Source: Orenia metallireducens
GTDB taxonomy: Bacteria; Bacillota; Halanaerobiia; Halobacteroidales; Halobacteroidaceae
Length of the DNA: 64,000 bases
Reading direction: 5' to 3'
Assembly: GCF_003001995.1 (NCBI RefSeq)
Contig: NZ_PVNB01000006.1
Location: forward strand, 124,001 to 188,000
This document shows, in pieces, positions 1 through 64,000 of the stretch (its first letter is position 1; every line of letters begins with the position of its first letter). Below the pieces are notes generated by a model. That model worked only from the letters and a program-made list of their open reading frames with translations, made no database searches and was not told the origin of the DNA. A program made the position numbers and the translations under genes.

Positions 1-72
1 ATGCATCAACTCTTTAGCCATTATTTAATCGCCCAATAACTAAAATTAATGCTGAAATTGTTTCTTAATTAT

Positions 73-647
73 TTATATCTTCTCTTTCGACAATTGAGTA
101 TATTTCATGATTTTTTCTATATCTTCATTGTTTTTCAACATCATTTCTGCTATCTCAACATCTCTTTCTTTTTTTCCTTCAGACTTACCAGCTTGATAAA
201 GATTAGTCAACTCTTTAGTCATAATCTCATCACCTCCGATATTTTCTTTAATATCATCTCTAAACATTAATTCTAAGTCATTAGGTAGAAATAAAATTCC
301 ACCTAAAAATTCAAAGATATTTATAATCTTTTCTTTACTATATCCTCTCTCTAACAATAACCTAAACAGTTTCTGTTTAAAATTATATCTCAAACTATCT
401 TTACCCTTACTTCTAAACTATATAATCTTGCTAAAATTACCATTGCAAAAGGATTATCTGAATCTAATAATTCACTTTCCTGCTGTTCTAAAATCTTATA
501 GTTATTGTAATGATAACTTAATTTTGTACCATGAAAATCATAATCAAAGCTGCTTGGTTTATAACCTTTTCTATCCTCTGTGAAGATAGCTAAAGCCACT
601 ATCTTCTTATTATATTTATCGTAGATTCTGTAGAAATACTTAAACAT
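73..647 (-). pseudogene. Decayed Rpn-family recombination-promoting nuclease/putative transposase
   Basis: Two reading frames (390-647 and 73-393) together resemble the middle and C-terminal parts of Rpn/PD-(D/E)XK proteins. The first begins at the family's conserved RMFKYFYRIYDKY region, and the second carries the LRYNFKQKLFRLLLERGYSKE region. The first frame runs VRVKIV-stop near 390, but in the next frame the same bases read GKDSLRYNFKQK, so a small indel has broken the gene there. Upstream, the frame hits a TAA a few codons before the RM of RMFKYFY, so the nuclease N-terminus is missing too. It is a remnant of a mobile-type nuclease. The family call is from memory of the motifs and the decay is seen directly. 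Confidence 0.75.
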
Positions 648-821
648 CCTATCTAAGTATATTTATTCAATAAAATTGTTATAAATCCTACATAGAACGA
701 AAACTTAGTTTAATATAAAAAGTTAGTCTAGTTTCCCCAAACCACTGAAAATAAATCAGAAAAATAAAAAAACCTACCCCCAAGGATAAGCATCATGTAC
801 ATTTATTATTTGCATTTAAAA

Positions 822-898
822 TGGTGGGACTAGCAGGAATTGAACCTGCGACCTACAGATTAGGAGTCTGTCGCTCTATCCTACTGAGCTATAGCCCC
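822..898 (-). tRNA. tRNA-Arg (anticodon CCU)
   Basis: The minus strand folds as a full cloverleaf. The acceptor arm is GGGGCTA/TAGTCCC with one G-U pair, the D-arm is GCTC..GAGC, the anticodon stem is ACAGA/TCTGT around loop CTCCTAA, and the T-arm is GCAGG TTCAATT CCTGC. The anticodon CCU reads AGG arginine codons. A discriminator A is followed by an encoded CCA (822-824). Confidence 0.96.
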
Positions 899-1009
899 AC
901 GCCATTTGCTTCTTTCTGCATAATAGTATATATTATTTATAATAAAATTTCAAGTAGTAATTTATACAAAACATTTTAAGGACGAGCAATAGCCCGCCCC
1001 TATTATCTT

Positions 1010-2614
1010 TTATCTATTATCTGCCCCTCTAATATGCTTTCCTACTTCTTGGTCAATCCCCTTAACATGTTGTACCAACCAGCGAGTGATAGTCTTATTA
1101 AAGTCCATCATAGTAGCTGTATCTATTTGACCACTCTCAAATCTTTCCTTAAAGTTAAGTGCATCCTCTACAAACTGCTCATGTAACTTTTTATGGGCTT
1201 CATAATCAGGATAGCCTGATTCCTGCTGTAATTTTTCTTCATCATTAAAATGTTTAACTGTATAATCTGCCAAGAAATTTAGCACCTTCCCAATCTCTTT
1301 CTTTCCTTTGTTCAACTTATTAGCTCTAATTAAGTCATTAACAATATTAAATAGTTGTTTATGCTGTTTATCAATCTTTTCCACCCCAACAGAGTAACTA
1401 TCATCCCATTTAATCAAACTTAAATCATTATCTATGCTATTACTATTATTAATTAAAGTATTAATCTTCTTAACCATCTCTGCCAACTCTTCAGAAGAGC
1501 TTGATACTACATCAAAAATTCTAGATATTATCTCTGACTCTTCTACCAAACGATCACTATTCTCAGCCAAATCCTGGGCAGCATGAGCAGTCTGTTCAAT
1601 CATCATTGCCGTCTCTTGGCTGGATTCTTCTATCTCAAAGAATACACGGTCTGTCTCTTGAGCAATATGTTCGCCTTCTTTTGCTTTAATTTCTACCTTC
1701 TCAATAGAGCTTAGTACCTCTTGTGACTTCAACTGGGTCTCTTGAACAATATTAATAATATCACCAGTAGCACTAGAGGTCTCTTCTGATAGATGTCTAA
1801 TCTCTTCTGCTACTACAGCAAAACCTTTACCTTGCTCTCCAGCCCTAGCAGCTTCAATAGCAGCATTTAAAGCCAGCATATTAGTCTGATTGGCTATATT
1901 GGTAATCAAATTGATAATCTCACCAATCTGTTTAGAATTTTGATGTAAAGCTTTAATGACCTCTACAGTATTATTTACTGAATCATTGATCTCTTTAATA
2001 CTATTAATCGTTCTTTCAATATTATCTCTACCTAATTGAGTCTGAGCCGAAGACTCCTCAGCAAAGCCTGTTACCTCTTCAGCACTGGCTGAAATCTCTT
2101 CTACATTTGTCATCATATGCTCTACCAACTGATGGGTCTCATCAATTGTTGCATTACCTTCCTTAGAAGATGCTGATAATTCATTACTATAAATAGCTAA
2201 ACTATCAATCTCATTTCTAACACCTTGAATAATAGAGGTTAACCCTCCATCTAAGGAACTATCAATTCTATCAAGTTCATTATATAAGTTAGCTATTTCG
2301 TCATTACCACTAATCTTAATCTCATCTGAAGATAGGTTATTATCCTTTAAACTCCTTAAAAAGTTAGTTATCTTTCTTATTCTATTAACTACCAATTGCT
2401 TTAATAAAATCTCCAATAGAACAAAGATAACCAGATAGTCAATTATCTTAGCCAGATATCCTATCTGCTCACCACCATAAATAGACTTACTTATTAGGTT
2501 ACTAATAAATTGTCCAATGGGAATACTTAATAGTATAGCTACAATTATTCCCAACCCAAACTTTAAACCCAACTTTATCGATGAATTATTTACGCCTTCC
2601 TTTGTATCTCTCAT
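1010..2614 (-). CDS. Methyl-accepting chemotaxis protein with C-terminal bacteriohemerythrin domain
   Basis: A 534-residue chemoreceptor. Two N-terminal membrane segments (about 16-38 and 50-70) are separated by only a short loop, so there is no periplasmic sensor domain. A short HAMP-like stretch is followed by a long coiled-coil signalling domain (about 120-390) holding the conserved tip around [19 protein letters not shown], where CheA and CheW bind. Residues about 401-530 are a hemerythrin domain with the expected iron ligands ([26 protein letters not shown]). Hemerythrin binds O2 at a di-iron site, so I infer a cytoplasmic oxygen or redox sensor for taxis, sensible in an anaerobe. The start is an ATG behind AAGGGGG. 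The gene stands alone, with no che genes nearby. Confidence 0.93.
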
Positions 2615-2809
2615 TTTATAACCCCCTTATACCTTGAAATCATTACCCCTATTACAATATTCTACATTTGAATCATAAACCCTACCATCTTATGTTAATT
2701 TTTGATTACAAAACTATAGTATACTGACAAGAGAACTAGTGATATATCAAATTATACTACAAAATCTACTACTATAAAAGTAATTAAAAGCAATAAAGAA
2801 ATTTGAATC

Positions 2810-2975
2810 TATATAAGTTGAACTAATAATTTTCACTAAATTTAATTCTTAAAACCTTAAATTCTTTTTTGACGCAGACTAAAATCTGATTAAGACCCGA
2901 CTTAAAAGATTTAATAACTTTTTTATAATTTAGTCCTTTTTTATCTGCGTAAGTCTGCGTCTAATGTTTTTTATG
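2810..2975. repeat. Dispersed intergenic repeat, family 1, copy 1
   Basis: The only structure in the 480-base gap between the chemoreceptor and the ykvI terminator. A 24-base stretch at 2810-2833 (starting TATATAAGTTGAACTAA) is identical to 17132-17155. After a variable part, both copies share a second block here at about 2866-2910, containing CAGACTAAAATCTGA and then TAAGA-C-GA-TTAAAA with a few substitutions, and end in ATCTG-GT near 2944. No coding potential is seen. The rest of the gap (2615-2809) is plain AT-rich sequence that should hold the chemoreceptor promoter; I could not pick a convincing one. Confidence 0.6.
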
Positions 2976-3094
2976 AAGTGCTTTAATTCAATCTATATAT
3001 CTAAAAAATAGTTGTTTTATGTATAATAACTAAAACTATAATATATTTTCTCAATTATTTCGACAAATTTCAAGTATTTATTATCTGATTAAAG

Positions 3095-3132
3095 ATAAAA
3101 ATAGATTGCTTTTAAAAGCAATCTATTTTTAT
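3095..3132 (-). terminator. Rho-independent terminator of the ykvI-like gene
   Basis: A perfect 38-base palindrome (ATAAAAATAGATTGCTTTT and its complement) beginning 13 bases past the stop codon. It gives a U-run on either strand. Confidence 0.85.
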
Positions 3133-3145
3133 AGATAGTATTTAT

Positions 3146-4279
3146 TTATCTACTATAGCTCTTGACTAACCCTATAGTCAGTCCCCCCAATAGTAAGAAG
3201 CCTGCATATCCTACTGCTGGATATAAAAACCTTACTAGAGTTGTAAAGCCAAACTGACTTGCAATCAATGCAAAGATACTTGTTATCAGCACATAAAGCT
3301 TATAACGTGGACCATCAGGGTCAGTCAAACGGGCTACAAAGCCATATAGATTTCCTACTGCTGTGGTATAGACTTCAGCAATTAAGATCGCACTATAAAT
3401 CAACTGAATCCAGACAGAGAATCTTCCTGAAACATAGACCATAGGAATCTCATACTCTGCAACCTCAGGTAAATTTAGCAATAATGCCAAGAGGATAGAC
3501 ATAGCTCCAACCCCTAAACCCAATCCCCCAAAGATTGATCCCATCTTTAAATGATGAGTATTCTTAGCCTCCCTACCCAAAGGTGCTAAAACCGCTACTG
3601 CAATCACCAGATTATACGATGCATAATTAAATGCCGATATAAACCAGCTACCAATAGGAGGTTGACCAGGCATCACCTGTTGCAAGGCTCCAATCCCAAA
3701 GGGAAATTTTACAGCAATAGTCATAATTGTTACTGCAAATACTCCAGTTAATAGCAGTGGAACCACAAAACTAATTGCTGAGATTACACCATTTATCCCT
3801 AATAAAGTAGTAGCTAAAGAGGTCACTACCATAATCAAATTACCCCAAAAGGATGGAATAGCAAACTGTTCTTCAAATATTGAGCCTGAGCCTGCTACCA
3901 TTGCTGTCAATGCTCCAAATAAAAAGAAGGTAATCACAGCATCGATTATCCACCCCAGCCATTTACCACCTGCCTTTTTGATAACCTCTAAATGTGATTT
4001 AGCCTTTAACTCCAAACCTAATTTAAGAATAATATAACCATATAACATAAATATAATAGTAGCTAAACCAAGACCAACAAAACCATTCAAACCATAATAC
4101 CCAAAAAACTGTAAAACCTCTTGACCAGAAGCAAAACCTGCACCTACCACCGTCCCAATATAAGTTGCTGCTATTCTAAAGGTTGATAACTCAACTTTAC
4201 TACCACCGTCATCTCTTCCTTTTATCCCTTTAATATTATCTAATATATTTCTTAAATTATTTTTACTATTGATCTTCAA
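3146..4279 (-). CDS. YkvI-family membrane protein (APC-type transporter fold)
   Basis: A polytopic inner-membrane protein of about 377 residues with ten or more hydrophobic segments. The N-terminal signature TYIGTVVGAGFASGQEVLQFF is typical of the YkvI/COG3949 family, which is related to amino-acid/sodium symporters; the substrate is unknown. The longest frame starts with a GTG at 4288 that lies inside the AAGGAGGTGATC ribosome-binding site. The TTG at 4279 is 8 bases behind that site and is the better start, giving MKINSKNN. It is a single gene with its own terminator. The family call is confident and the transport role is inferred. Confidence 0.85.
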   Translation of the reverse strand: MKINSKNNLRNILDNIKGIKGRDDGGSKVELSTFRIAATYIGTVVGAGFASGQEVLQFFGYYGLNGFVGLGLATIIFMLYGYIILKLGLELKAKSHLEVIKKAGGKWLGWIIDAVITFFLFGALTAMVAGSGSIFEEQFAIPSFWGNLIMVVTSLATTLLGINGVISAISFVVPLLLTGVFAVTIMTIAVKFPFGIGALQQVMPGQPPIGSWFISAFNYASYNLVIAVAVLAPLGREAKNTHHLKMGSIFGGLGLGVGAMSILLALLLNLPEVAEYEIPMVYVSGRFSVWIQLIYSAILIAEVYTTAVGNLYGFVARLTDPDGPRYKLYVLITSIFALIASQFGFTTLVRFLYPAVGYAGFLLLGGLTIGLVKSYSR

Positions 4280-4526
4280 AAAGATCACCTCCTTATATCT
4301 ATATTAATCTAAATTAAGATTATTTATACTTTGCCTTACACTTTATAACCATTCCTAAGCTCCTCTAAGCATCAAATCCTCTAATCCAACTAGCTAATCG
4401 CTAATAATTACTATTAAGATTAATAAATTGGTATATTTAGCCATAGAGTGATCTTGCTAAAATATCGATTTCATCCTATAATTATAGGTACAAGATGAAA
4501 AATAAAGCAATTGGAGGTGCATTATC

Positions 4527-4922
4527 ATGATTGATTTATCGCAGAAATCAACTGATGGTAGAGACTTTTCTACAGAACCCTTATCTCCAAAATCAAATGT
4601 CTTTAATAATTTCATGGATTCTGATTCAAATAATAATTCGACTACAGGGGAAATTTTAATGGATTTTAGTGAAGAGGATATAAATACAGAGAGTGGCAAT
4701 GATGATTACTTACGGATTTCGATAAAAGAGCATGATAAACAGAAGAAAGAGGAGGATAAATTTATGAAAAATAAATTGAAAGCAACAGATTATCAACGCA
4801 CATTTCATGTTGACAATAATTTAAAAAAGGGTAGTAAATCTAATAAATCTCAAGACAATATCTTAGGAGTTCATCTTCCCAAAGGTCATAGAGATAAAAA
4901 ATCATTACTATTATTGAAATAA
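4527..4922 (+). CDS. Unknown polar protein, probably disordered
   Basis: 131 residues, rich in Ser, Asp, Asn and Lys, with no membrane segment, signal peptide or recognisable domain. The first half is acidic and Ser/Asn-rich (SDSNNNSTTGE, DFSEEDINTESGNDD), and the second half is basic (NNLKKGSKSNKSQ, HRDKKS). A good ribosome-binding site (TTGGAGGTG) stands a few bases before the ATG, and a strong bidirectional hairpin follows the stop. Both argue for a real gene over the antisense frame 4457-4699, which has neither. It is divergent from the ykvI-like gene. No function can be proposed. Confidence 0.65.
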   Translation: MIDLSQKSTDGRDFSTEPLSPKSNVFNNFMDSDSNNNSTTGEILMDFSEEDINTESGNDDYLRISIKEHDKQKKEEDKFMKNKLKATDYQRTFHVDNNLKKGSKSNKSQDNILGVHLPKGHRDKKSLLLLK

Positions 4923-4946
4923 ATCTATAAAACTATAATTTTAACT

Positions 4947-4988
4947 AAAAAAATCTCCAACGTAAATATTTACGTTGGAGATTTTTTT
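4947..4988. terminator. Bidirectional terminator between convergent genes
   Basis: A perfect palindrome centred on AACGTAAATATTTACGTT, flanked by an A-run on the left and a T-run on the right. It can end both the polar-protein gene (+) and the TPR gene (-), whose stop codon lies at its edge. Confidence 0.9.
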
Positions 4989-5748
4989 ATTCTTCCTTCT
5001 TTTTAATCAATCTATTTACTCTTGTTAAATTAACCTCAGCTTTAGAATAGTTAGAGTCTACTGCTAATGCTTTTTCATAAGCACTTTTAGCTAACTGAAG
5101 TTCCCCAGTATTCTCATAAGCAATTCCTAAATTGTTATATAAATATGGAATTTGAGGATTTAAATCTGCGCCTTGCTTTAAAACAGTCGCCGCCTCTTTA
5201 TACTTCCCTAATTGAATATAAGCAAGACCTAAGTTGTTTAAAGCATAATAGTTCTTAGGTGCTAATTCAACTGACTGCTTATAATTATTGATAGCCTCTT
5301 TTAAATTCCCTTGATTCATATAAGCTCTTCCTAATATATTATAAGCATCATCTTGCTTTGAATCTACAGCTACTGCCTCTTTAAGAATATCTATCCCATC
5401 CTCTATCTTGTTCTGTTTTAAATAGTTTCTTGCCAAATTAACCATAACTCGATAATGCTTAGGATTGATTTCATGAGCCTTCTTCAATTGAGTTTCAGCA
5501 AACTCTAATTGATTTAACCGATAATAGGTCAAACCCAAGATATAATGAGGATACATTAGCTTAGGGTTACTAGCAACAGCCTCTACCAATTCAGGAACAG
5601 CTTCTTGATAATTACCTTGTCGATAATAAGCTAACCCCTTTTGATAATGGTTAACTTTATCTTCACCCTCAGCAAAGATAACTCCACTAGCTACTATAGT
5701 TAGAATAAGGATCAATATAATAGTCCTATTAAGAAAATTAGTCTTCAT
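4987..5748 (-). CDS. Exported TPR-repeat protein
   Basis: 253 residues. The N-terminus (MKTNFLNRTIILILILTIVA, then SGVIFAEGE) is a signal peptide with a likely cleavage site after IFA. There is no lipobox cysteine. About six tandem tetratricopeptide repeats follow (for example GLAYYRQGNYQEAVPELVEA, NLGLAYIQLGKYKEAATVLK, NLGIAYENTGELQLAKSAYE), filling residues about 35-240. TPR proteins are protein-binding scaffolds; the partner is unknown. In a diderm cell it would be periplasmic. The start ATG follows GGGATGGTGA. It is monocistronic between two terminators. Confidence 0.88.
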   Translation of the reverse strand: MKTNFLNRTIILILILTIVASGVIFAEGEDKVNHYQKGLAYYRQGNYQEAVPELVEAVASNPKLMYPHYILGLTYYRLNQLEFAETQLKKAHEINPKHYRVMVNLARNYLKQNKIEDGIDILKEAVAVDSKQDDAYNILGRAYMNQGNLKEAINNYKQSVELAPKNYYALNNLGLAYIQLGKYKEAATVLKQGADLNPQIPYLYNNLGIAYENTGELQLAKSAYEKALAVDSNYSKAEVNLTRVNRLIKKKEE

Positions 5749-5946
5749 ATAATTATTTCACCATCCCATCATTTTTTATTTTTCATTAATATCTGTATCT
5801 AGAATATCTATTCTAGCTTAATAAAAAACTTCCTGCAAAAAAACCACAATAAAACTAAACTATTGGCTAATAATATCTTTTTTATCAAATCTATCATCAC
5901 AAATAATAATCGGTTCTATCTTAAAGCACCAAGATTATCCTAAATA

Positions 5947-6315
5947 ATGAATTCCAATATATATAATGGGATAATATATTTAGAAAGAAAGGATGTGATA
6001 ACAATTTCAAGATTAGAAAATTTATTTAAAAATATCAAGGAAAAAGATGCCAATGACCTCTGCTTTGAAGTCAGACATAAAGTCTTAGAAATCCCTCGAC
6101 AGCTCTATTTTCAATCGGTGTCCAAATACGATAATCCCCTCTCTGAAGAAGCAGTCCAGTATATAGTTGAAGAGTATTTAGATTGGAAGGATGATCATGG
6201 ACTAGTAGGAATGATCAGAGTCAATGATAACAAAGAGAAAGATTTAGTAGAACTAGATGCAGCTGTGAGATATGTGGTTAATTGTGAGGATAGTACCTGT
6301 AAGAAATGCCAATAA
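5947..6315 (+). CDS. Unknown soluble protein with cysteine-rich tail
   Basis: A frame of up to 122 residues with no recognised domain. The body is helical and charged, and the last residues are NCEDSTCKKCQ, three cysteines that might bind metal. The start is uncertain. The ATG at 5947 has no ribosome-binding site, while an AAAGGA at about 5989 points to a non-ATG start inside the frame near VITISRLEN (GTG at 5995 or ATT shortly after). A small hairpin (GCTCTAC..GTAGAGC) follows the stop but lacks a clear T-run. A real gene is likely because the frame is long in AT-rich DNA and no better competing frame exists. Confidence 0.55.
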   Translation: MNSNIYNGIIYLERKDVITISRLENLFKNIKEKDANDLCFEVRHKVLEIPRQLYFQSVSKYDNPLSEEAVQYIVEEYLDWKDDHGLVGMIRVNDNKEKDLVELDAAVRYVVNCEDSTCKKCQ

Positions 6316-6471
6316 GCTCTACTTTTATCGTAGAGCTTCTACTTATAAATCTAAATTATAATTAAACTTCAACTGAATTAATGAGTGTGAGCATACTCTG
6401 CTTTTAATAATAATTTAAAATCAAGCTCTACCCGAACTCATAGAAAATAATAGCTTAAAAACATTTTATAA

Positions 6472-7131
6472 TTAGCTAATTCCTATCTCCTCTAAAACTT
6501 TTTTTAGTTTTTCCATAGAATCATAATGGAACCATTGATTAAAGGATGGATGGGGAATCTCACTGATAATTTTTCTCTCTTCTATACTCATTTCTAACTC
6601 CTTAATTAAATCTAAGTAAGCCTCTGCAAAACGACCACATGGAACTAAATATTCTATGCTACTGCTTTGCTTTAAAGCTAAGAGCAGACGCTGCTTAAAA
6701 TCTTCTAGCAAAATACTTTTAATCCTATTCCAATCTTTATTCTTATGGCGTTTAGATTTATAATTTACGCGTAGTTTCTCTAAAATAGCAACTACCTGCC
6801 CATCACCACTGTCCAATTCATGGGCTTTTAATCCTTCCTTTTGCATAGGAGCAGAGCTTACATTTAATATACTAAACTCAGATAAATTAGGATAAAGATC
6901 ATTATATTTATCTATTTGGCTAACAATTTTCCCAAAGGGATCCTTGCTCTCTCGCCCATAGATAAATTTAGTCATATCTATTCCTGAACTTCCAGCTACA
7001 GGATATCCCTGCTTTATCTCTTGAGTATGAGGTGATTCTAAAATAAATAAAATTTTAGAATTTTGATTTATTATGTCCTCAACCTTATATTTATTTAAAT
7101 AATTCTCAACTATCTCAGATAAATTATCCAT
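6472..7131 (-). CDS. Uracil-DNA-glycosylase-like superfamily protein
   Basis: 219 residues, soluble. Two places recall the UDG fold: an N-terminal strand-loop ILFILESPHTQEIKQGYPVA ending in a glycine/serine-rich turn (residues about 27-50), like the catalytic first motif, and a late IPHPSFNQW (about 194-202), like the HPS DNA-intercalation motif. Between them, FSILNVSSAPMQ and YLVPCGRFAEAYL fit the core strands. The exact catalytic residues of known families are not obvious, so it may be a divergent glycosylase or a non-enzymatic relative. The ATG sits behind a weak AGGATAGT. It is a single gene, not in a repair operon. The fold assignment rests on motif resemblance only. Confidence 0.55.
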   Translation of the reverse strand: MDNLSEIVENYLNKYKVEDIINQNSKILFILESPHTQEIKQGYPVAGSSGIDMTKFIYGRESKDPFGKIVSQIDKYNDLYPNLSEFSILNVSSAPMQKEGLKAHELDSGDGQVVAILEKLRVNYKSKRHKNKDWNRIKSILLEDFKQRLLLALKQSSSIEYLVPCGRFAEAYLDLIKELEMSIEERKIISEIPHPSFNQWFHYDSMEKLKKVLEEIGIS

Positions 7132-7380
7132 TACTATCCTCCAGTCAGTATTTACACAGCCTAAATAATATAATTATCATTTGGTGTTAACTCGTGCCAA
7201 TCTGTATTTGTTTATGACTTAATAATCACTTTGTTTTTTATTTCAATTTAACTATATCTATATACTTGTCTATAATTATAGTTTTTATCCTGCTAATTTT
7301 AATTTAAATATAGAAAAACGAGGATAAGACCTCGTTGATAGTTTATTTATAGTCATCGACATATATAGCTAATTGTAAGA

Positions 7381-7833
7381 TTATTCTCCTAATAACTTAT
7401 CCAATTCCATTCTAAAGGTCTCAATATCCTTAAATTGTCTATATACTGAAGCAAAGCGAACATATGCTACTTCATCTAATTTACTTAAATAATTCATTAC
7501 TAGCTCTCCTATAACAGTTGTCTCTATTTCATCTTCCATCTGATTTCTAATTTGCTGTTCTACCGAATTGACTATCCCCTCTAATTGATCTCTAGAGATA
7601 GGTCTCTTTTCACAGGACTTTAATAATCCATTTAAAAGCTTATTACGATCAAACCTCTCTCTACCCCCATTGCGTTTAACTACCATAATTGGCAATTCAT
7701 CTATTCTTTCATAGGTTGTAAAGCGCTTACCACACTCTAAGCATTCTCTTCTTCGTCTAATTGTTGTATTCTCTTCTGTTGATCTTGAATCTACTACCTT
7801 ACTTTCAAGATATGTACAGTATGGACATCGCAT
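7381..7833 (-). CDS. nrdR: Transcriptional repressor NrdR
   Basis: 150 residues, the usual family length. The N-terminal zinc ribbon ([17 protein letters not shown], later [14 protein letters not shown]) supplies four cysteines, and residues about 49-139 form the ATP-cone domain ([20 protein letters not shown]). NrdR senses dATP/ATP and represses ribonucleotide reductase genes through NrdR boxes. The start ATG follows AAAGGAG. In many spore formers it lies close to ylmC and sigG, as it does here. A small hairpin (AACGAGG..CCTCGTT, 7317-7337) follows the gene. Confidence 0.97.
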
Positions 7834-8023
7834 GGTCGTTCTCCTTTCTTAAACTTAATAACTTCCAAACACAATATATTGTATACATTCAAATAATACC
7901 ATACTGTATATTAGATGTCCAATTTTTATATAATAAATTTTAAATTTATTATGACTTTTTATTAAAATTGGTAGCTAACAGCTAAAATCAATTAATTGCT
8001 AACCCCCTTAAAGGGGGCTGCTA

Positions 8024-8167
8024 CTACCTTTGATCCTTTAACACCATCAACTTTATTCTTTTTCCCTGATTATCCTCATTAATCGCTATTTCCATATTCT
8101 CTAATTTATCTAATTCATCTGCACTCAATTCTGCTAATTCATCAACAAATTTATCTTTTAAAGACAT
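8024..8167 (-). CDS. Small acidic/charged protein, 47 residues
   Basis: A short frame between ylmC and nrdR. It begins MSLKDKFVDELAELSADELD and continues as a charged amphipathic helix. A textbook ribosome-binding site (AAAGGAGG, 8 bases before ATG) supports translation. There is no cysteine, membrane segment or known motif. The 5' neighbour ylmC ends in its own strong terminator, so this gene has its own promoter or is co-transcribed with nrdR. A GC-rich hairpin (CCCCCTTTAAGGGGG) lies just past its stop. Function unknown. Confidence 0.6.
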   Translation of the reverse strand: MSLKDKFVDELAELSADELDKLENMEIAINEDNQGKRIKLMVLKDQR

Positions 8168-8255
8168 AAATAATAACCTCCTTTGTTAAAGTTTTAAATT
8201 ATAACTATTCTTATAATTATTTTTCCTAATACTCAAGTTTTATATTCTAAAATCT

Positions 8256-8301
8256 ATAAATAATAATAACCTCCAAAATTTTGGAGGTTATTATTATTTA
8301 T
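8256..8301 (-). terminator. Terminator of ylmC
   Basis: A perfect 46-base palindrome centred on CTCCAAAATTTTGGAG, about 40 bases past the ylmC stop codon and flanked by AT-rich arms that give U-rich ends. Confidence 0.85.
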
Positions 8302-8343
8302 AATGTTTTTAGTTTTTACTGATTACTGCTAACTTATCACTAA

Positions 8344-8613
8344 TTAATCCTCATTAATCATATGATTATTTATCCTACTGGCATCAACTAATATTACATC
8401 ATGACCTATTCTACTTATCTCATCCCAAGCTATGTATACATCCTCCTTTGCTCCAAAGATTTTAAATCCTTTCTCCTCCTTTGGTACAGATATACCTTTA
8501 ATTCTACCTTCCACCAAATCAATATCTATATCTGATATAATCCCAAGCCTCTTTCCACTATTAACATCAATAACCTCTTTATTTTTTAGCTCTGAAGTTT
8601 TAATTATACCCAT
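8344..8613 (-). CDS. ylmC: YlmC/YmxH-family sporulation protein (PRC-barrel)
   Basis: 89 residues forming a single PRC-barrel-like domain. TSELKNKEVIDVNSGKRLGI is the family N-terminus, and IAWDEISRIGHDVILVD is typical of the C-terminal half. The molecular role is unclear; family genes are linked to sporulation loci and often lie behind sigG, as here. The ribosome-binding site AAGGGGG touches the ATG at 8613, so translation may start a few codons later at a rare codon. The next gene upstream (spoIIR) is insulated by a terminator. Confidence 0.88.
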   Translation of the reverse strand: MGIIKTSELKNKEVIDVNSGKRLGIISDIDIDLVEGRIKGISVPKEEKGFKIFGAKEDVYIAWDEISRIGHDVILVDASRINNHMINED

Positions 8614-8711
8614 CCCCCTTCAAATTAATAATTAATTCTTATCTGAGACTCTCTTTATAGATATTATATGTATAAAACATAAGTTTGTTACTATATCTTA
8701 AATAATCTTTA

Positions 8712-8760
8712 ATTATAATAAAGGAGGTAGCGATCTCATCGCTACCTCCTTTATTATAAT
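8712..8760 (-). terminator. Terminator of the sigG-spoIIR operon
   Basis: A 23-base perfect stem (ATTATAATAAAGGAGGTAGC and beyond) around a CTC loop, starting at the last base of the spoIIR stop codon. Confidence 0.88.
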
Positions 8761-9467
8761 TATTCTTTACCCTTCTCAGTAGAAAAGAATATCTTATCCA
8801 AACCTGGAAAGGGAGTTTCTAAAATATGAAAGAATTTCAATTTAGATTTTACAAATGTAGGCTTGTCCTTTAAATATTCTATAAATTTAAACTTAAACTC
8901 TACATCCATATCTTCTGCAGCTACATAGTCCTTATTAGTAGCTAATTTCTTTAAATCATCTTCAGATAGTTTATCCATAGAATCTACAAAACATAGAGGT
9001 GGGAATAGGACACACCACCAATTCTCCCCACCACCTTTTCCTAAAAGTATCTTTAAAGCTTGATATTTGCCTGCTGCCAAAGTCATGTCTCCATAACTTC
9101 TAGTTGGAAATTCAAATTCACCTAACTTTAAACTTACTGTATAATCTTTGTTATATTCTGCCAATTTATCCTCAACTATGTCTTTAATGTAGGATAGATT
9201 CTTTTTAACAACAGACTTAGCCTGAAAAGGATTATCTAGAGAAGCAAAAAGTTTAGAGGTTCTTTTAATAATTTCATCTCTAATTTCCCTTTTTATTCTC
9301 TGATCTTCTAAAGTGTTACTATTAGCAACTATATGTAATCTTAATAAATCATCAGTCCCATATGTAAGAATATCTTTATCTTCTAGTACTATACTACTTT
9401 TGCTTTGTAAGATAAATAAAGAAACTATTACTATGACTATTAAGATTACAAATCTAACCCGTTTCAT
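8760..9467 (-). CDS. spoIIR: Stage II sporulation protein R
   Basis: About 235 residues. An N-terminal hydrophobic signal segment (MKRVRFVILIVIVIVSLFIL) is followed by the SpoIIR domain, with LLRLHIVANSNTLEDQRIKR at about 40-60 and the conserved GENWWCVLFPPLCFVD at about 145-160. SpoIIR is made in the forespore, exported, and triggers SpoIIGA to process pro-sigma-E in the mother cell. The longest frame begins at a TTG inside GAGGAGG; the ATG at 9467, 6-7 bases behind that ribosome-binding site, is the likely start. It lies 11 bases behind sigG, so the two should be co-transcribed. Confidence 0.93.
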   Translation of the reverse strand: MKRVRFVILIVIVIVSLFILQSKSSIVLEDKDILTYGTDDLLRLHIVANSNTLEDQRIKREIRDEIIKRTSKLFASLDNPFQAKSVVKKNLSYIKDIVEDKLAEYNKDYTVSLKLGEFEFPTRSYGDMTLAAGKYQALKILLGKGGGENWWCVLFPPLCFVDSMDKLSEDDLKKLATNKDYVAAEDMDVEFKFKFIEYLKDKPTFVKSKLKFFHILETPFPGLDKIFFSTEKGKE

Positions 9468-9478
9468 ACTAATCCTCC

Positions 9479-10258
9479 TCAATCTTCCTTAACGTACTTC
9501 TTTAAATTATCTAAAGCTGCTTTCTCTAATCTCGACACTTGGGCTTGAGAAATTCCTATATTTCCAGCTACCTCCATCTGAGTCTTTCCTTCATAAAACC
9601 TTAATACTAAAATTAGCTTCTCTCTATTATCTAATTTTCTTAATGCTTCACGGACAGCAATAGCTTCTAACCAATTATCATCTTCCTTCTTACTGTCACT
9701 GATTTGATCCATCACATAAATTGGATCTCCACCATCATGATAGATTGGTTCAAAGAGTGAAATCGGATCTTGAATTGCATCTAAAGCATACACTATATCT
9801 TCTCTTGAGATTCCTAATTCTTCAGCTATTTCACTTAAATTAGGCTCTTTTGATTTTTTATTCTCTATGCTCTCTTTCATTTGTAAGGCTTTATATGCAG
9901 TGTCCCTTAAGGAACGGCTGACTCGAATTGGATTGTTATCACGAAGATGCCGCTTGATCTCCCCTATAATCATTGGAACTGCATAGGTAGAGAATCTAAC
10001 ATTTTTACTTAAATCAAAGTTATCAATTGCTTTCATCAACCCAATACATCCAACTTGAAAGAGATCATCAATTGGTTCTCCCCGATTATTAAACCTCTGT
10101 AATACACTTAAGACTAGGCGCAAGTTACCACCAACAATTGTATTTCTAGCAAACTTGTCCCCATCTTGCATCTTTCTAAATAATTTTCTCATCTCTTTAT
10201 TGGTTAAAACCGGTAATTCCGAGGTATTAACTCCACAAATTTCGACTTTTTTTCCCAT
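9479..10258 (-). CDS. sigG: RNA polymerase sporulation sigma factor SigG
   Basis: 259 residues, full length. The N-terminal signature KVEICGVNTSELPVLTNKEM is specific to sigma-G. Region 2 is at about 35-105 (NLRLVLSVLQRFNNRGEPID, VRFSTYAVPMIIGEIKRHL), and regions 3 and 4 follow, with the helix-turn-helix MEVAGNIGISQAQVSRLEK near the end. It directs late forespore transcription. The ATG follows GGAGGGAAGTAA. It forms an operon with spoIIR. In many Firmicutes sigG follows sigE directly; here sigE is at 21.4 kb, about 11 kb away. Confidence 0.97.
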   Translation of the reverse strand: MGKKVEICGVNTSELPVLTNKEMRKLFRKMQDGDKFARNTIVGGNLRLVLSVLQRFNNRGEPIDDLFQVGCIGLMKAIDNFDLSKNVRFSTYAVPMIIGEIKRHLRDNNPIRVSRSLRDTAYKALQMKESIENKKSKEPNLSEIAEELGISREDIVYALDAIQDPISLFEPIYHDGGDPIYVMDQISDSKKEDDNWLEAIAVREALRKLDNREKLILVLRFYEGKTQMEVAGNIGISQAQVSRLEKAALDNLKKYVKED

Positions 10259-10300
10259 TTACTTCCCTCCACTTATTGCCAAGTTGAAGTTTCCATTAAC

Positions 10301-10329
10301 ATTATTCCTTGTAAATAGGATATCTATAC
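10301..10329 (-). promoter_or_regulatory. Possible sigma-F/sigma-G type promoter of sigG
   Basis: On the minus strand GTATA (10325-10329) is followed after 16 bases by GGAATAAT (10301-10308), loosely like the GTATA / GG-n-A-rich pattern of forespore promoters, about 45 bases before the sigG start. The -10 match is imperfect. Sigma-F control of sigG is established in Bacillus, and this placement is an inference. Confidence 0.3.
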
Positions 10330-10558
10330 ATTTATTTTTTATTTATTCCATGATTCAATTAAAACTCTCTTTAGAATAACTTTATTGCCAATCTACTTCT
10401 AGCAATTTTAATTAGATAAAAATAACGATTGATAAATAATAAATAATGAGTAAGCAATAACAGCTAAAGATAATATAATTTTTATTTAAAATAGATTAAC
10501 ATATATTCTAATCATCACATATATTGTAATAAAGTAATCAACTAGAAAGGAGGCCACT

Positions 10559-11086
10559 ATGCCTAGTAGCTTAGAATTAGTAGAAAAGCTGTTAAAGAAT
10601 GAACAGGCTAATCGCACTTTATATACTCAATTAAGAAATTCTTTAGATGACCCACGTTACATTAGAGTAGCAGAGAATTTAGAAACCTTACAAGCTAGAC
10701 AGATTAATATGTTAAATAGATTGCTTGATGTACTAGAAGACGAAGCACCACCACCACCAAAAGACCGTTATTATGCAGAACATATACTACAACCTGGAGA
10801 GACATTAAGAGCCTTAGCAATCAAATATGATACTAGTGTATCTAAAATTAGAGCACTTAATCCAGGCTTAAGTGATAACCCTCAAGCAGGTCAGGTAATT
10901 ACCTTGCCGATTGAAATTCCAAAACCACCAGCTAGACATATCAAGTATTATGTACGTCCTGGAGATAGCTTATACACGATCTCCCAAAGATATAATACCG
11001 ATATAGACACATTGGTTGAATTGAATAATATAGCTGATCCTGATGTAATATTCCCAGGTAGAATTTTAATTATTCCTAGAACATAG
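10559..11086 (+). CDS. Two-LysM-domain protein
   Basis: 175 residues with no signal peptide. The N-terminal helical region (about 1-60, rich in Leu, Glu and Arg) is followed by a PPPPK linker and two LysM domains: HILQPGETLRALAIKYDTSV at about 77-120 and YYVRPGDSLYTISQRYNTDI at about 128-174. LysM binds peptidoglycan or chitin-like glycans. Lack of an export signal, together with the neighbouring sporulation genes, hints at a spore-coat or cortex-associated role like SafA, but this is inference. The ribosome-binding site GAAAGGAGG is strong. It has its own terminator, and the upstream 300-base gap to sigG shows nothing beyond the divergent promoters. Confidence 0.85.
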   Translation: MPSSLELVEKLLKNEQANRTLYTQLRNSLDDPRYIRVAENLETLQARQINMLNRLLDVLEDEAPPPPKDRYYAEHILQPGETLRALAIKYDTSVSKIRALNPGLSDNPQAGQVITLPIEIPKPPARHIKYYVRPGDSLYTISQRYNTDIDTLVELNNIADPDVIFPGRILIIPRT

Positions 11087-11138
11087 AAATAAAATCACCA
11101 AATTAAAAATTAAAAAATTCTACTAAAATTTGATCTTA

Positions 11139-11174
11139 AAAAGGGCTTGGGAGGATATCCTCCCAAGCCCTTTT
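11139..11174 (+). terminator. Terminator of the LysM gene
   Basis: A perfect 36-base GC-rich palindrome (AAAAGGGCTTGGGAGGAT and complement) ending in TTTT. Confidence 0.92.
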
Positions 11175-11347
11175 CATACAAATAACCTAATTATCCAATC
11201 CTCTATTTTATTTTTCATCTAATTATGTATTAATATAAAATTTTTAGCAGGATTTTGTCCGATTATAGAAGAATAAATTAATTAGATATTAATCCTAATA
11301 ACTGATAATCCCTTATATATTACTATGAAATAAAGGCGGTGAATAAT

Positions 11348-11752
11348 ATGGCAACTTTCAGCCAAAGGCTTGAAGATGAGAGAAAGAAGAGAGGACTGAC
11401 CCAAAGAGGATTAGCTTTAGAACTAAAGGTACCAGTATCTGAAGTAGTATTTTATGAACTAGGTGATAAAAAACCTGATGTAGATACTTTAAACAAGTTA
11501 GCTGATCTATTTAATGTATCTATTGATTATTTATTATGTAGAAGTAACCAACGCCAGGACCCAAACCTCCATGTAAAAGAGGTCTTATCAAAGGATCCTG
11601 TATTACATGAATTTTGGGAAGAGATTTCACGAAGAGAGGATTTACAATTATTATTTAAACAGACTAGAAACTTAGATGCAGAATCAATATATAAGGTAAT
11701 AGAGATAATTAAAACTATTGAAGATGAGGAGAGAATAAGATATGGGGGATAA
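11348..11752 (+). CDS. XRE-family transcriptional regulator
   Basis: 134 residues. An HTH_3 domain fills about 5-60 (LTQRGLALELKVPVSEVVFY, KPDVDTLNKLADLFNVSIDY), followed by a helical C-terminal part. The frame can open at GTG 11339, but that lies within AAAGGCGGTG; the ATG at 11348 is correctly spaced. It overlaps the next gene, a predicted ImmA-type protease, by 11 bases. In ICEBs1 and many phages such pairs form a derepression switch in which the protease cuts the repressor. No phage or ICE genes are near, so the pair could be a relic or a stress regulator. Confidence 0.88.
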   Translation: MATFSQRLEDERKKRGLTQRGLALELKVPVSEVVFYELGDKKPDVDTLNKLADLFNVSIDYLLCRSNQRQDPNLHVKEVLSKDPVLHEFWEEISRREDLQLLFKQTRNLDAESIYKVIEIIKTIEDEERIRYGG

Positions 11753-12086
11753 GGATATTAACTCCTTTCTCAAAAATCTACAGAATAATTCACAACAATT
11801 TTACGAACTTGCCCACAATTACGATATCTACCCCAAAATAACTGGTCTTACCCCACAGCTATGGGGTTTTGTCTATAAATCAAGCCATGGTAATTATTAC
11901 ATAATTATCAATAAAAATTTGAGTTTTGAATTACAGCAAAAGATATTTATTCATGAGGTAAAGCACATCCGTGATGATATGCCTAAACACCCTTATTTCA
12001 TTGGTCTAAATATGCAGCATCTAGATTTTGAAAAGAAAGCAGATGCCTTTTCTAATAGTATAATGAATATTTTTGAAAATAAATAA
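11742..12086 (+). CDS. ImmA/IrrE-like metallopeptidase
   Basis: 114 residues, short for the family. The zinc motif HEVKH (HExxH) is in FIHEVKHIRDD at about 70-80, with a downstream FEKKADAFSNSIM that fits the third ligand region. The start ATG lies inside the end of the XRE gene, behind AGGAGA. The likely role is site-specific cleavage or inactivation of the partner repressor. The partner, the overlap and a private terminator show a self-contained two-gene unit. The target genes are not in this window. Confidence 0.82.
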   Translation: MGDKDINSFLKNLQNNSQQFYELAHNYDIYPKITGLTPQLWGFVYKSSHGNYYIIINKNLSFELQQKIFIHEVKHIRDDMPKHPYFIGLNMQHLDFEKKADAFSNSIMNIFENK

Positions 12087-12090
12087 GTTA

Positions 12091-12134
12091 AATAATAAAG
12101 AGCCTTCAAGCTAGCTTGAAGGCTCTTTATTATT
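12091..12134. terminator. Terminator of the XRE/ImmA unit
   Basis: A perfect 44-base palindrome centred on CAAGCTAGCTTG, with AAAGAGCC/GGCTCTTT arms and T-rich ends on either strand. Confidence 0.92.
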
Positions 12135-12170
12135 TATTAATCTTTAATTTTAAATGGGGTTTAATGGGGA

Positions 12171-12420
12171 TATTACAACACTTTTCACTTTGTAAAGTAA
12201 ACAAATTTTCTATTAATCTAATTAAAAAAGTTACGGGAAAGTCTAGAAAAAAATTCAACTCACTTCGCAATCAAATTGCTTATTATTGTCATTAATTAAA
12301 CTTTTTTTATTAAATTCTAATTTAACTCTAAATCTTAATTCAATTCTTGCTTCGTTCAAACAGTAATTTTTTTCACCTTTAAAGACTTAACTGTCCCTAC
12401 GAGTCTAAAAAAATAAGACT
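12171..12420. repeat. Dispersed repeat, family 2, copy A
   Basis: Fills most of the 394-base gap before tonB. It matches copy B at 20525-20800 in the same orientation. Shared parts are ACACTTTT plus an A/T-rich stretch, AAGTTACGGGAAAG, TCTAGAA-AAAATT-AACTCACT--GCAATC, and a second block around CTCGTTCAAACA (CTTCGTTCAAACA here). Copy A lacks a 51-56-base internal segment of B, lost between two AAAG/AAG repeats. Its tail at 12391-12412 is also found, with one mismatch, inside the first cobalamin riboswitch (15783-15804). No coding frame is seen. Confidence 0.65.
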
Positions 12421-12480
12421 CTTCGTGTAAACCACTATCAACTCAAAATTGCCCCATTATCTACAAAAATACAATATAAA

Positions 12481-13554
12481 TCAATCCAAACGAAAGCTGA
12501 TTGGTATCAGTACCCAGGAATAAACTTCTACATTATCCTGCCTAGTAGGACTGAACTCCCAGCTTTTTACTGCCTTCCTGGCAGCCAAGTCAAAATCTAA
12601 ATAACCAGAGGGTTTAGCAAGGTGAATCTCTGCTACTATTCCCTTATCATCTATTAAGACTTTTAGTAAGACTCTACCTTCAATCCCCCTTCTTCTTAAG
12701 CTTTTAGGATAAGTAGGTCGCTTATATTTGCTAATTGTCGGAGCACTAATTCCTTTATCAGCTTTCTTATCAGTCAAATCTACAATAGCCTTATCATTGT
12801 TATTAACTTCCTTATTATTAATAACTTCTGTATTATCTTCCCGCTTATCAGAATTATTTGCCTCTCTTCTCTTATTAACCAACTCTTCTTTTTTACTTTT
12901 ATTTTTCTTGACTTCTCTGTCTTCTAGTATCTCTTTCTTATCTTCTATCTCTACTTTTTCTTTAGACTCCTCCATAGAGCTATCACCTTCCACCTTTGTA
13001 GCTTTTTCTATCACCTCATTCTCTGAGATATTTTTAGATGGATTAGTCTTTCTTTCTAATTTCTTAGTATCTTTTAACTTGCTTTCTACTTTACCTTCAG
13101 TTTTCAATGCTTCAATATTATTCTCTAAGTTCTTATTAGGCTTAGTTTCTGCTTTAGCTTCTTCTACCTTTTCTTTCTTCTGTATATTCTGCTGAACTCT
13201 CTCTTTCTTAAAAATCTTGCTAACTTCCTTTAAGCTATCCTCTTTAATAACTTCTTTATCTTTTATCTCAACTTTCTTCTTTAGGTCCGATTTCCTCTTA
13301 ATTACCTCTCGATTTAATTGAGGTTCTTCTCCCAGATTAGCTTTACTAATAGCTTTTTTCTGGTTGACTTCCGAATAAATAGCAACCTCAATTACCGGTG
13401 ATTCTCTTCTTAGATTTTTACCTTCTACATAAGCTAACTCTCCAAAGTATAGCTTATTAACTAAATACCCCAATAATAAATGAACTATTATAGATACTAC
13501 AAATCCTACCTTTAACAGACCATTCCCTTTGTTTAGCCGATTTAATAGCTTCAC
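12481..13554 (-). CDS. tonB: TonB-like energy transducer with charged periplasmic linker
   Basis: About 357 residues. A cytoplasmic start and one membrane anchor (GFVVSIIVHLLLGYLVNKLY, about 17-36) are followed by some 220 residues of Lys/Glu-rich, low-complexity linker and a C-terminal TonB domain (about 270-357: YPKSLRRRGIEGRVLLKVLI, AARKAVKSWEFSP). TonB carries proton-motive energy to outer-membrane receptors. The linker is charged and not the usual Pro-rich type. The longest frame opens at 13569, but GTG 13554 is 6 bases behind TGGAGG and is preferred. It follows btuB by 57 bases, probably in one transcript. No exbB or exbD is nearby. Confidence 0.9.
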   Translation of the reverse strand: MKLLNRLNKGNGLLKVGFVVSIIVHLLLGYLVNKLYFGELAYVEGKNLRRESPVIEVAIYSEVNQKKAISKANLGEEPQLNREVIKRKSDLKKKVEIKDKEVIKEDSLKEVSKIFKKERVQQNIQKKEKVEEAKAETKPNKNLENNIEALKTEGKVESKLKDTKKLERKTNPSKNISENEVIEKATKVEGDSSMEESKEKVEIEDKKEILEDREVKKNKSKKEELVNKRREANNSDKREDNTEVINNKEVNNNDKAIVDLTDKKADKGISAPTISKYKRPTYPKSLRRRGIEGRVLLKVLIDDKGIVAEIHLAKPSGYLDFDLAARKAVKSWEFSPTRQDNVEVYSWVLIPISFRLD

Positions 13555-13611
13555 AATAAACCTCCACATCTAAATTAAAGGTAGGTGTTAACACCTACCT
13601 TTATCAATTCA

Positions 13612-15432
13612 TTAAAACTTAGTACTTATCTTTAACATATAATTACGCTCTGGCATTGGATAAGCATTTACAACTTCATATTCCCTATCTAGTAAGTTAT
13701 TAAACTCTAATGATACTTCAATACTATCTTTAATTTTTTTATTTAGCTTTGCATCTACTACAAAATAGCTTGGTAATTCCTCAGCTCGCCCTGCTATTAG
13801 TCGCCCGTTTAAAGAACCACTAATCTCTTCTGTATTATAATTCAACCCTAAATTTAGATTATGATAATCCCTAGAAGCTAATCTTTTATCTGTTTTCTTA
13901 TCTCTTGCATCTAAATAAGTATAGTTTAAGTCAGTAGATATTTTTTTAGTTAAGTACTTAACTAAAATTACTTCTATCCCTGATATTTCAGCTGAATCAA
14001 TATTCACTGCAGTACTATAACCCTTATCTTCATCAAAATAGTTACCATTTATCATCTCTTCTACATCTCTTTTAAATAAATTTAATTCTACTTTAGTCCT
14101 TTTATCTAAATACTTCATTCCTACTTCATAATTTTTACTAGTCTCTGGATCTAAGTCTGGATTTCCATACCATGACCATGAACTCCCTGGGTAACTTCCA
14201 TATAATTCATCAAAAGTAGGAGCACGATATGCTTCACCTAATGAAGCATGTAAATTCAATTTAGAATTAATAGTATATACTGTTCCTAATCTAGGACTAA
14301 ATTCAGCCTCATATCCCTCATGGTCATCATAACGACCACTAACTATAATCTTTAATGGATTGGTTATTGCCCATTCATCTTGAATAAATAAAGCCTTATT
14401 TAAAGAATCTTGTTCTCCATCTTTAATATCAGTACTTTCAACATTTTCTCTTACTAATTCCCCACCATAGCTTATCTTATTATAGTCATAGTATAAAGTT
14501 TGATTAAAATCTACGCCTATCTTATCAACTTGATGTTTAGAATAAGAGTTATAGTCAGGATTCTCATAAATTCTTTCCTGGTCATTATAATAAAAAGCTA
14601 ATTTGCTATCATTATCTTCCGTCTTTCTATCCCATTGTACATTTAAGTTCATAGTTTCATCATCTTGATATGCAGTAGAACTTGGATAAACCTCTGACCC
14701 TGGTGATCCTTTATCTGAATCAATATATTGTAATGATAGCAATAAATCTGAATAATTATTTAAGTCATAATTAAATTTAGTGAAAATATTCTCTTGAGCT
14801 AATTCACTATTTTCACGGTGACCATCTGATTCTCTTTTAGAAAAAGATACATTATAACCTAGTCTCTCATCCTTTCCTCGATGAATTAAATCATATGTTT
14901 GGCTACCAAAAGACCCATAACCCACATTAGTAATAGTTTCAGGTTCTTGACTACCGCTTTTTGTTATAATATTCACTACCCCTCCTACAGCATTAGCTCC
15001 ATATAAAGCAGAAGCAGCTCCTCTTACAACTTCTATTCTTTCTATTTGTTCAATAGATACTTGACCTAAATCAAATACCCCATTTTGATGATTATTCATT
15101 TTTACTCCATCAATTAAAATTAACACTTGCTTACTACTTGAACCACGAATACTAATATTTTTTGAACCTACTACTCCGCCATAATCATTAACATCAATTC
15201 CTGCGATATCTCTTAATAGATCAGCCGTATTCTTAGCATTCTTCTGCTTAATCTCCTCCTCATCAATCACTTCTATACTCACTGGAGCCTCTGAAAGCTT
15301 CTCCTCATATTTAGAAGCAGTTACCACAATCTCATCTAATGTAAAACTTACCTTAGTCTCTTCTGCCATAACATTAAATCCTAACAAATTAACTAATAAT
15401 AAAACAGCTAAATTTAATAAAACTTTCTTCAT
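13612..15432 (-). CDS. btuB: TonB-dependent vitamin B12 receptor BtuB
   Basis: 606 residues. Signal peptide about 1-23 (MKKVLLNLAVLLLVNLLGFN, then VMA). The TonB box is TLDEIVVTAS at about 31-40. The plug domain (about 50-160) contains IRGSSSKQVLILIDGVKMN and YGANAVGGVVNIITKSG. A 22-strand-type beta-barrel fills the rest and ends in a C-terminal phenylalanine (LKISTKF), the signal for outer-membrane insertion. B12 specificity is supported by the cobalamin riboswitch directly upstream. Together with tonB it shows that the cell has an outer membrane. The ribosome-binding site is GGAGGT before ATG. Expression should be repressed by adenosylcobalamin. Confidence 0.93.
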   Translation of the reverse strand: MKKVLLNLAVLLLVNLLGFNVMAEETKVSFTLDEIVVTASKYEEKLSEAPVSIEVIDEEEIKQKNAKNTADLLRDIAGIDVNDYGGVVGSKNISIRGSSSKQVLILIDGVKMNNHQNGVFDLGQVSIEQIERIEVVRGAASALYGANAVGGVVNIITKSGSQEPETITNVGYGSFGSQTYDLIHRGKDERLGYNVSFSKRESDGHRENSELAQENIFTKFNYDLNNYSDLLLSLQYIDSDKGSPGSEVYPSSTAYQDDETMNLNVQWDRKTEDNDSKLAFYYNDQERIYENPDYNSYSKHQVDKIGVDFNQTLYYDYNKISYGGELVRENVESTDIKDGEQDSLNKALFIQDEWAITNPLKIIVSGRYDDHEGYEAEFSPRLGTVYTINSKLNLHASLGEAYRAPTFDELYGSYPGSSWSWYGNPDLDPETSKNYEVGMKYLDKRTKVELNLFKRDVEEMINGNYFDEDKGYSTAVNIDSAEISGIEVILVKYLTKKISTDLNYTYLDARDKKTDKRLASRDYHNLNLGLNYNTEEISGSLNGRLIAGRAEELPSYFVVDAKLNKKIKDSIEVSLEFNNLLDREYEVVNAYPMPERNYMLKISTKF

Positions 15433-15534
15433 TATCTCTTACCTCCATTTTTATTATCGCTACTGTATTCTCTAGTCTAAATCAATCTACTAAATTGTCA
15501 ATCCAATCTCCCCCCTCAAAATAATATTCAAAAA

Positions 15535-15568
15535 TAAAAAATCTACAACCTTAGACAAGATTGTAGAT
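15535..15568 (-). terminator. Riboswitch-controlled terminator upstream of btuB
   Basis: On the minus strand ATCTACAA..TTGTAGAT (15541-15568) is followed by a U-run (15535-15540). It sits between the cobalamin aptamer and btuB, so it is the likely expression platform. The loop contains TTGTCTAA, close to the loop of the second riboswitch terminator. Confidence 0.82.
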
Positions 15569-15660
15569 GATTTAAGTATATTCTAAGCTTAAACTTATTA
15601 ATTAAAATATTAATCGAATCATCTACCAATCTTATTCCCGAAGATCAGTAAACTGATAAA

Positions 15661-15910
15661 TTAGGCAGGTCTCCTGACTTATAGCATTAAACTGTACCTT
15701 CACTGATATATTAAATACCAAGTGGTTTCTACAATTTATTAAAGTTAATAGTCTCTTGACTTCAACAGTTTTTAACTGTACTCTGTCCCTTCGAGTCTAA
15801 AAAACTGACTCGACCTATAATCCCATTAACTACTTTTTACAGTGGCGGGTCCGTTCAGGCTTTTCACCTGATTCCCTATTCTCTCTTAGCCATAGCTAAA
15901 AGCACCTAAT
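15661..15910 (-). ncRNA. Cobalamin riboswitch controlling btuB-tonB
   Basis: Minus-strand landmarks are the 5' P1/P3 region ending GGTGCTTTTAGCTATGG, then GGGAATCAGGTG, ACCCGCCACTG, and at the 3' end the B12 box AAGTCAGGAGACCTGCC. It is about 85 bases longer than the second riboswitch. The extra piece (about 15750-15835) holds two hairpins, one of them TCGAGTC..GACTCGA at 15791-15813, in a peripheral arm. Binding of cobalamin is known to favour termination or block translation. Confidence 0.93.
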
Positions 15911-15933
15911 TTATTTTTATTCAATTTTTAACC

Positions 15934-16842
15934 TTAAATCTCTTTTTTATGCTCTAAATGACTTCCCTCTTCACTTCTCCGATAGATTCTACTTGTTTGA
16001 TAAGCAAACTCAATATTAGGCTCTTGACTGAACTTCTTAAGAATACTCTCAGAGATATTATTCTCCAAAACTCTTCTCATTCTAACAGTGGTCAAATAAC
16101 GTAAAGTAATCTGCACTCCACTCCCTTTAATATCTACATAAGTAATTGGAGTAAACTTACCATACTTAATCATGTAATTCTTACTCATCTCATAAATCCT
16201 CTTTTTTGCCCTTGCCTCTATCTCTTCCTCACTCTGTTCATAACCTGTCTCCAAGATAATCTCCTTGGCCTTCTCCCAATCACTTTCAAAGGTGACTAGG
16301 AATTTAATCTCGTTCCAAATACAACCAAACCCTCGGGTATAATTGAACAAAGATGCATTAAAGATATTACTATTAGGGATATGGACTAACCTTCCTGTAC
16401 TCTGGTCAGCCTCTACCCAGTTGCCTACTTCCAATAAAGTAGTATAAAAAACCCGAATATCAATCACATCACCCTGTACCTGATTCCACTCTATTCTGTC
16501 CCCTAAGCCAAAAGGACGGCGCAAGAGAATCAAGATCCACCCTGCAATATTTAATAAGACTTGATGCAATGCTAAAGCTAAACCAGCAGATAAGACTCCT
16601 AGGTAGGTAGTCAGCGTAGAGGGTCTATCCAACCAGATTAAGAGGATAAAGATTAGAATTATAAAGAAGACCGAATAATAGGTTATCCTTCTAGCTTGAT
16701 GCCTTCTCTTAAAATCTTCAACCTTAGAGTTAATAAATCTAACAATTCCAAAGCCTATTAAATATGTAATCACAACTACCCCTGCAGATAATAATACCTT
16801 CTGTATCAACGGGTCATTGATATCAATAGCAGTAAAATCCAA
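15934..16842 (-). CDS. Small-conductance mechanosensitive channel (MscS family)
   Basis: 302 residues. Membrane segments are at about 12-34, 52-70 and 78-108, the last being the pore-lining TM3 with Gly/Ala/Leu-rich YLGVLSAGLALALHQVLLNI. The MscS beta domain follows (PFGLGDRIEWNQVQGDVIDI; LVHIPNSNIFNASLFNYTRG), then the alpha/beta C-terminal domain. It acts as an osmotic release valve in the inner membrane. TTG start at 16842 behind GAGAGGTG. It lies just upstream of the btuB riboswitch and downstream of btuD after a 450-base gap, so its place in the B12 module may be incidental. Confidence 0.9.
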   Translation of the reverse strand: MDFTAIDINDPLIQKVLLSAGVVVITYLIGFGIVRFINSKVEDFKRRHQARRITYYSVFFIILIFILLIWLDRPSTLTTYLGVLSAGLALALHQVLLNIAGWILILLRRPFGLGDRIEWNQVQGDVIDIRVFYTTLLEVGNWVEADQSTGRLVHIPNSNIFNASLFNYTRGFGCIWNEIKFLVTFESDWEKAKEIILETGYEQSEEEIEARAKKRIYEMSKNYMIKYGKFTPITYVDIKGSGVQITLRYLTTVRMRRVLENNISESILKKFSQEPNIEFAYQTSRIYRRSEEGSHLEHKKEI

Positions 16843-17131
16843 AATAAAACACCTCTCATTATTTATTAGAGAATAAATTCTAAGGTTAAGTCTAAGATTG
16901 AGTAAAACAGAAAAACACTGTTTTAATATTTTACTTGGACTTAATCTTAATCTATAATATCAACTATAGATAAATAATTCTAAAAAGAAATTTAAAACCT
17001 TATTTTTGCAACTAACCTACAGAGATTAACACGAATCAAAGCAAAAAATTTAAGTAATTACAATCATTAATTCTAATAGACTTTATAATTTATTTTGGTT
17101 CAACAACAAACTTTGTGATTAATGCCTATTT

Positions 17132-17282
17132 TATATAAGTTGAACTAATAATTTTTATAAAAGATATAAATCAAAATCTTTTTTTGACACAGACTAAAAT
17201 CTGACTAAGATCTGATTTAAAACCTTTTATTATTTCATTTCTTATTTTTTATCTGTGTTAATTTGTGGCTAATAATTTTTTT
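17132..17282. repeat. Dispersed intergenic repeat, family 1, copy 2
   Basis: The second copy of the repeat at 2810-2975, same orientation. 17132-17155 is identical to 2810-2833. The CAGACTAAAATCTGA block (about 17190-17204) and the ATCTGTGT end (about 17250-17257) match with a few changes. It occupies the right part of the 451-base gap between mscS and btuD. The left part (16985-17050) has another motif, ATTAACACGAATCAAAGCAA, that is also seen in altered form at 36664-36685 in the murF-murE gap. Confidence 0.58.
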
Positions 17283-17293
17283 GTTTCTATTTT

Positions 17294-18070
17294 TTACTCA
17301 TTACTCGTCACTAACTTCACATAAGGTCGCCTGCCACTATTATCAACCTCAACATCACAGCCATAGACATCTTTGATGTTATTTAGAGTTATTACTTCAT
17401 CTGGAATACCAATAGTATTTACCTTACCCTGATTTAATAATAGTAAACGATCACAATATTGGCTTGCTAAATTGAGATCATGTAAGACTACCACAATAGT
17501 AGTACCTTCTCTAGTTAGTCTAGACAGCAACTCAAAGATCTCTAATTGATAGTTGATATCTAGAGCTGAAGTAGGCTCATCTAATAATAATAGCTCAGCC
17601 TCTTGAACTAAGGCCCTAGCCAATAATACCCGTTGTCGTTCACCACCACTGATACTATTAATAAGCTTATCTGCTAAGCTAATAGTATTGGTCAGTTTTA
17701 AAGCCTTATCTATTACCTTTTTATCAGCTTGGCTTATCCCCTGCCAATTTTCCAAATAAGGATGGCGCCCCATCTCTACAATCTCTTTTACAGAAAATTC
17801 AAAGCCAATCTCTGTACTCTGAGGTAGCACAGCCAAAACCCTAGCCAAATCCTTACGTCTATACTGGCTTAGCTCCTTTCTTAGCAGAAATATATCTCCA
17901 TCCTCTCCTTTAATAATATTAGATAATAACTTCAACAAAGTTGACTTCCCTGAGCCATTGGGACCGATAATTCCAAATAGCTCCCCCTTACTTACTTTAA
18001 AATTAACATCATCTATTATCTTAGCTTTATTATAAGAGAAACTTAAATTCTTTACTTCTAATATATTCAT
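17294..18070 (-). CDS. btuD: B12/iron-siderophore-type ABC transporter ATP-binding protein
   Basis: 258 residues. Walker A GPNGSGKST (about 34-42), Q-loop VLPQS, ABC signature SGGERQR (about 141-147), Walker B LLLLDEPTSALD (about 159-170) and the switch histidine in VVLHDLNLA are all present. It belongs to the FecE/BtuD/HemV class. It powers import with BtuC and BtuF, encoded just upstream under a cobalamin riboswitch, which argues for B12 over iron. The frame opens at TTG 18085, but ATG 18070 behind GGGTGG is likelier. The last codons, VTSNE, lie in a low-complexity GTTAGTGACGAGTAATGAG tail. Confidence 0.9.
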   Translation of the reverse strand: MNILEVKNLSFSYNKAKIIDDVNFKVSKGELFGIIGPNGSGKSTLLKLLSNIIKGEDGDIFLLRKELSQYRRKDLARVLAVLPQSTEIGFEFSVKEIVEMGRHPYLENWQGISQADKKVIDKALKLTNTISLADKLINSISGGERQRVLLARALVQEAELLLLDEPTSALDINYQLEIFELLSRLTREGTTIVVVLHDLNLASQYCDRLLLLNQGKVNTIGIPDEVITLNNIKDVYGCDVEVDNSGRRPYVKLVTSNE

Positions 18071-18186
18071 AATTAAACCACCCAAATTTAATTCTAAATT
18101 ACTAATTGTAAAAGTATAGATTTATCTATATATAACGTCAGATTCAAATTTAACTTCAAAATCATAAATCTATATCTAAAAATCAC

Positions 18187-19182
18187 CTAAAATTTAACCT
18201 TTCTCTTCTGTAATAGATAGATAAAGAAAGGTGCTCCACATAATGCTGTAATAATCCCCACAGGTAACTCTGTTGGTGCTAAGATAGTTCTAGCTATTGT
18301 ATCTGTTACTATTAATAAAATAGCCCCACCTAAAGCCGAGGCAGGCAGTAATATTCTGTGGTTAGGTCCCAAAATTAATCTCAAAACATGTGGGACAACT
18401 AAACCAACAAAACCAATTATCCCACTGACTGCTACTGCCATAGAAGCCAATAATGAACCTGCTACTAATAAAAGCAGCTTAATCCTCTCTACCTCTACTC
18501 CTAGATAGTAAGCTGTCTCTTCACCTAATAAGAGTATATTCAAATTATCTGCTAAGAAATACACGATTAAGAAACCTAATATAATAGCTGGTAAAATCAT
18601 CTTTACTTCTTGCCAGCTACCATTAGCTAGACTTCCCATCAGCCAATAAAAGACCTTCTGTAGATTTCCGCTATCTAAGATCATCACCAATGAGACCAAT
18701 GATGACAAAAAGAAACTGACTGCTATTCCTGACAATAATAATGTTGAAGTAGGTATCCTCCCCTTGGTCTTGGCCAAACTATAAACGAGAAAGGATGTAA
18801 TAATCCCACCTAAAAATGCAAAAAGTGCAAGACTACTAATCCCCCTCCAATAATATATTAAACCAAAATTAATTGCTAAGCTAACCCCTAAAGAAGCACC
18901 TGATGAGACACCAATAATATACGGGTCAGCCATTACATTCTTAAATATCCCCTGAAATACTACTCCCGAAGTAGAGAGAGCCATCCCTACTAAAGCAGCT
19001 AATAAGATTCTAGGCAGGCGTATCTTATAGATAATCGTCTGTTCAATAGTTGTTAATCCCCCTTTTATTCCTGTAATAATAGGAATCTTAACTGTGCCCA
19101 AGCTGAGAGCAACAATAATACTTAGAATTAATAGAATGAACAAGATTATAATTATTGATATTTCCTTCACTTTAATCTCCAT
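18187..19182 (-). CDS. btuC: Cobalamin ABC transporter permease (FecCD/BtuC family)
   Basis: 331 residues with about ten membrane helices. Family signatures are RLPRILLAALVGMALSTSGV near residue 55, DPYIIGVSSGASLG near 90, and GIIGFVGLVVPHVLRLILGP near 255. It forms the inner-membrane channel through which BtuF delivers cobalamin, energised by BtuD. It begins 2 bases after the btuF stop, so the two are translationally coupled. btuD follows after 116 bases. Confidence 0.93.
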   Translation of the reverse strand: MEIKVKEISIIIILFILLILSIIVALSLGTVKIPIITGIKGGLTTIEQTIIYKIRLPRILLAALVGMALSTSGVVFQGIFKNVMADPYIIGVSSGASLGVSLAINFGLIYYWRGISSLALFAFLGGIITSFLVYSLAKTKGRIPTSTLLLSGIAVSFFLSSLVSLVMILDSGNLQKVFYWLMGSLANGSWQEVKMILPAIILGFLIVYFLADNLNILLLGEETAYYLGVEVERIKLLLLVAGSLLASMAVAVSGIIGFVGLVVPHVLRLILGPNHRILLPASALGGAILLIVTDTIARTILAPTELPVGIITALCGAPFFIYLLQKRKVKF

Positions 19183-19184
19183 CG

Positions 19185-20102
19185 CTAATTCTCCAAATCT
19201 ATCTCAGGATGTATGGCTTGGACAAATAACTTTAAAGCCTCAATTATTCTCGGTCCTGGTCGATTAATAATATTCGCATCAAAGATATAGACTCTATCAT
19301 CTCTAATCGCTTTGATATATTGATAATTAGTCCTTGCCTTAATCTTAGTGGGAGCCATTCTTTCCTTCCAACTATCATAAGTGGCAATATATACATCAGG
19401 ATTTTCAGCTAACAGCTGCTCTATACTATATTGTGGCCAACTACCAGTTGCTTTAGTACCGACATTATACCCTCCTGCCTGCTCAATTAGATCATTGATA
19501 AAGGTATTCTTCCCTACTGTATACAAAGGCTCTTTCCAAACCTCATAAAACACCTTTACTACATCTTTTTCATTAACTGCTCTCTCCACCTTACTTCTAA
19601 TTGAGTGCAACTCTGCTGTCAATCTTCCTGTTAGCTCTCTACCTCTATCCTTCTTACCTGTCAGCTTAGCGATCTTAGCAATCACAGTTATTGTCTCTTC
19701 AATACTATTAGGATTAAAGCCAACTACAGTTATTCCTAGATCCTCTAAGCTCTTAATAGTAGACTTAGGAACAATTCCCCCTGCTAGTACCAAATCAGGA
19801 TTTAAAGCAATAATAGACTCTAAATTCTTGACATCTACTTTACTCTTAGACTTTGCCCTAGCTGGATAATCACAGAACTCTGTTACACCTACAACTCTCT
19901 CTTCCAAATTTAACTCATACAATATCTCTGTAATACTAGGAGCTAAGGAGATAATTCTCTGTGGTTCTCTTTGTATAAGAATCTCTTTTCCTAAATCATC
20001 AAGGAGTTTAACCTCCACATTAGCTTTTACTTCTCCATATCCACTAAATATCAGCACTAACATAAGTGCTACCAATAATAATCTATCCGCTTGCTTAAAC
20101 AT
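19185..20102 (-). CDS. btuF: Periplasmic cobalamin-binding protein BtuF
   Basis: About 305 residues. A hydrophobic signal sequence (LLLVALMLVLIFSGYGEVKA) has likely cleavage after VKA. There is no lipobox cysteine, so this would be a free periplasmic protein, as expected in a diderm and unlike the lipoprotein form of monoderm Firmicutes. The class III binding-protein fold starts at PQRIISLAPSITEILYELNL, with VVGVTEFCDYP typical of BtuF. The start is ATG 20102 behind AAGGAGG, not the ATG at 20123. It is the first gene of btuFCD, about 140 bases behind the second riboswitch. Confidence 0.92.
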   Translation of the reverse strand: MFKQADRLLLVALMLVLIFSGYGEVKANVEVKLLDDLGKEILIQREPQRIISLAPSITEILYELNLEERVVGVTEFCDYPARAKSKSKVDVKNLESIIALNPDLVLAGGIVPKSTIKSLEDLGITVVGFNPNSIEETITVIAKIAKLTGKKDRGRELTGRLTAELHSIRSKVERAVNEKDVVKVFYEVWKEPLYTVGKNTFINDLIEQAGGYNVGTKATGSWPQYSIEQLLAENPDVYIATYDSWKERMAPTKIKARTNYQYIKAIRDDRVYIFDANIINRPGPRIIEALKLFVQAIHPEIDLEN

Positions 20103-20163
20103 TTTATCCTCCTTATCACCCATTGACTATCCAAAATCATTTCTGCTGAAGATCTAACTAAAA

Positions 20164-20195
20164 TAAAAAAATCCTAACTTAGACATAGTTAGGGT
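20164..20195 (-). terminator. Riboswitch-controlled terminator upstream of btuF
   Basis: On the minus strand the CCTAACT..AGTTAGG stem (20173-20193) is followed by a run of seven U. It lies between the aptamer and btuF and is the likely expression platform. The loop ATGTCTA resembles that of the btuB terminator. Confidence 0.85.
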
Positions 20196-20240
20196 TTATT
20201 CTTCCCTATCTTGTCCTCGAAGATAGCTTCTTAACTCTTA

Positions 20241-20408
20241 TTAGGCAGGTCTCCTGACTTCCAGCTTAAGACTAGACTTTGGCTTCCCTGATATATTAAA
20301 TAACAAGTGGTTTCTATAATCTATTGACTGCTGTTACAGTGGCGGGCCCGCTCAGGATTTACACCTGATTCCCTATTCTCCCTTAGCCATAACTAAAGGC
20401 ACCTAATA
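20241..20408 (-). ncRNA. Cobalamin riboswitch controlling btuFCD
   Basis: A compact minus-strand aptamer. The 5' end reads TTAGGTGCCTTTAGTTATGG, then GGGAATCAGGTG, the conserved GCCCGCCACTG, and the B12 box AAGTCAGGAGACCTGCC at the 3' end. Cobalamin binding should promote formation of the terminator at 20164-20195. Confidence 0.95.
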
Positions 20409-20524
20409 GATCTATTTTATTATAAATATCTCTAGTTTAATACTATTTCTATAATACTTATATCTTCTCCTCTTTATTTTAGAGAATTAGCTATTAAAAT
20501 CATCAAAATATCTGATTATGGATG

Positions 20525-20800
20525 TATTGCGACACTTTTACTTTTTAAAAATAAGCAAAATTTTTATTAATTAAAGAAGTTACGGGAAAGCTTATCAGCT
20601 TTTTCCCGTGTTACTTTTGCCATTGCCACAAAAGTAACCAAAAAGTCTAGAAGAAAATTAAACTCACTCAGCAATCCACATGTATTGGGATTAAGATATA
20701 TGGTACTTCTAATTCAAAGATTATCTTGAACCTATTGTTCTTTTAGAATATTTGCCTCGTTCAAACACTAATTTTCTTCGTCTTAAAAATCTTTAAGTTC
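20525..20800. repeat. Dispersed repeat, family 2, copy B
   Basis: The longer copy of the repeat at 12171-12420, in the same orientation. It keeps an internal segment (20590-20645) missing from copy A. This begins with a strong hairpin ACGGGAAAGCT..AGCTTTTTCCCGT (20582-20609) and contains TTACTTTTGCCATTGCCACA. It is the main content of the 520-base gap between riboswitch 2 and the next gene. Together with copy A it brackets the B12 module. Confidence 0.65.
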
Positions 20801-20909
20801 TTTTAATTGTAAATTGTAAATTCAAAAGTATCGTAACCTCTCTATATTCTGCTAATTATTATATCAGCAAAAGAGATACATACTCTAAATAATAATATCC
20901 AAAAATAAA

Positions 20910-20931
20910 AACAACTGCAATTGCAGTTGTT
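20910..20931 (-). terminator. Terminator of the 110-residue gene
   Basis: A perfect 22-base palindrome AACAACTGCAA/TTGCAGTTGTT, followed on the minus strand by TTTTTATTTTT. It overlaps the stop codon. Confidence 0.85.
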
Positions 20932-21262
20932 AATAAACCAATCTTAAGCCAACCTCATATTTATCCTCTCTTTTATTCTCTGCTTGAAACTCTCTATTCT
21001 CTTTGAGCTTCAATCCTTCAGTCCAACTAAAATCTAACTCATCAAAAATCTCCTTAGGAATTAAATAAGTATCACCTTTAAGCTTAAAGATCCCATATTG
21101 AGCATTATCCTCTAATCTAGTAGCATTATTCTCAATTAAATAACTATAAATCCTCTCATATCTAGCTATTTCAGTCATATTATAAATTAATCTATCGGCC
21201 ATCCCAAAAATTCCCTTCATCAATTCAGTTGTAGTAAATATCTCTCCTTTAGATATTTTCAC
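20930..21262 (-). CDS. Unknown soluble protein downstream of sigE
   Basis: 110 residues, no signal or membrane segment, no recognised domain. The N-terminal half is helical (FTTTELMKGIFGMADRLIYN), then an apparent beta section (QYGIFKLKGDTYLIPKEIFD) and a charged C-terminal tail. GTG start 7 bases behind AAGGGGGAG. It lies 128 bases downstream of sigE with a strong terminator at its end, so it may be the last gene of the spoIIGA-sigE transcript. A link to sporulation is only positional. Confidence 0.6.
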   Translation of the reverse strand: MKISKGEIFTTTELMKGIFGMADRLIYNMTEIARYERIYSYLIENNATRLEDNAQYGIFKLKGDTYLIPKEIFDELDFSWTEGLKLKENREFQAENKREDKYEVGLRLVY

Positions 21263-21390
21263 TATATTCTCCCCCTTATTTAATATCAGCCAATTTAGTA
21301 AAGATAATCATAATATATACCTTATATTATTAACATAATCTTCAAAATGATACTACCATAGAGATTCTAATCTCAATTTATCACTATAAA

Positions 21391-22128
21391 TTACTTCATC
21401 TTATCAATTTCGATTTGAAGCTTCTCAATTATCCTCTTCTCCAACCTAGAAATATAGGATTGAGAGATACCCAATATATCTGCAACCTCTTTTTGAGTCA
21501 ATTCTTGCTTATTCTTCTGTAAGCCAAAACGTAAAATCATAATCTTCTTCTCTCTATTTGTTAAGTTCTCCATTGCTTCTATAAGTAATTCTTTATCTAC
21601 CTCTTCTTCGATATATTTATAAATTAAATCTATCTCAGTACCTAGCACATCAGATAATTTCAACTCATTGCCATCCCAATCAACATTCAAAGGTTCATCA
21701 AAGGATATTTCTGAACGCTTTTTATTATTCTTTCTTAGATACATTAGGATTTCATTTTCAATACAACGGGAGGCATAGGTAGCCAGCTTAATATTCTTAC
21801 TTACATCAAAAGTATTGACAGCCTTAATCAACCCAATAGTACCAATAGAGACCAAATCCTCAATATCAATTCCTGTATTATCAAATTTACGAGCAATATA
21901 GACTACTAAGCGAAGGTTCCTTTCAATTAACACACTTCTAACAGCCTGATCACCCTTCTCTAACTTATTTAATAAATACTCCTCTTCCTTATTAGATAAT
22001 GGTGGCGGTAAAGCCTCACTATTTCCAACATAAAATACATTCTTGGCACTATAAAGCCCTAATACTTGTAACATTTTAATAGCATAAAGTCTAAATCTAA
22101 GCTTTAAATGAACAATCATCGAACGCAA
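21391..22128 (-). CDS. sigE: RNA polymerase sporulation sigma factor SigE (pro-form)
   Basis: 245 residues. The first 25-30 residues form the amphipathic, membrane-associating pro-sequence ([20 protein letters not shown]) removed by SpoIIGA. Next are [20 protein letters not shown], region 2 ([39 protein letters not shown]) and region 4 with [20 protein letters not shown]. It drives early mother-cell transcription. The TTG at 22128 is well spaced from GGGGAGGGG; an ATG three codons later is the alternative. It is 22 bases behind spoIIGA, the conserved operon order. Confidence 0.97.
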
Positions 22129-22150
22129 AATAATCCCCTCCCCTATTTTT

Positions 22151-23053
22151 TTATGCTCGAAGCACTTCTGGATTTAATAATGCTTGATAATTATTATCTT
22201 TATCTAATCTCTTATCCTGTAAAGCAATTATTACCCTTTTAGTTGTAAAGATTTCATCCTTGGTAGTAATTGTAACCATATCAGGTCTAAAGCCAACTAA
22301 CATTCCATTATCCTTTCCCAGAGAGTAAAATGGGATCAGCCTGAATCTACTGGTCCAGTCATTATCGGTCATCTCATTTAATAATCTGCCAGTATCATTC
22401 TTATATTTATAAAAGGCTTCCTTTACCTTATCAGGTAATATCTCCTCTAAAGCACCTACCTCTACTACTATAACAGGCACCTTAGTTAAAGGATCTTGTA
22501 ATTGATTCCCTGTATCTACCAAAGCCTTTAGCTTGACTAGTTTATCATCAAAGCTGATTATAACTGGAATACAGAATATATCTGGCAATAACTTATATTG
22601 AATAAACATCCATCCAAACTTGCCTATTATGATGACTAAGATCGAACCCAAAATAATAATCCACAAATTATCTGGAGAAATATTTAAAACTTGTGCCAAA
22701 CTATCTAATGGTGTCCCTCCTGTCAGGTTATAAAGAGCAAATATCGCTCCAGCTGTTACAAAGGTTATCAAATAAAAATAACCAACGGCTTTAAAGAAGT
22801 ACTTACGAGATAATGGAGCAAAAGCAACCAATATCATTACTATAGATATTAAAAAATGAAAATAAATCCGATTCAAAAACCTAAATTGGGGTAAAATAAT
22901 TATAATTGTATAAACTGTTCCCACCACCGAAGTCAAAAACAATCTCCAAATCTTATAATTTAAATCTGATAATTTAGCTGCTGCCCATAAGATTAAATAG
23001 TTCATCACTAGATTAATAAATGAAAATAGATCTAAATAAACTACTAACTTCAT
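22151..23053 (-). CDS. spoIIGA: Sporulation sigma-E factor-processing peptidase SpoIIGA
   Basis: 300 residues. Five hydrophobic membrane helices fill about 1-150, followed by a cytosolic aspartic-protease domain with the catalytic motif [20 protein letters not shown] (Asp in DTG near 185). It is a septum-located protease that cleaves pro-sigma-E after the SpoIIR signal from the forespore. It lies behind ftsZ, after a terminator and a roughly 160-base gap, and directly before sigE. Confidence 0.95.
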
Positions 23054-23174
23054 TTAGTATTATCACCTGCTTCACTCCCCTATTAAGAAGTATATTGCTA
23101 AAATCCTAAAATATAACTAAAAAATTTGAATTATAATCTATAATTAAATCCTTTTTACTAATTTTATGTCGAAA

Positions 23175-23208
23175 TAAAAAAATCTCGATACCCTATGGCA
23201 TCGAGATT
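23175..23208 (-). terminator. Terminator of ftsZ
   Basis: The stem AATCTCGATGCC / GGGTATCGAGATT is followed on the minus strand by seven U, starting 4 bases past the ftsZ stop. It separates the dcw cluster from spoIIGA-sigE. Confidence 0.9.
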
Positions 23209-23211
23209 GAA

Positions 23212-24318
23212 TTAAAATTTTTTATTTCTCCTTAAAAAAGCTGGGATATCTAAATCATCATTGGAAAATGATTTAATATCTAAGTCATCATCCCTTCTAA
23301 CATGCTCTTTCTTTCTTGGTTTCTCTTCCTCTTCCTTCTGTTTAACCTCTTTTTTACTGATTCCTTCCTGATCAAATCCAGTAGCAATTACAGTTACCTT
23401 AACTTCATTCTCTAAATTCTCATCTACAACTGTACCCAAGATAATATTTGCTTCAGGGTCAGCCACCTCAGAGATAACATTGGCTGCTTCATTAGTCTCA
23501 TGTAATCCTAAATCCTTACCACCAGTAATATTTAAGAGAATTCCTTTGGCACCCTCAATAGATGCCTCCAATAAAGGAGAAGCAATAGCAGCTTTAGCAG
23601 CCTCTGCTGCTCTATTCTCACCACTAGCTCTTCCAATTCCCATTAAAGCAGAACCAGCATCGGTCATAATAGTTTTTACATCAGCAAAGTCAAGGTTGAT
23701 TAGACCTGTAATTGTAATCAAGTCAGAGATACCTTGTACACCTTGTTTTAGAACATCATCAGCAGTTTTAAAAGCATCAATTAAAGTTGTCTGTTTCTCA
23801 ACAACCTCTAATAATCTATCATTAGGAATGATAATTAAAGTATCTACCTTTTCCTTTAAATTTTCAATTCCATATTGGGCTTTTTGCATACGCTGACGCC
23901 CTTCAACAGTAAAAGGCTTAGTTACAACACCTACTGTTAAAGCACCTGATTCTTTAGCAATCTCTGCTACAACTGGAGCAGCACCAGTTCCTGTTCCACC
24001 ACCCATACCTGCAGTGATGAATACCATATCAGCACCATTTAAAGCCTCAGCAATCATATCACGGCTCTCTTGAGCTGCTTCTTGCCCAATTTCAGGGTTA
24101 GCTCCTGCACCTAAGCCATTAGTTAACTTCTCACCAATCTTTAAGGTAACTTCTGCTCTTGACGCTACCAATGCCTGCCCATCGGTATTTACTGCAATAA
24201 ACTCTACACCTTTTAGGTCAGACTCAATCATACGATTGACAGCATTATTACCGCCACCGCCTACACCTACTACTTTTATATTGGCGAAATTATCCATTTC
24301 AGCTCCAAACTCAAACAT
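23212..24318 (-). CDS. ftsZ: Cell division protein FtsZ
   Basis: 368 residues. The N-terminal GTPase domain shows [16 protein letters not shown] and the tubulin signature GGGTGTG (about 106-112). The T7 loop [11 protein letters not shown] is intact. A charged linker ([18 protein letters not shown]) leads to the C-terminal interaction peptide [15 protein letters not shown]. It forms the division ring and the polar sporulation septum. ATG behind GGGAGGAG. It is the last gene of the dcw run, 24 bases behind ftsA. Confidence 0.98.
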
Positions 24319-24342
24319 TAATACTCCTCCCTTGCAAACTAA

Positions 24343-25644
24343 TTAGAATATATTTTTAAACCATTTTCCTACTGTATCAAATAAATTCTTGATTAATAGC
24401 TCTTCATTCATATCCTGCTCTGAATAGTCTTCATAATTCTCAGACCCATAATGAACCAAACCTACACCAGTAGAGAAGATGGCTCCATTATCTTCAGAAA
24501 ACTGAGTATACCCTTCTCCAATATCATAAATAGAGCCATCTAGATACTCCAAGATACTATTTATATTGTCAGGTACTCCTACCCTTACTGGCATTCTTAA
24601 TTTTCTAGAAGCAAATTCAGGGATTCCTTTTAATAAAGAGCCACCACCAGTAACCACCATTACTGAAGGGGTTAATCCATTATAGCCAGCCTTAATAATC
24701 TCTTGCTGGACTAGGCTAAATATCTCATCAACTCTAAACTGAATAATTTCACATAATAATTCACGAGAAAATACCCGAGTCTCATTACTACAACTATCTA
24801 CCAGTTCAATCTGTTCATCTTCACCAATAAACTCTGAGCTGGCACAACCATATTGAACCTTTATTCTCTCGGCATCAGCAATAGATGTGGTCATAATAAC
24901 ATTCCGTCTCATCCACTCTGCTATATCCTTGGTAACATGGTCACCTCCTACTGGTAAACTGGATGTATACCAGACACTACCCCCTCTAAAAATAGCTATA
25001 TCAGTAGTTCCACCACCCATATCTACCAGCACACCACTATCTTTATCGCTTCCTGTTAATACTGCTTTACTTGCAGCTAGTGGTTGTAAAACGATTCCAG
25101 CGACATCAAGACCTACCTTATGAATACTCTTAATTAAGTTTTGAATAGATGTTGCAGATCCTGTAATAATATGGGTTTCTGCCTCCAATCTAACTCCAGA
25201 CATCCCTAAAGGGTACTTAATATCTTTGCAACCATCTACAATAAACTCTCGAGGTAACACATGAATAATTTCACGTTCTGGGGGAATAGAAATAATTTTA
25301 GTAGCCTCAATAACTCTTTCAATATCACGTCTAGTAATCTCTTTATTTTCCCCTGTAACAGCTACTACCCCATGGCTGTTTGTAGAAGAAATATGGGAAC
25401 CAGCAATTCCAACAAAGGCTGATTCTATCTCTACTCCAGCCATTCTTTCTGCTTTTGTTACTGCTTTTTTTATAGAAGATACAGTGTCATCTATATCAAC
25501 AACCATCCCTTTTTTTAAACCAGTAGAAGGGCTGGTACCTATTCCAATTATATTGGCACTCTTATTCTCATTTATTTCGGCAATAATAGTACATACTTTA
25601 GTAGTACCTACATCAATACCTGCAATTATATTTCTACGTGCCAC
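24343..25644 (-). CDS. ftsA: Cell division protein FtsA
   Basis: 433 residues with an actin-like fold. The phosphate-1 loop is IAGIDVGTTKVCTII, the 1C SHS2 domain is around VESAFVGIAGSHISSTNSHG, phosphate 2 is LVDMGGGTTDIAIF, and the adenosine loop is MVVTGGGSLLKGIPEF. The C-terminal helix NLFDTVGKWFKNIF is the amphipathic membrane anchor. It tethers FtsZ to the membrane and recruits later division proteins. GTG start behind AAAGGGGGG. The 295-base gap upstream to ftsQ holds nothing recognisable. Confidence 0.97.
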   Translation of the reverse strand: MARRNIIAGIDVGTTKVCTIIAEINENKSANIIGIGTSPSTGLKKGMVVDIDDTVSSIKKAVTKAERMAGVEIESAFVGIAGSHISSTNSHGVVAVTGENKEITRRDIERVIEATKIISIPPEREIIHVLPREFIVDGCKDIKYPLGMSGVRLEAETHIITGSATSIQNLIKSIHKVGLDVAGIVLQPLAASKAVLTGSDKDSGVLVDMGGGTTDIAIFRGGSVWYTSSLPVGGDHVTKDIAEWMRRNVIMTTSIADAERIKVQYGCASSEFIGEDEQIELVDSCSNETRVFSRELLCEIIQFRVDEIFSLVQQEIIKAGYNGLTPSVMVVTGGGSLLKGIPEFASRKLRMPVRVGVPDNINSILEYLDGSIYDIGEGYTQFSEDNGAIFSTGVGLVHYGSENYEDYSEQDMNEELLIKNLFDTVGKWFKNIF

Positions 25645-25939
25645 TAAAAGCCCCCCTTTCTATAATAAACAAATTTAATATCTAAATTTAATATCTTAAA
25701 ATAAAGCTAAAGATCCTTTTTAATCTTAAATTCAACAAACATATTCAATTCCCTCTTTTTAAAGGTATATTTTCTAAAAAAACTATTATAGACTTCATTA
25801 AAAATTAATCTCTATAATAGAATTCGATGATATTACAATAAAAATCAGTAAATTTTCTACTCTTAATCCCCCAAATAGAGCCTCAGCTGACAATACCATC
25901 AAACCAAAATTTAACAATAAAATTCTAACAGATTATCTC

Positions 25940-26647
25940 TCATTTTGCAAGGTGTACAATCACATTATTTCCATATCTTAAATCTATATATTCAATCTTC
26001 TGCCCTTTAGATTTGAGATCATTATATACTGAGGTGAATATCTTTGATTTAGCTTTGTTATCAAAATTACTACTTAACTTTACTATTCCGCCATCTACTA
26101 AAAATAATTGAAGCCCATCCCCTTTAGAGATATTCAGCTCTGAAATATCCTTTAGAAGTTGATCTGATAGCATACCCAAATAACTAATCGCCTTTTTAAT
26201 TTCACTACTAATCTTAAGTTGCTTCCCATCATTAATAACCTCAACACCAGTGACTAAAGGTAGATTCCAATAAGCTAAATTTTTAGTTGTAGCTATAACC
26301 TGCCCTTCACTATCAATAATTTGATAGGAAGATTGAATACCTACTATTGCTATAGGACGTCTTTCGTTTACCTCTATAATCAACTTCTTTGGTAAATCTC
26401 TAGTAATAACAACCCCCTTAATTTGAGGTAATTCAACCAATTTATTCGCTAATTTTTGACGATCAATATTAAAAATATTAATATCTTCTAAATCACAATA
26501 AGTAATTATATATTCATCCGACAGTAGCTTATTTCCTTCTATCTCTATATCCTCTACTTGAAAATAATTAGAATTAACTAAACTTACTAATCCCAATATC
26601 AATAATAGTCCTATAGTAATCAAATAAATAGTCTTATGCTTGTCCAC
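25940..26647 (-). CDS. ftsQ: Cell division protein FtsQ/DivIB
   Basis: 235 residues. There is a short cytoplasmic tail, one membrane helix (TIYLITIGLLLILGLVSLVN), then the POTRA domain (FQVEDIEIEGNKLLSDEYII) and the beta domain (PKKLIIEVNERRPIAIVG). It links the outer cell-wall synthesis part of the divisome to FtsL. GTG start behind GAGGTGATACT. The position between ddl and ftsA is the conserved one. Confidence 0.93.
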   Translation of the reverse strand: MDKHKTIYLITIGLLLILGLVSLVNSNYFQVEDIEIEGNKLLSDEYIITYCDLEDINIFNIDRQKLANKLVELPQIKGVVITRDLPKKLIIEVNERRPIAIVGIQSSYQIIDSEGQVIATTKNLAYWNLPLVTGVEVINDGKQLKISSEIKKAISYLGMLSDQLLKDISELNISKGDGLQLFLVDGGIVKLSSNFDNKAKSKIFTSVYNDLKSKGQKIEYIDLRYGNNVIVHLAK

Positions 26648-27085
26648 AGTATCACCTCACTTTACTAGAGAGAACTTAAGAAAAACAACCTAACAAGAAC
26701 TACCTTTTATATAATCTCCTTTCTAACCATAAATATCTTTCTCTTAATGCAATTCACTTATGTACAAAGGAACATCTCTGTTTAAATACTATCAATAATC
26801 TCAACTTAAAATCTAGCAACATTTTGATAGACACAGAAATACACCCCTATACAAAAATTATCTAAAATTTAATGTAAGCCATTCTTAAATCAAAAATACT
26901 CTTTATGGGTAATTACCAAATTTTGTTTTTAGGTGATTAACTAGTTAGAAGTTAGGGAGTTGGGGTTTAACCGACTATATCCACCCACCTAATAACTAAA
27001 ATATCACAATATCATCCTATAAAAACAGATTTAAATCATAAATATATAAAAGAAAACTAAGGGCTAGTAAAACTAACCCTTAATT
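26648..27085. other. 438-base gap between ftsQ and ddl
   Basis: AT-rich sequence with no frame of note on either strand and no strong hairpin. It probably holds a promoter for ftsQ-ftsA-ftsZ, but I cannot pick one with confidence. I see no RNA gene. Confidence 0.5.
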
Positions 27086-28024
27086 TTAATCCTCTAAGGC
27101 ATTCTCTAATATCTTAACTACCAGTTGATCAAAATCTATTCCAACAACTTCTGCAGCTTGAGGTAAAAGACTTGTTTCAGTCATACCAGGAATAGTATTG
27201 ACCTCTAAAACATAAGCCTCTCCAGCAGAGTTGACTCTAAGATCAACTCTACCCATTCCCCTGCATTTTAAAGCCTGATAAGCCTTTAGAGCCAAAGACT
27301 CTGCATTCCTATAGACTTTATCCTCTAACTCAGCTGGTATAATAAAGTCTGTCATCCCTTTGGTATATTTAGACTTGAAATCATAAACCCCCTCTTTTGG
27401 TCTAATCTCAATAATAGGTAAGACCTGTGGGGATTCATTACCTAATAATCCAATAGTTATCTCCTTACCTGGAATAAACTCCTCTACCAATAATTCTCGA
27501 TCATATTTTAAAGCCTCTTTAATAGCCTCTATTAGTCCATCCTGACTCTTTACTATAGATAGACCAAGACTTGAACCTTCTAAGGCAGGCTTAACCACTA
27601 TTGGTAATCCTAAATCATCAATTAAATCTTGCTCTATCTCTTCAAGTTTATCTTCTATCTCATTGGCCTTTAAAACTGCAAACTTAGGAGTATCAATATC
27701 TAAGTTATTGAAGATTCTCTTTGACATGATCTTATCCATTGCCAAAGCACTGGCTAAAACCCCAGAACCAGTATAGGGGATTCCCTCTAATTCTAACAAT
27801 CCTTGAATAGTTCCATCTTCACCAAAACGCCCATGTAAAGCAATAAAAGCAATATCAATTTCTTCTTGATATAGTCTCTTATGTAAATCTTTGGCTGGGT
27901 CAATATCTATAGTATGATACCCTTGCCTATTTAACGCATCTAAGATGGCTTTACCAGTCTTTAAAGAAATCTCCCGTTCAGCAGATCTCCCACCTCTAAT
28001 AACTGCAATCTTTTTATCCTTCAA
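27086..28024 (-). CDS. ddl: D-alanine--D-alanine ligase
   Basis: 312 residues, ATP-grasp fold. Seen are IAVIRGGRSAEREISLKTGK at the N-terminus, LHGRFGEDGTIQGLLELEGI, the grasp strands LPIVVKPALEGSSLGLSIVK, and the metal-binding end YVLEVNTIPGMTETSLLPQA. It makes the D-Ala-D-Ala dipeptide used by MurF. The longest frame starts at 28069 inside murA; the TTG at 28024 behind AGGGGGAAGG gives the expected MKDKKIAV N-terminus, 16 bases after the murA stop. Confidence 0.96.
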   Translation of the reverse strand: MKDKKIAVIRGGRSAEREISLKTGKAILDALNRQGYHTIDIDPAKDLHKRLYQEEIDIAFIALHGRFGEDGTIQGLLELEGIPYTGSGVLASALAMDKIMSKRIFNNLDIDTPKFAVLKANEIEDKLEEIEQDLIDDLGLPIVVKPALEGSSLGLSIVKSQDGLIEAIKEALKYDRELLVEEFIPGKEITIGLLGNESPQVLPIIEIRPKEGVYDFKSKYTKGMTDFIIPAELEDKVYRNAESLALKAYQALKCRGMGRVDLRVNSAGEAYVLEVNTIPGMTETSLLPQAAEVVGIDFDQLVVKILENALED

Positions 28025-28040
28025 TATTACCTTCCCCCTT

Positions 28041-29294
28041 TCAGCCCTCTTCCCGGCGTATTTTAGCACCTAAACTAGTTAATTTATCTGTTAAAAATTC
28101 ATATCCTCGATCTATATGATAGACATTTTCTACTATTGTTTCACCATCTGCTACCAAACCAGCTAAGACCAAAGCTGCCCCTGCTCTTAAATCTGTTGCT
28201 TCTACAGTGGTACCTGAGAGTTTATTTACACCTTTAACGATAGCTGAATTACCTTCTATCTTGATATCAGCCCCCATTCTACGCAACTCATCGGCATGCT
28301 TTAAACGATTTTCAAAGATTGTCTCAGTTACTATACTAGCACCTTCAGCTATTGAAAGAAATGTCATAAACTGAGATTGCATATCTGTAGCGAAACCAGG
28401 ATATGGTAAAGTCTTAATATTTACACCTTGCCACTTATCCTGACCAATTACTTGAATTTGATCTCCATCTACATCAAGATCTACTCCTGATTCAACTAGC
28501 TTGGCTATTACAGCCTCAATATGTTCAGGAATAACATCTTTAACCAAAACATTTCCTTTAGTAATCGCAGCTGCCACTAGAAAAGTTCCTGCTTCTATTC
28601 GGTCTGGAATGACTTGATAATCAACAGGATGTAATTTTTTGACACCTTGTATTTTGATTACATCAGTTCCAGCACCACGTACACTAGCACCTAACTGATT
28701 AAGAAAGTTCTGCAAATCTACAATTTCAGGCTCTCTAGCCGAATTATAAATCACCGTCTTTCCTTCAGCTAAAACTGCTGCCATCATGATATTCTCAGTT
28801 GCTCCTACACTAGGGAAATCCAAATGAATCTCTGCACCAGTCAACTTCTCTGCTTTTCCTTCTAAATAACCATGACCTTGTTTAAATTTTACTCCTAAAG
28901 CCTTTAATCCTTTGATATGAAGATCTATAGGTCGAGTCCCAATACTACATCCTCCAGGCTGAGAAATTTTAAACTCCCCAAAGCGACCTACTAAAGGTCC
29001 CATTAAAAAGACTGTAGCTCTCATCTTTCTCATCAACTCTTCAGGAATCTCACAGGAATTCAAACCTGCAGTATCAACAATCAACTTGTCATCTTCTGAT
29101 CTAGCTTTGGCACCCAAGGTCTCTAAAACCTCTTTCATAACTCTAACATCACGCAATTTTGGTACTCTACCAATAACACATTCTCCACCTGATAAAACAG
29201 TTCCCGCTAAAATCGGCAAGACTGCATTTTTGGCACCACTGATAGTTACTTCACCTTGAAGCTTTTGACCACCATTGATTATAAATCTACCCAT
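28041..29294 (-). CDS. murA: UDP-N-acetylglucosamine 1-carboxyvinyltransferase
   Basis: 417 residues, two-domain EPT fold. The substrate-binding SGAKNAVLPILAGTVL is near the start, and the catalytic cysteine is Cys116 in QPGGCSIGTRPID, the residue hit by fosfomycin. RAGAALVLAGLVADGET near the end is typical. It catalyses the first committed step of peptidoglycan synthesis. ATG behind TAGGAGGTG. It is between murB and ddl in one transcript. Confidence 0.97.
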   Translation of the reverse strand: MGRFIINGGQKLQGEVTISGAKNAVLPILAGTVLSGGECVIGRVPKLRDVRVMKEVLETLGAKARSEDDKLIVDTAGLNSCEIPEELMRKMRATVFLMGPLVGRFGEFKISQPGGCSIGTRPIDLHIKGLKALGVKFKQGHGYLEGKAEKLTGAEIHLDFPSVGATENIMMAAVLAEGKTVIYNSAREPEIVDLQNFLNQLGASVRGAGTDVIKIQGVKKLHPVDYQVIPDRIEAGTFLVAAAITKGNVLVKDVIPEHIEAVIAKLVESGVDLDVDGDQIQVIGQDKWQGVNIKTLPYPGFATDMQSQFMTFLSIAEGASIVTETIFENRLKHADELRRMGADIKIEGNSAIVKGVNKLSGTTVEATDLRAGAALVLAGLVADGETIVENVYHIDRGYEFLTDKLTSLGAKIRREEG

Positions 29295-29311
29295 CCTTTC
29301 ACCTCCTATTT

Positions 29312-30220
29312 TTAACTTAAAAAGATAATCTCTCTTTTTAAATTTACTCCAAACTTACTCAAGACAAGATTCTCAACTCTTTCCATCAACTCTAAAACCT
29401 CTTTTGCCGTAGCTGCTCCTAGATTGACTATAAAATTAGCATGTTGGGTAGATATTTGAGCATCACCTATCCTTAAACCCTTCCCTCCAGCCTGATCAAT
29501 CAACCTTCCTGCTGAATCATTAGGAGGATTTTTAAAGATACAACCTGCATTTGGCCATTTTAAAGGTTGGCTTCTCTTCCTCTTTGATAATAGTTCTTTG
29601 CTTTCTTTTATTATCTTCCTAGAGTCCTTTGGAACTAATTCTAGCTCCGCCTCTAATATGATCTCTTTACTATTTTGAAAAGGACTGCTTCTATAGCTAA
29701 AGTCTAACTCTTTACTACTATAGATCTTGACCTCTCCAGTTGCTAATAAGGTCTTTACTTTGATTATTAAATCACCTATAGAACGTAAATCACCTATACC
29801 AGCATTCATTACAATAGCTCCACCTAAAGTTGCCGGTAAACCCATAGCAAATTCTAAACCACTCAAACCTCTTTTAGCAGCTTTGCTAGATAATAATGGT
29901 AAACTCAGACCAGCATCAGCAATTAATCTGTTCCCGACAAATTCTAGCTTAACATCTTTTTGTGGCAATTTAATGACAAGACCAGATAATCCTCTATCAC
30001 TGACCAATAAATTACTCCCATTACCTATTAAATAATAATTAATATTATTCTGATAAAGATATTTAATTAGTTTTTCTAAATCATTAGCTCCCTTGGGAAT
30101 AGCCAATAACTCGGCAGGTCCCCCAATTTTGAAAGATGTATACTTCTTTAATGGTTCATCAAAGAGAATATCACCCTCGATTAAACTGCTAATCTCTTTC
30201 TTATGTAATTCTTCCAACAT
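29312..30220 (-). CDS. murB: UDP-N-acetylenolpyruvoylglucosamine reductase
   Basis: About 300 residues, FAD-dependent type II MurB. FAD-binding motifs YTSFKIGGPAELLAIPKGAN and YLIGNGSNLLVSDRGLSGLV are clear. The catalytic-site regions LEFAMGLPATLGGAIVMNAG, YRSSPFQNS and the late NAGCIFKNPPNDSAGRLIDQ are intact. It reduces enolpyruvyl-UDP-GlcNAc to UDP-MurNAc. The start is one of GTG 30226, ATG 30220 or TTG 30217, all close behind GGGGTGG; I give the ATG. It is separated from murG by 378 bases where murC would normally lie. Confidence 0.95.
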   Translation of the reverse strand: MLEELHKKEISSLIEGDILFDEPLKKYTSFKIGGPAELLAIPKGANDLEKLIKYLYQNNINYYLIGNGSNLLVSDRGLSGLVIKLPQKDVKLEFVGNRLIADAGLSLPLLSSKAAKRGLSGLEFAMGLPATLGGAIVMNAGIGDLRSIGDLIIKVKTLLATGEVKIYSSKELDFSYRSSPFQNSKEIILEAELELVPKDSRKIIKESKELLSKRKRSQPLKWPNAGCIFKNPPNDSAGRLIDQAGGKGLRIGDAQISTQHANFIVNLGAATAKEVLELMERVENLVLSKFGVNLKREIIFLS

Positions 30221-30226
30221 AACCAC

Positions 30227-30598
30227 CCCAATTTTATCGACAACTAGATTATCTTAAAGATTAATCTATAATATTAATCTATAGAGAAGCTTATCTAAAA
30301 GGTAAATACACCCTATAATATGCAAGTTCAAAGCAATCTGTTAATAGAATCTGTTAATTGCTAATTGCTTAATGTTAATTAATAACTGTAGTTTTTTGAC
30401 TCTAGAATTGAATAATAGAATGATGAAGCTATATTTTAAAATCAATTATAATTTTTAGCAAACCATAAAAATTTTTTATCTTCTACTTAGACTTAAGCCT
30501 AAACTGTTATCTTATCAGTTCTAAACTCAACTTAAAGGTCACAATATCCATCTGATTAAGCCTGTCCAACTTATATACAATTTATAGGGTGTAATCTA
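30227..30598. other. Gap between murG and murB where murC is expected
   Basis: No frame or murC remnant is seen. A hairpin, GGGTGTAAT/ATTACACCC on the minus strand, overlaps the murG stop. The 11-base motif ACACCCTATAA (30308-30318) recurs inverted at 30582-30592. The middle contains simple TTAATTGCTAATTGCTTAATG-like repeats (about 30350-30385). Probably plain intergenic sequence with a promoter for murB-murA-ddl. Confidence 0.5.
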
Positions 30599-31708
30599 TT
30601 ACACCCCTAGTAAATCTTTAATTAAATTAATTAATTTCTCTATAGCCTCTGGTTGACCTAAATTTTTACTAGCATCAGCCATCTCAATTAATTCTTCTTG
30701 ATCAGTAAATAAATCATTAATAAACTCATTTAAGAGTTCTGTTGTCAATTGATCATCTAAGATAACCTTGGCTGCACCCTTTTTCTCTAAAGATTGGGCA
30801 TTATGGAGTTGATGATTTTCAGCAGCATAAGGATAAGGAATCAAAATAGCAGGAATCCCACAGGCTGTAATCTCTGCCAAGCCTGTTGCTCCAGCTCTAG
30901 ATATTACAAGATTAGCAACTGCCAATGCTGCAGCCATGTTATACAAATAGGGCTTAATCATAATGTTCCCTCTTTCTATATCCTTTATTCCCATTTCATT
31001 AGCTTTCTCTATTACAAAATCAAAATCTTGCTTACCTGTAATGTGCAAAAGCTGTAAGTTTGACCTCTTAATCTTAGGATATAGACCTATAACAGCCTGA
31101 TTAATACTCCTAGCCCCTCTACTACCGCCAAAAACCAAAATAACCTTCTTATCTTCAGCTAGCCCTAAATCTCTTAGCGCCTCACTTCTATCCTTCTTTA
31201 AAATCTCTGGTCTAATTGGATTACCTGTTAAAATGGTCTTCTCTTTAGATTTAAAGTATTTCTTAGCATCAATATTACTTAAAGCAATCCTATCTACAAA
31301 TCGTGATAATAATTTATTAGTTATACCTGGATAGGCATTCTGTTCATGAATTAAAGTAGGAACCTTGGATAAAGCTGCTGCTAACACTATAGGTCCACAG
31401 ACATAGCCCCCTGTTCCAATAACTATATCAGGCTTAAAATTCTTAACAATCCTTCTAGCCTCAATTAAACCTACCCCTGTCTTTAAGATAGATTTGAATA
31501 ATTTCAAGGATAACTTTCTAGGCAGACCCTGTACAGAGATAGTCTTTAAATCATAGCCTGCTTTTGGAACAATATCTGCCTCTAGCCCCTGCTTAGTCCC
31601 AACAAAGATAATCTCTAAATCATCAAACTCCTCTTCTAAACCACGAGCAATTGCTAAACCAGGATAGATATGCCCTCCTGTTCCACCACCAGAAATTAAA
31701 ACTTTCAT
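30599..31708 (-). CDS. murG: UDP-GlcNAc:lipid I N-acetylglucosamine transferase MurG
   Basis: 369 residues, GT-B fold. Glycine-rich loop ISGGGTGGHIYPGLAIARGL at the N-terminus, FVGTKQGLEADIVPKAGYDL, second-domain VFGGSRGARSINQAV, and the donor site VISRAGATGLAEITACGIPA near residue 265. It converts lipid I to lipid II at the inner face of the membrane. ATG behind GAGGTGACT, 13 bases after ftsW. Confidence 0.97.
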   Translation of the reverse strand: MKVLISGGGTGGHIYPGLAIARGLEEEFDDLEIIFVGTKQGLEADIVPKAGYDLKTISVQGLPRKLSLKLFKSILKTGVGLIEARRIVKNFKPDIVIGTGGYVCGPIVLAAALSKVPTLIHEQNAYPGITNKLLSRFVDRIALSNIDAKKYFKSKEKTILTGNPIRPEILKKDRSEALRDLGLAEDKKVILVFGGSRGARSINQAVIGLYPKIKRSNLQLLHITGKQDFDFVIEKANEMGIKDIERGNIMIKPYLYNMAAALAVANLVISRAGATGLAEITACGIPAILIPYPYAAENHQLHNAQSLEKKGAAKVILDDQLTTELLNEFINDLFTDQEELIEMADASKNLGQPEAIEKLINLIKDLLGV

Positions 31709-31721
31709 ATATTAGTCACCT

Positions 31722-32819
31722 CTAATTTATAGTAAATCGTGATACATTCAATAGAATACCCACACCAGCTAACATAAATACTAAAGAAGAACCTCCATAG
31801 CTGATAAAAGGTAAAGTGATTCCAGTAACTGGCATAGACCCACTTACCACTGCTAGATTAACCATCGCCTGTAGAGTAATCATAGTTGTAATTCCTACAG
31901 AGATTAAACAACCAAATAAGTCCTCAGCCTGTAGGGCAATCTGTAATCCTCTCCAAGCAAAGACAAAATAGAGTAAAATAACTGTAGATGTTCCTACAAA
32001 ACCTAGCTCCTCTCCCAATACAGAGAAGATGAAGTCGGTTCCTGGTTCTGGTAAGTAAAAAAACTTCTGCCTACTCCGACCTAGCCCTAATCCAAATAAC
32101 CCTCCTGAACCCAAAGCATATAAAGACTGAATAATATGAAACCCTGAGCCTAAGGGGTCCTTCCAAGGATCTAGAAAAGAGAGTAGCCTTTTTAAGCGAT
32201 AAGGTGCTGTAATAATCATATAAAATACCGCTGGAATCGACAAAGACCCTAAGCCTATTAAATGACCCCATCTAGCTCCTGAGGCTAAGAGCATAACAAA
32301 TACAGTCCCTCCAATAGTAACAGCAGTTCCCAAATCTGGCTCCATCAAGATCAAGGCAAAGACAATTCCTAAGATAAATAAAGCTGGTACTAGCCCCTTC
32401 CAAAAGTTCTTAACCTCTTTATTCTTTAAAGCCAAAAAACGGGACATATAAATTACCATAGATACCTTGGCAATCTCTGAAACCTGTAAGGGCGGTAAAG
32501 GTCCTAAATCGATCCATCGGCTTGAACCCTTAACACTCTTTCCTATCCCTGGAATCAAAACTAGGATAAGAAGTGCAATACTTCCCAATAAAATCTTAGG
32601 AGCCCACTTGATATACTGGTGATAGTCAAACCTCATAAAGAAGATCATTACCCCAATTCCAACAATCGACCACATCAACTGTCTCTTTAGAAAATAAAAA
32701 CTATCATCATACTTTTGAGAAGATGAGATTGATGTAGAACTAAAGACCATCACTACCCCTATGCATAGCAGAGTTACTACTACAAAAAAGATTATAAAAT
32801 CAGGAGCTTTTTTATACAT
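31722..32819 (-). CDS. ftsW: SEDS-family lipid II glycan polymerase FtsW/SpoVE
   Basis: 365 residues with ten membrane helices. SEDS signatures are FSSTSISSSQKYDDSFYFLK near the start, RWIDLGPLPPLQVSEIAKVS, and LPEPGTDFIFSVLGEELGFV. It polymerises glycan strands together with a class B PBP, here most likely the PASTA protein encoded upstream. In spore formers the same position holds spoVE; only one SEDS gene is in this window, so vegetative and sporulation roles cannot be told apart. Confidence 0.94.
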   Translation of the reverse strand: MYKKAPDFIIFFVVVTLLCIGVVMVFSSTSISSSQKYDDSFYFLKRQLMWSIVGIGVMIFFMRFDYHQYIKWAPKILLGSIALLILVLIPGIGKSVKGSSRWIDLGPLPPLQVSEIAKVSMVIYMSRFLALKNKEVKNFWKGLVPALFILGIVFALILMEPDLGTAVTIGGTVFVMLLASGARWGHLIGLGSLSIPAVFYMIITAPYRLKRLLSFLDPWKDPLGSGFHIIQSLYALGSGGLFGLGLGRSRQKFFYLPEPGTDFIFSVLGEELGFVGTSTVILLYFVFAWRGLQIALQAEDLFGCLISVGITTMITLQAMVNLAVVSGSMPVTGITLPFISYGGSSLVFMLAGVGILLNVSRFTIN

Positions 32820-32862
32820 AATATTTCCTCCCTAAAAATAGTACACAATTGACTATTTATTG

Positions 32863-34224
32863 CTAACTGTCAACTTTCTTGACCGCTTCTTTGAACTCTC
32901 TTCCTCTTTGTTCATAGTTATCGAACATATCCCAACTAGCACAGGCTGGTGATAATAAGACAATCCCTTCACCACAAGCTACCTCTGTGGCTACTTTAAC
33001 AGCCTCCTGAATACTTTTAACATGGTAAATAGAGTCATATTCTAGCTTATTGAGACTGGCTTCAATTTTATCGGCAGTCTCTCCTAAGAGGACTACACCT
33101 TTAACCTTTTCTTTAATAATCTTGGCAAAATCATCAAATTCAGAACCTTTATCCTTACCACCTGCAATTATAACTAGTGGTGGTTCAAAGGTCTCTATTG
33201 CCTTAGTAGAAGCAATAGGGTTTGTTCCTTTAGAATCATTGATATACCTAACACCATTAATAGTAGCCACATCTTCAATCCTATGTTCAACTCCCGAAAA
33301 GATCTTTAATATCTCTACTAATATATCTTTACTAGCTCCCATTAATAAAGAAGCTGCTACTGCTCCTAAAGCATTTTCTAAGTTATGAGGCCCCTCAATT
33401 CCAATCTCCTTGCTATCAATAATCTCTTCTTTACTTCCTAATAGATTAGCTACTATTTTATTATCTCTTAAATAGACCCCCTCTGTTAACTCTTCTTGCT
33501 GACTGAAAAATACCACTTGACCTTGAGTATTGTCGGCAAATTTTCTAACTATAGGGTCATCATAATTTAAGATAATATAATCATCTTGAGTTTGATTCAT
33601 AAGTAACTTTCTTTTAGCCTCAATATATGCTTCAAAGCTACCATGTCGGTCTAAATGGTCTGGTGTAATATTTAAGAAGAGACTGATATCAGGTCTAAAC
33701 TCTTTAATCTCCTCTAATTGAAAGGAGCTAATCTCTGCTATTACAATATCCTCTTTCTCTAGCTGAGGTAGATCCTGAATTAATGCCCTTCCTATATTAC
33801 CGCCAACCACAGTCTTTCTTCCTGTAGCCTTAAATATCTCTCCAATTAAAGTAGTAGTTGTTGTCTTACCATTAGTTCCTGTAATAGCAATTATAGGAGC
33901 CTTGCAGAAGCGATAAGCAAGCTCTACCTCACTAATTATCTCTATTCCAGCACTTCTTGCCTGCTGTAAAAGAGGAATATCTGTTGGAACTCCAGGGCTG
34001 ATAATAATTAAATCAGATTTTAAAACTAACTCTAAAGTATGTCCACCTAAATCAAAGTTGACTTTACAACCTCTTAAAGCAGCAATCTCTTCCTTTAATT
34101 GAGCTTCTTGCTTAGCATCAGTCACTATAATCTTAGCACCTTGTTTATCTAAAAATTTAACAGTCTCTACACCAGTTCTCTTCCCTAATCCCACAACTGT
34201 TATTAGCTTATCTTTTAATTCCAT
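32863..34224 (-). CDS. murD: UDP-N-acetylmuramoylalanine--D-glutamate ligase
   Basis: About 453 residues, three-domain Mur ligase. N-terminal Rossmann part LITVVGLGKRTGVETVKFLD, ATP loop IAITGTNGKTTTTTLIGEIF near 115, central NITPDHLDRHGSFEAYIEAK, and C-terminal YINDSKGTNPIASTKAIETF. It adds D-Glu to UDP-MurNAc-Ala. The frame extends upstream to 34299, but the ATG at 34224 behind GAAAGGAAG gives the canonical N-terminus and does not overlap mraY. Confidence 0.97.
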   Translation of the reverse strand: MELKDKLITVVGLGKRTGVETVKFLDKQGAKIIVTDAKQEAQLKEEIAALRGCKVNFDLGGHTLELVLKSDLIIISPGVPTDIPLLQQARSAGIEIISEVELAYRFCKAPIIAITGTNGKTTTTTLIGEIFKATGRKTVVGGNIGRALIQDLPQLEKEDIVIAEISSFQLEEIKEFRPDISLFLNITPDHLDRHGSFEAYIEAKRKLLMNQTQDDYIILNYDDPIVRKFADNTQGQVVFFSQQEELTEGVYLRDNKIVANLLGSKEEIIDSKEIGIEGPHNLENALGAVAASLLMGASKDILVEILKIFSGVEHRIEDVATINGVRYINDSKGTNPIASTKAIETFEPPLVIIAGGKDKGSEFDDFAKIIKEKVKGVVLLGETADKIEASLNKLEYDSIYHVKSIQEAVKVATEVACGEGIVLLSPACASWDMFDNYEQRGREFKEAVKKVDS

Positions 34225-34238
34225 ATTATCTTCCTTTC

Positions 34239-35219
34239 TTAACTTAGCTTGGCAAAACCTAATAATCCTACTAATGATAATATAATTGCTATAATCCAAA
34301 ACCTAACAACAACCTTAGATTCTGCCCATCCACTTTTTTCAAAGTGGTGATGAATAGGGGTCATCTTAAAGACTCTTCTACCTTCTTGATATAAGCGGCG
34401 GGTAATTTTAAAGTAAGTCACCTGGATCATCACAGAAGTAGCTTCTATTACATAAACTCCACCTATAATAAATAAAAAGAGCTCAGTCTTGGTTAAAACC
34501 GCTAAGGCAGCTAAGGCCCCTCCTAAGGCTAGAGAACCTGTATCACCCATAAATACTTGGGCAGGGTAACTATTAAACCAAGAAAACCCTAAACAAGCCC
34601 CTGCAATAGCTGTAGAAAAGATAGCTAGATCTGTAGCTCCGAATTGATAAAGAATATAAGCATAGGTAATTGTAACTATAATAGTAACACCTGCTGCTAA
34701 ACCATCTAAACCATCTGTTAGATTCACAGCATTAGAGGCTCCTACTAGAACAATAATCACAAAGGGGATAAATAGATTACCTAAATCTATACTCTTATGT
34801 AGATAAGGAATTAAGATATCAGTCCCTATTTCCAACCTAGTTAGAACAAAGAAAGCCAACATTCCAGCAATTATAATCTGCCCCAGTAACTTCTGTTTAC
34901 TGGTTAGACCTTCATTCTGCTTTTTAATTATCTTGATAGAATCATCTAATAGACCTAAGAAACCATAACCAAGAAGTACAAATAAAGCCAAAACTACCTC
35001 TTGGCTTATCTCACCAATGGCTAGAGTAGCTACTACTACAGCCAAGATGATTATAATCCCACCCATAGTAGGAGTACCTGCTTTCTTCTGATGGCTTTGA
35101 GGTCCCACCTTTCTAATGCTCTGTCCAAACTTCATTACCCTTAACCAGTTTATTAAAAAGGGTCCAGTTAATAGTGTGACAACCAAAGCTATAGTCGCTG
35201 CAAATATTAAGTCAATCAT
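34239..35219 (-). CDS. mraY: Phospho-N-acetylmuramoyl-pentapeptide-transferase
   Basis: 326 residues with ten membrane helices. Typical motifs are GPQSHQKKAGTPTMGGIIII near 45, the Asp-containing LGLLDDSIKIIKKQNEGLTS, NAVNLTDGLDGLAAGVTIIV, FMGDTGSLALGGALAAL, and the C-terminal MTPIHHHFEKSGW. It transfers phospho-MurNAc-pentapeptide to undecaprenyl phosphate, making lipid I. The ATG at 35219 behind GGGAGTG is preferred over the GTG at 35228. 12 bases behind murF. Confidence 0.97.
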   Translation of the reverse strand: MIDLIFAATIALVVTLLTGPFLINWLRVMKFGQSIRKVGPQSHQKKAGTPTMGGIIIILAVVVATLAIGEISQEVVLALFVLLGYGFLGLLDDSIKIIKKQNEGLTSKQKLLGQIIIAGMLAFFVLTRLEIGTDILIPYLHKSIDLGNLFIPFVIIVLVGASNAVNLTDGLDGLAAGVTIIVTITYAYILYQFGATDLAIFSTAIAGACLGFSWFNSYPAQVFMGDTGSLALGGALAALAVLTKTELFLFIIGGVYVIEATSVMIQVTYFKITRRLYQEGRRVFKMTPIHHHFEKSGWAESKVVVRFWIIAIILSLVGLLGFAKLS

Positions 35220-35231
35220 TACTATCACTCC

Positions 35232-36611
35232 CTAATCCTCTAATAAGGCCTGTGAAACCTCTTCAAGTTTCATCCCTCTTGAAGCTTTTACTAAAATTGT
35301 ATCATTAACAGTTATAATATCCAATAAATCTTCTATTAATTTAGCTTTATCTTGATAGCTAAAGATAGATGAATTATCCATTCCACTATCTTTAGCACCT
35401 TCTCCAATATAATTACCCAATTCTCCATAAGTAAAGAGATAATCTATTCCTTTTTCGGCAAGGATACTACCTATAGCCTGATGCTCTTTTATAGCTATAT
35501 CTCCCAACTCTAGCATGTCACCTAAAACTGCTATTCTTCTACCTTCTCCAATATCAAATAAGGTATCTATAGCCCCTCTCATTGATGCTGGATTGGCATT
35601 ATAGGTATCATCAATAATTTTAACATCATCTTCAGTAGTTAAAATCTGATTTCTCATCTTAGTTAATTGAAAGTTACTCAGTCCCTCTACTATCTCTTTT
35701 AAAGAAATATCTAAAGCCAATCCTACCGCTACAGCAGCTAAGGCATTATAGACATTATATCTTCCTGGAACAGGTAAAGTAAGGGGCTTTTGGTAACAGT
35801 TATTGCTTATCAGCAGATTAAAGGAGATAGCACCATCATCTAAGCTTTTTATCTCAGTCGCTCTTACTTTATTATACTCCTTTAATCCATAGTTAATAAC
35901 CTCTGCTGTAGTTAATCTATCCATCTTCTTAACCTTATCATCATCACCATTTAAGATAGCAACTCCATCGGCTTTTAAAGCAACTATTAACTCCGATTTG
36001 GCTTTAGCAATATTATCAACACTCTTTAGTATTTCAATATGAGCAACACCTACATTGGTAATTACCCCAATATCTGGCTCAGCTATCTTAGCAAGAAGGT
36101 CTATCTCACCTAAGGCTCTCATTCCCATCTCTACTACTACAGCTTCATAACTACTATCTAAGCGAAAGAGAGTCAAGGGCAGACCAATCTCATTATTAAA
36201 GTTACCAGCTGTCTTTAAGGTCTTATACTCCATACCCAAAACTGCAGCAATCATATCCTTAGTTGTAGTTTTGCCTGTACTACCAGTAACTGCAACTACA
36301 GTAATATCAAATTTATTTCGATAATAATGGGCTAAATCCTGTAATGCTTTAGTGGTATCTTCTACCTTAATTATGGTCTTATCAATATCTAAATCAATCT
36401 CTTTTGAAACTATTGCTACACTTGCCCCTCTAGTAAAGGCATCCATCATAAAATTGTGCCCATCAAAATTCTCACCCCTAATAGCTATAAATAAGTCACC
36501 TTGCTCAATCTGACGAGAATCTATAGAGATATTATCGATTTTTATCCCTTTATCTCCTATAATTTCTCCTGAAATAGCCTGAGCTATCTCCTCTAAACAG
36601 AGAGTCTCCAC
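35232..36611 (-). CDS. murF: UDP-N-acetylmuramoyl-tripeptide--D-alanyl-D-alanine ligase
   Basis: 459 residues, Mur ligase fold. N-terminal substrate domain with IDSRQIEQGDLFIAIRGENF, ATP loop VAVTGSTGKTTTKDMIAAVL near 108, KTAGNFNNEIGLPLTLF, EMGMRALGEIDLLAKIAEPD, and IIDDTYNANPASMRGAIDTL. It attaches the D-Ala-D-Ala made by Ddl. GTG start behind GAGGTGATAG. The 213 bases upstream to murE carry a worn copy of a motif (GAATTACACGAATTTAAAGC) also present near 17020. Confidence 0.97.
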   Translation of the reverse strand: METLCLEEIAQAISGEIIGDKGIKIDNISIDSRQIEQGDLFIAIRGENFDGHNFMMDAFTRGASVAIVSKEIDLDIDKTIIKVEDTTKALQDLAHYYRNKFDITVVAVTGSTGKTTTKDMIAAVLGMEYKTLKTAGNFNNEIGLPLTLFRLDSSYEAVVVEMGMRALGEIDLLAKIAEPDIGVITNVGVAHIEILKSVDNIAKAKSELIVALKADGVAILNGDDDKVKKMDRLTTAEVINYGLKEYNKVRATEIKSLDDGAISFNLLISNNCYQKPLTLPVPGRYNVYNALAAVAVGLALDISLKEIVEGLSNFQLTKMRNQILTTEDDVKIIDDTYNANPASMRGAIDTLFDIGEGRRIAVLGDMLELGDIAIKEHQAIGSILAEKGIDYLFTYGELGNYIGEGAKDSGMDNSSIFSYQDKAKLIEDLLDIITVNDTILVKASRGMKLEEVSQALLED

Positions 36612-36824
36612 CCTATCACCTCAATTTCTATATATAAAAATAAAAAGGATTATTAGTAACGAATTACACGAATTTAAAGCAAAACAAATTTTAAATATGA
36701 ATTTAACCTTTAAACTTTTAATTCATACCATTCCTACTAAATTCGCCACTAGATTAATTTAATTTCTTTTTCATATTTTATATATCTAAAAATTATTTAC
36801 TCATATTTTTTCAATTCTTAACTT

Positions 36825-38297
36825 TTAACTCTTAATTCTTAACTGTTTAATCGCTTCTCTAGCTATCTCTCTATCATCAAAATCAATTGTCTTATCCTTA
36901 AGAATCTGATAGGTTTCATGGCCTTTACCTACAATAATGACTATATCCTCACTTTTAGCCAGCTTAATCGCTTCTTTAATAGCAGTTGCTCTATCTTCAA
37001 TTATAATATACTCTTCTCCCTCTACTTTACCTTCCTCTTCAATACCTGCCTTAATATCCTCGATAATAGCCATTGGCTCTTCACTACGGGGATTGTCAGA
37101 GGTTACGATAGCAAAGTCGCCTAGAGTTACTCCAATTCTACCCATAATAGGTCTTTTAGTTCTATCACGGTCTCCACCACAGCCAAAGACTACTATCTTG
37201 CGCCCCTTAGTAAATTCACTGGCAGTATTTAATACATTCTCCATTCCATCAGGTGTATGGGCATAGTCTACTATCACACCAAAATCTTGACCTTCATTTA
37301 TAATCTGAAATCTACCTGGTACCCCTTCAATCTTTTCAAGCCCCTTCTTAATCTCTGCTAGGCTAAACCCTAAGCTATAAACAGTTCCAATAGCAGCCAA
37401 AGAGTTATAGACATTAAAACGCCCTGTCAAGTTTAATTTGATTGCTAGCTTCTCCTGATTAGTTTTTAGAGTATAACTTACACCCTTTTTGTTTACTTCA
37501 ATCTCCTCTGCCTTCAAGTCAGCTTCAGAGTTGATACTATAGCTAATCACTTCACCTCTAGCCTCTTTGATAATCGCTTCACTTCTAACATCATCTACAT
37601 TGATTATAGAGGGCTTATCATTCATCTTAAATAATTTAATCTTAGCTGCTAGATAATCCTCAAAGGATTCATGAAAATCCAAATGATCTTGACTGAGGTT
37701 GGTAAAGACTTGACGATCAAAATCAACTCCCAATACCCTATCCAACTCTAATGCATGAGAAGAGACCTCCATCACTGCATGGGTCACTCCATCTTCTAGC
37801 ATCTCAGCAAAGATTCTCTGTAAATCTACAGATTCAGGTGTTGTTCTACTTGCATCCTCCTCTTTATCACCAATCTTAGTCTTGATAGTACCAATTAAAC
37901 CTGTCTTAATTCCTAACTCTTTTAGCATAGATTCGATTAAATAGGTAGTTGTTGTCTTACCATTGGTACCTGTTACCCCCACTACTGTTAGCTCTTTAGA
38001 TGGATATCCATAGAACTTAGCACTTAATTGGGCTAAAGCCTTCCTTGAGTCCTCTACTTTAATTACTGCAACCCCACTAGCCTCAGCATCTTTTTCTACA
38101 ATGATAGCTTTGGCTCCATTCTCAACTGCATTGGCAATAAATTGATGCCCATCAGACTTAAAACCAGTAATAGCTACAAATAAATACCCCTCTTCCACCT
38201 TTCTAGAGTCATAAGTTATCCCTGCAATATCTATATCTAAATCTTGATTAAGCTCTTTATACTCTAACACTTTAAGTAGTTCCTGTAATTTAATCAT
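36825..38297 (-). CDS. murE: UDP-N-acetylmuramoyl-tripeptide synthetase
   Basis: 490 residues. N-terminal ITYDSRKVEEGYLFVAITGF, ATP loop VTGTNGKTTTTYLIESMLKE near 113, THAVMEVSSHALELDRVLGV, YAHTPDGMENVLNTASEF, and TSDNPRSEEPMAIIEDIKAG. The DNPR motif is the one associated with meso-diaminopimelate specificity. It adds the third stem residue. The ATG at 38297 behind GGGGGG is preferred over the longer frame to 38348. The last codons and stop lie within a short imperfect repeat of TTAAGAATT units. Confidence 0.96.
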   Translation of the reverse strand: MIKLQELLKVLEYKELNQDLDIDIAGITYDSRKVEEGYLFVAITGFKSDGHQFIANAVENGAKAIIVEKDAEASGVAVIKVEDSRKALAQLSAKFYGYPSKELTVVGVTGTNGKTTTTYLIESMLKELGIKTGLIGTIKTKIGDKEEDASRTTPESVDLQRIFAEMLEDGVTHAVMEVSSHALELDRVLGVDFDRQVFTNLSQDHLDFHESFEDYLAAKIKLFKMNDKPSIINVDDVRSEAIIKEARGEVISYSINSEADLKAEEIEVNKKGVSYTLKTNQEKLAIKLNLTGRFNVYNSLAAIGTVYSLGFSLAEIKKGLEKIEGVPGRFQIINEGQDFGVIVDYAHTPDGMENVLNTASEFTKGRKIVVFGCGGDRDRTKRPIMGRIGVTLGDFAIVTSDNPRSEEPMAIIEDIKAGIEEEGKVEGEEYIIIEDRATAIKEAIKLAKSEDIVIIVGKGHETYQILKDKTIDFDDREIAREAIKQLRIKS

Positions 38298-38410
38298 TTT
38301 ACCCCCCCTAATATCAGTTGACAACGTACAGTGTACAATAAAAATCATATAATCAAAATTTATTGAATCTACAATTAAAATATTTTAATTGTAGATTGTA
38401 AATTGTGCAT

Positions 38411-40492
38411 TTATTCTAACCAAACTTTAATATAGTCTCCAGAGTCAACAGTTTTTCCCGCTACTGGCTGCTGTTTTACAACTTCTCCAGCCCCTTGCCA
38501 TCTCAACCTCAAACCTAAATCGCTCATTATATTGGCTGCTTCTCTAACTCTCATTCCCTTTAAATTGGGCACAGTTACTTTATATCTATTCTTATTCTTC
38601 TCAGCACCATCAAAAAATAATATAACTGTACTTCCTTTATTAACAACTACTTCAGGATTAGGTACCTGATCAACAATAATGTCCCCTTCTCCTTCTAACT
38701 TAACCTTTAACCCTTGATCTACCAACATCTCTTCTGCTACACTCAAAGATAAGTTCTTAACATTTGGAACCTTTACTCTTTTTATATGTTCTTTCTCATC
38801 TTCCTTGTCCTCATTCTCTTTTTTTGGTGGTATCTCTAAATATCTTACAGCATCCTTAATCACATTATGGAAGATAGGAACTGCTACTTGAGATGCATAA
38901 TGGGGCTCACTAGTTAAGCCATAAACCACAACTAAGGCAACCAACTCTGGTTTATCTGCTGGAAGCATCCCTACAAAGGAGACATTGTACTTCCGCTGCC
39001 CATAATACTTGGCTGTTCCTGTCTTACCACCTATCTCATACCCATCCAATTTCGTTGCCTGTCCAGAACCATTCTCAACAACACCAACTAGAAGCTCTCT
39101 TTCAATTCTAGCAGTCTTTTCAGAGATAACCTTTCTAATAGGCTCTGGTTCTACCTTCTTAATTAACTTACCATCTGTACTCCTAACCTCTTTGACTAAA
39201 TGGGGGTTTAATAGTTGACCACCATTTGCTACTGCTGATACTGCAGTTATTAATTGAATTGGAGTAACTGAAACCCCATGACCAAAAGCCATAGTAGCTA
39301 ACTCTACTGGTCCAATTTGAGGTAGAGTATACATTAATCCTTTAGCTTCACCTGGAAATTGGATATCTGTCTTATCACCAAATCCAAAGGCTTTGATATA
39401 CTTATAGAAGGTCTCTTTTCCTAAGCGTTGCCCCACTTGAACAAAACCAGGGTTACAAGAGTTCTGTACAACCTCAGCAAAGGTCTGACTACCATGGCCT
39501 CCATGCTTCCAGCAATGGATAATCTGACCTGCCACCTCTATATACCCTGGATCAAAAAATTTATCATTAGGATGAACTACACCCTCTTCTAAACCAGCCG
39601 CAGTGGTAATAATCTTAAAAGTAGAGCCTGGTTCATAAGTATCGGAAACAGCACGATTTCTCCATAATCCTGGAGAATATTCAGCAAAATTATTGGGATC
39701 ATAAGCTGGACGATTTGCTAAAGCTAAAATCTCTCCAGTATTGGGATCCATCATCACAATAGTAGCTGCTTCAGCAGTATGTTCTGTCAATGCCTTATCC
39801 AATTCCCGTTCTGCTATATATTGGAGTACATTATCTATTGTCAAATAAATATTATTACCATCATCAGGAGCTTTATAATCCTTAATCCCTTCTGGAATCT
39901 TACGACCAACTGCATCACTTTCAATCGAAATCCTTCCTGGATTCCCCTTAAGCTGATTATCATATGATAACTCTATACCCTGTAACCCTTGATTATCAAC
40001 CCCTGAAAAGCCTAATAGATGGGAAGCAAGCATACCTTTAGGATAAAAGCGTTTAGTCTCCTCAGTAAAGGTTATTCCCGATAAATTCAACTCTCTAATT
40101 GCCTTAGACTGTTCATCACCTATCTTCCTTGAAATATATACAGCAGCAGCCTTCTTAGTTATCCTCTTATAAATTTCATCTTGATCTTGATCTAAAATTT
40201 CAGATAACTTCCTTGCTGTCTCTTCTGGATTCTTAATCTCTTTTGGAATTGCTACAACAGTATCAGCACTAGCACTAACTGCTAGCTCTACACCGTTTTT
40301 GTCATAGATTATCCCCCGCTTAGGCTCAACCTTTAGCTCTCTTAAGCGTTGTCCTAAGGCTTTTTCTTGATAGAGATTATTACTTATAATCTGTATCCAT
40401 GAAAATCTACCTAATAAGAATAACATTACCGCCATTAAAATTATAAATAAAAAATTAATCCTCTTTTTAGTCTCTAATCTTAGATTTCTCAA
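38411..40492 (-). CDS. spoVD: Class B penicillin-binding protein with PASTA domains (SpoVD/FtsI type)
   Basis: 693 residues. A cytoplasmic tail and one membrane helix (about 13-33) are followed by a dimerisation domain, then a transpeptidase domain with Ser290 in STFK, SCN at 345-347, and KTGT at 490-493. Two PASTA domains fill about 570-693 (KVPNVKNLSLSVAEEMLVDQ; TVPNLKGMRVREAANIMSDL). PASTA binds muropeptide stems. It cross-links septal or spore-cortex peptidoglycan. It is the only class B PBP in the cluster, so it may serve as both FtsI and SpoVD. TTG start behind AAGGAGGTAG. The acidic/basic linker ENEDKEDEKEHIKR precedes the PASTA part. Confidence 0.93.
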   Translation of the reverse strand: MRNLRLETKKRINFLFIILMAVMLFLLGRFSWIQIISNNLYQEKALGQRLRELKVEPKRGIIYDKNGVELAVSASADTVVAIPKEIKNPEETARKLSEILDQDQDEIYKRITKKAAAVYISRKIGDEQSKAIRELNLSGITFTEETKRFYPKGMLASHLLGFSGVDNQGLQGIELSYDNQLKGNPGRISIESDAVGRKIPEGIKDYKAPDDGNNIYLTIDNVLQYIAERELDKALTEHTAEAATIVMMDPNTGEILALANRPAYDPNNFAEYSPGLWRNRAVSDTYEPGSTFKIITTAAGLEEGVVHPNDKFFDPGYIEVAGQIIHCWKHGGHGSQTFAEVVQNSCNPGFVQVGQRLGKETFYKYIKAFGFGDKTDIQFPGEAKGLMYTLPQIGPVELATMAFGHGVSVTPIQLITAVSAVANGGQLLNPHLVKEVRSTDGKLIKKVEPEPIRKVISEKTARIERELLVGVVENGSGQATKLDGYEIGGKTGTAKYYGQRKYNVSFVGMLPADKPELVALVVVYGLTSEPHYASQVAVPIFHNVIKDAVRYLEIPPKKENEDKEDEKEHIKRVKVPNVKNLSLSVAEEMLVDQGLKVKLEGEGDIIVDQVPNPEVVVNKGSTVILFFDGAEKNKNRYKVTVPNLKGMRVREAANIMSDLGLRLRWQGAGEVVKQQPVAGKTVDSGDYIKVWLE

Positions 40493-40605
40493 CTAACTAC
40501 CTCCTTATCCAATTATTAGGAGGGTTTTATACAGACTTCAATTTCTATTAGTGCCCCCTATTAAGATATATATTTTATAAGATATTAATTTATAAATAAA
40601 GATTA

Positions 40606-41112
40606 TTAGTCCAGGGTTCCTGCCTGCACTTGAGATATATTATTAAACCAAGCAAATATTCTATCTTTAATCCCTTTCTTCTTAACAGTTTTTATTTCCT
40701 TGTCTTTATTCTCAGCTAGATTGATATCTTTATTCTTTTTATCTTGAGGCTCTTCTACAATAATATAATTTATCTCATCAGGCTCAGCCATTCCCAAATC
40801 ATCCTTAGCAATCTTTTCAATTCTACGCAAAGATTTCAAGCTAGATATCTCCAATTGTAAATAAGCCTTCTCAGTCTTTAATTTATCCCTCTGCTCTTCT
40901 AACTTTTCAACTTGAAAATTCAATCTAGATACCTGAACATATTGATTAATATATATGATGAAGACCACCCCTATTAAAAAGAGCAAAAAGCTATAAAAGA
41001 ACATCAACTTAAAGGTATTATTATCCTTCTTTTGTCTGACTTTATGTTCACTATTGTGTCTAATTCCACCTTGGTGATGATCAAGATATTCTCTTCTAGG
41101 TCTCTTTACCAA
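40606..41112 (-). CDS. ftsL: Cell division protein FtsL
   Basis: 168 residues. A basic cytoplasmic tail with RPRREYLDHHQGG is followed by one membrane helix (FKLMFFYSFLLFLIGVVFII, about 35-54), a coiled coil (FQVEKLEEQRDKLKTEKAYL) and IEKIAKDDLGMAEPDEINYI, the typical FtsL/septum-initiator end. A Lys/Glu-rich tail follows. It is a divisome scaffold between FtsQ and FtsW/PBP. The TTG start has only a weak ribosome-binding site. Identity rests on position between rsmH and the PBP plus the coiled-coil pattern. Confidence 0.88.
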   Translation of the reverse strand: MVKRPRREYLDHHQGGIRHNSEHKVRQKKDNNTFKLMFFYSFLLFLIGVVFIIYINQYVQVSRLNFQVEKLEEQRDKLKTEKAYLQLEISSLKSLRRIEKIAKDDLGMAEPDEINYIIVEEPQDKKNKDINLAENKDKEIKTVKKKGIKDRIFAWFNNISQVQAGTLD

Positions 41113-41144
41113 CTTTATTCACCAACCTTCTATTTTAGAACAAT

Positions 41145-42080
41145 TTATCGCTTCTCTGCTACCCTTAATTTGGCACTTCTAGACCTTGGATTTTGACTGA
41201 TTTCTTCTGGGCTTGGTTCAATTGGACTTCTTGTTATAATCTTCACCTCTTGTTTAGTATCACAAGTACATACTGGAAACTTTGGTGGGCAGGTGCACTT
41301 TTTAGCTAAATCTTTGTAGGTATGTTTAACTATTCTATCCTCTAAGGAATGGAAAGTGATAATACTGACTCTTCCCTTCTTCTTCAACCTAGACACTGCA
41401 TCCTTGATTGCATCTTCAATAATACCCAATTCATTATTGACAGCTATCCGCAAGGCTTGAAAGGTTCTTCTTGCTGGATGGGGTCCTTCTCGCCTTGCCC
41501 CAGCTGGAATAGCAGCTTTAATCACATCTACTAGCTGAAAGGTAGTCTCTATCTTCTCTTCTTTACGGCGTTCAACAATAAACTCAGCAATTCGACTTGC
41601 CCAGCGCTCTTCACCATATTCAGTAATAATCTCTGAGAGTGCATCCTCAGATAATGTATTGACCAAATCAGCTGCAGTTTTTCCCCTATCTGGATTCATC
41701 CTCATATCTAAAGGAGCATCATAATTATAGCTAAAGCCCCGTTGTGGAGTATCTAGCTGATAAGATGAAACCCCTAAATCAAAGACAAACCCATCTACTT
41801 TCTCTATTCCTAAATCATCTAATACATAGGTCAAATTCCGATAATTATCTTTGACTAAATCTATCTGAGCATCATACTTACTTAACCTCTCTTGAGCAGC
41901 TTTAATTGCTGCACTATCTTGATCAATTCCAATCAATCTACCCTCAGCACCGATTCTTTTGACTATCTCTTCAGAGTGTCCAGCTCCTCCCAAAGTACAG
42001 TCAACATAAATTCCGCCCTCTTTACAGTTTAAATAATCTATAGTCTCTTTTAATAATACTGTCACATGTTCAAATTCCAT
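41145..42080 (-). CDS. rsmH: 16S rRNA (cytosine(1402)-N(4))-methyltransferase
   Basis: 311 residues. SAM-binding [20 protein letters not shown] near 25, [40 protein letters not shown], and [20 protein letters not shown] are all diagnostic. A four-cysteine insertion ([12 protein letters not shown]) is present, as in many clostridia. It methylates C1402 in the ribosomal P site. The ATG at 42080 behind AAGGGTGATAGG replaces the longer frame to 42140. It is the first gene of the dcw run here; mraZ, normally just upstream, is absent. Confidence 0.97.
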
Positions 42081-42598
42081 ATCCCTATCACCCTTTTTCT
42101 TATGAATATTATACAGATTTATTATTTGAATAAGTATCAAAAAGTATGAATTGAAGAATTATTCTCTAATTTAATATGTTATAAATATATATTTAAAATA
42201 AAAGTACCCTACATAAACCCAAAACTATAACCTTTATTTTCTCTACTAAGTTATTACATTTATAATTCATCTCTATATAAATAGCAATTTAGATTATATT
42301 CTGCTCAATTTAGCTAAAAACTTCTATAGAACTTCATACTACTTACAATTTTAAAATAATCTTTACATTTAAATATATCTTATATAAATACTCACCAATT
42401 CTCAAAGATAAAAATACCCGCAATTAATAATAATTCTATACTCACTATTAATCTCCTTTTCATAAATGGTATAAATTGGACTAAAGAGAATAATAAAATG
42501 AATATAATAAAAATAAATCCTAAAAATCTGTAACCAAAATCCCTACTCTCTCATAAAGTAAATAGTAAGTTGAACCTACATAAAAAGGAGGTTATACT
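42081..42598. other. 518-base gap upstream of rsmH
   Basis: Very AT-rich. It should hold the promoter of the dcw run. No mraZ or remnant is visible. A 23-codon hydrophobic frame on the minus strand (42392-42463, MKRRLIVSIELLLIAGIFIF then ENW) is too short to support; an AAGGAG lies inside its start. Nothing else is recognised. Confidence 0.45.
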
Positions 42599-42718
42599 AT
42601 GAAGGTTGATTTTTTATTTGCTTGGTCTAAAAATGAACATGATGATATGAAAGCTGTTGGTGGAGGTTTTAAGTTACCTGCACCTATTAAATGGTTTAAA
42701 TCCCTCTTTAAAAAGTAA
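42599..42718 (+). CDS. 39-residue peptide with glycine triplet and cationic tail
   Basis: The frame starts MKVDFLFAWSKNEHDDMKAV, followed by GGG and a cationic, aromatic tail (PIKWFKSLFKK). The ribosome-binding site AAAAAGGAGG, 7 bases before the ATG, is among the best in the window. The shape (an acidic first half, a Gly-Gly, then a short cationic tail) recalls a double-glycine leader plus a small bacteriocin or signal peptide. However, no peptidase-exporter, immunity gene or kinase is nearby and the leader lacks the usual hydrophobic spacing. It is convergent with the lysO genes. The function is unknown and the expression evidence is the ribosome-binding site only. Confidence 0.5.
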   Translation: MKVDFLFAWSKNEHDDMKAVGGGFKLPAPIKWFKSLFKK

Positions 42719-42746
42719 TTATTGCTTCATAAATCACCAATTCTAA

Positions 42747-43340
42747 CTAAATCAAAAGTGGAACTAAAATTGGAACAAATGCAGATAGTACTGCACCACT
42801 AACAAAAGCGATTATTGCAATCTCAGCATCATTTACACTCTTAGTGATTAAGGGTAAGGTTGTATCCATTGTTGTAGCCCCTCCAGGAGCAATTACTGTA
42901 AGCTTAGTGCCTATTTTAGCCAGTAGTGGTATTAAGACTAGTGCAAATAACTCCCTAAACACATTGCTTAAAAATGCTAAAGCACCGATATCTGTGCTAT
43001 AGGTTTTAGTCAATATAACTGCTGAAAGACTATACCAACCAAAGCCAGCAGCAATAGCCGATGACTCATTAACTGGCAATTTAATTAAAATACCAAAAAG
43101 AATTGCTCCTGCTATACTACCTATCGCTATTAAGGTAGGAACCAACATTATTTTAAAGCCTAATCTCTTTAAATCAGCTATTACTTCCTTATTTCTTCCA
43201 ATATCTATACCTACTCCTAATAATAAAATAGATAAAGATATAGTTGAAATTAAATCTAAATACTCTAGTGATGAAGTTGGGATAATAAAATAACCAGATA
43301 TCACTCCCAAGATTATAATAATTATTATAGCCACTAACAT
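42747..43340 (-). CDS. lysO: LysO-family lysine exporter, C-terminal subunit
   Basis: About 197 residues with six or more membrane helices. SILLLGVGIDIGRNKEVIAD, SAIAAGFGWYSLSAVILTKT and FLSNVFRELFALVLIPLLAK are typical of the second half of LysO/YbjE. LysO exports lysine and its toxic analogue thialysine. The longest frame (to 43376) overlaps the upstream gene; the ATG at 43340, 7 bases past that gene's stop, is preferred. The gene pair encodes what is one protein in E. coli; two-gene versions are known in clostridia. Confidence 0.85.
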   Translation of the reverse strand: MLVAIIIIIILGVISGYFIIPTSSLEYLDLISTISLSILLLGVGIDIGRNKEVIADLKRLGFKIMLVPTLIAIGSIAGAILFGILIKLPVNESSAIAAGFGWYSLSAVILTKTYSTDIGALAFLSNVFRELFALVLIPLLAKIGTKLTVIAPGGATTMDTTLPLITKSVNDAEIAIIAFVSGAVLSAFVPILVPLLI

Positions 43341-43347
43341 AACACCC

Positions 43348-43620
43348 TTAATCCTCCCTTTTAAACTTAAATTCAAATAAGAACAATAAGATTACACTAC
43401 CTAATACACTCCCTAATGATAAAACAATAGCTTTAAATCCCAAGGTTTTAAGGTTACTTACTACCTCTGGATCACCACCAATTTTAACCCCCATAGTAAA
43501 TAATAATAAAAATAATCCAACTAAAGTCAACTTATCTGTAAAACTATATAAATTCTCTGCTAATAAGCCTTTATAAGAAATTAAAATCCCCATTATTAAA
43601 GATATAACTATCAGCCCCAT
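43348..43620 (-). CDS. lysO: LysO-family lysine exporter, N-terminal subunit
   Basis: 90 residues, three membrane helices: IVISLIMGILISY, LVGLFLLLFTMGVKIGGDPE and AIVLSLGSVLGSVILLFLFE. The GVKIGGDPEVVSNLKTLGFK motif matches the LysO N-terminal half. The reading frame ends cleanly in FKFKRED-stop just before the second gene, so this is a split gene and not an accidental break. ATG behind GGGGAGGGC. Confidence 0.83.
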   Translation of the reverse strand: MGLIVISLIMGILISYKGLLAENLYSFTDKLTLVGLFLLLFTMGVKIGGDPEVVSNLKTLGFKAIVLSLGSVLGSVILLFLFEFKFKRED

Positions 43621-43780
43621 ACTGCCCTCCCCTAAATAATAAAAACAAGTGTTTATTTTTCATTAATTACTCCTTAATCAATCCTAAACATTACTTCTAA
43701 TACTCAGCTATAATTATAACATACTTTTTAATAATCTTGCCACTAAATATATCTTATCAAAAAGCTGTTTTAAAAAATGA

Positions 43781-43816
43781 TAAAACCCTGGAAACGTTAG
43801 TATTTCCAGGGTTTTA
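43781..43816 (-). terminator. Terminator of the outer-membrane barrel gene
   Basis: The stem TAAAACCCTGGAAA / TTTCCAGGGTTTTA (14 bp) around an 8-base loop. It ends the transcript from the lipoprotein/barrel region and separates it from lysO. Confidence 0.88.
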
Positions 43817-43821
43817 TTAAA

Positions 43822-44493
43822 TCACCAAACCATCTGAGCACCTAAATAAATCCCATGGTATCCCTCACTAAAATCGCTATAACCAATTATATCATCGTCT
43901 TTATCAAAGTTATAATTTTCAAGAATATAAGTAGCATTTAATTTAAAACTCTCACTTAATCTAAAATTGATCTCAAAGCTTGCGCTATATCCATCTATAT
44001 TCCCTTCTCCATTATCACCAGGAACTAACATTTCATATTTTCCAATGGCAAAATAATCTCCAACAAGAACTAACTCAAGATTATCATTAATCTCTTTTCC
44101 TATCCTTAAACTAATTGGTAACAAATATCCAGTAATATCTGTAGTAAACCAGAAATCCGATGCCGTAGAATTATCTAAAAATATTCTCTTAATTCCCCAC
44201 CCCATATAACTATCTTTAGAGAAACTATCAGCCTTATTATAGAACAATACATCAAGAATATTAAAACCATAATCTCCATTTTTAGCAAAGGAGTCTCTTA
44301 CAAATAACTCCTCATATAAGTTATAAGGAGTAAGTTCATTACTTTTTAAGATTAAAACTCCACCCTTTAACTTCTCATCTTGACTATCTAATTCATTCAA
44401 TCCAAATTTAATGCCTAATTCATTAGTTGCCATAGCTTTAAATGAAAAGATTAAAATAATCATCATAGCAAATAATACAGTTTTTTTATTCAA
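43822..44493 (-). CDS. Small outer-membrane beta-barrel protein
   Basis: 223 residues. A signal peptide MNKKTVLFAMMIILIFSFKA with likely cleavage at AMA-TNE is followed by alternating hydrophobic strands (SLRIGKEINDNLELVLVGDY; GYSASFEINFRLSESFKLNA; YHGIYLGAQMVW) and a C-terminal aromatic Trp, all typical of 8-10-strand outer-membrane barrels. No exact family is recognised. TTG start behind GAGGTGATT. It lies 30 bases downstream of the LRR lipoprotein gene, so they were probably one operon. Its expression may have been affected by the IS insertion upstream. Confidence 0.75.
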   Translation of the reverse strand: MNKKTVLFAMMIILIFSFKAMATNELGIKFGLNELDSQDEKLKGGVLILKSNELTPYNLYEELFVRDSFAKNGDYGFNILDVLFYNKADSFSKDSYMGWGIKRIFLDNSTASDFWFTTDITGYLLPISLRIGKEINDNLELVLVGDYFAIGKYEMLVPGDNGEGNIDGYSASFEINFRLSESFKLNATYILENYNFDKDDDIIGYSDFSEGYHGIYLGAQMVW

Positions 44494-44523
44494 AAAATCA
44501 CCTCTTTATATATAAATTAATCA

Positions 44524-45974
44524 TTACTCTTCAAAGGTTGCAGAGATATCAATGTCACTTTTACAATCTATTACTACTATTTTTCCTATTATATTATGGG
44601 TTTGACCATTGTCAGGATTAGTATAGTAAGTAGCATAAATTATATCATCATCACTAATAATAGCACCTTTAATGACTCTTCCTTCAGAATTTAAAAGTGC
44701 CTGAACACTATTATCATCAACTGTATTATCAGTTTCCTGTATCTTTATTGGATTACCATCTATACTTAAGCCTGTTAAAACATCTCCTTCACCTACTCTT
44801 GCAAGAGGGGTAGGAATAATAAAAATATCTCTACCAGGGAAGAAATAATTTTCATTATTTGTTGGAGAAATATTCAATTTTCCATCACCTTCAATATCTA
44901 CAATAACTTCAGGCCATTCTTCAGTATATACACTACTTAATTTATTTAGCACATGATAATTCTCAATCATTAAATCATCTAAATGCTCATCCCCAGAAGA
45001 TGGCAATTCATCAGTGCCAATTCTAATATATTTATTTCCTGTTAAATATACTTCTTCTAAATTATCTTTTAGGTTTTCTAATGGAGTAATATCTTTTAAT
45101 CTATTATTTAATAACCACAAACTCTTTAATTTCGTTAAATTTTGAATAAAGTTTATATCAGTAATCCCATTGTGATTTAATTTCAAAACTTCAAGATTAT
45201 TTAATTTATCAAATTTAGAAAAAGCATCAATTACTGCGAAATCAGTATGGTCATAACCTAAATCGTCACTAGTATAATCATCATCACCATTATCATTTAC
45301 AATGATATCAGAGATTTCTAACTGGCGTAAGCTATTAATTTCAGAGATTGTTTCTAACATATCAGCATCAACTGGGTGATCTCCAATTTCAGATCCATCT
45401 AAAATAAGGGTCTCTAGATTGATTAAATAGCTAGTATACTTCTCCCCTGTTAACTCTGAACTTTCACTTAAATCACTAATATCATATCCAGTAGCATTGA
45501 TATAGAGCAGTTCTTTTAAATTAGCTTCTGTAATAGGCCCTTTCTTTTTATTAATCTCTTCTCTGATAGCACCCCAAATTGTTCCTTCATCCTGATCATA
45601 ATCTCCCTCATAAACATTAGGGCTAAATATAACCTTAACATCTTTATTTCCATCTATCTTGATGCTAATTTCAGTCTGATCTAAATTCATATTATCACTA
45701 TCATTAAACCTCTGTCCATTTACTTCCCAATATGCAATGCCATAATCCGCCGGAGGGGTTGCTATTAAAGTAATCTCTTTACCATAACTAAATCTACCTT
45801 CCTTCTCTACCTCTGTAGAAAATAAAATCTCTCCACCTTTAACCTTGATTATCCCCGCTCTATTGGCAGTAGCTGAAACTGTAAATTCATTAGAAAATAC
45901 AACTGTAAGCTCCTTATTACTATCCATAGTTATAGACAATGGATTTCTAAATTTATTATTATTATTTATAGTAT
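44524..45974 (-). pseudogene. C-terminal part of IS-split repeat/LRR lipoprotein
   Basis: The open frame runs 44524-45981. From TINNNNKFRNPLSITMDSNK onwards it is the rest of the lipoprotein whose start lies at 47784. In order it holds the end of one internalin-type beta repeat (SITMDSNKELTVVF), a full second repeat (GRFSYGKEITLIATPPADYG, AYWEVNG, DVKVIFS), and about 200 residues of leucine-rich repeats (INLETLILDGSEI, NNLEVLKLNHNGITDINFIQ, LTKLKSLWLLNNRLKDITPL). A C-terminal beta region follows. It is cut off from its signal peptide by the IS30 element. The apparent start ATG at 45981 is formed by IS sequence and has no ribosome-binding site. Confidence 0.85.
45962..45974. repeat. Target-site duplication, left copy
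   Basis: TTATTTATAGTAT, identical to 47183-47195 and flanking the IS30-family element. Thirteen bases is longer than the 2-3 bases common in the family, but long duplications are known for some IS30 members such as IS1630. Confidence 0.8.
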
Positions 45975-47182
45975 GCTTCATTGTAAAATCAAATTGAACA
46001 AAATAAAAATACCCATAGTGGACCGAACTGTAATATAATTAAATCACCACAAAATAACTAATTACAGGAAGGTGCACACTATGGATTACTTAAATGATAC
46101 ACCAAAATCTCGAAAAAATAAACACCTAAATGCTTATGAGCGTGGTCAAATTGCATTATTACATTCCGAAGGAATGAATCCAAATGCTATTGCAAAACGT
46201 TTAGGTAGAGTTTCTAATACCATTAGAAACGAGCTAAAGCGTGGTACAGTTTCTCAAATTAAAGCTAATAAAAAGGTTATGGTTTATTATCCTGACACTG
46301 GTCAAAGAGTTTATGAATCTAATCGTAAAAATTGTGGTCCTAAGTTTAAGCTTTTACAATGTGAAGAGTTCATTGAGTATGTTACAGAACAATTCTACGA
46401 CAAAGGACATTCTCTTGATGCTATATGTGGTTCAGCAAAGCTCCATAATAAATTCTCTAAATCACAGATGGTATCTACTAAAACTCTGTATAACTATGTG
46501 AATGCTGGATTACTAACTATTAAAAACATTGATTTACCCTTAAAGCTTAAACGCTCTTCAAAAGCAAAATGTACTAAAAATCATAAAAAGAAGCTTGGTA
46601 CAAGTATAGATCAACGATCTGAAAGCATTAATAATCGTAGTGAATTTGGTCATTGGGAAATTGACACTATGATTGGTAAAAAGACTAAAGATGAAGCAGT
46701 CTTACTTACTATGACAGAACGTGTGACTCGTAAAGAGATTATTCGTAAAATCCCCGCAAAGACTGTTGAAGCAGTTCAAGATGCTATTTTAAAGTTAATT
46801 AATGAAACAGGAGATTACTTTTCAAAAGTATTTAAAAGCTTCACTTGTGACAATGGTTCTGAGTTTGCTAAAATGTCATCTTTAGAGCAAATTAGTGATA
46901 CTAAAGTATACTTTGCACATCCATATTCATCATGGGAAAGAGGAACTAATGAGCGTCATAATGGTCTTATAAGACGCTTTATCCCTAAAAGTAATAGTTT
47001 AAATGAGTTTTCTATCGAATCTATTGCTAGAGTCCAAAACTGGTGCAATACTTTACCAAGAAAAATCTTAGGTTACCTAACCCCTGATGAAATGTTTGAA
47101 GATAAATTAAAAGAAATTCTTTATGACTAAATAACCATTTTATTACAGTTTGGAAATGTTCAATTTATTATTGCAATTTAAG
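45975..47182 (+). mobile_element. IS30-family insertion sequence, 1208 bp, intact
   Basis: Bounded by the 13-base direct repeats. Terminal inverted repeats are about 26 bases and imperfect (45975-46000 and 47157-47182): the inner ten bases AAATTGAACA are identical and ATTG recurs further out. A second inner match (AACTGTAATA) lies at about 46026 and 47140-47150. It carries one full transposase gene. It is inserted in a lipoprotein gene, in the opposite orientation to it. Confidence 0.88.
46081..47130 (+). CDS. IS30-family transposase
   Basis: About 349 residues. The N-terminal helix-turn-helix (LNAYERGQIALLHSEGMNPN, AKRLGRVSNTIRNELKRGT) binds the inverted repeats. The DDE catalytic core has Asp in GHWEIDTMIG, Asp in FTCDNGSEFA and Glu in SSWERGTNERHNGLIRRF. 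The frame is uninterrupted. The frame opens at GTG 46072, but the ATG at 46081 is correctly placed behind GGAAGGTG. The intact gene and clean target duplication suggest a recent insertion. Confidence 0.95.
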   Translation: MDYLNDTPKSRKNKHLNAYERGQIALLHSEGMNPNAIAKRLGRVSNTIRNELKRGTVSQIKANKKVMVYYPDTGQRVYESNRKNCGPKFKLLQCEEFIEYVTEQFYDKGHSLDAICGSAKLHNKFSKSQMVSTKTLYNYVNAGLLTIKNIDLPLKLKRSSKAKCTKNHKKKLGTSIDQRSESINNRSEFGHWEIDTMIGKKTKDEAVLLTMTERVTRKEIIRKIPAKTVEAVQDAILKLINETGDYFSKVFKSFTCDNGSEFAKMSSLEQISDTKVYFAHPYSSWERGTNERHNGLIRRFIPKSNSLNEFSIESIARVQNWCNTLPRKILGYLTPDEMFEDKLKEILYD

Positions 47183-47195
47183 TTATTTATAGTAT
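47183..47195. repeat. Target-site duplication, right copy
   Basis: TTATTTATAGTAT, identical to 45962-45974. Here it codes (minus strand) for part of NTINN in the lipoprotein N-terminal piece. Confidence 0.8.
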
Positions 47196-47784
47196 TGTCT
47201 TCAGACTCCCAGTAATTAAAATAATAATTATCATATCTACCATTGGGTTCAGCATAAATTTGAACCTTTGTACCTGCCGGAATATTATCACCACTATAGT
47301 AAGTAATTCCTTCATTTTCTACATCACGTATAGTAATCTCACCAACTTCATTACCTAGAACAGAATGATTAGTACTCTCACAATTAACGATAAGTTGATA
47401 TTCTCCTGAATTGGATTCTTCATCTCCTGAACTATTATCAGAGTCATCATCTGAAGCATTCTCATCTTTTTCGAATATAGCCTTTACCTTAATAATCGGA
47501 GCCTGTACAGTAAGAGTTATAGTTTTATTTGTATCTGAAGAATCAGCAGTTTGCCACCCAGCAAACTTATAATTTTTAGCTGGAGTAGCAGTTAAAGTTA
47601 CCTTTTCACCTATTTTATAAGCATCTTTATCTGGTGATTTAGTTACTGTTCCAGCCCCCTCCTTTTCTATTTGAATTATTGACTTAGTAAATTCATCACT
47701 ATCTTCTGAACAACCTGTTAATAAAAATACTAAAGTTGTAATCAATATTAATGGAAATAACCTTTTACTTACATAAGTAATCAT
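47183..47784 (-). pseudogene. N-terminal part of IS-split repeat/LRR lipoprotein
   Basis: The open frame runs on into the IS to 47143. A lipoprotein signal peptide with lipobox LLTGC (Cys at about 25) is followed by an internalin-type beta repeat (AGTVTKSPDKDAYKIGEKVT, LTATPAKNYKFAGWQ), an acidic DDDSDNSSGDEE linker, and the first half of another repeat ending YWESEDNTINN. Joined to 44524-45974 with one copy of the 13-base duplication, the frame continues in phase: DNTINNNNKF then RNPLSITMDS. The repaired protein would have about 680 residues. ATG behind AGGAGG. A surface or periplasm-facing binding protein is likely. Confidence 0.85.
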
Positions 47785-47899
47785 ATCTCAATTCCTCCTT
47801 CTAATATCTACTGTAAAATCAAGTGAAGATTTATTACAATAAAAATCTCTCTTCTTAAATTATTTAATATGTAATTGAATATAAGAGCTATATACTATT

Positions 47900-47945
47900 A
47901 GATTTAAAAGAAATTTACAATTAATTGTAAATTTCTTTTAAATCT
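47900..47945 (-). terminator. Terminator of the type IV pilus operon
   Basis: A perfect 46-base palindrome centred on TTTACAATTAATTGTAAA, directly behind the pilQ stop codon, with T-rich arms. Confidence 0.88.
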
Positions 47946-49514
47946 CTATTTATCTACTTCTTCCACTGCTACAGGAAGAACCAACTCAGCATCCTCTTTA
48001 CTTTGAAAAACCTCTAATCCATTTATCCTCTTAAGATCATCTATAGAAACATCATATTTTTTTGCTATATTATTAATAGAATCACTAGCCTTAAGTCGGT
48101 AATAACGATTCTTAGGAACAGGAATTAATAATCCTTGACCAACTTCTAGCTTCTCTGGAGAATCTATATTATTATAAACCATAATTTTAGCAAAAGATAC
48201 CTTAAATAACTTTGCTATACTCCAGAAAGTATCTGCTTTCTTTACCTCATATCTAAATGGTTTAATATCTTCTCCCCATAATTCATTTGAATTATCCTTT
48301 TCAGTATCAATAATCTTAGGGGTAATGAAGATAACTAACTCCCTTTTTTCATTATCTACTCTTCGTTTACTAAATATCTTTCCTAAAATAGGCATATCAC
48401 CTAATAGTGGTACTTTAGATAACTTTTCAATCTGTTTATCGGAGATCAGTCCCCCAATTGCAATGGTTTTACCATCTTCAACCATTATATTTGTGGTAAC
48501 ATTCTTAGTATTAATTACTGGCATATTCTCAACATAACTATTTACTTCACTCACTTCTTGATTAATTGATAGGGTAACAGCACCATCATTAACCCTTGGA
48601 GTTAATTTTAAAATAGTACCTACAGTTCTAAACTCAACCTCTCTTGTTACTTCATCATCATCCTTTGTCTCTCTAATAACAGGAATCTCTTGCCCTATGT
48701 TAATTATAGCTTCTTTTCCATCAACAGTGGCTAGATGTGGATTAGCCAAAGTAACACTATCACCATTTTCATTTAAAGCAGCTAACACGCTTTGATACTC
48801 TATCCCTATATTTCCAATTTCAAATTGATTTGGTTTTTTAACTTGTTCATTATCATTATTATCCCAAATAATCGATGATCCATTTGAAGTAGTTCCTGTA
48901 GCAAAACTCCAATCTATCCCCATATTGTCTAACTTATCACGGGAAATATCCTCAATTCGAGCTTCTATTACTACTTGTTTATTTGGCTTATCTAACTCTT
49001 TAATTACCTTTTTTATTTGATCCATTTCATCTTCATAGGCCGTGACTATAATACTTTTGGTTCTATTATCAATCTTTAACGAATCCTCCCTAAGAAGTAT
49101 GCTTAAACTATTCTTTACTTCTTCAGGATTAGCGTTCTCCAATTTAAATACTTCAGTAACTTTCTTATCAAAGCTTTCCCTTAAACTCTCAGGGTTACCA
49201 ATCAATATTGTATTACCTACAACTCGATAACCTAGTCCATTGGTCATAGTTAATAACTCTATCGACTTTATAAAGGATATATCCTTAAGATTGACAGTAA
49301 CTCTTCCTTTTACCGTACTATCTGTAATTACATTCATCCCAGCTACATCTGCTAAAGCTCTAAAGGCATCCCTTAAATCAACTCCTTTAAAGCTTAAATT
49401 AATCTTATCCTCTGCCGCTAACGAAGAATAACTTAGAACAATCAAAGTAACTAATACTACAAAACCAATTATACTTATAGTTCTTCTCTTACTTTTAATT
49501 CTCTTCACCTCCAA
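47946..49514 (-). CDS. pilQ: Type IV pilus secretin PilQ with two C-terminal LysM domains
   Basis: 522 residues. Membrane or signal segment about 12-33. An STN-like domain (INLSFKGVDLRDAFRALADV) is followed by an N1/secretin_N domain (KVTEVFKLENANPEEVKNSL) and the secretin core (VEDGKTIAIGGLISDKQIEK, VPLLGDMPILGKIFSKR, RELVIFITPKII). Residues about 427-470 and 474-516 are two LysM domains (YEVKKADTFWSIAKLFKVSF; YRLKASDSINNIAKKYDVSI). It forms the outer-membrane pore for the pilus. LysM at the C-terminus is unusual; PilQ proteins more often bind peptidoglycan through N-terminal AMIN domains. The start is unclear: the frame opens at TTG 49514 next to GGAGG, and an in-frame ATT 8 bases behind it is possible. 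Confidence 0.92.
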   Translation of the reverse strand: MEVKRIKSKRRTISIIGFVVLVTLIVLSYSSLAAEDKINLSFKGVDLRDAFRALADVAGMNVITDSTVKGRVTVNLKDISFIKSIELLTMTNGLGYRVVGNTILIGNPESLRESFDKKVTEVFKLENANPEEVKNSLSILLREDSLKIDNRTKSIIVTAYEDEMDQIKKVIKELDKPNKQVVIEARIEDISRDKLDNMGIDWSFATGTTSNGSSIIWDNNDNEQVKKPNQFEIGNIGIEYQSVLAALNENGDSVTLANPHLATVDGKEAIINIGQEIPVIRETKDDDEVTREVEFRTVGTILKLTPRVNDGAVTLSINQEVSEVNSYVENMPVINTKNVTTNIMVEDGKTIAIGGLISDKQIEKLSKVPLLGDMPILGKIFSKRRVDNEKRELVIFITPKIIDTEKDNSNELWGEDIKPFRYEVKKADTFWSIAKLFKVSFAKIMVYNNIDSPEKLEVGQGLLIPVPKNRYYRLKASDSINNIAKKYDVSIDDLKRINGLEVFQSKEDAELVLPVAVEEVDK

Positions 49515-50061
49515 GAGTATAAATATAATTCCTTCCTTGACTCTTCATAACTACCTTATCATCTTTGATCTCTTTGAGAGTTAAACCTGCAAACTCTTCA
49601 CCAACTTTTATAATCTGAACCAAAGAATTCTTTTTTCCAAATTTGATAATAGCAACTTTGCTAAATTGATTGTTTAATATACCTAAAAGCTCAATAGTTC
49701 TTATCTCTATTTTATTTTCTATTTTATCATCTTCTACCTTCTCTTTTTCAATCTTCTTCAATAAGATCTTAAAAGGATTTTTAGCTACTATTTTTTCATT
49801 ATCTATAGTTTCTTCTTTGTTAGTTTCTTTAGCTTCTTCTTCTAGAGCTATATCCTCTTTAGTCGATAGATCAGCTACTTTAACCATATTATTTAAATCT
49901 TGTTCAAAGTTAATTAGTTCTTCACCAATTTTATAAAAACAGAGTATTCTATAAGTCAATATACTCATACTTGATAAAAATAAAATTAATACTAGAAGTA
50001 AAATTAATCTTTTATCTTCTAAAATATTTACTGCTTTAAAATCCTGTATAGCTAGCTTCAC
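49495..50061 (-). CDS. pilP: PilP/GspC-like pilus assembly protein
   Basis: 188 residues. A short cytoplasmic part, one membrane helix (LILLLVLILFLSSMSILTYR), a Lys/Glu-rich linker, then NPFKILL and a small beta domain (TIELLGILNNQFSKVAIIKF, KVGEEFAGLTLKEIKDDKVV). The NPF plus HR-type beta domain matches PilP/GspC, which connects the inner-membrane PilMNO complex to the secretin. It overlaps pilQ by 20 bases. Identity is supported by gene order more than by sequence. It has a membrane helix where classical PilP is a lipoprotein. Confidence 0.78.
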   Translation of the reverse strand: MKLAIQDFKAVNILEDKRLILLLVLILFLSSMSILTYRILCFYKIGEELINFEQDLNNMVKVADLSTKEDIALEEEAKETNKEETIDNEKIVAKNPFKILLKKIEKEKVEDDKIENKIEIRTIELLGILNNQFSKVAIIKFGKKNSLVQIIKVGEEFAGLTLKEIKDDKVVMKSQGRNYIYTLGGEEN

Positions 50062-50627
50062 TACTCTACCCCCTTCCTATCTAGGGCATAACTCACTATG
50101 ATTATATTAGCCTGTAAATAATCCCCTTCCCTTATCATCTCAATACTCAAATCCCTTATCCTAGTCAAATAATTTAATTGTTTTATTTGACCTATATAAG
50201 CAACAATCTCACTATAACTTCCTTGCAACCTTACAATTGCCGGGAATTTGATATAAAGCTCTTCCTGCTCAGTCTTTTGTGGTCGAATACCTAACACTTT
50301 AACCCCTGTATCTAAAGCTATTTGATTTAAATCTATTAGAAATTTGTTGTTTTCATCTTGATCTAAAAATTGATTCTCTCTTTCATTTAATTCTTTTAAG
50401 AGTCTGTTATATTCATTCTCTACAATATTTTTCTTAGCTAACTTGGCATTCATAGCTTTTAATGATATTATGGATTTTTTTAACCTTGCTTTATTACTGT
50501 TCAACTTCTCCTGATATGACTGATATAGTCCATATAATGAATAAAGACCGAATAACACTCCTACTATTAAAAGAAGAGTCAACAACTTCTTCTCCCGGGG
50601 TTGTAATTTATCTAACAATGACCTCAC
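50061..50627 (-). CDS. pilO: Type IV pilus inner-membrane protein PilO
   Basis: 188 residues. A short tail, one membrane helix (LLTLLLIVGVLFGLYSLYGL), a coiled coil (about 35-85) and a ferredoxin-like domain (FPAIVRLQGSYSEIVAYIGQ). It forms a periplasmic heterodimer with PilN. Overlap with neighbours of 1-4 bases indicates translational coupling. Confidence 0.88.
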   Translation of the reverse strand: MRSLLDKLQPREKKLLTLLLIVGVLFGLYSLYGLYQSYQEKLNSNKARLKKSIISLKAMNAKLAKKNIVENEYNRLLKELNERENQFLDQDENNKFLIDLNQIALDTGVKVLGIRPQKTEQEELYIKFPAIVRLQGSYSEIVAYIGQIKQLNYLTRIRDLSIEMIREGDYLQANIIIVSYALDRKGVE

Positions 50628-51214
50628 CCCTTATCCTTTGATTGATTGTCATCTAAACTCTTATCTATTGTACCATCAATCTCATAATAAAACCCTTCTG
50701 CCTCTTCATAATCTGGAGAATAATGTATACTTCTTTGATCAAATATCCTCAAATCAATATTTGTAAATGTTTTTGATTTTTGGGAATTTTTTATTATATC
50801 TTTTAATTTACTTCCAGATAAAATATAGCCTTCAATCTTAAATACTCTATCTTCTGTGATATCTAATCTAGTTAACCAAGTATTATTAGGAATTACATTA
50901 CTTAATTCCTTTAATACTATCACCCATTCCAGATCTTGATTAAATGCTTGATCTAACTTAGTTAATCTCTCTTCTATTTGAGCATTCTTAGCTTCTATTT
51001 TATTTAAATTCTTTAGTTGATCATTGATATCTATTATCTTTCCTTCCACAACAGCCATCTTCTTTTCAAGAGTCTTTTTTTCTACTACAATCCCTAAAGC
51101 AAAAGATGATCCAAATACTATTACAGTCAAACTAGTAATTATGATAATTAATACCATCATTCTCTCACTAAAAGTCTTTGGTTTTGGATAATCTGGAGGC
51201 AATAAATTTATCAC
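50624..51214 (-). CDS. pilN: Type IV pilus inner-membrane protein PilN
   Basis: 196 residues. The N-terminal motif MINLLPPDYPKPK is the PilM-binding peptide. One membrane helix (MMVLIIIITSLTVIVFGSSF), a coiled coil, and a beta/alpha domain with VIPNNTWLTRLDITEDRVFK follow. It links cytoplasmic PilM to PilO. Four-base overlaps with pilM and pilO. Confidence 0.93.
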   Translation of the reverse strand: MINLLPPDYPKPKTFSERMMVLIIIITSLTVIVFGSSFALGIVVEKKTLEKKMAVVEGKIIDINDQLKNLNKIEAKNAQIEERLTKLDQAFNQDLEWVIVLKELSNVIPNNTWLTRLDITEDRVFKIEGYILSGSKLKDIIKNSQKSKTFTNIDLRIFDQRSIHYSPDYEEAEGFYYEIDGTIDKSLDDNQSKDKG

Positions 51215-52260
51215 TTTTCATCCTCCTCCCTGAGAGCTAGTCCAATACTCACACCCAATAATTGCTCTACTTCTGATAGATATTTATCACTGACCATCTC
51301 TGAGCTGAGATAACCTGATAAATTCAGCTTGTCCACACTGATTTCAAACTCCTTGCTTAAATGATCAGCAAAACCAATTAAATTGGCTCCACCACCTGTA
51401 ATAATTAACTTATCAATATCAAAGCCTCTATATTGTACCTGAAAATAATCCAAAGACCTATAAATAGCTGTGGTCAAATTTCTGACAATTAAATTAATAT
51501 CCTCCTGCTCAAATAAATTAGTACTTATTTTATAAGTTTCAGCCTCTTCAAAAGAAGATTCCTGCATTTCAGCAATATCATCAGTTATATTCTCTCCACC
51601 CAATCCTATATTTCTAGTAAATAACAACTTGCCCTTATCCAAAATTGAGATATCAGTAGTATTTGTCCCAATATCTATCACCCCAATAGTTCCAGCTAAC
51701 CCCAATCTGCCAATAGTTCTAGCTATAGCTACAGGTTCTATCTCGATTGCTACTGGCTCTAGCTCCAATAATTCAAACAGATTTAGATACTTATTAATTA
51801 ATTTTTTATTTACTGCAATTAATAGAACCTGATATTTACCATCTTTAGCTTGACTTAAAACCTCATACTCTAAAACTACATCTTCAACTCTAATCGGTAG
51901 TTTTTCACTTGCCTCCCACTTAATTGCTGCAGCCAATTCCTCTATAGGCATCACAGGAACATCAATCATCCTGCTAATCACCTGCTCCCCACTGATTGCT
52001 GCAACAACCTTTTTAGCTTGAAATTCTTTCTCTTTTAAAAGCTGTCTTAATAACCCTTCTAACTTAATTATGTCATTTAAATCTCCATTTTTGACAGCAC
52101 CTTCTGGAACAGGGCTAATAGCCAAATTATTTAAGACTATCCCCTGCTTATTAGTGCTGACCTCAGTCAATTTAAGCGATTCATCACCAATATCTAAGCC
52201 AATTATATTGTTGTTATTAAATAATCCGATTTTTTCCTTTAGAGTAGTTAATATTCCCAC
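51211..52260 (-). CDS. pilM: Type IV pilus assembly protein PilM
   Basis: 349 residues, actin-like fold. NIIGLDIGDESLKLTEVS at the N-terminus, VISRMIDVPVMPIEELAAAI, TIGVIDIGTNTTDISILDKG, and LIITGGGANLIGFADHLSKE. It is a cytoplasmic ring protein that binds the PilN N-terminus. GTG/ATG-type start behind a GAGGTGAAATAG region. It is the first of the four-gene pilMNOP block after the minor pilins. Confidence 0.94.
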   Translation of the reverse strand: MGILTTLKEKIGLFNNNNIIGLDIGDESLKLTEVSTNKQGIVLNNLAISPVPEGAVKNGDLNDIIKLEGLLRQLLKEKEFQAKKVVAAISGEQVISRMIDVPVMPIEELAAAIKWEASEKLPIRVEDVVLEYEVLSQAKDGKYQVLLIAVNKKLINKYLNLFELLELEPVAIEIEPVAIARTIGRLGLAGTIGVIDIGTNTTDISILDKGKLLFTRNIGLGGENITDDIAEMQESSFEEAETYKISTNLFEQEDINLIVRNLTTAIYRSLDYFQVQYRGFDIDKLIITGGGANLIGFADHLSKEFEISVDKLNLSGYLSSEMVSDKYLSEVEQLLGVSIGLALREEDEK

Positions 52261-52278
52261 TATTTCACCTCGCTTTTA

Positions 52279-53949
52279 TCATTTATTAAATGTTCTACTA
52301 AACTTTTCAACTTCATTTCCATCTTTGTCTTTAAGTAAATACTGTCCATCTTTTGTATAAGTAAGTTCACTACAATTAACATTGTCACAATATAATACCA
52401 ATTGATTTAAATTCTCTCCTTTTTCAACCTTAGTTACCCATCCTTCATCTAAAATAAAATTATCTGTACTTGGTAATTGATCTAAATCTAATGGTTCATC
52501 GAAGGTTAAAGTAATTTTATCTATATTCCTGTTTACTTGCTTAACACCTGGTTCAGCTTCACCTATCTTTATTTCATAAAAATCAGCACTATAACTTCCT
52601 CCCCAGCTACGTAAAGCAATATATCTTCCAGGTAACTTGCCATCATAGGGATCACCATCACCAAAATGTCCTCCAGAATATTCCCAATCAAAGAAATACT
52701 CCCAGTCTAATTGTTTTCCAGTAAATTTAGTACCATTCAAATAAACTTTATCAAAATCTCCAAACCACATCTCTTTAGACTCATTTCCAGCTTGATCGAT
52801 TATCTTTACTCGTATAATCAAAGTCTTATTAGTATAAGAATTACCATCATCAATATTTAGTTGAGTTTGAACCTTGATCTTGGTAGTATATCTTTTATTC
52901 CAATCTGATAAATTAAAACCAGTTTCATCATTTCTAATATCAGCTGGAGTATAAACTGCCATATATCCATTGGGAGCATTTCTATCTACGTCTGCACCAA
53001 CATATTCTATTCCTGTATCGTGGTGATATCCATTATGGATTTTTCTTAGCATAAAACCTTTAGCACCAGGATCAAATTGGAACAAATAACCATAATCTTC
53101 TTTATCATCTTCATCCCATCCTCCCCTTAATAAAACCCCAAAACCATTTCCTTGATTTATCTTTGCATCTACACTGATCGAAAAACTATCAATATCACCC
53201 TTTTTATCTTTAAAATAAGTATCATCTAGTTTAGTAAATAGTAATCCCCCTCCAGTTGTACTTGTTCCAGTTATATTAAAAGAAAGTTCTCCACCATTAA
53301 CAGAAGGATCATCAAAGGTAGAGTCTCCAGCAGATATTACTGTATCATCATTAACACTACTTACCCAATCATACCAAAATTTATTAAATAGATACTTATA
53401 AACATCATCTACAAAACTATTAGGGGAAACATATGCAATTGCAATTCCTTCTTTATCACCTAAAATACTATCTGTTAAATTACTAGGAGCAACTGCTGAA
53501 CTAAATTTTGATTTTAATTTATCTATCCCTAATTGAAAGTTTACATATTTATCTTCAGCATCTTCTTTACTAAATAATAAATTATATTTATACTTGTTAT
53601 TACTACTAACTACTGTTCTAGGAATACTCACTCCTACTGAATTTTGAGGATAATGAATAACTTGACTCTGATCTGAGCTAAGAAGAAGATAACTATAATT
53701 TGCATGATCTAACTTAGAAATATCATTTAAAACTTTAACTTTAGTAGCATAACGTAATTGTTCGGTAATATAATGGCTAAGAAAATTAATATCTTGCTGA
53801 AAGGTTATTTTTTGCTGACTATCATTAAAAATTTGATAACTATTACTAAGTAACATATATGCCCCACTTATAACTGCACTAGAAATAACAATTGCAATCA
53901 TAATTTCCACTAAAGTAAAAGCTCTATTATCTCTTATTAGCATCAACAA
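52279..53949 (-). CDS. Large minor pilin (PilW-like N-terminus) with carbohydrate-binding-like domain
   Basis: 556 residues, two to three times the usual minor-pilin size. The prepilin leader and helix RDNRAFTLVEIMIAIVISSA lack the common Gly before the cleaved Phe (Ala here) but keep Glu5. Residues about 50-190 look like a pilin globular part. From about 230, a beta-rich region (DSFSISVDAKINQGNGFGVL, DYGYLFQFDPGAKGFMLRKI, YIALRSWGGSYSADFYEIKI) resembles concanavalin-like sugar-binding folds. The end (DKITLTFDEPLDLDQLPSTD) resembles an Ig-like SbsA/Big domain. It is probably displayed at the pilus tip. Domain calls are by pattern only. Confidence 0.78.
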   Translation of the reverse strand: MLMLIRDNRAFTLVEIMIAIVISSAVISGAYMLLSNSYQIFNDSQQKITFQQDINFLSHYITEQLRYATKVKVLNDISKLDHANYSYLLLSSDQSQVIHYPQNSVGVSIPRTVVSSNNKYKYNLLFSKEDAEDKYVNFQLGIDKLKSKFSSAVAPSNLTDSILGDKEGIAIAYVSPNSFVDDVYKYLFNKFWYDWVSSVNDDTVISAGDSTFDDPSVNGGELSFNITGTSTTGGGLLFTKLDDTYFKDKKGDIDSFSISVDAKINQGNGFGVLLRGGWDEDDKEDYGYLFQFDPGAKGFMLRKIHNGYHHDTGIEYVGADVDRNAPNGYMAVYTPADIRNDETGFNLSDWNKRYTTKIKVQTQLNIDDGNSYTNKTLIIRVKIIDQAGNESKEMWFGDFDKVYLNGTKFTGKQLDWEYFFDWEYSGGHFGDGDPYDGKLPGRYIALRSWGGSYSADFYEIKIGEAEPGVKQVNRNIDKITLTFDEPLDLDQLPSTDNFILDEGWVTKVEKGENLNQLVLYCDNVNCSELTYTKDGQYLLKDKDGNEVEKFSRTFNK

Positions 53950-53961
53950 TATTCTTCCCCC

Positions 53962-55596
53962 CTACTTTCTATAAGTTATATCTTGAAATGAAATTCCTGT
54001 TGAAATCTCTTCAGAATCTTTAGGCGTTACATCTTTCCATTGCCAGACTCCATCTTCAAAATGATAAGCCAATATAATTCCATTATCATCTTTAGTTGTT
54101 CCTACTATAAGTACCCTATCACCATCACTATTCAAACTGATAGCATTAAACTCCTTAATATTAGTAAACCCATCATCTTGAGGAGTATAACTTCCTTTTT
54201 GTTTAATAAACTCATCTTCTTGTTTTTTATAAACTAGCATTACTGAATTTGAATTTCCTTCATCATTGCCCACTATAAAATATAAATTATTCTTAACTTC
54301 TTCTATGTCTTTTAATATTGAGCCTTCATCAACTTCATCGACTGGATTTCCTAGACTAAATTTATCTTCATCATCATTTAAAACATATTTATACTCTGGT
54401 ATCTGACCTTCTCCTACTGCTATAAATTTATTTTCATCTTGATTCCAGATTAAATTGTAAAGGGGCTTAGTCAGTGCGAAAGTTTGGAAATTCCAAATAA
54501 TAGAATCCCATTTTGAATTCTTATAGGCTATTCCTTTTTCCCCCACTATCACAAAGCCTTTATAATCATCACTATCTTTATAAATGATATTCTTAAAATT
54601 TTCTGTAACTAAAGTACCTTTATCATCAAATACTTTAGCTCTAGTCCAATCACTATATCTCTTTGAGATATCATTATATCTTGATTCTAAAATCACTCCA
54701 TTATCTCCAACTGCTACAAATCTATCTCTCCCCCAAGCTACTCCATTTAAATTAATAGCCTCTACACCACTTGAATCAGCAATTTGATCTTTATCCCAAT
54801 TAACACCATCTGCAGAAGAGTAAATAACGCCTCCTTCTCCTACTGTTACAAACTTCTGATAATCTGTCTCGCCACCCCAAGTTACGGCTTTTAAATTAAC
54901 AATCGATTCTAACGAATGATTATACCACTTATCCCCAGCATATGATGTTAATATCGTTCCCTGATCTCCTACTGCTACCAGATTAACCGATTTAATATGA
55001 TAATCAAGTAAGATAGCAGACTCCTTCCCTTCCATTTTGGCTTCTAATTTATACCATCCTGCAGATACACCATTATCAATATCAAGATATGCTATTTTAT
55101 CTTGGTTATTACTATCCATTAATATAGAAGTATTTAAGATACTATCATTACTATTTTCGTCTTCTTTTAACTTCACAGTTATCTTTGTTTTATCAATTAT
55201 ATTCTGAGTTTTAATCTTAACGTCAATATTATCTGGTGCATTACCATATATATAAGACTCAGGGGTTGGGATTACAGAAATAAAAGCTGGTACTGAAGGT
55301 AAAAAGGTTGTTAATCCATGAGAGCTAACTGTTCCACCTTTGACCTCAATTGGCTTTTGACTTCCAAATTTAAACTCTAAGTTATGAGCTATATCAGCTT
55401 CATTATTATAAATTCTTTCTTCTAGCTTTTTTTGTCCCTCATTCATCTCCTGCATTGTAGCCTGATTCTTAAAGAGAAAGGATATACTATCAGTAAAGAA
55501 GTTCATAAATCCAATCACTATAATAGATAAAACTGTCATTGCCACTAAGACTTCTAACAACGAAAAACCAGCTTGACCGTTTAATAATCTAATCAC
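53962..55596 (-). CDS. Minor pilin (PilV-like N-terminus) fused to a beta-propeller-like domain
   Basis: 544 residues. Prepilin signal NGQAG with cleavage before FSLLEVLVAMTVLSIIVIGF, with Glu5 present. Residues about 95-200 are a beta domain. From about 205 to 540 there are six or seven repeats of a sequence like LVAVGDQGTILTS..., FVTVGEGGVIYSSADGVNW, FVAVGDNGVILES, FVIVGEKGIAYKNSKW, and FIAVGEG. This G-x-I-xx-S-xDG-xxW pattern is that of BNR/sortilin-type beta-propellers. I infer a pilus-tip adhesin or a subunit-binding platform. GTG start behind GAGGTGAG. It lies 12 bases before the next minor pilin gene. Confidence 0.82.
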   Translation of the reverse strand: MIRLLNGQAGFSLLEVLVAMTVLSIIVIGFMNFFTDSISFLFKNQATMQEMNEGQKKLEERIYNNEADIAHNLEFKFGSQKPIEVKGGTVSSHGLTTFLPSVPAFISVIPTPESYIYGNAPDNIDVKIKTQNIIDKTKITVKLKEDENSNDSILNTSILMDSNNQDKIAYLDIDNGVSAGWYKLEAKMEGKESAILLDYHIKSVNLVAVGDQGTILTSYAGDKWYNHSLESIVNLKAVTWGGETDYQKFVTVGEGGVIYSSADGVNWDKDQIADSSGVEAINLNGVAWGRDRFVAVGDNGVILESRYNDISKRYSDWTRAKVFDDKGTLVTENFKNIIYKDSDDYKGFVIVGEKGIAYKNSKWDSIIWNFQTFALTKPLYNLIWNQDENKFIAVGEGQIPEYKYVLNDDEDKFSLGNPVDEVDEGSILKDIEEVKNNLYFIVGNDEGNSNSVMLVYKKQEDEFIKQKGSYTPQDDGFTNIKEFNAISLNSDGDRVLIVGTTKDDNGIILAYHFEDGVWQWKDVTPKDSEEISTGISFQDITYRK

Positions 55597-55607
55597 TTAC
55601 TCACCTC

Positions 55608-57029
55608 TCAATTATCACCCATCATTGTTGAACCCCAATAAGCTTTACTATAATAAAAATTCCTATCAAAATCATCATAAAAAGAATTAATAGATTTTGC
55701 CATTAATTTTATTTTATAATTACTAATATTGATATCATTAGCAATAATTGCACCAGTGAAGATATTTTTCTGCTCCTCCTTGTGTCCCCAATTATATTTT
55801 ACCTCATTCTTCTTAGCAGTTAAAGTAACCTTACTATTAGGAGCATAAATAACCCTGGCAACAATTTTAGATTTATCAGTATTAAAGTTGCCATTAATAA
55901 TCACATTTTTCTTACTAATAATATGACCAATAATATTGGCTGTACCTTTTAAATTAAGTGGAGCTGTTTCACTATAAAAACTTCCATAGATTATACTACC
56001 TTTGGGATTATTTGTACTATTATTGGCTTTAAACTCAGTAGATCCCTTGCAATAAATAATAAGATTCTTCCACTTGTTAAATTTATTTATTATAGCATCA
56101 GATTTAAGATTAATTTCCTCATCAATATATATTTCAGTTAATACTTGATTACCAATTTCTATATTACTTCCATTCTTCATTTCAAGTCTACCAATTCTAA
56201 CTTTATCTGCTTTAATCTTTAAGGTTCCATTATTATTAATAGTAATATTTTTATAATAACCATTTTCATTTATAGTTTTAGTATCTTTATTTCCTATATT
56301 TAATTCTCTGTTCTTATTCTCATCTCTTATGTTAGGGAAATCTGGGAAATCAGGCATAGTATAACTTCTTATTCTTTCTAACTTAGTCGGTTTTACTCTA
56401 AACTTATTTTTAATAGCTTCTATATTATCAGCTGTTGTATTAACTCCTACTTTAATCTCACCATTTATTGTAGTGCCATTATACAAATTAAGATTAGGTG
56501 CTTTCGCATCCTGCTCATTTCCACCAATAAGAACTATATCACCCTCTACATTGGAATTACTCAATACGACCTTATCTATTCCCACTAAATTAACAGTATC
56601 ATTATTACCTGCACCTTCTCCTAAATACATCTTGACCTTGATAGTTTTTTCAAACTTTCCTACCTTTCCAGTAGAGGTAATCAACAGACCTTCTTCATCA
56701 TCATTACTAATTAATTTAACACTGACTTTATATTGCCCTGCTGATTTATTTTCAGAGTCAAAATCTGTCCAGTCAGTACTTTTACTGTCTTCTCCAAAAC
56801 GCTCTTTAATTTCTTTAGAAGGATTATCCTTAATCCAGTCAACCATTGATGCTGCAGCTGAACGAGCTATATAATAGGCTGCCTTTTGATCTTTATACAG
56901 ATGAGTTGTTTTAATATGAGATATTATTATTGATGACATAACCATAGTAAACATTCCTACTATCCCCATAATTATAACTACTATCGCCAGACTTGAACCT
57001 TCTTCAAGATTTAATGATTTTTTCAACAT
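55608..57029 (-). CDS. pilX: PilX-like pilus protein with beta-helix-like C-terminal domain
   Basis: About 473 residues. The N-terminus NLEEGSSLAIVVIIMGIVGM and following helix, then DQKAAYYIARSAAASMVDWI, match PilX N-terminal domains, which lack a standard FTLIE site. From about 150 the protein is a long series of short strands (VVLSNSNVEGDIVLIGG, LYNGTTINGEIKVG, IGRLEMKNGSNIEIGNQVLT, LNLKGTANIIGHIISKKNVI), like right-handed beta-helix or bactofilin folds. The ATG at 57029 behind AAGGAGGTGAGC is preferred over the frame start at 57053. Confidence 0.78.
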   Translation of the reverse strand: MLKKSLNLEEGSSLAIVVIIMGIVGMFTMVMSSIIISHIKTTHLYKDQKAAYYIARSAAASMVDWIKDNPSKEIKERFGEDSKSTDWTDFDSENKSAGQYKVSVKLISNDDEEGLLITSTGKVGKFEKTIKVKMYLGEGAGNNDTVNLVGIDKVVLSNSNVEGDIVLIGGNEQDAKAPNLNLYNGTTINGEIKVGVNTTADNIEAIKNKFRVKPTKLERIRSYTMPDFPDFPNIRDENKNRELNIGNKDTKTINENGYYKNITINNNGTLKIKADKVRIGRLEMKNGSNIEIGNQVLTEIYIDEEINLKSDAIINKFNKWKNLIIYCKGSTEFKANNSTNNPKGSIIYGSFYSETAPLNLKGTANIIGHIISKKNVIINGNFNTDKSKIVARVIYAPNSKVTLTAKKNEVKYNWGHKEEQKNIFTGAIIANDINISNYKIKLMAKSINSFYDDFDRNFYYSKAYWGSTMMGDN

Positions 57030-57072
57030 AAAGAAGCTCACCTCCTTCTTCAACTGCTTAACCTTGTAATAT

Positions 57073-57822
57073 TTACATAATAAAATTCAAATACCAATTA
57101 ATAATCTCATCTCCCCATAATACCATCACTAAAGCTCCCATTGAAATAAAAGGACCAAAAGGAATTCTATCCTTTCTACCCTTAACCCCAGTTAACATTA
57201 AGCCTCCACCAACAACAGAACCTATAAATGCTCCAAGAAAGATAGCAGCTACACCATACTTAGCACCTAAAAAAGCACCTACCATCGCTATTAATTTAAC
57301 ATCTCCCATACCCATTCCACCTTTGCTGATAATCGCTATTAAAAGTAAGATAGCTGCTGGGATTAAGATACCTAATAATACAGAGTAGATAGATTGATTT
57401 AGAAAAAAGATACTCAAAATAAAACCTATTATAATTCCAAAATAATTAATCTGATTAGGGATAATCAGATACTTGAAATCAATCACACTAACTGTTATTA
57501 ATAGAGAAGATAGTATTAAATAACTCAAAAATTGTATATTTAAATTATATTTCCAGTATAACAGCAAAAAAATAATTCCTGTTAGCAATTCCACTAATGG
57601 ATACTGCCAAGAAATCTTCTCTTTACAATAACGACACTTAGCTCCACTGAACAGAAAACTGACAACAGGAACTAAATCTCGAATCTTTAAATTAGTCTGA
57701 CAATTCGGGCAATGGGAAGCCGGAAAAACAATCGACTCTCCTTCAGGCACACGATAAATTACTACATTCAGGAAACTGCCTATAATTAAACCCAAGATAA
57801 ATATTATTACTGATGTTAACAT
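57073..57822 (-). CDS. pilD: Prepilin peptidase/N-methyltransferase PilD
   Basis: 249 residues with about eight membrane helices. The cytoplasmic zinc module has four cysteines (ASHCPNCQTNL, SGAKCRYCKEKI). The two aspartate protease sites are ISVIDFKYLIIPN and GGMGMGDVKLIAMVGAFLG (GxGD). It cleaves prepilin leaders and methylates the new N-terminal Phe. The ATG at 57822 behind AAAAGGTG replaces the GTG at 57831. It serves pilA and the minor pilins in the same locus. Confidence 0.96.
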   Translation of the reverse strand: MLTSVIIFILGLIIGSFLNVVIYRVPEGESIVFPASHCPNCQTNLKIRDLVPVVSFLFSGAKCRYCKEKISWQYPLVELLTGIIFLLLYWKYNLNIQFLSYLILSSLLITVSVIDFKYLIIPNQINYFGIIIGFILSIFFLNQSIYSVLLGILIPAAILLLIAIISKGGMGMGDVKLIAMVGAFLGAKYGVAAIFLGAFIGSVVGGGLMLTGVKGRKDRIPFGPFISMGALVMVLWGDEIINWYLNFIM

Positions 57823-57861
57823 AGATTTCACCTTTTCTATAATTTTAATTTAATACAATTA

Positions 57862-59238
57862 TCAGTTATCTTGAAGAAAATTACAACAAGAAATGCTAAG
57901 CCCCATTAGCACCCAAAAAACTGGTGCCACCGATACTACACTTATATTGAAAGTAGCTTGAATAAGATACCCAAGCACAGCTATCAATAAAGCCAAGTGA
58001 TATTTATCTTTAACTGACACAGACTTAAGATTAAACTTTATAACTCTAAATAAAAACCATAAATATGCTATTAGAGCAGGAATTCCAACGGTTATCCCTA
58101 ATTGTAAGTACTCACAATGAGCTTTATCTAAAATTATATTCTTATTCCCAGTAAAATTTTGATATATTTCTTGAGGATACACTTTATGAAAAGTATCAAG
58201 ACCTTGCCCAAACCAAGGATGTTTGAATAACAATGGCACTGAAGTCTTGTATATTAGCATTCTATAAGAGCCAGCACTGTTGACCTCTTGTTCATTACCC
58301 CATAACAATGCTTTACCATCAAGAAAAATACTAATAAATCTATTTAATAGATAACCTTGATTGATGTAATTAAAGAATAAAGTAATAATTATGAAGACCA
58401 ACATTATCAATACAAATCTTTTCTTCTTATTGGCTAAATCATTTTTAATAAAATAATAACCAATTGGTATTAAGCATAGCATTGCTAGATAAGTACTTCT
58501 AGTTCCTGTAGCTAGCATAAAAGTATAAAAAATAGTTGTAATAGTTCCTAAAAGAAATAATTTTTTATTATTTCTTTCTACATAATAATATAATATAAAG
58601 GATAAAGGCAATAACATACTTACATAGCTACCAGCAAAATCGGGATTTCCTAATGTAGAGAAAGCCCTATGATTCCAATGTTCTCTATATGGATCTCTTG
58701 GAATAAAATCAAAACCAAAATATTGTAATAGCCCATAAATAGAAATTATAACTCCAGAAATAATCAAATACTTCACTATTTGTTTTAAATAAACTTTATC
58801 TTTCACTAAATTCATAGCTACTAAAAACAAGACTAAATAACTTGCTACAACTAGTAGTCCTTCACACCTCATATTTTTACCATAGATAGCTACTACCTTA
58901 TATGGTGATAAGATAGTCGAAACTACTATAAAACCAAAAAATAGGGCTAAAGGTGTATAGAATGACTTCCAACTTAATCTAACCTCTTCTTTTTTAATCA
59001 TAAAATATAAGACAACTAACATACATAGAGTTATTAAGATTAAGGCATCAACCTTAGGTTTATAGATAGTATCTTTAATAGAATTAGAAATTATATTCCC
59101 ATATTTATCTCTAATCAACAATTGTCCTTGATTATTTTGCGAATAAGGAAGATAAATCAAAGGAACCACTGCAACTGCACAAGTCAATAGTAAAATATTT
59201 ATTCTCACTAATAATTTTTCACAACTTTTCAAAAGCAC
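57862..59238 (-). CDS. O-antigen ligase/Wzy-family membrane protein, possible pilin glycosyltransferase
   Basis: 458 residues with 10-12 membrane helices. A large loop contains RAFSTLGNPDFAGSYVSMLL, TGTRSTYLAMLCLIPIGYYF and the conserved HPWFGQGLDTFHKVYPQ ... KAHCEYLQLGITVGIPALIA, the Wzy_C signature. The family includes WaaL ligases, Wzy polymerases and the PglL/PilO/TfpW oligosaccharyltransferases. A place between pilA and pilD in a pilus operon, with no sugar-synthesis genes near, favours O-glycosylation of pilin; this is inference. GTG start with GGAGTGGAG nearby. Confidence 0.82.
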   Translation of the reverse strand: MLLKSCEKLLVRINILLLTCAVAVVPLIYLPYSQNNQGQLLIRDKYGNIISNSIKDTIYKPKVDALILITLCMLVVLYFMIKKEEVRLSWKSFYTPLALFFGFIVVSTILSPYKVVAIYGKNMRCEGLLVVASYLVLFLVAMNLVKDKVYLKQIVKYLIISGVIISIYGLLQYFGFDFIPRDPYREHWNHRAFSTLGNPDFAGSYVSMLLPLSFILYYYVERNNKKLFLLGTITTIFYTFMLATGTRSTYLAMLCLIPIGYYFIKNDLANKKKRFVLIMLVFIIITLFFNYINQGYLLNRFISIFLDGKALLWGNEQEVNSAGSYRMLIYKTSVPLLFKHPWFGQGLDTFHKVYPQEIYQNFTGNKNIILDKAHCEYLQLGITVGIPALIAYLWFLFRVIKFNLKSVSVKDKYHLALLIAVLGYLIQATFNISVVSVAPVFWVLMGLSISCCNFLQDN

Positions 59239-59293
59239 ATCTCCACTCCTTAAACCAAAATAATTCTAACCTCTTATTTAAATTTACAGATAG

Positions 59294-59322
59294 TCTAACC
59301 CCTCCAAAGAGGAGAGGCTAGA
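59294..59322 (-). terminator. Hairpin after pilA, without U-run
   Basis: The stem CTAGCCTCTCC / GGAGGGGTTAG with two G-U pairs. No run of U follows, so it may only partly stop transcription or protect the 3' end of an abundant pilA mRNA, which would set pilin well above the genes behind it. Confidence 0.55.
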
Positions 59323-59332
59323 TATAAATTAA

Positions 59333-59743
59333 TTATGGAGTAGTAACTAACCCATTTTCAGGTGTAAGAGTAACTGTTGTTCCACTAGCAGTATCAAAAT
59401 CTAATGTATATGTTTGAGGATCAGTACCAGTTACAGAATATCCATAATCTGTACTACTCTTTGTTGCTGCCAATTTACCAGATAAGTCACTACCTATATA
59501 ATCACTACTTGTAAGCTGAGCTAAAGTAGGATATGCCTGATGTTCAGCATAATACATCTCTAAAGCAGATTGGACAGCTTTAAAATCAGCTTGCACCTGA
59601 GCAACCTTAGCCTTTCCAGTAACTCCACTCATCTTTGGTACAGCAATTGCAGCCAAAACACCAATTACCGCAATTACAATCATCAATTCAATTAAAGTAA
59701 AACCTTCCTCAGCTTTCATTCTTCTTCTCAATTTGTTCATCAT
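59333..59743 (-). CDS. pilA: Major type IV pilin PilA
   Basis: About 136 residues. A basic leader MNKLRRRMKAEEG is cleaved before FTLIELMIVIAVIGVLAAIA, the classical N-methyl-Phe helix with Glu5. The mature protein has a short helix (KVAQVQADFKAVQSALEMYY) and a Thr/Ser-rich beta part (TGTDPQTYTLDFDTASGTTV), and no cysteine pair. The Ser/Thr content would suit O-glycosylation. The frame opens at GTG 59752; the ATG at 59743 is given, a second ATG follows directly. It has its own promoter and a 5' leader of about 130 bases. Confidence 0.95.
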   Translation of the reverse strand: MMNKLRRRMKAEEGFTLIELMIVIAVIGVLAAIAVPKMSGVTGKAKVAQVQADFKAVQSALEMYYAEHQAYPTLAQLTSSDYIGSDLSGKLAATKSSTDYGYSVTGTDPQTYTLDFDTASGTTVTLTPENGLVTTP

Positions 59744-59889
59744 TCTTTCCACTTCCTCTCATTTTTTAATCTTGCAAACTAAGTATAAATAATAATACCG
59801 CTAAATACTCAAGACTTCCCTCCTATCACCTCCTTTCAAGTAATAATTAGTGCAGAAACAAAAACTTGTTACTTACATTATACCATCTA
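59744..59889 (-). promoter_or_regulatory. pilA promoter and leader
   Basis: On the minus strand TGGTATAAT (about 59878-59886) is an extended -10 box just after the pilC stop; no good -35 is seen. The leader contains GAAAGGAGGTGAT (59825-59837), a full complement to the 16S 3' end, but no start codon of a real gene follows it. A second GGAGGG is followed by a three-codon TTG frame. The real pilA start is about 80 bases further on. Confidence 0.6.
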
Positions 59890-61089
59890 TTAAATTCCAT
59901 TTATCATATCAAACATCGGTAACATAACAGACATCATTATTCCACCTACAACCAACCCTAGAATTACTATCAATAAAGGCTCAATCAGCGAGACCAGCCC
60001 TTCTGTTTTAGCTTTAACCTCTTGCTCATAAAAACCGGCTACCCGCAGTAGCATCTCATCTAAACGACCAGTCTCTTCACCCACATTGATCATCTGTAAG
60101 AGCATAGGTGGAAATATCTCTTGTTGCCTTAAAGGCAAGACCATACTCTCTCCTTCAGTAATTGCTTGTTTAGCTTGGCTAATATTATCTGCTACTACCT
60201 TATTACTCATCACAGCTTCTACAATCTCTAGACTTTCAATGATAGATACCCCACTACTGATCAGTACACTGAGAGTTTTAGTAAAACGAGCAGCTGCCAA
60301 CTTAGTAATCAAATCTCCTACTATTGGAAGTTTTAAGAGTATTCTGTCAATATGCCGCCTACCTTGGCCAGTTTTACGGTAATAATATACTCCTAAAATT
60401 AACATTGCAAGCATGACTAATATAAGCCACCAATATGAACTAACAAAAGCACTTAAAGCAAGGACAAATTTAGTAATAGTAGGTAACTCTACATTCATAT
60501 CATTAAACATATCTACAAAGGTCGGCAAGACACCTACAATCAAAAAGATAACTGAGCAGAGAGATACGAAACTAATTACTACTGGATAAGCCAAAGCAGA
60601 GAAGATTTTCTGCCTAAGTTCATTCTCACTCTCTAAATGGTCTGCCATCTCTTCTAAAGTCTCATCAAGCAATCCACCCGCTTCTCCAGCAGCTACCATA
60701 CTGATAAACAAGTCAGGGAATATCTTCTTCTTCTCTTCTAAGGCTGCTGATAAAGGCATTCCACCTTCAACATTATCTTTAATAGAAGTGATAGCCTCTC
60801 GTAGTTTTAAATTATCAGTTTGAGTCGATAAAATCTCTAGAGCTCTGACCAATGATATTCCAGCATTGATCATAGTTGCAAACTGGCGAGAAAATACAAC
60901 TAAATCTTTCAATCCAACCCTTGAGAAAAGTTTAAAATTAATATTTCGATCTTTATACTCTTCAATACTGACAATATAATAGCCTTTATCTCTCAATCTT
61001 TTAACTGCCATCTGCTCATTATCAGCTTCTAGCGAACCATCTAATCGATTGCCTTCAGCGCTTCTGGCTTGATAAATAAATTCTGCCAT
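59890..61089 (-). CDS. pilC: Type IV pilus inner-membrane platform protein PilC
   Basis: 399 residues. Two T2SF domains (FSRQFATMINAGISLVRALE near 70; AARFTKTLSVLISSGVSIIE near 272) and three membrane segments, the last at the C-terminus (LLIVILGLVVGGIMMSVMLP). It is the platform on which PilB and PilT act. The frame opens at TTG 61107; the second of two ATGs at 61089, behind AAAGGGG, gives the family N-terminus MAEFIYQARS. Confidence 0.96.
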   Translation of the reverse strand: MAEFIYQARSAEGNRLDGSLEADNEQMAVKRLRDKGYYIVSIEEYKDRNINFKLFSRVGLKDLVVFSRQFATMINAGISLVRALEILSTQTDNLKLREAITSIKDNVEGGMPLSAALEEKKKIFPDLFISMVAAGEAGGLLDETLEEMADHLESENELRQKIFSALAYPVVISFVSLCSVIFLIVGVLPTFVDMFNDMNVELPTITKFVLALSAFVSSYWWLILVMLAMLILGVYYYRKTGQGRRHIDRILLKLPIVGDLITKLAAARFTKTLSVLISSGVSIIESLEIVEAVMSNKVVADNISQAKQAITEGESMVLPLRQQEIFPPMLLQMINVGEETGRLDEMLLRVAGFYEQEVKAKTEGLVSLIEPLLIVILGLVVGGIMMSVMLPMFDMINGI

Positions 61090-61192
61090 CATTATCCCCT
61101 TTCCCAAAATTAGAGCAATATCCTATATGGTTATTCCTATTAAATACAATATATATATAATTTAACATCCAAGGTTGTAACTCCTGCAAAAT

Positions 61193-62251
61193 TTAAATTA
61201 AATTTTTAATATAATTGATGTTATTTGCTCTATTCATGGTATCATCCCAAGTTATCTTGTTCTCTTGATAAAGTTTCTTCAATGAATAATCCATAGTATG
61301 CATTCCTGAACTTCTATTAGTCTGCATTATTGACTCGATTTGATGGACTTTACCTTCTCTGATTAAGTTTTTAACTGCATTATTTACAATTAATAGCTCA
61401 GTAGCTAAAGCTCTATCTAAACCATCAAAAGTAGGTATCAACTGTTGAGATAATACCCCTTGTAACGTCAAACCTAACTGAGTTCTAATCTGTTGTTGCT
61501 GATGAGGTGGAAAGACATTAATAACCCGCTCAATACTTTCAGCTGCACCATTGGTATGTAATGTACCTAAAACCAAATGACCTGTTTCGGCTGCTGTAAT
61601 AGCTGTAGAGATAGTATCTAAATCCCTCATCTCACCAACTAAGATAATATCAGGGTCTTGGCGTAATGCTGCACGCAATCCATTAGCAAAACTTAGTGTG
61701 TCAGAACCTACTTCCCTTTGATTAATAATAGATTCATTATGGCGATGAACATATTCAATTGGGTCTTCCAAAGTAATAATATGCCTATCAACTTTATGAT
61801 TAATGTAATCTATCATGGAAGCTAAAGTAGTTGACTTACCACTTCCAGTAGGACCTGTAACCAAAAATAATCCTCTCGGTCGTAAAGATATCTCTTTTAA
61901 CTCTTGGGGCAAACCCAACTCTTTTAAAGGGGGAATCTTATGAGGAATAATTCTTAAAACAGCAGCAGCACTACCTCTTTGCTGAAAAGCATTAACCCTA
62001 AACCGGTGGTCAAAACCATCACAATCTAAATGGAAAGCAAAATCAACCTCTCCTCTTTCTTCAAACACTTCTCTGTTAGTCTCCTCCATCATTTCCCCAA
62101 TCAATCCCATAATTTTATCTGGAGTTATCATCACATCTTCAATTGCTTGTAATTTACTATTAATTCTAGCCATAGGCTTAATTCCAACGGTTAGATGAAT
62201 ATCTGAAGCCCCTAGTTTAATCCCCTTTTTTAATAACTCCTCTAATTTCAT
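61193..62251 (-). CDS. pilT: Type IV pilus retraction ATPase PilT
   Basis: 352 residues. N-terminal PAS-like domain with ASDIHLTVGIKPMARINSKL, Walker A GPTGSGKST near 133, Asp box TLEDPIEYVH, Walker B DPDIILVGEMRDLDTISTAI, His box AETGHLVLGTLHT, and the PilT-specific AIRNLIREG-like motif (VKNLIREGKVHQIESIMQTN). It depolymerises pili and so drives twitching. 85 bases follow to pilC's upstream region; 14 bases separate it from pilB. Confidence 0.96.
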   Translation of the reverse strand: MKLEELLKKGIKLGASDIHLTVGIKPMARINSKLQAIEDVMITPDKIMGLIGEMMEETNREVFEERGEVDFAFHLDCDGFDHRFRVNAFQQRGSAAAVLRIIPHKIPPLKELGLPQELKEISLRPRGLFLVTGPTGSGKSTTLASMIDYINHKVDRHIITLEDPIEYVHRHNESIINQREVGSDTLSFANGLRAALRQDPDIILVGEMRDLDTISTAITAAETGHLVLGTLHTNGAAESIERVINVFPPHQQQQIRTQLGLTLQGVLSQQLIPTFDGLDRALATELLIVNNAVKNLIREGKVHQIESIMQTNRSSGMHTMDYSLKKLYQENKITWDDTMNRANNINYIKNLI

Positions 62252-62265
62252 AAATTACACCTTCC

Positions 62266-63981
62266 TTACTCAATAAATTCCGGTTTCCCTAGTTGTACTT
62301 TTGTCACTCTCATTACTTCCTCTAAAGTTGTAATTCCTTGGTTGACCTTATGTAAACCAGAAGCTTCTAAAGTAATCATACCATCTACTATTGCTCTTTC
62401 AGCAATATCCTCTGTTGAGGCACCCTGTACTATCATCCTTTTAAGTTGATTATCTAATTCTAAAATTTCATGAATAGCCGCTCGACCTCGATAGCCTGTC
62501 TCATTACACTCTCTACATCCTTTGCCATGGTAAAAGTCAATTCTATCATTTCCTTTGCCTAAATACTTTTCTAAATCCTTGTCCACTAATTTTTCTCTAG
62601 ATTTGACTCTACAATTAGGACAGATTCTTCTTACAAGTCGTTGAGCTACAACTCCCACAACTGAAGATGATACCAAAAATGGCTCTACTCCCATATCTAC
62701 TAACCTTGTTAAAGCACCAGCAGCCTCATTAGTATGGAGGGTACTTAAGACTAAATGTCCAGTCAAAGCAGCGTTAATGGCAATCTCTGCTGTCTCCTTA
62801 TCACGAATCTCACCTATTAATACTATATCCGGATCTTGACGCAAGATAGAGCGCAAAGCACTAGCAAAAGTCAGTCCAGCCTTATTATTTGTCTGTACTT
62901 GATTAATACCTTCTAGCCTATACTCAACTGGATTTTCAACTGTAATAATATTTTCATGTTCACTATCAAGGGAACTTAATGCAGAATAAAGTGTGGTTGT
63001 TTTTCCACTCCCCGTAGGACCTGTAATCAATATCATTCCATGAGGATGATTAATCATCTCTTTGAAAACCTCTAAATGTTCCGCTACAAACCCTAAGTCA
63101 TCTAATTTTAACATTAAATTACTTTTATCTAAAATTCTCATAACTACTTTTTCCCCTTTAACAGTAGGTAAAGTAGAAACACGCAAATCTATCTCTTTTC
63201 CTTGAATAGTCATTTGAATTCTACCATCTTGAGGAACTCGCCTTTCAGCTATATCTAAATCAGACATAATCTTTATTCTAGAGACTAGGGCAGGCAAAGC
63301 GCTTTTAGGAACATTATTCATAGTATTTTGTAAGATCCCATCTATTCTATACCTTATCTGTATATCTTCATCTAAAGGTTCTATATGAATATCACTAGCC
63401 CGTAACTTAACACCATCAGCAATAATATTATTTACTAACTTGACAACTGGTGCATCATCTATTAATTCTCTTAATGCATCTTCTTCCATCTCATCTTCAG
63501 AACCCTGCCATTCAGAATTAATACCATCTAAGAATTCACTGATTATATCACTATTTCCAAAATATTTTTCTAAAGAATGCTCAATTTCAGTTCTAGTTGC
63601 AATAACAGGAATAATCTCACAATTAGTCTTAATTTTAATGTCATCAATAGCCATTACATCTAAAGGATCTTCCATAGCTACAGTTAAGATATTTCCTCTC
63701 TTCTTAATTGGAATAGCATGGTGTCTTTGAGCTAACTCCGGAGGTATACTTTTAATTACATTTGAATCGATGATAAATTTCTCTAAATCTATCTGTGGTA
63801 TGCCCAGCTGAAACTCCAATGCTTCTACTAAATCCTGTTCAGCAACAAAATCTAATTCTTGTAAAACAACTCCTAGCCGCTTGTCAGTTCCTTTTTGAAC
63901 CCCCAAAGCTTCATATAACTGTTCTTCTGTAATGAATTCTGCCTCAACCAAAATATCCCCTAGCCTTTTTTTCTTGATCAT
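62266..63981 (-). CDS. pilB: Type IV pilus extension ATPase PilB
   Basis: 571 residues. N-terminal MshEN domain (RLGDILVEAEFITEEQLYEA), known in some members to bind cyclic di-GMP. N2 domain with ASDIHIEPLDEDIQIRYRID, Walker A GPTGSGKTTT near 327, Asp box TVENPVEYRLEG, Walker B DPDIVLIGEIRDKETAEIAI, His box ALTGHLVLSTLHT, and a tetracysteine zinc site (RICPNCRVK ... GCRECNETG). It powers pilus assembly. The ATG at 63981 behind GGAGGGGG is preferred to the frame start near the window end. First gene of the locus visible. Confidence 0.96.
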   Translation of the reverse strand: MIKKKRLGDILVEAEFITEEQLYEALGVQKGTDKRLGVVLQELDFVAEQDLVEALEFQLGIPQIDLEKFIIDSNVIKSIPPELAQRHHAIPIKKRGNILTVAMEDPLDVMAIDDIKIKTNCEIIPVIATRTEIEHSLEKYFGNSDIISEFLDGINSEWQGSEDEMEEDALRELIDDAPVVKLVNNIIADGVKLRASDIHIEPLDEDIQIRYRIDGILQNTMNNVPKSALPALVSRIKIMSDLDIAERRVPQDGRIQMTIQGKEIDLRVSTLPTVKGEKVVMRILDKSNLMLKLDDLGFVAEHLEVFKEMINHPHGMILITGPTGSGKTTTLYSALSSLDSEHENIITVENPVEYRLEGINQVQTNNKAGLTFASALRSILRQDPDIVLIGEIRDKETAEIAINAALTGHLVLSTLHTNEAAGALTRLVDMGVEPFLVSSSVVGVVAQRLVRRICPNCRVKSREKLVDKDLEKYLGKGNDRIDFYHGKGCRECNETGYRGRAAIHEILELDNQLKRMIVQGASTEDIAERAIVDGMITLEASGLHKVNQGITTLEEVMRVTKVQLGKPEFIE

Positions 63982-64000
63982 CTTACCCCCTCCAATCATG

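Follow-up and report, generated by a model that had tools for sequence, protein, structure and literature searches.

In the window, a 64,000-nt stretch of Orenia metallireducens DNA, the genes from ftsZ to nrdR were found in one order and on one strand, interrupted by about 11 kb between sigE and sigG (Table 1). Both the ORFs and the protein families agree with an earlier note on this DNA, which had described this interrupted cluster and the content of the block (LysM, XRE/ImmA, a B12 module and a small gene), with the ImmA-like ORF lacking a Pfam match at E 0.01. The full gap spans 10259-21390 (11,132 nt); the stretch singled out earlier begins 42 nt within the sigG-LysM intergenic region and stops at the small ORF. 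Two cobalamin riboswitches in the block are an addition to the gene list drawn up then. The sole tRNA in the window is located at 822-898, no recombinase was recognized among the 10 annotated proteins of the block, and no insertion boundary or recombinase was found to account for the split. The G001 interval carries a recombinase/TnpB-like pair (ORFs 10 and 11, by eye).

Table 1 Features of the window between nrdR and ftsZ
Feature	Position	Strand	Evidence and remarks
nrdR	7381..7833	-	TIGR00244, E 2.7e-61
ylmC/ymxH sporulation gene	8344..8613	-	TIGR02888, E 1.6e-24
spoIIR	8760..9482	-	TIGR02837, E 5.8e-49; 4-nt overlap with the end of sigG
sigG	9479..10258	-	TIGR02850, above cut-off
sigG promoter motif (putative), GTATA-N18-AATAATG	10300..10329	-	Starts 71 nt upstream of the sigG start; conserved
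Two-LysM protein	10559..11086	+	PF01476, E 5.9e-28; divergent from sigG; same place in G007, G008, G011 and G012
XRE-type regulator	11339..11752	+	PF01381, E 3.6e-13; also in G008, G011 and G012
ImmA-like ORF	11742..12086	+	HEVKH motif by eye; XRE partner in G008, G011 and G012
TonB	12481..13569	-	PF03544, E 8.6e-20
BtuB-like TonB-dependent receptor	13612..15432	-	Best match TIGR01779, E 3.9e-84, below cut-off; cobalamin riboswitch upstream
Cobalamin riboswitch upstream of btuB	15647..15924	-	RF00174, 73.4 bits
MscS-type channel	15934..16842	-	PF00924, E 5.1e-14
BtuD-type ATPase	17294..18085	-	PF00005, E 2e-32
BtuC-type permease	18187..19182	-	PF01032, E 1.1e-97
BtuF-type binding protein	19185..20123	-	PF01497, E 2e-32
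Cobalamin riboswitch upstream of btuF	20227..20421	-	RF00174, 109.4 bits
Terminator-like hairpin	20910..20931	-	Directly 3' of the small gene; shared with G011 and G012, none detected in the remaining 10 order members
Small orphan gene, order-specific	20930..21262	-	110 aa; directly after sigE in 13/13 order members
sigE	21391..22128	-	TIGR02835, above cut-off
spoIIGA	22151..23053	-	TIGR02854, above cut-off
ftsZ	23212..24318	-	Window ORF, named by eye

The locus was compared among 13 genomes of the order, a group of salt-loving spore formers, including the window genome (G000), and 14 sporulating class-mates outside the order as the outgroup. The earlier note had proposed to look among relatives for sigE-sigG adjacency without the block, and none was found: the two genes are adjacent in 0/13 order members, being 10.5-93 kb apart in eight (10.5, 11.1, 16.2, 24.6, 41.5, 83.8, 90.7 and 93.2 kb) and on different contigs in five. 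In all eight genomes with both genes on one contig, sigE and sigG share strand and direction. In every locus read (12 in the order, 14 in the outgroup), an ftsZ orthologue precedes spoIIGA. The order and strand of the flanks (ftsZ-spoIIGA-sigE and sigG-spoIIR-ylmC) are kept in the window and its relatives, bar two genomes in which tblastn did not find spoIIR beside sigG (G006) or ylmC beside spoIIR (G005). In the five genomes belonging to the other family of the order, no nrdR was found close to ylmC, so that the sigG flank itself has drifted in some order members. Among the papers listed, no title or abstract opening dealt with the sigE-sigG split of this order.

Outside the order, ftsZ-spoIIGA-sigE-sigG-spoIIR-ylmC is kept in order and strand in 14/14 outgroup loci, with nrdR in 12 and spoIIR behind sigG in every one. 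The sigE-sigG spacing is at most 0.71 kb in 13 of the 14 and 3.1 kb in G020, from another part of the class, where two ORFs, BlaI-like and M56-peptidase-like by eye, lie between the two genes. In a survey of the phylum that excluded the window, the spoIIGA-sigG gap was below 5 kb in 88/88 measurable genomes among the matches listed, 11 of these gaps being 1.5-4.9 kb. This survey comprised the 93 genomes common to both lists of best matches (from 340 and 332 genomes with a match), leaving aside rows without a counterpart in the other list and an additional SpoIIGA row of G198; in the remaining five of the 93, which were not judged, spoIIGA and sigG are on different contigs. Since each list holds best matches, the survey is biased to high-scoring SpoIIGA and SigG. 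The adjacency of sigE and sigG is ancestral, as the earlier note had supposed when it took the two for former neighbours between which DNA had come.

The intervals of the order members have corrinoid (B12) genes in common. In G001, G005, G007, G010 and G011, a single contig carries sigE and sigG with genes for corrinoid synthesis (cob) between them; the whole bza-cobT...cbi-cob set is in the interval of three relatives, with cbi and cob genes in G001, G005 and G010, and cob genes are in that of G007 and G011. The bzaAB-cobT group follows the small gene in 7/13 order members, from both families (G001-G005, G009 and G010), and cobC is the closest B12 gene upstream of sigG, within ~3 kb, also in 7/13 (G001, G002, G006, G007, G009, G010 and G011). 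The two ends of the B12 interval are on separate contigs in G002 and G009, and a single contig carries sigE through cobC in G003. No cob gene was seen near sigG in G003 and G004, though sigG lies inside a contig; the arrangement is therefore broken or unproven there. Of the cob genes, the G008 interval has only cobA. What separates the btu and cbi groups is not the same in the two families. In closed outgroup genomes, cobQ and sigG are far apart, by at least 1.6 Mb around the circle in G019 and by ~0.85 Mb in G025. CobT, CobU, CobS, CobD, CobC and CbiA scored above the NCBIfam cut-offs and CobA just below, while CbiD and CobQ were recognized by families. The two ThiC-type proteins matched the BzaB model best, below its cut-off, and also exceed the ThiC cut-offs, so bzaA and bzaB are working names only.

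In the window interval itself, the B12 genes are only btuFCD, btuB and tonB, and the cbi-cob genes of this genome are on another contig. They are gone from the interval in G012 and G006 as well, the latter retaining only cobC near sigG, whereas the same-genus relative G011 retains cobU...cobC in a longer sigE-sigG interval. The cob tree and the FtsZ/SpoIIGA/SigE/SigG tree, compared with one outgroup and with G008 absent from the former, agree on (G000,G012)+G011, (G009,G010), (G006,G007) and a separate clade of the other family; they disagree on G003 and G005, with some weak nodes (53-76). The relocated cbi-cob genes of the window genome are of vertical ancestry, and btuFCD, btuB and tonB in the window are a remnant of a larger B12 region rather than a recent insertion.

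The small gene was found only in the order. An HMM search of the 14 outgroup loci gave nothing up to E 10, and a pattern scan of genome contigs gave five loci, all matching order members. Among 398 phylum genomes, it was found in the seven order members drawn, plus two marginal matches (E 0.0016 and 0.0058 per genome) that are no more than chance among the 391 other genomes. Its dN/dS of 0.13-0.32 (three pairs) indicates purifying selection, and in G012 the frame is broken by a ~140-nt insertion. The window protein had no Pfam or NCBIfam match at E 0.01; the best Pfam match of its family (12 members of A1) had E 0.0054, and a search of PDB sequences gave no lead (best E 0.11). A six-sequence model (pLDDT 72.6) matched nothing in Foldseek at 0.001 or below, and no VIA-align Z reached 5; a winged-helix fold, guessed from the succession of predicted elements, found no match and was dropped. 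Behind the small gene, the next element found is a cobalamin riboswitch, within ~0.5 kb, in the window, G001, G011 and G012; the distance is 1.2-1.4 kb in G008 and G010. The small protein might be a sporulation component peculiar to this lineage and made from the spoIIGA-sigE operon, tuning sigmaE activity or coupling the decision to sporulate to cobalt/corrinoid status, and its arrival might be tied to the splitting of the cluster by the B12 locus, but we regard this as unlikely.

Upstream of sigG, an alignment uncovered a conserved motif, which we take to be of sigmaF/sigmaG type by its consensus. The pattern GTATA-N17/18-[AT]ATA[ACT]T[GA], itself taken from this alignment of related genomes, occurs 62-109 nt upstream of sigG in 26/27 genomes, split and unsplit, and the 27th (G006) has CATAATG at the equivalent place. 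G[TC]ATA was found 60-100 nt upstream in 25/26 genomes, against a mean of 4.2 and a maximum of 11 in shuffled sequences. The motif emerged only in the alignment: a simple consensus score scan for the sigG promoter remained at chance level. A separate scan for sigma-70 promoters gave no information, with 72 hits against 74.7 expected. Judged from the sequence of the motif, sigG thus has a putative forespore-type promoter of its own.

Very probably, a corrinoid locus has lain between sigE and sigG since the last common ancestor of the order, and the window block is its shrunken remainder. In that ancestor, the locus (bzaAB-cobT ... cbiC-J, cobU ... cobC), probably with the btuFCD uptake genes, would have been placed between the two genes, presumably by a single insertion in a mode that left the order and strand of both flanks unchanged, and the new small gene would have become fixed directly behind sigE. 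Sporulation would have tolerated the split because sigG may be driven by its own conserved sigmaF/sigmaG-type promoter, in which case spoIIGA-sigE-small, possibly one transcript, and sigG-spoIIR would act as separate transcription units, with the B12 genes governed by cobalamin riboswitches of their own. Later, in the window lineage, the cbi-cob genes would have been relocated elsewhere in the genome, shrinking the interval, and the LysM and XRE-ImmA genes added beside sigG, leaving 11 kb.

The earlier note had read the block as a simple insertion into an intact sporulation cluster, and had reasoned that a block always present in relatives would be ancestral. That something intervened between once adjacent genes stands, and the adjacency outside the order would fit an 11-kb accessory block having entered the window lineage recently. 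The LysM gene (5/13 order members) and the XRE-ImmA pair (4/13, the window counted in all these figures) are confined to some members of one family, which makes them a younger part of the block. However, the split and the small gene are present in 13/13 order members, and the interval of the same-genus G011 is longer and includes cob genes, which refutes a recent insertion of the whole block and leaves such an event in the window lineage extremely improbable. The other genes are not order-wide. The btuFCD genes are in 8/13 members and were not found in the stretches read for the other five, which cover some intervals only partly; mscS is in 8/13, either within the sigE-sigG region or flanking it towards sigE. 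These genes, btuB and the small ORF are also present in members of the other family.

That a permissive sigE/sigG junction was independently split at least twice, by insertion or rearrangement, with B12 genes gained in some lineages, is very unlikely. The junction does tolerate insertions, as in G020 and the 11 wider phylum gaps. Yet in both families the small gene follows sigE, the bza group is found towards sigE and cobC towards sigG, in the same orientation, a repetition hardly expected of separate events. It is unlikely, too, that the split is kept by selection, with corrinoid supply functionally coupled to sporulation, for example via the small protein. Such a coupling could account for the order-wide retention of the small gene beside sigE under purifying selection and for the nearby riboswitch, but cbi-cob genes departed from the interval in three genomes, the small gene is broken in G012, and in the window genus a terminator-like hairpin follows it.

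With an ancestral corrinoid locus as the preferred reading, the shortest interval, that of the window genus, would represent the most eroded state rather than the youngest insertion. The sigE-sigG pair is a steady neighbourhood of endospore formers, which this order lost around a large metabolic locus while retaining the sigG promoter motif. The order thus offers a natural test of the importance for sigG of read-through from spoIIGA-sigE, the split serves as a rearrangement marker for the order, and the comparison points to a conserved candidate gene behind sigE.

The genes, their order and their strand are the same as in the spoIIGA-sigE-sigG cluster of Bacillus subtilis and clostridia; different from that cluster, each of the 13 order members examined has sigE and sigG separated by 10-93 kb or on different contigs, with an orphan gene after sigE. 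Prophage-like elements are known to interrupt sporulation genes, as does the sigK intervening sequence, and the likeness is extra DNA within a sporulation region; unlike them, the block here is intergenic, encodes no recognized recombinase, leaves no gene to restore and has its split in every order member. The Cob/Cbi families of the order members are those of corrinoid superclusters, which combine cbi-cob, bza lower-ligand and btu uptake genes. Different from such superclusters elsewhere, the locus of this order sits inside a sporulation cluster, and the window interval holds only the uptake part.

Across 59 genomes of the class, SpoIIGA was detected in 27 and SigG in the same 27 at the thresholds used, 13 in the order of the window genome and 14 outside it. 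In all 14 outgroup genomes, the order and strand of ftsZ-spoIIGA-sigE-sigG-spoIIR-ylmC are kept, with nrdR next in 12 loci and a contig end reached in one of the remaining two. The distance between sigE and sigG is at most 0.71 kb in 13 of these 14 genomes, bearing out the premise of the earlier note that their adjacency is ancestral. In the class-mate G020, 3.1 kb with two ORFs separates sigE from sigG; this pair, BlaI-like and M56-metallopeptidase-like by eye, is apparently an independent insertion at the same junction. In the phylum, 93 genomes besides that of the window could be paired among the matches listed for SpoIIGA and SigG. Among these matches, spoIIGA and sigG share one contig and strand in 88 of the 93, with a gap below 5 kb in all 88 and up to 1.5 kb in 77; the five with the genes on different contigs were left unjudged.

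Within the order, sigE lies beside sigG in none of the 13 genomes. The two genes share strand and direction in all eight with a measured gap, which is 10.5 kb in G012, 11.1 kb in the window (11,132 nt), 16.2 kb in G008, 24.6 kb in G011, 41.5 kb in G010, 83.8 kb in G007, 90.7 kb in G001 and 93.2 kb in G005, the two shortest both belonging to the genus of the window; in G002, G003, G004, G006 and G009 they are on different contigs. The earlier note had read the block as an insertion into an ancestral sporulation cluster, which stands only for the base of the order and fails as a local event, sigE and sigG being adjacent in none of these 13 genomes. The block itself is a B12 region that has eroded. 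The gene map drawn in that note agreed with our ORF and family calls.

Features of the sigE-sigG region, in gene order for the window, and of related loci
Feature	Location	Strand	Remark
ftsZ, spoIIGA, sigE	window	minus	head of the run
110-aa ORF (small gene)	window 20930-21262	minus	behind sigE
btuF, btuC, btuD, MscS channel	window	minus	following the small gene
BtuB-like receptor, TonB	window 12481-15432	minus	end of the run
Cobalamin riboswitches (two)	window		one ahead of btuF, one ahead of btuB
Terminator-like hairpin	window 12089-12136	both	long; between convergent ImmA-like and TonB genes
ImmA-like, XRE, LysM genes	window	plus	after TonB
Conserved sigG leader	window 10259-10300		immediately before sigG start
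sigG, spoIIR, ylmC, nrdR	window	minus	after the plus-strand genes
Looser promoter pattern	window 44633	plus	only match elsewhere in the 64 kb
BlaI-like and M56-like ORFs	G020, L088 8943-11635		between sigE and sigG
Small gene	G012, L015 about 15900-16840		broken by a MITE-like insertion
sigG-ylmC gap	G006:C1 211.4-211.7 kb (L066)		about 0.2 kb
Other DNA	G005:C5 105-122.6 kb (L080, L071)		about 17.7 kb, between cobC and sigG

The hairpin between the ImmA-like and TonB genes cleanly divides the plus-strand cassette from the B12 genes. That a spore former carries TonB together with a BtuB-like receptor implies that it has an outer membrane; by eye, exbB/exbD-like ORFs lie close to btuB/tonB in G001, G002, G005 and G011, and none was seen among the ORFs of the window block.

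In G010, G001 and G005, the interval runs from sigE through the small gene, bzaA, bzaB, cobT with companions and further genes to cbiC-D-E-T-L-F-G-H-J, cobU, two cobQ, cbiB and cbiA, and then through cobA, cobS, pduX, cobD and cobC to sigG. Here cobT, cobU, cbiA, cobS, cobD and cobC were named by matches over NCBIfam cut-offs, cobA by one that fell just short, bzaA and bzaB by a best match under the BzaB cut-off, cbiD and cobQ by family searches, and the other genes by eye from sequence and similarity. Unlike in G005, where other DNA intervenes, cobC lies within about 3 kb of sigG in seven members of the order. The cobU-cobC segment is retained in G007 and G011, only cobC remains beside sigG in G006 and only cobA in the interval of G008; a family search found no CbiD in the genomes of G007, G011 and G008. 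Both interval ends are present on separate contigs in G002 and G009. In G003, one contig carries sigE to cobC and sigG is interior to another; in G004, bza lies to the sigE side, a small contig carries cbi-cob, and sigG is interior to a third. Counting the window, 8 of the 13 genomes have btuFCD within the interval or to its sigE side (G000, the window genome, G001, G002, G005, G007, G008, G011 and G012); LysM adjoins sigG in five and XRE-ImmA is present in four, all of one family.

Genes have been lost from the interval in the window lineage, whose cbi-cob genes sit on another contig (G000:C8), as they do in G012 (C9) and G006 (C9). A tree of CobU, two CobQ, CbiB, CbiA and CobA from 12 genomes of the order and one outgroup, G025, groups the window genome and G012 with their congener G011, and recovers both families as the FtsZ/SpoIIGA/SigE/SigG tree does; the two trees place G003 and G005 differently, and some nodes have only 53-76 support. 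Given this agreement, the cob genes look, within this sample, inherited in the order and moved rather than replaced from outside.

The sigG flank has drifted as well. In tblastn searches, all eight genomes of the window's family (window included) gave an nrdR match near ylmC and none of the five of the other family did; G006 gave no spoIIR match between sigG and ylmC, and G005 no ylmC match beside spoIIR.

The orphan sigE-linked small gene most deserves experiment. Where its frame is intact, in 12 genomes, it begins about 17-128 nt beyond sigE; its product has 12 invariant columns across 12 sequences, and three pairwise comparisons give dN/dS values of 0.25, 0.13 and 0.32. No terminator was detected between sigE and the small gene in any of the 13 genomes; a terminator-like hairpin lies 3' of the small gene in all three members of the window's genus and was undetected in the other 10. 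The family was not detected in the 14 outgroup loci searched, had only two marginal matches among 391 genomes sampled from beyond the order, and its predicted structure (six sequences, pLDDT 72.6) matched no known fold. In G012, the closest relative, the frame is interrupted by some 140 nt of inserted DNA with imperfect inverted ends (by eye), so this genome may do without the gene. G006 has a second copy with stop codons inside the match, though another long reading frame is open at that place.

Upstream of sigG, a GTATA ... AATAATG motif is conserved in the aligned regions of 26 genomes. The search pattern derived from this alignment occurs 62-109 nt upstream of sigG in 26 of 27 genomes, G008 having been added; the exception, G006, has a version differing by one letter at the corresponding position. 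The looser pattern also permits GCATA. In 25 of 26 genomes G[TC]ATA occurs 60-100 nt upstream, against a shuffled mean of 4.2 and maximum of 11, a comparison that is not a probability because the genomes are related. An earlier consensus score for the promoter was at chance level. The leader GGCAATAAGTGG-AGGG recurs in many members of the order and in the class-mates G019 and G020, and could fold into a small hairpin close to the ribosome-binding site. Going by the consensus, we take the predicted sigG promoter motif to be of the sigmaF/sigmaG type. This assignment also draws on PMC5942855, which gives a promoter spacing of 14 bp in most Bacilli, and of 15 bp more often in Clostridia.

Follow-up and report, generated by a model that had tools for sequence, protein, structure and literature searches.

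The analyzed window, a stretch of 64,000 nt from Orenia metallireducens, contains a complete type IVa pilus operon with pilT and a secretin gene. The operon starts with pilB, pilT, pilC, and pilA, continues with a Wzy-like gene, pilD, and the genes for X-, V-, and W-like prepilins, and ends with pilM, pilN, pilO, pilP, and pilQ. The features of the locus are listed below, with the basis of each assignment in brackets.

62266..63999, minus strand: pilB, extension ATPase (sequence, operon order)
61193..62251, minus strand: pilT, retraction ATPase (sequence, operon order)
59890..61107, minus strand: pilC, platform protein (sequence, operon order)
59333..59752, minus strand: major pilin (N_methyl, GspG/ComGC/PilA-like matches)
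57862..59238, minus strand: Wzy_C/O-antigen ligase-like membrane protein (PF04932)
57073..57831, minus strand: pilD, prepilin peptidase (PF06750, PF01478)
55608..57053, minus strand: PilX/GspK-like large prepilin, 481 aa, with a DUF7305-like C-terminal part (DUF7305 E 5.5e-5, below the cut-off)
53962..55596, minus strand: PilV-like modular prepilin, 544 aa (ORF; N_methyl PF07963; partial TIGR02523 PilV match below the cut-off)
55288..55596, minus strand: its pilin module, residues 1-103 (PF07963; bare PilV orthologues stop at the equivalent FLP/FIP)
54991..55287, minus strand: its Ig-like beta-sandwich, about residues 104-202 (AF2 model; conserved with Clostridia relatives)
53965..54990, minus strand: its seven-bladed Ycf48-like beta-propeller, about residues 203-544 (blade HMM, profile match to PDB Ycf48, AF2, Foldseek)
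52279..53949, minus strand: PilW-like prepilin, 556 aa (N_methyl; conserved with two relatives)
51211..52260, minus strand: pilM (TIGR01175 above the cut-off)
49495..51214, minus strand: pilN, pilO, and pilP (positions, sizes, operon order)
47946..49514, minus strand: pilQ, secretin with two LysM repeats (PF00263 E 3.9e-47, LysM)
47900..47945, minus strand (listed on the plus strand; the stem is symmetrical): near-perfect 20-pair hairpin directly after pilQ

The hairpin is a possible terminator of the operon. For the Wzy_C/O-antigen ligase-like gene between the major pilin gene and pilD, a role in pilin glycosylation, as an oligosaccharyltransferase, is possible. To our knowledge, two C-terminal LysM domains are unusual for PilQ; C-terminal LysM-like stretches were also recognized by eye in the secretins of three related loci (L016, L017, and L018). 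The region downstream of pilQ (44524-47784) encodes two repeat proteins, one with InlB repeats and one with leucine-rich repeats, and between their genes, on the opposite strand, lies an IS30-type transposase gene (46072-47130), the insertion of which may have split one gene into these two parts. Besides this pilus, the genome of the window has at least four other loci for type IV filaments (L081-L084, on contigs C7, C2, C37, and C19), and the locus on contig C7 is T2SS-like, with a full G-H-I-J-K set.

The gene of the PilV-like prepilin starts with GTG, and its 544 codons form one frame without interruption. The class III signal sequence GQAG/FSLLEVLVAM has a glutamate at position +5 and matched PF07963 (N_methyl) with an E-value of 1.3e-6 and 28.2 bits, above the curated cut-off of 21.2, which confirms the prepilin N-terminus with a glycine before FSLLEVLVAM that had been proposed from the sequence alone. 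The pilin module comprises the leader ending in G10, F+1, E+5, the alpha1 helix, and a small beta domain that ends with LTTFLP. The best curated pilin match was the PilV model TIGR02523, which covered the first 45 residues only and scored 28.2 bits, below its cut-off of 52.2, and therefore the label "PilV-like" is used for the 544-aa prepilin. Between the pilin module and the propeller an Ig-like domain was found, which the original prediction did not contain; it has seven strands (residues 9-97 of an AF2 model that was run on residues 105-544), with pLDDT values mostly of 50-74.

The size of the protein is unusual, and this is the sole point in favor of an artefact of gene prediction or of decay, in which a pilin gene would continue by read-through into a propeller gene that is in fact separate. 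The single unbroken frame and the recurrence of the three parts in nine genomes that represent several families leave this explanation practically no chance. The statement of the original prediction that minor pilins normally have 150-200 residues names a norm that overlooks published modular pilins (PMC8179133, PMC9934059) and a pilin with a seven-bladed propeller (PMC12206443).

The gene lies 11 bp after the PilX-like gene and 12 bp before the gene for the PilW-like prepilin, a second oversized prepilin whose size the original prediction did not mention. DUF7305 passed the cut-off in a PilX-like relative from locus L016, and the DUF7305-like domain may represent a third tip module. The same relative also showed a weak match to a "putative ice-binding-like adhesive domain". 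The PilW-like protein ends with an Ig-like domain, and its large middle domain shows strong conservation in two relatives, with which the overall identity is 36-40%. The middle domain yielded no profile match in the PDB and matched no family; judged by eye, it looks like a concanavalin-type lectin or a LamG-type fold. The PilW-like protein would be a second modular pilin adjoining the first, as is the case for PilB and PilC of Streptococcus sanguinis.

The gene stands in the X-V-W order inside a pilus operon, as expected for a PilV/GspI subunit. PilV, PilX, and PilW are homologous to GspI, GspK, and GspJ, tip pseudopilins have been proposed to touch substrates (PMC7541494), and the genome has a separate T2SS-like cluster. 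The propeller protein might therefore serve a pseudopilus-like secretion process, in which it would select or push exported substrates instead of binding to surfaces. However, the operon has pilT and the pilM-Q set typical of type IVa pili, not GspC or an exoprotein set, and the T2SS-like locus exists apart from it, on contig C7. A secretion function is thus regarded as very unlikely, and a minor-pilin role in a type IVa pilus that can retract is preferred.

The repeats downstream of the Ig-like domain were analyzed with a blade HMM that was built from proteins of other species only, leaving out the protein of the window. It recognized seven repeats with 100.6 bits for the whole protein, whereas the best of 1000 shuffles of the region reached 12.7 bits. 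The repeats start at about residues 203, 234, 282, 332, 383, 439, and 482, and the anchor motif is found at residues 206, 249, 293, 348, 391, 439, and 495, with a spacing of 43-56 residues. Repeats 1-5 and 7 were each significant alone; repeat 6 scored only -2.7 bits, but its position fits the spacing to be expected. The original prediction of "six or seven" repeats was thus right about their propeller type, and the count can be narrowed to seven. The domain also shows circular closure: blade 1 is entered at its second strand, and the first-strand motif ISFQDITYRK stands at the C-terminus, where it forms a closing strand at residues 534-544. The same type of ending is present in most relatives. 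Several related free propellers have seven or fourteen repeats.

A profile made from 22 domains of this kind matched the crystal structures of Ycf48 in the PDB (2xbg, 5oj5) with an E-value of 1.8e-12. Prediction of residues 105-544 with AF2 and 21 relatives resulted in a model with short strands throughout (pLDDT 71, pTM 0.72), although the hand-picking of seven-repeat proteins for the alignment could favor a propeller. The first blades have values of about 90, and the confidence falls in blades 5-7, with block means of 41-62 in places. All Foldseek matches recognizable by name were beta-propellers; a 7-bladed designer protein was among the first, Ycf48 reached a TMt of up to 0.66, and the "viral" library gave generic propeller-like matches only. 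The domain was found only with profiles: phmmer with the single protein did not yield a match in the PDB, no propeller model, including RCC1, matched in a Pfam scan of the protein, and single-sequence AF2 of the full protein gave a pLDDT of only 38.6. PF14870 (Ycf48/PSII_BNR) did not match the protein of the window; the Halonatronum relative scored 46.3 with this model (gathering score 27). Ycf48, described as seven-bladed in an entry of the reference list of PMC8546353, has the same repeat type, but it is a photosystem II assembly factor without a pilin part. Taken together, PF07963, the blade HMM, the Ycf48 profile match, AF2, and Foldseek agree on a prepilin fused to a beta-propeller, as originally predicted; the proposed structure prediction was in favor of a propeller of 6-8 blades, and seven repeats plus a C-terminal closing strand make it seven-bladed, with less certainty for blades 5-7.

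The full three-part protein is encoded in the genome of the window and in eight further genomes. Three of the latter have a secretin (G002 from the same genus, G004, which is Halonatronum saccharophilum, and G028) and belong to the same class. In the other five, which represent three other families, a secretin was not detected (G111, G149, G214, G293, and G403), and these bacteria are presumably monoderm. The fusion thus occurs in other diderm Firmicutes, where a search for it had been proposed, but it is not limited to secretin-bearing genomes. In all carriers, genes for a PilX-like and a PilW-like protein flank the gene of the PilV-linked fusion.

A pattern search that used this protein alone found no relative in the named genomes. 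Searches with family alignments returned bare PilV-like proteins of 110-118 aa, which match positions 6-111 of the family model over their whole length, showing that the pilin module of the fusion is complete. Most of them stop at the FLP/FIP motif at which the fused proteins run on into the Ig-like domain. As bare PilV proteins exist in relatives, even within one genus (G462, compared with the fused protein of G293), the start of the graft can be located. The extra module is not specific for pili, and Ycf48-like propellers are present in many unrelated proteins; both this and the complete pilin module are characteristic of modular pilins. Matches to about residues 193-314 in three genomes (G015, G022, and G042) were rejected as pilins. 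They turned out to be DppC-like ABC-transporter permeases of about 510-610 aa (L045, L025, and L038, respectively) with a Ycf48-like propeller inserted after the first transmembrane helix, which is an unusual architecture in its own right.

In three genomes (Clostridium sp. Cult3, locus L080; G018; and G044), related repeats are carried by the PilX-like subunit, with two to four clear repeats each. In Clostridium sp. Cult3 and G044, the PilV and PilW next to this subunit have the usual size. The propeller thus recurs on neighboring subunits of one complex. An earlier tree, in which the fused proteins clustered, was discarded because columns of the graft had been included. In the tree of the PilV modules, a single clade of fused proteins was not rejected (p-AU 0.24), the modules being too short to decide. 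Comparison of the sequences, with the shared Ig-like spacer, favors one origin for the PilV-linked form.

Two variants were observed among the relatives. In the fused pilin of H. saccharophilum (L018:8117-10078), blades 3 and 4 are separated by an inserted domain of about 145 residues (324-470), which looks LamG-like by eye. In the corresponding operon of a genome of the same genus as the window (G001, contig C6; L188:7834-9929), a deletion joins pilX (about residue 420) out of frame to pilW (about residue 270). The whole propeller pilin has been lost, and the remaining pilus genes look intact, so that this is a natural knock-out of the tip genes; either the propeller pilin is dispensable, or the G001 pilus is decaying.

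The absence of pilY1 from the locus, which had been noted from the sequence, was followed up with PF05567, the model of the PilY1 propeller. It did not match the protein, the window, the genome of the window, or 58 other genomes of the class, and it was also negative for those fused genomes that belong to other classes; proteobacterial positive controls were matched (G063, E 9.6e-34; G064, E 3.1e-9), although a very divergent PilY1 could be missed by this search. The protein itself is not a PilY1. PilY1 is not a pilin but has a type I signal peptide (PMC7541494) and a PF05567 propeller, whereas the protein of the window has a prepilin N-terminus and lacks both. The likeness lies in the presentation of a propeller together with the minor-pilin complex, and PilY1 has been proposed to be both a tip adhesin and a primer.

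Alternatively, the propeller might serve as a cap with a structural or regulatory task and not as an adhesin; it might block the addition of subunits, cork retraction, or dock the tip in the secretin or the PilO ring, as has been suggested for the conserved propeller domain of PilY1. The lack of a detectable PilY1 also speaks for this reading. In Myxococcus xanthus, PilY1 is built into the machine by means of its conserved propeller domain, and the complex acts as primer and cork (PMC7541494). However, docking in a secretin cannot be general, since five fused genomes have no detectable secretin, and a bare PilV suffices in relatives, which argues against a cap that is essential for assembly. 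We therefore regard a mere cap as improbable, and the ligand-binding minor pilin remains the preferred explanation.

Several known systems resemble the protein in part. In S. sanguinis, a vWA module (PilB) and a lectin (PilC) are grafted onto pilins (PMC8179133, PMC9934059). These have a class III signal peptide, a small pilin module, and a bulky C-terminal functional module, and the two modular pilins of one pilus are proposed to cap its tip. The protein of the window differs from them by a seven-bladed propeller and an Ig-like spacer on a PilV/GspI-like carrier. In the accessible part of Raynaud et al. (PMC8179133), a propeller is mentioned for PilC/PilY1 only. Another minor pilin, PilX2 of Nanosynbacter lyticus TM7x, a member of the Patescibacteria, also has a seven-bladed propeller at its C-terminus. 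PilX2 is a proposed adhesin required for normal host binding, and after its deletion binding fell to about half (4.6% of host cells instead of 10.6%; PMC12206443). It has RCC1 repeats, a PilX carrier, and no predicted PilD signal, in contrast to the Ycf48-like repeats, the PilV-like carrier, and the canonical prepilin signal found here.

Modular pilins and one pilin with a seven-bladed propeller, the RCC1-type PilX2 of TM7x, are thus already known. Within the open-access literature, and as far as our searches show, the Ycf48-like propeller on a PilV-like carrier is new, as are its spread over Bacillota with and without a secretin and the alternative attachment to PilX; some of the proteins may, however, be among the 264 modular pilin architectures of PMC8179133.

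The prepilin motif, the complete pilin module, the propeller, the operon, the conserved slot, and the lack of a detectable PilY1 were all computed here, and they point to a modular minor pilin in a type IVa pilus that can retract. The propeller of this pilin, probably at the tip, would present a ligand-binding face and work like PilY1 without being one. We assign this reading a probability of about 70%. PilD would cleave the prepilin after Gly10, and the PilV/GspI-like module of about 103 residues would pack, by way of its N-terminal helix, into the minor-pilin complex of PilX, PilV, and PilW (K-I-J), which primes and caps the filament. The Ig-like spacer would hold the propeller away from the filament. 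Extension of the pilus would display the propeller at or beside the tip, where it may act as an adhesin and bind a surface polymer, another cell, or a protein with one of its faces; retraction by PilT would then pull. With a propeller covalently attached to a pilin doing the job of the PilY1 propeller, PilY1 would not be needed and would be functionally replaced. In M. xanthus, PilX, PilW, and FimU hold PilY1, and PilV was located beneath the other members of the tip complex (PMC7541494); therefore, the propeller could also be attached to the shaft, directly below the tip. As all three tip pilins are enlarged (481, 544, and 556 aa), the tip probably bears several modules, and the oversized PilX-like and PilW-like partners probably show their own modules on it, in a division of labor. 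The bacteria with fused pilins are, we assume, free-living halophiles or fermenters, and thus, a mineral, a polymer, or a cell surface would be a likelier target than a host receptor.

Adhesion by type IV pili is poorly understood outside of the Proteobacteria, and the propeller is a hallmark of PilY1. The fused family ties a propeller covalently to a pilin in genomes without a detectable PilY1. It is conceivable, at somewhat less than even odds, that Bacillota have a PilY1-free pilus tip, in which a Ycf48-like propeller on a minor pilin, moved between PilV-like and PilX-like subunits and present with or without a secretin, would functionally replace PilY1 and, with the enlarged partners of the PilX and PilW type, form a tip of several modules. 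Natural comparisons are at hand in the bare PilV of close relatives, the propeller on PilX elsewhere, and the deletion in the same genus, and thus, the function of the tip propeller can be tested directly, both in bacteria that have an outer membrane and in those that lack one.
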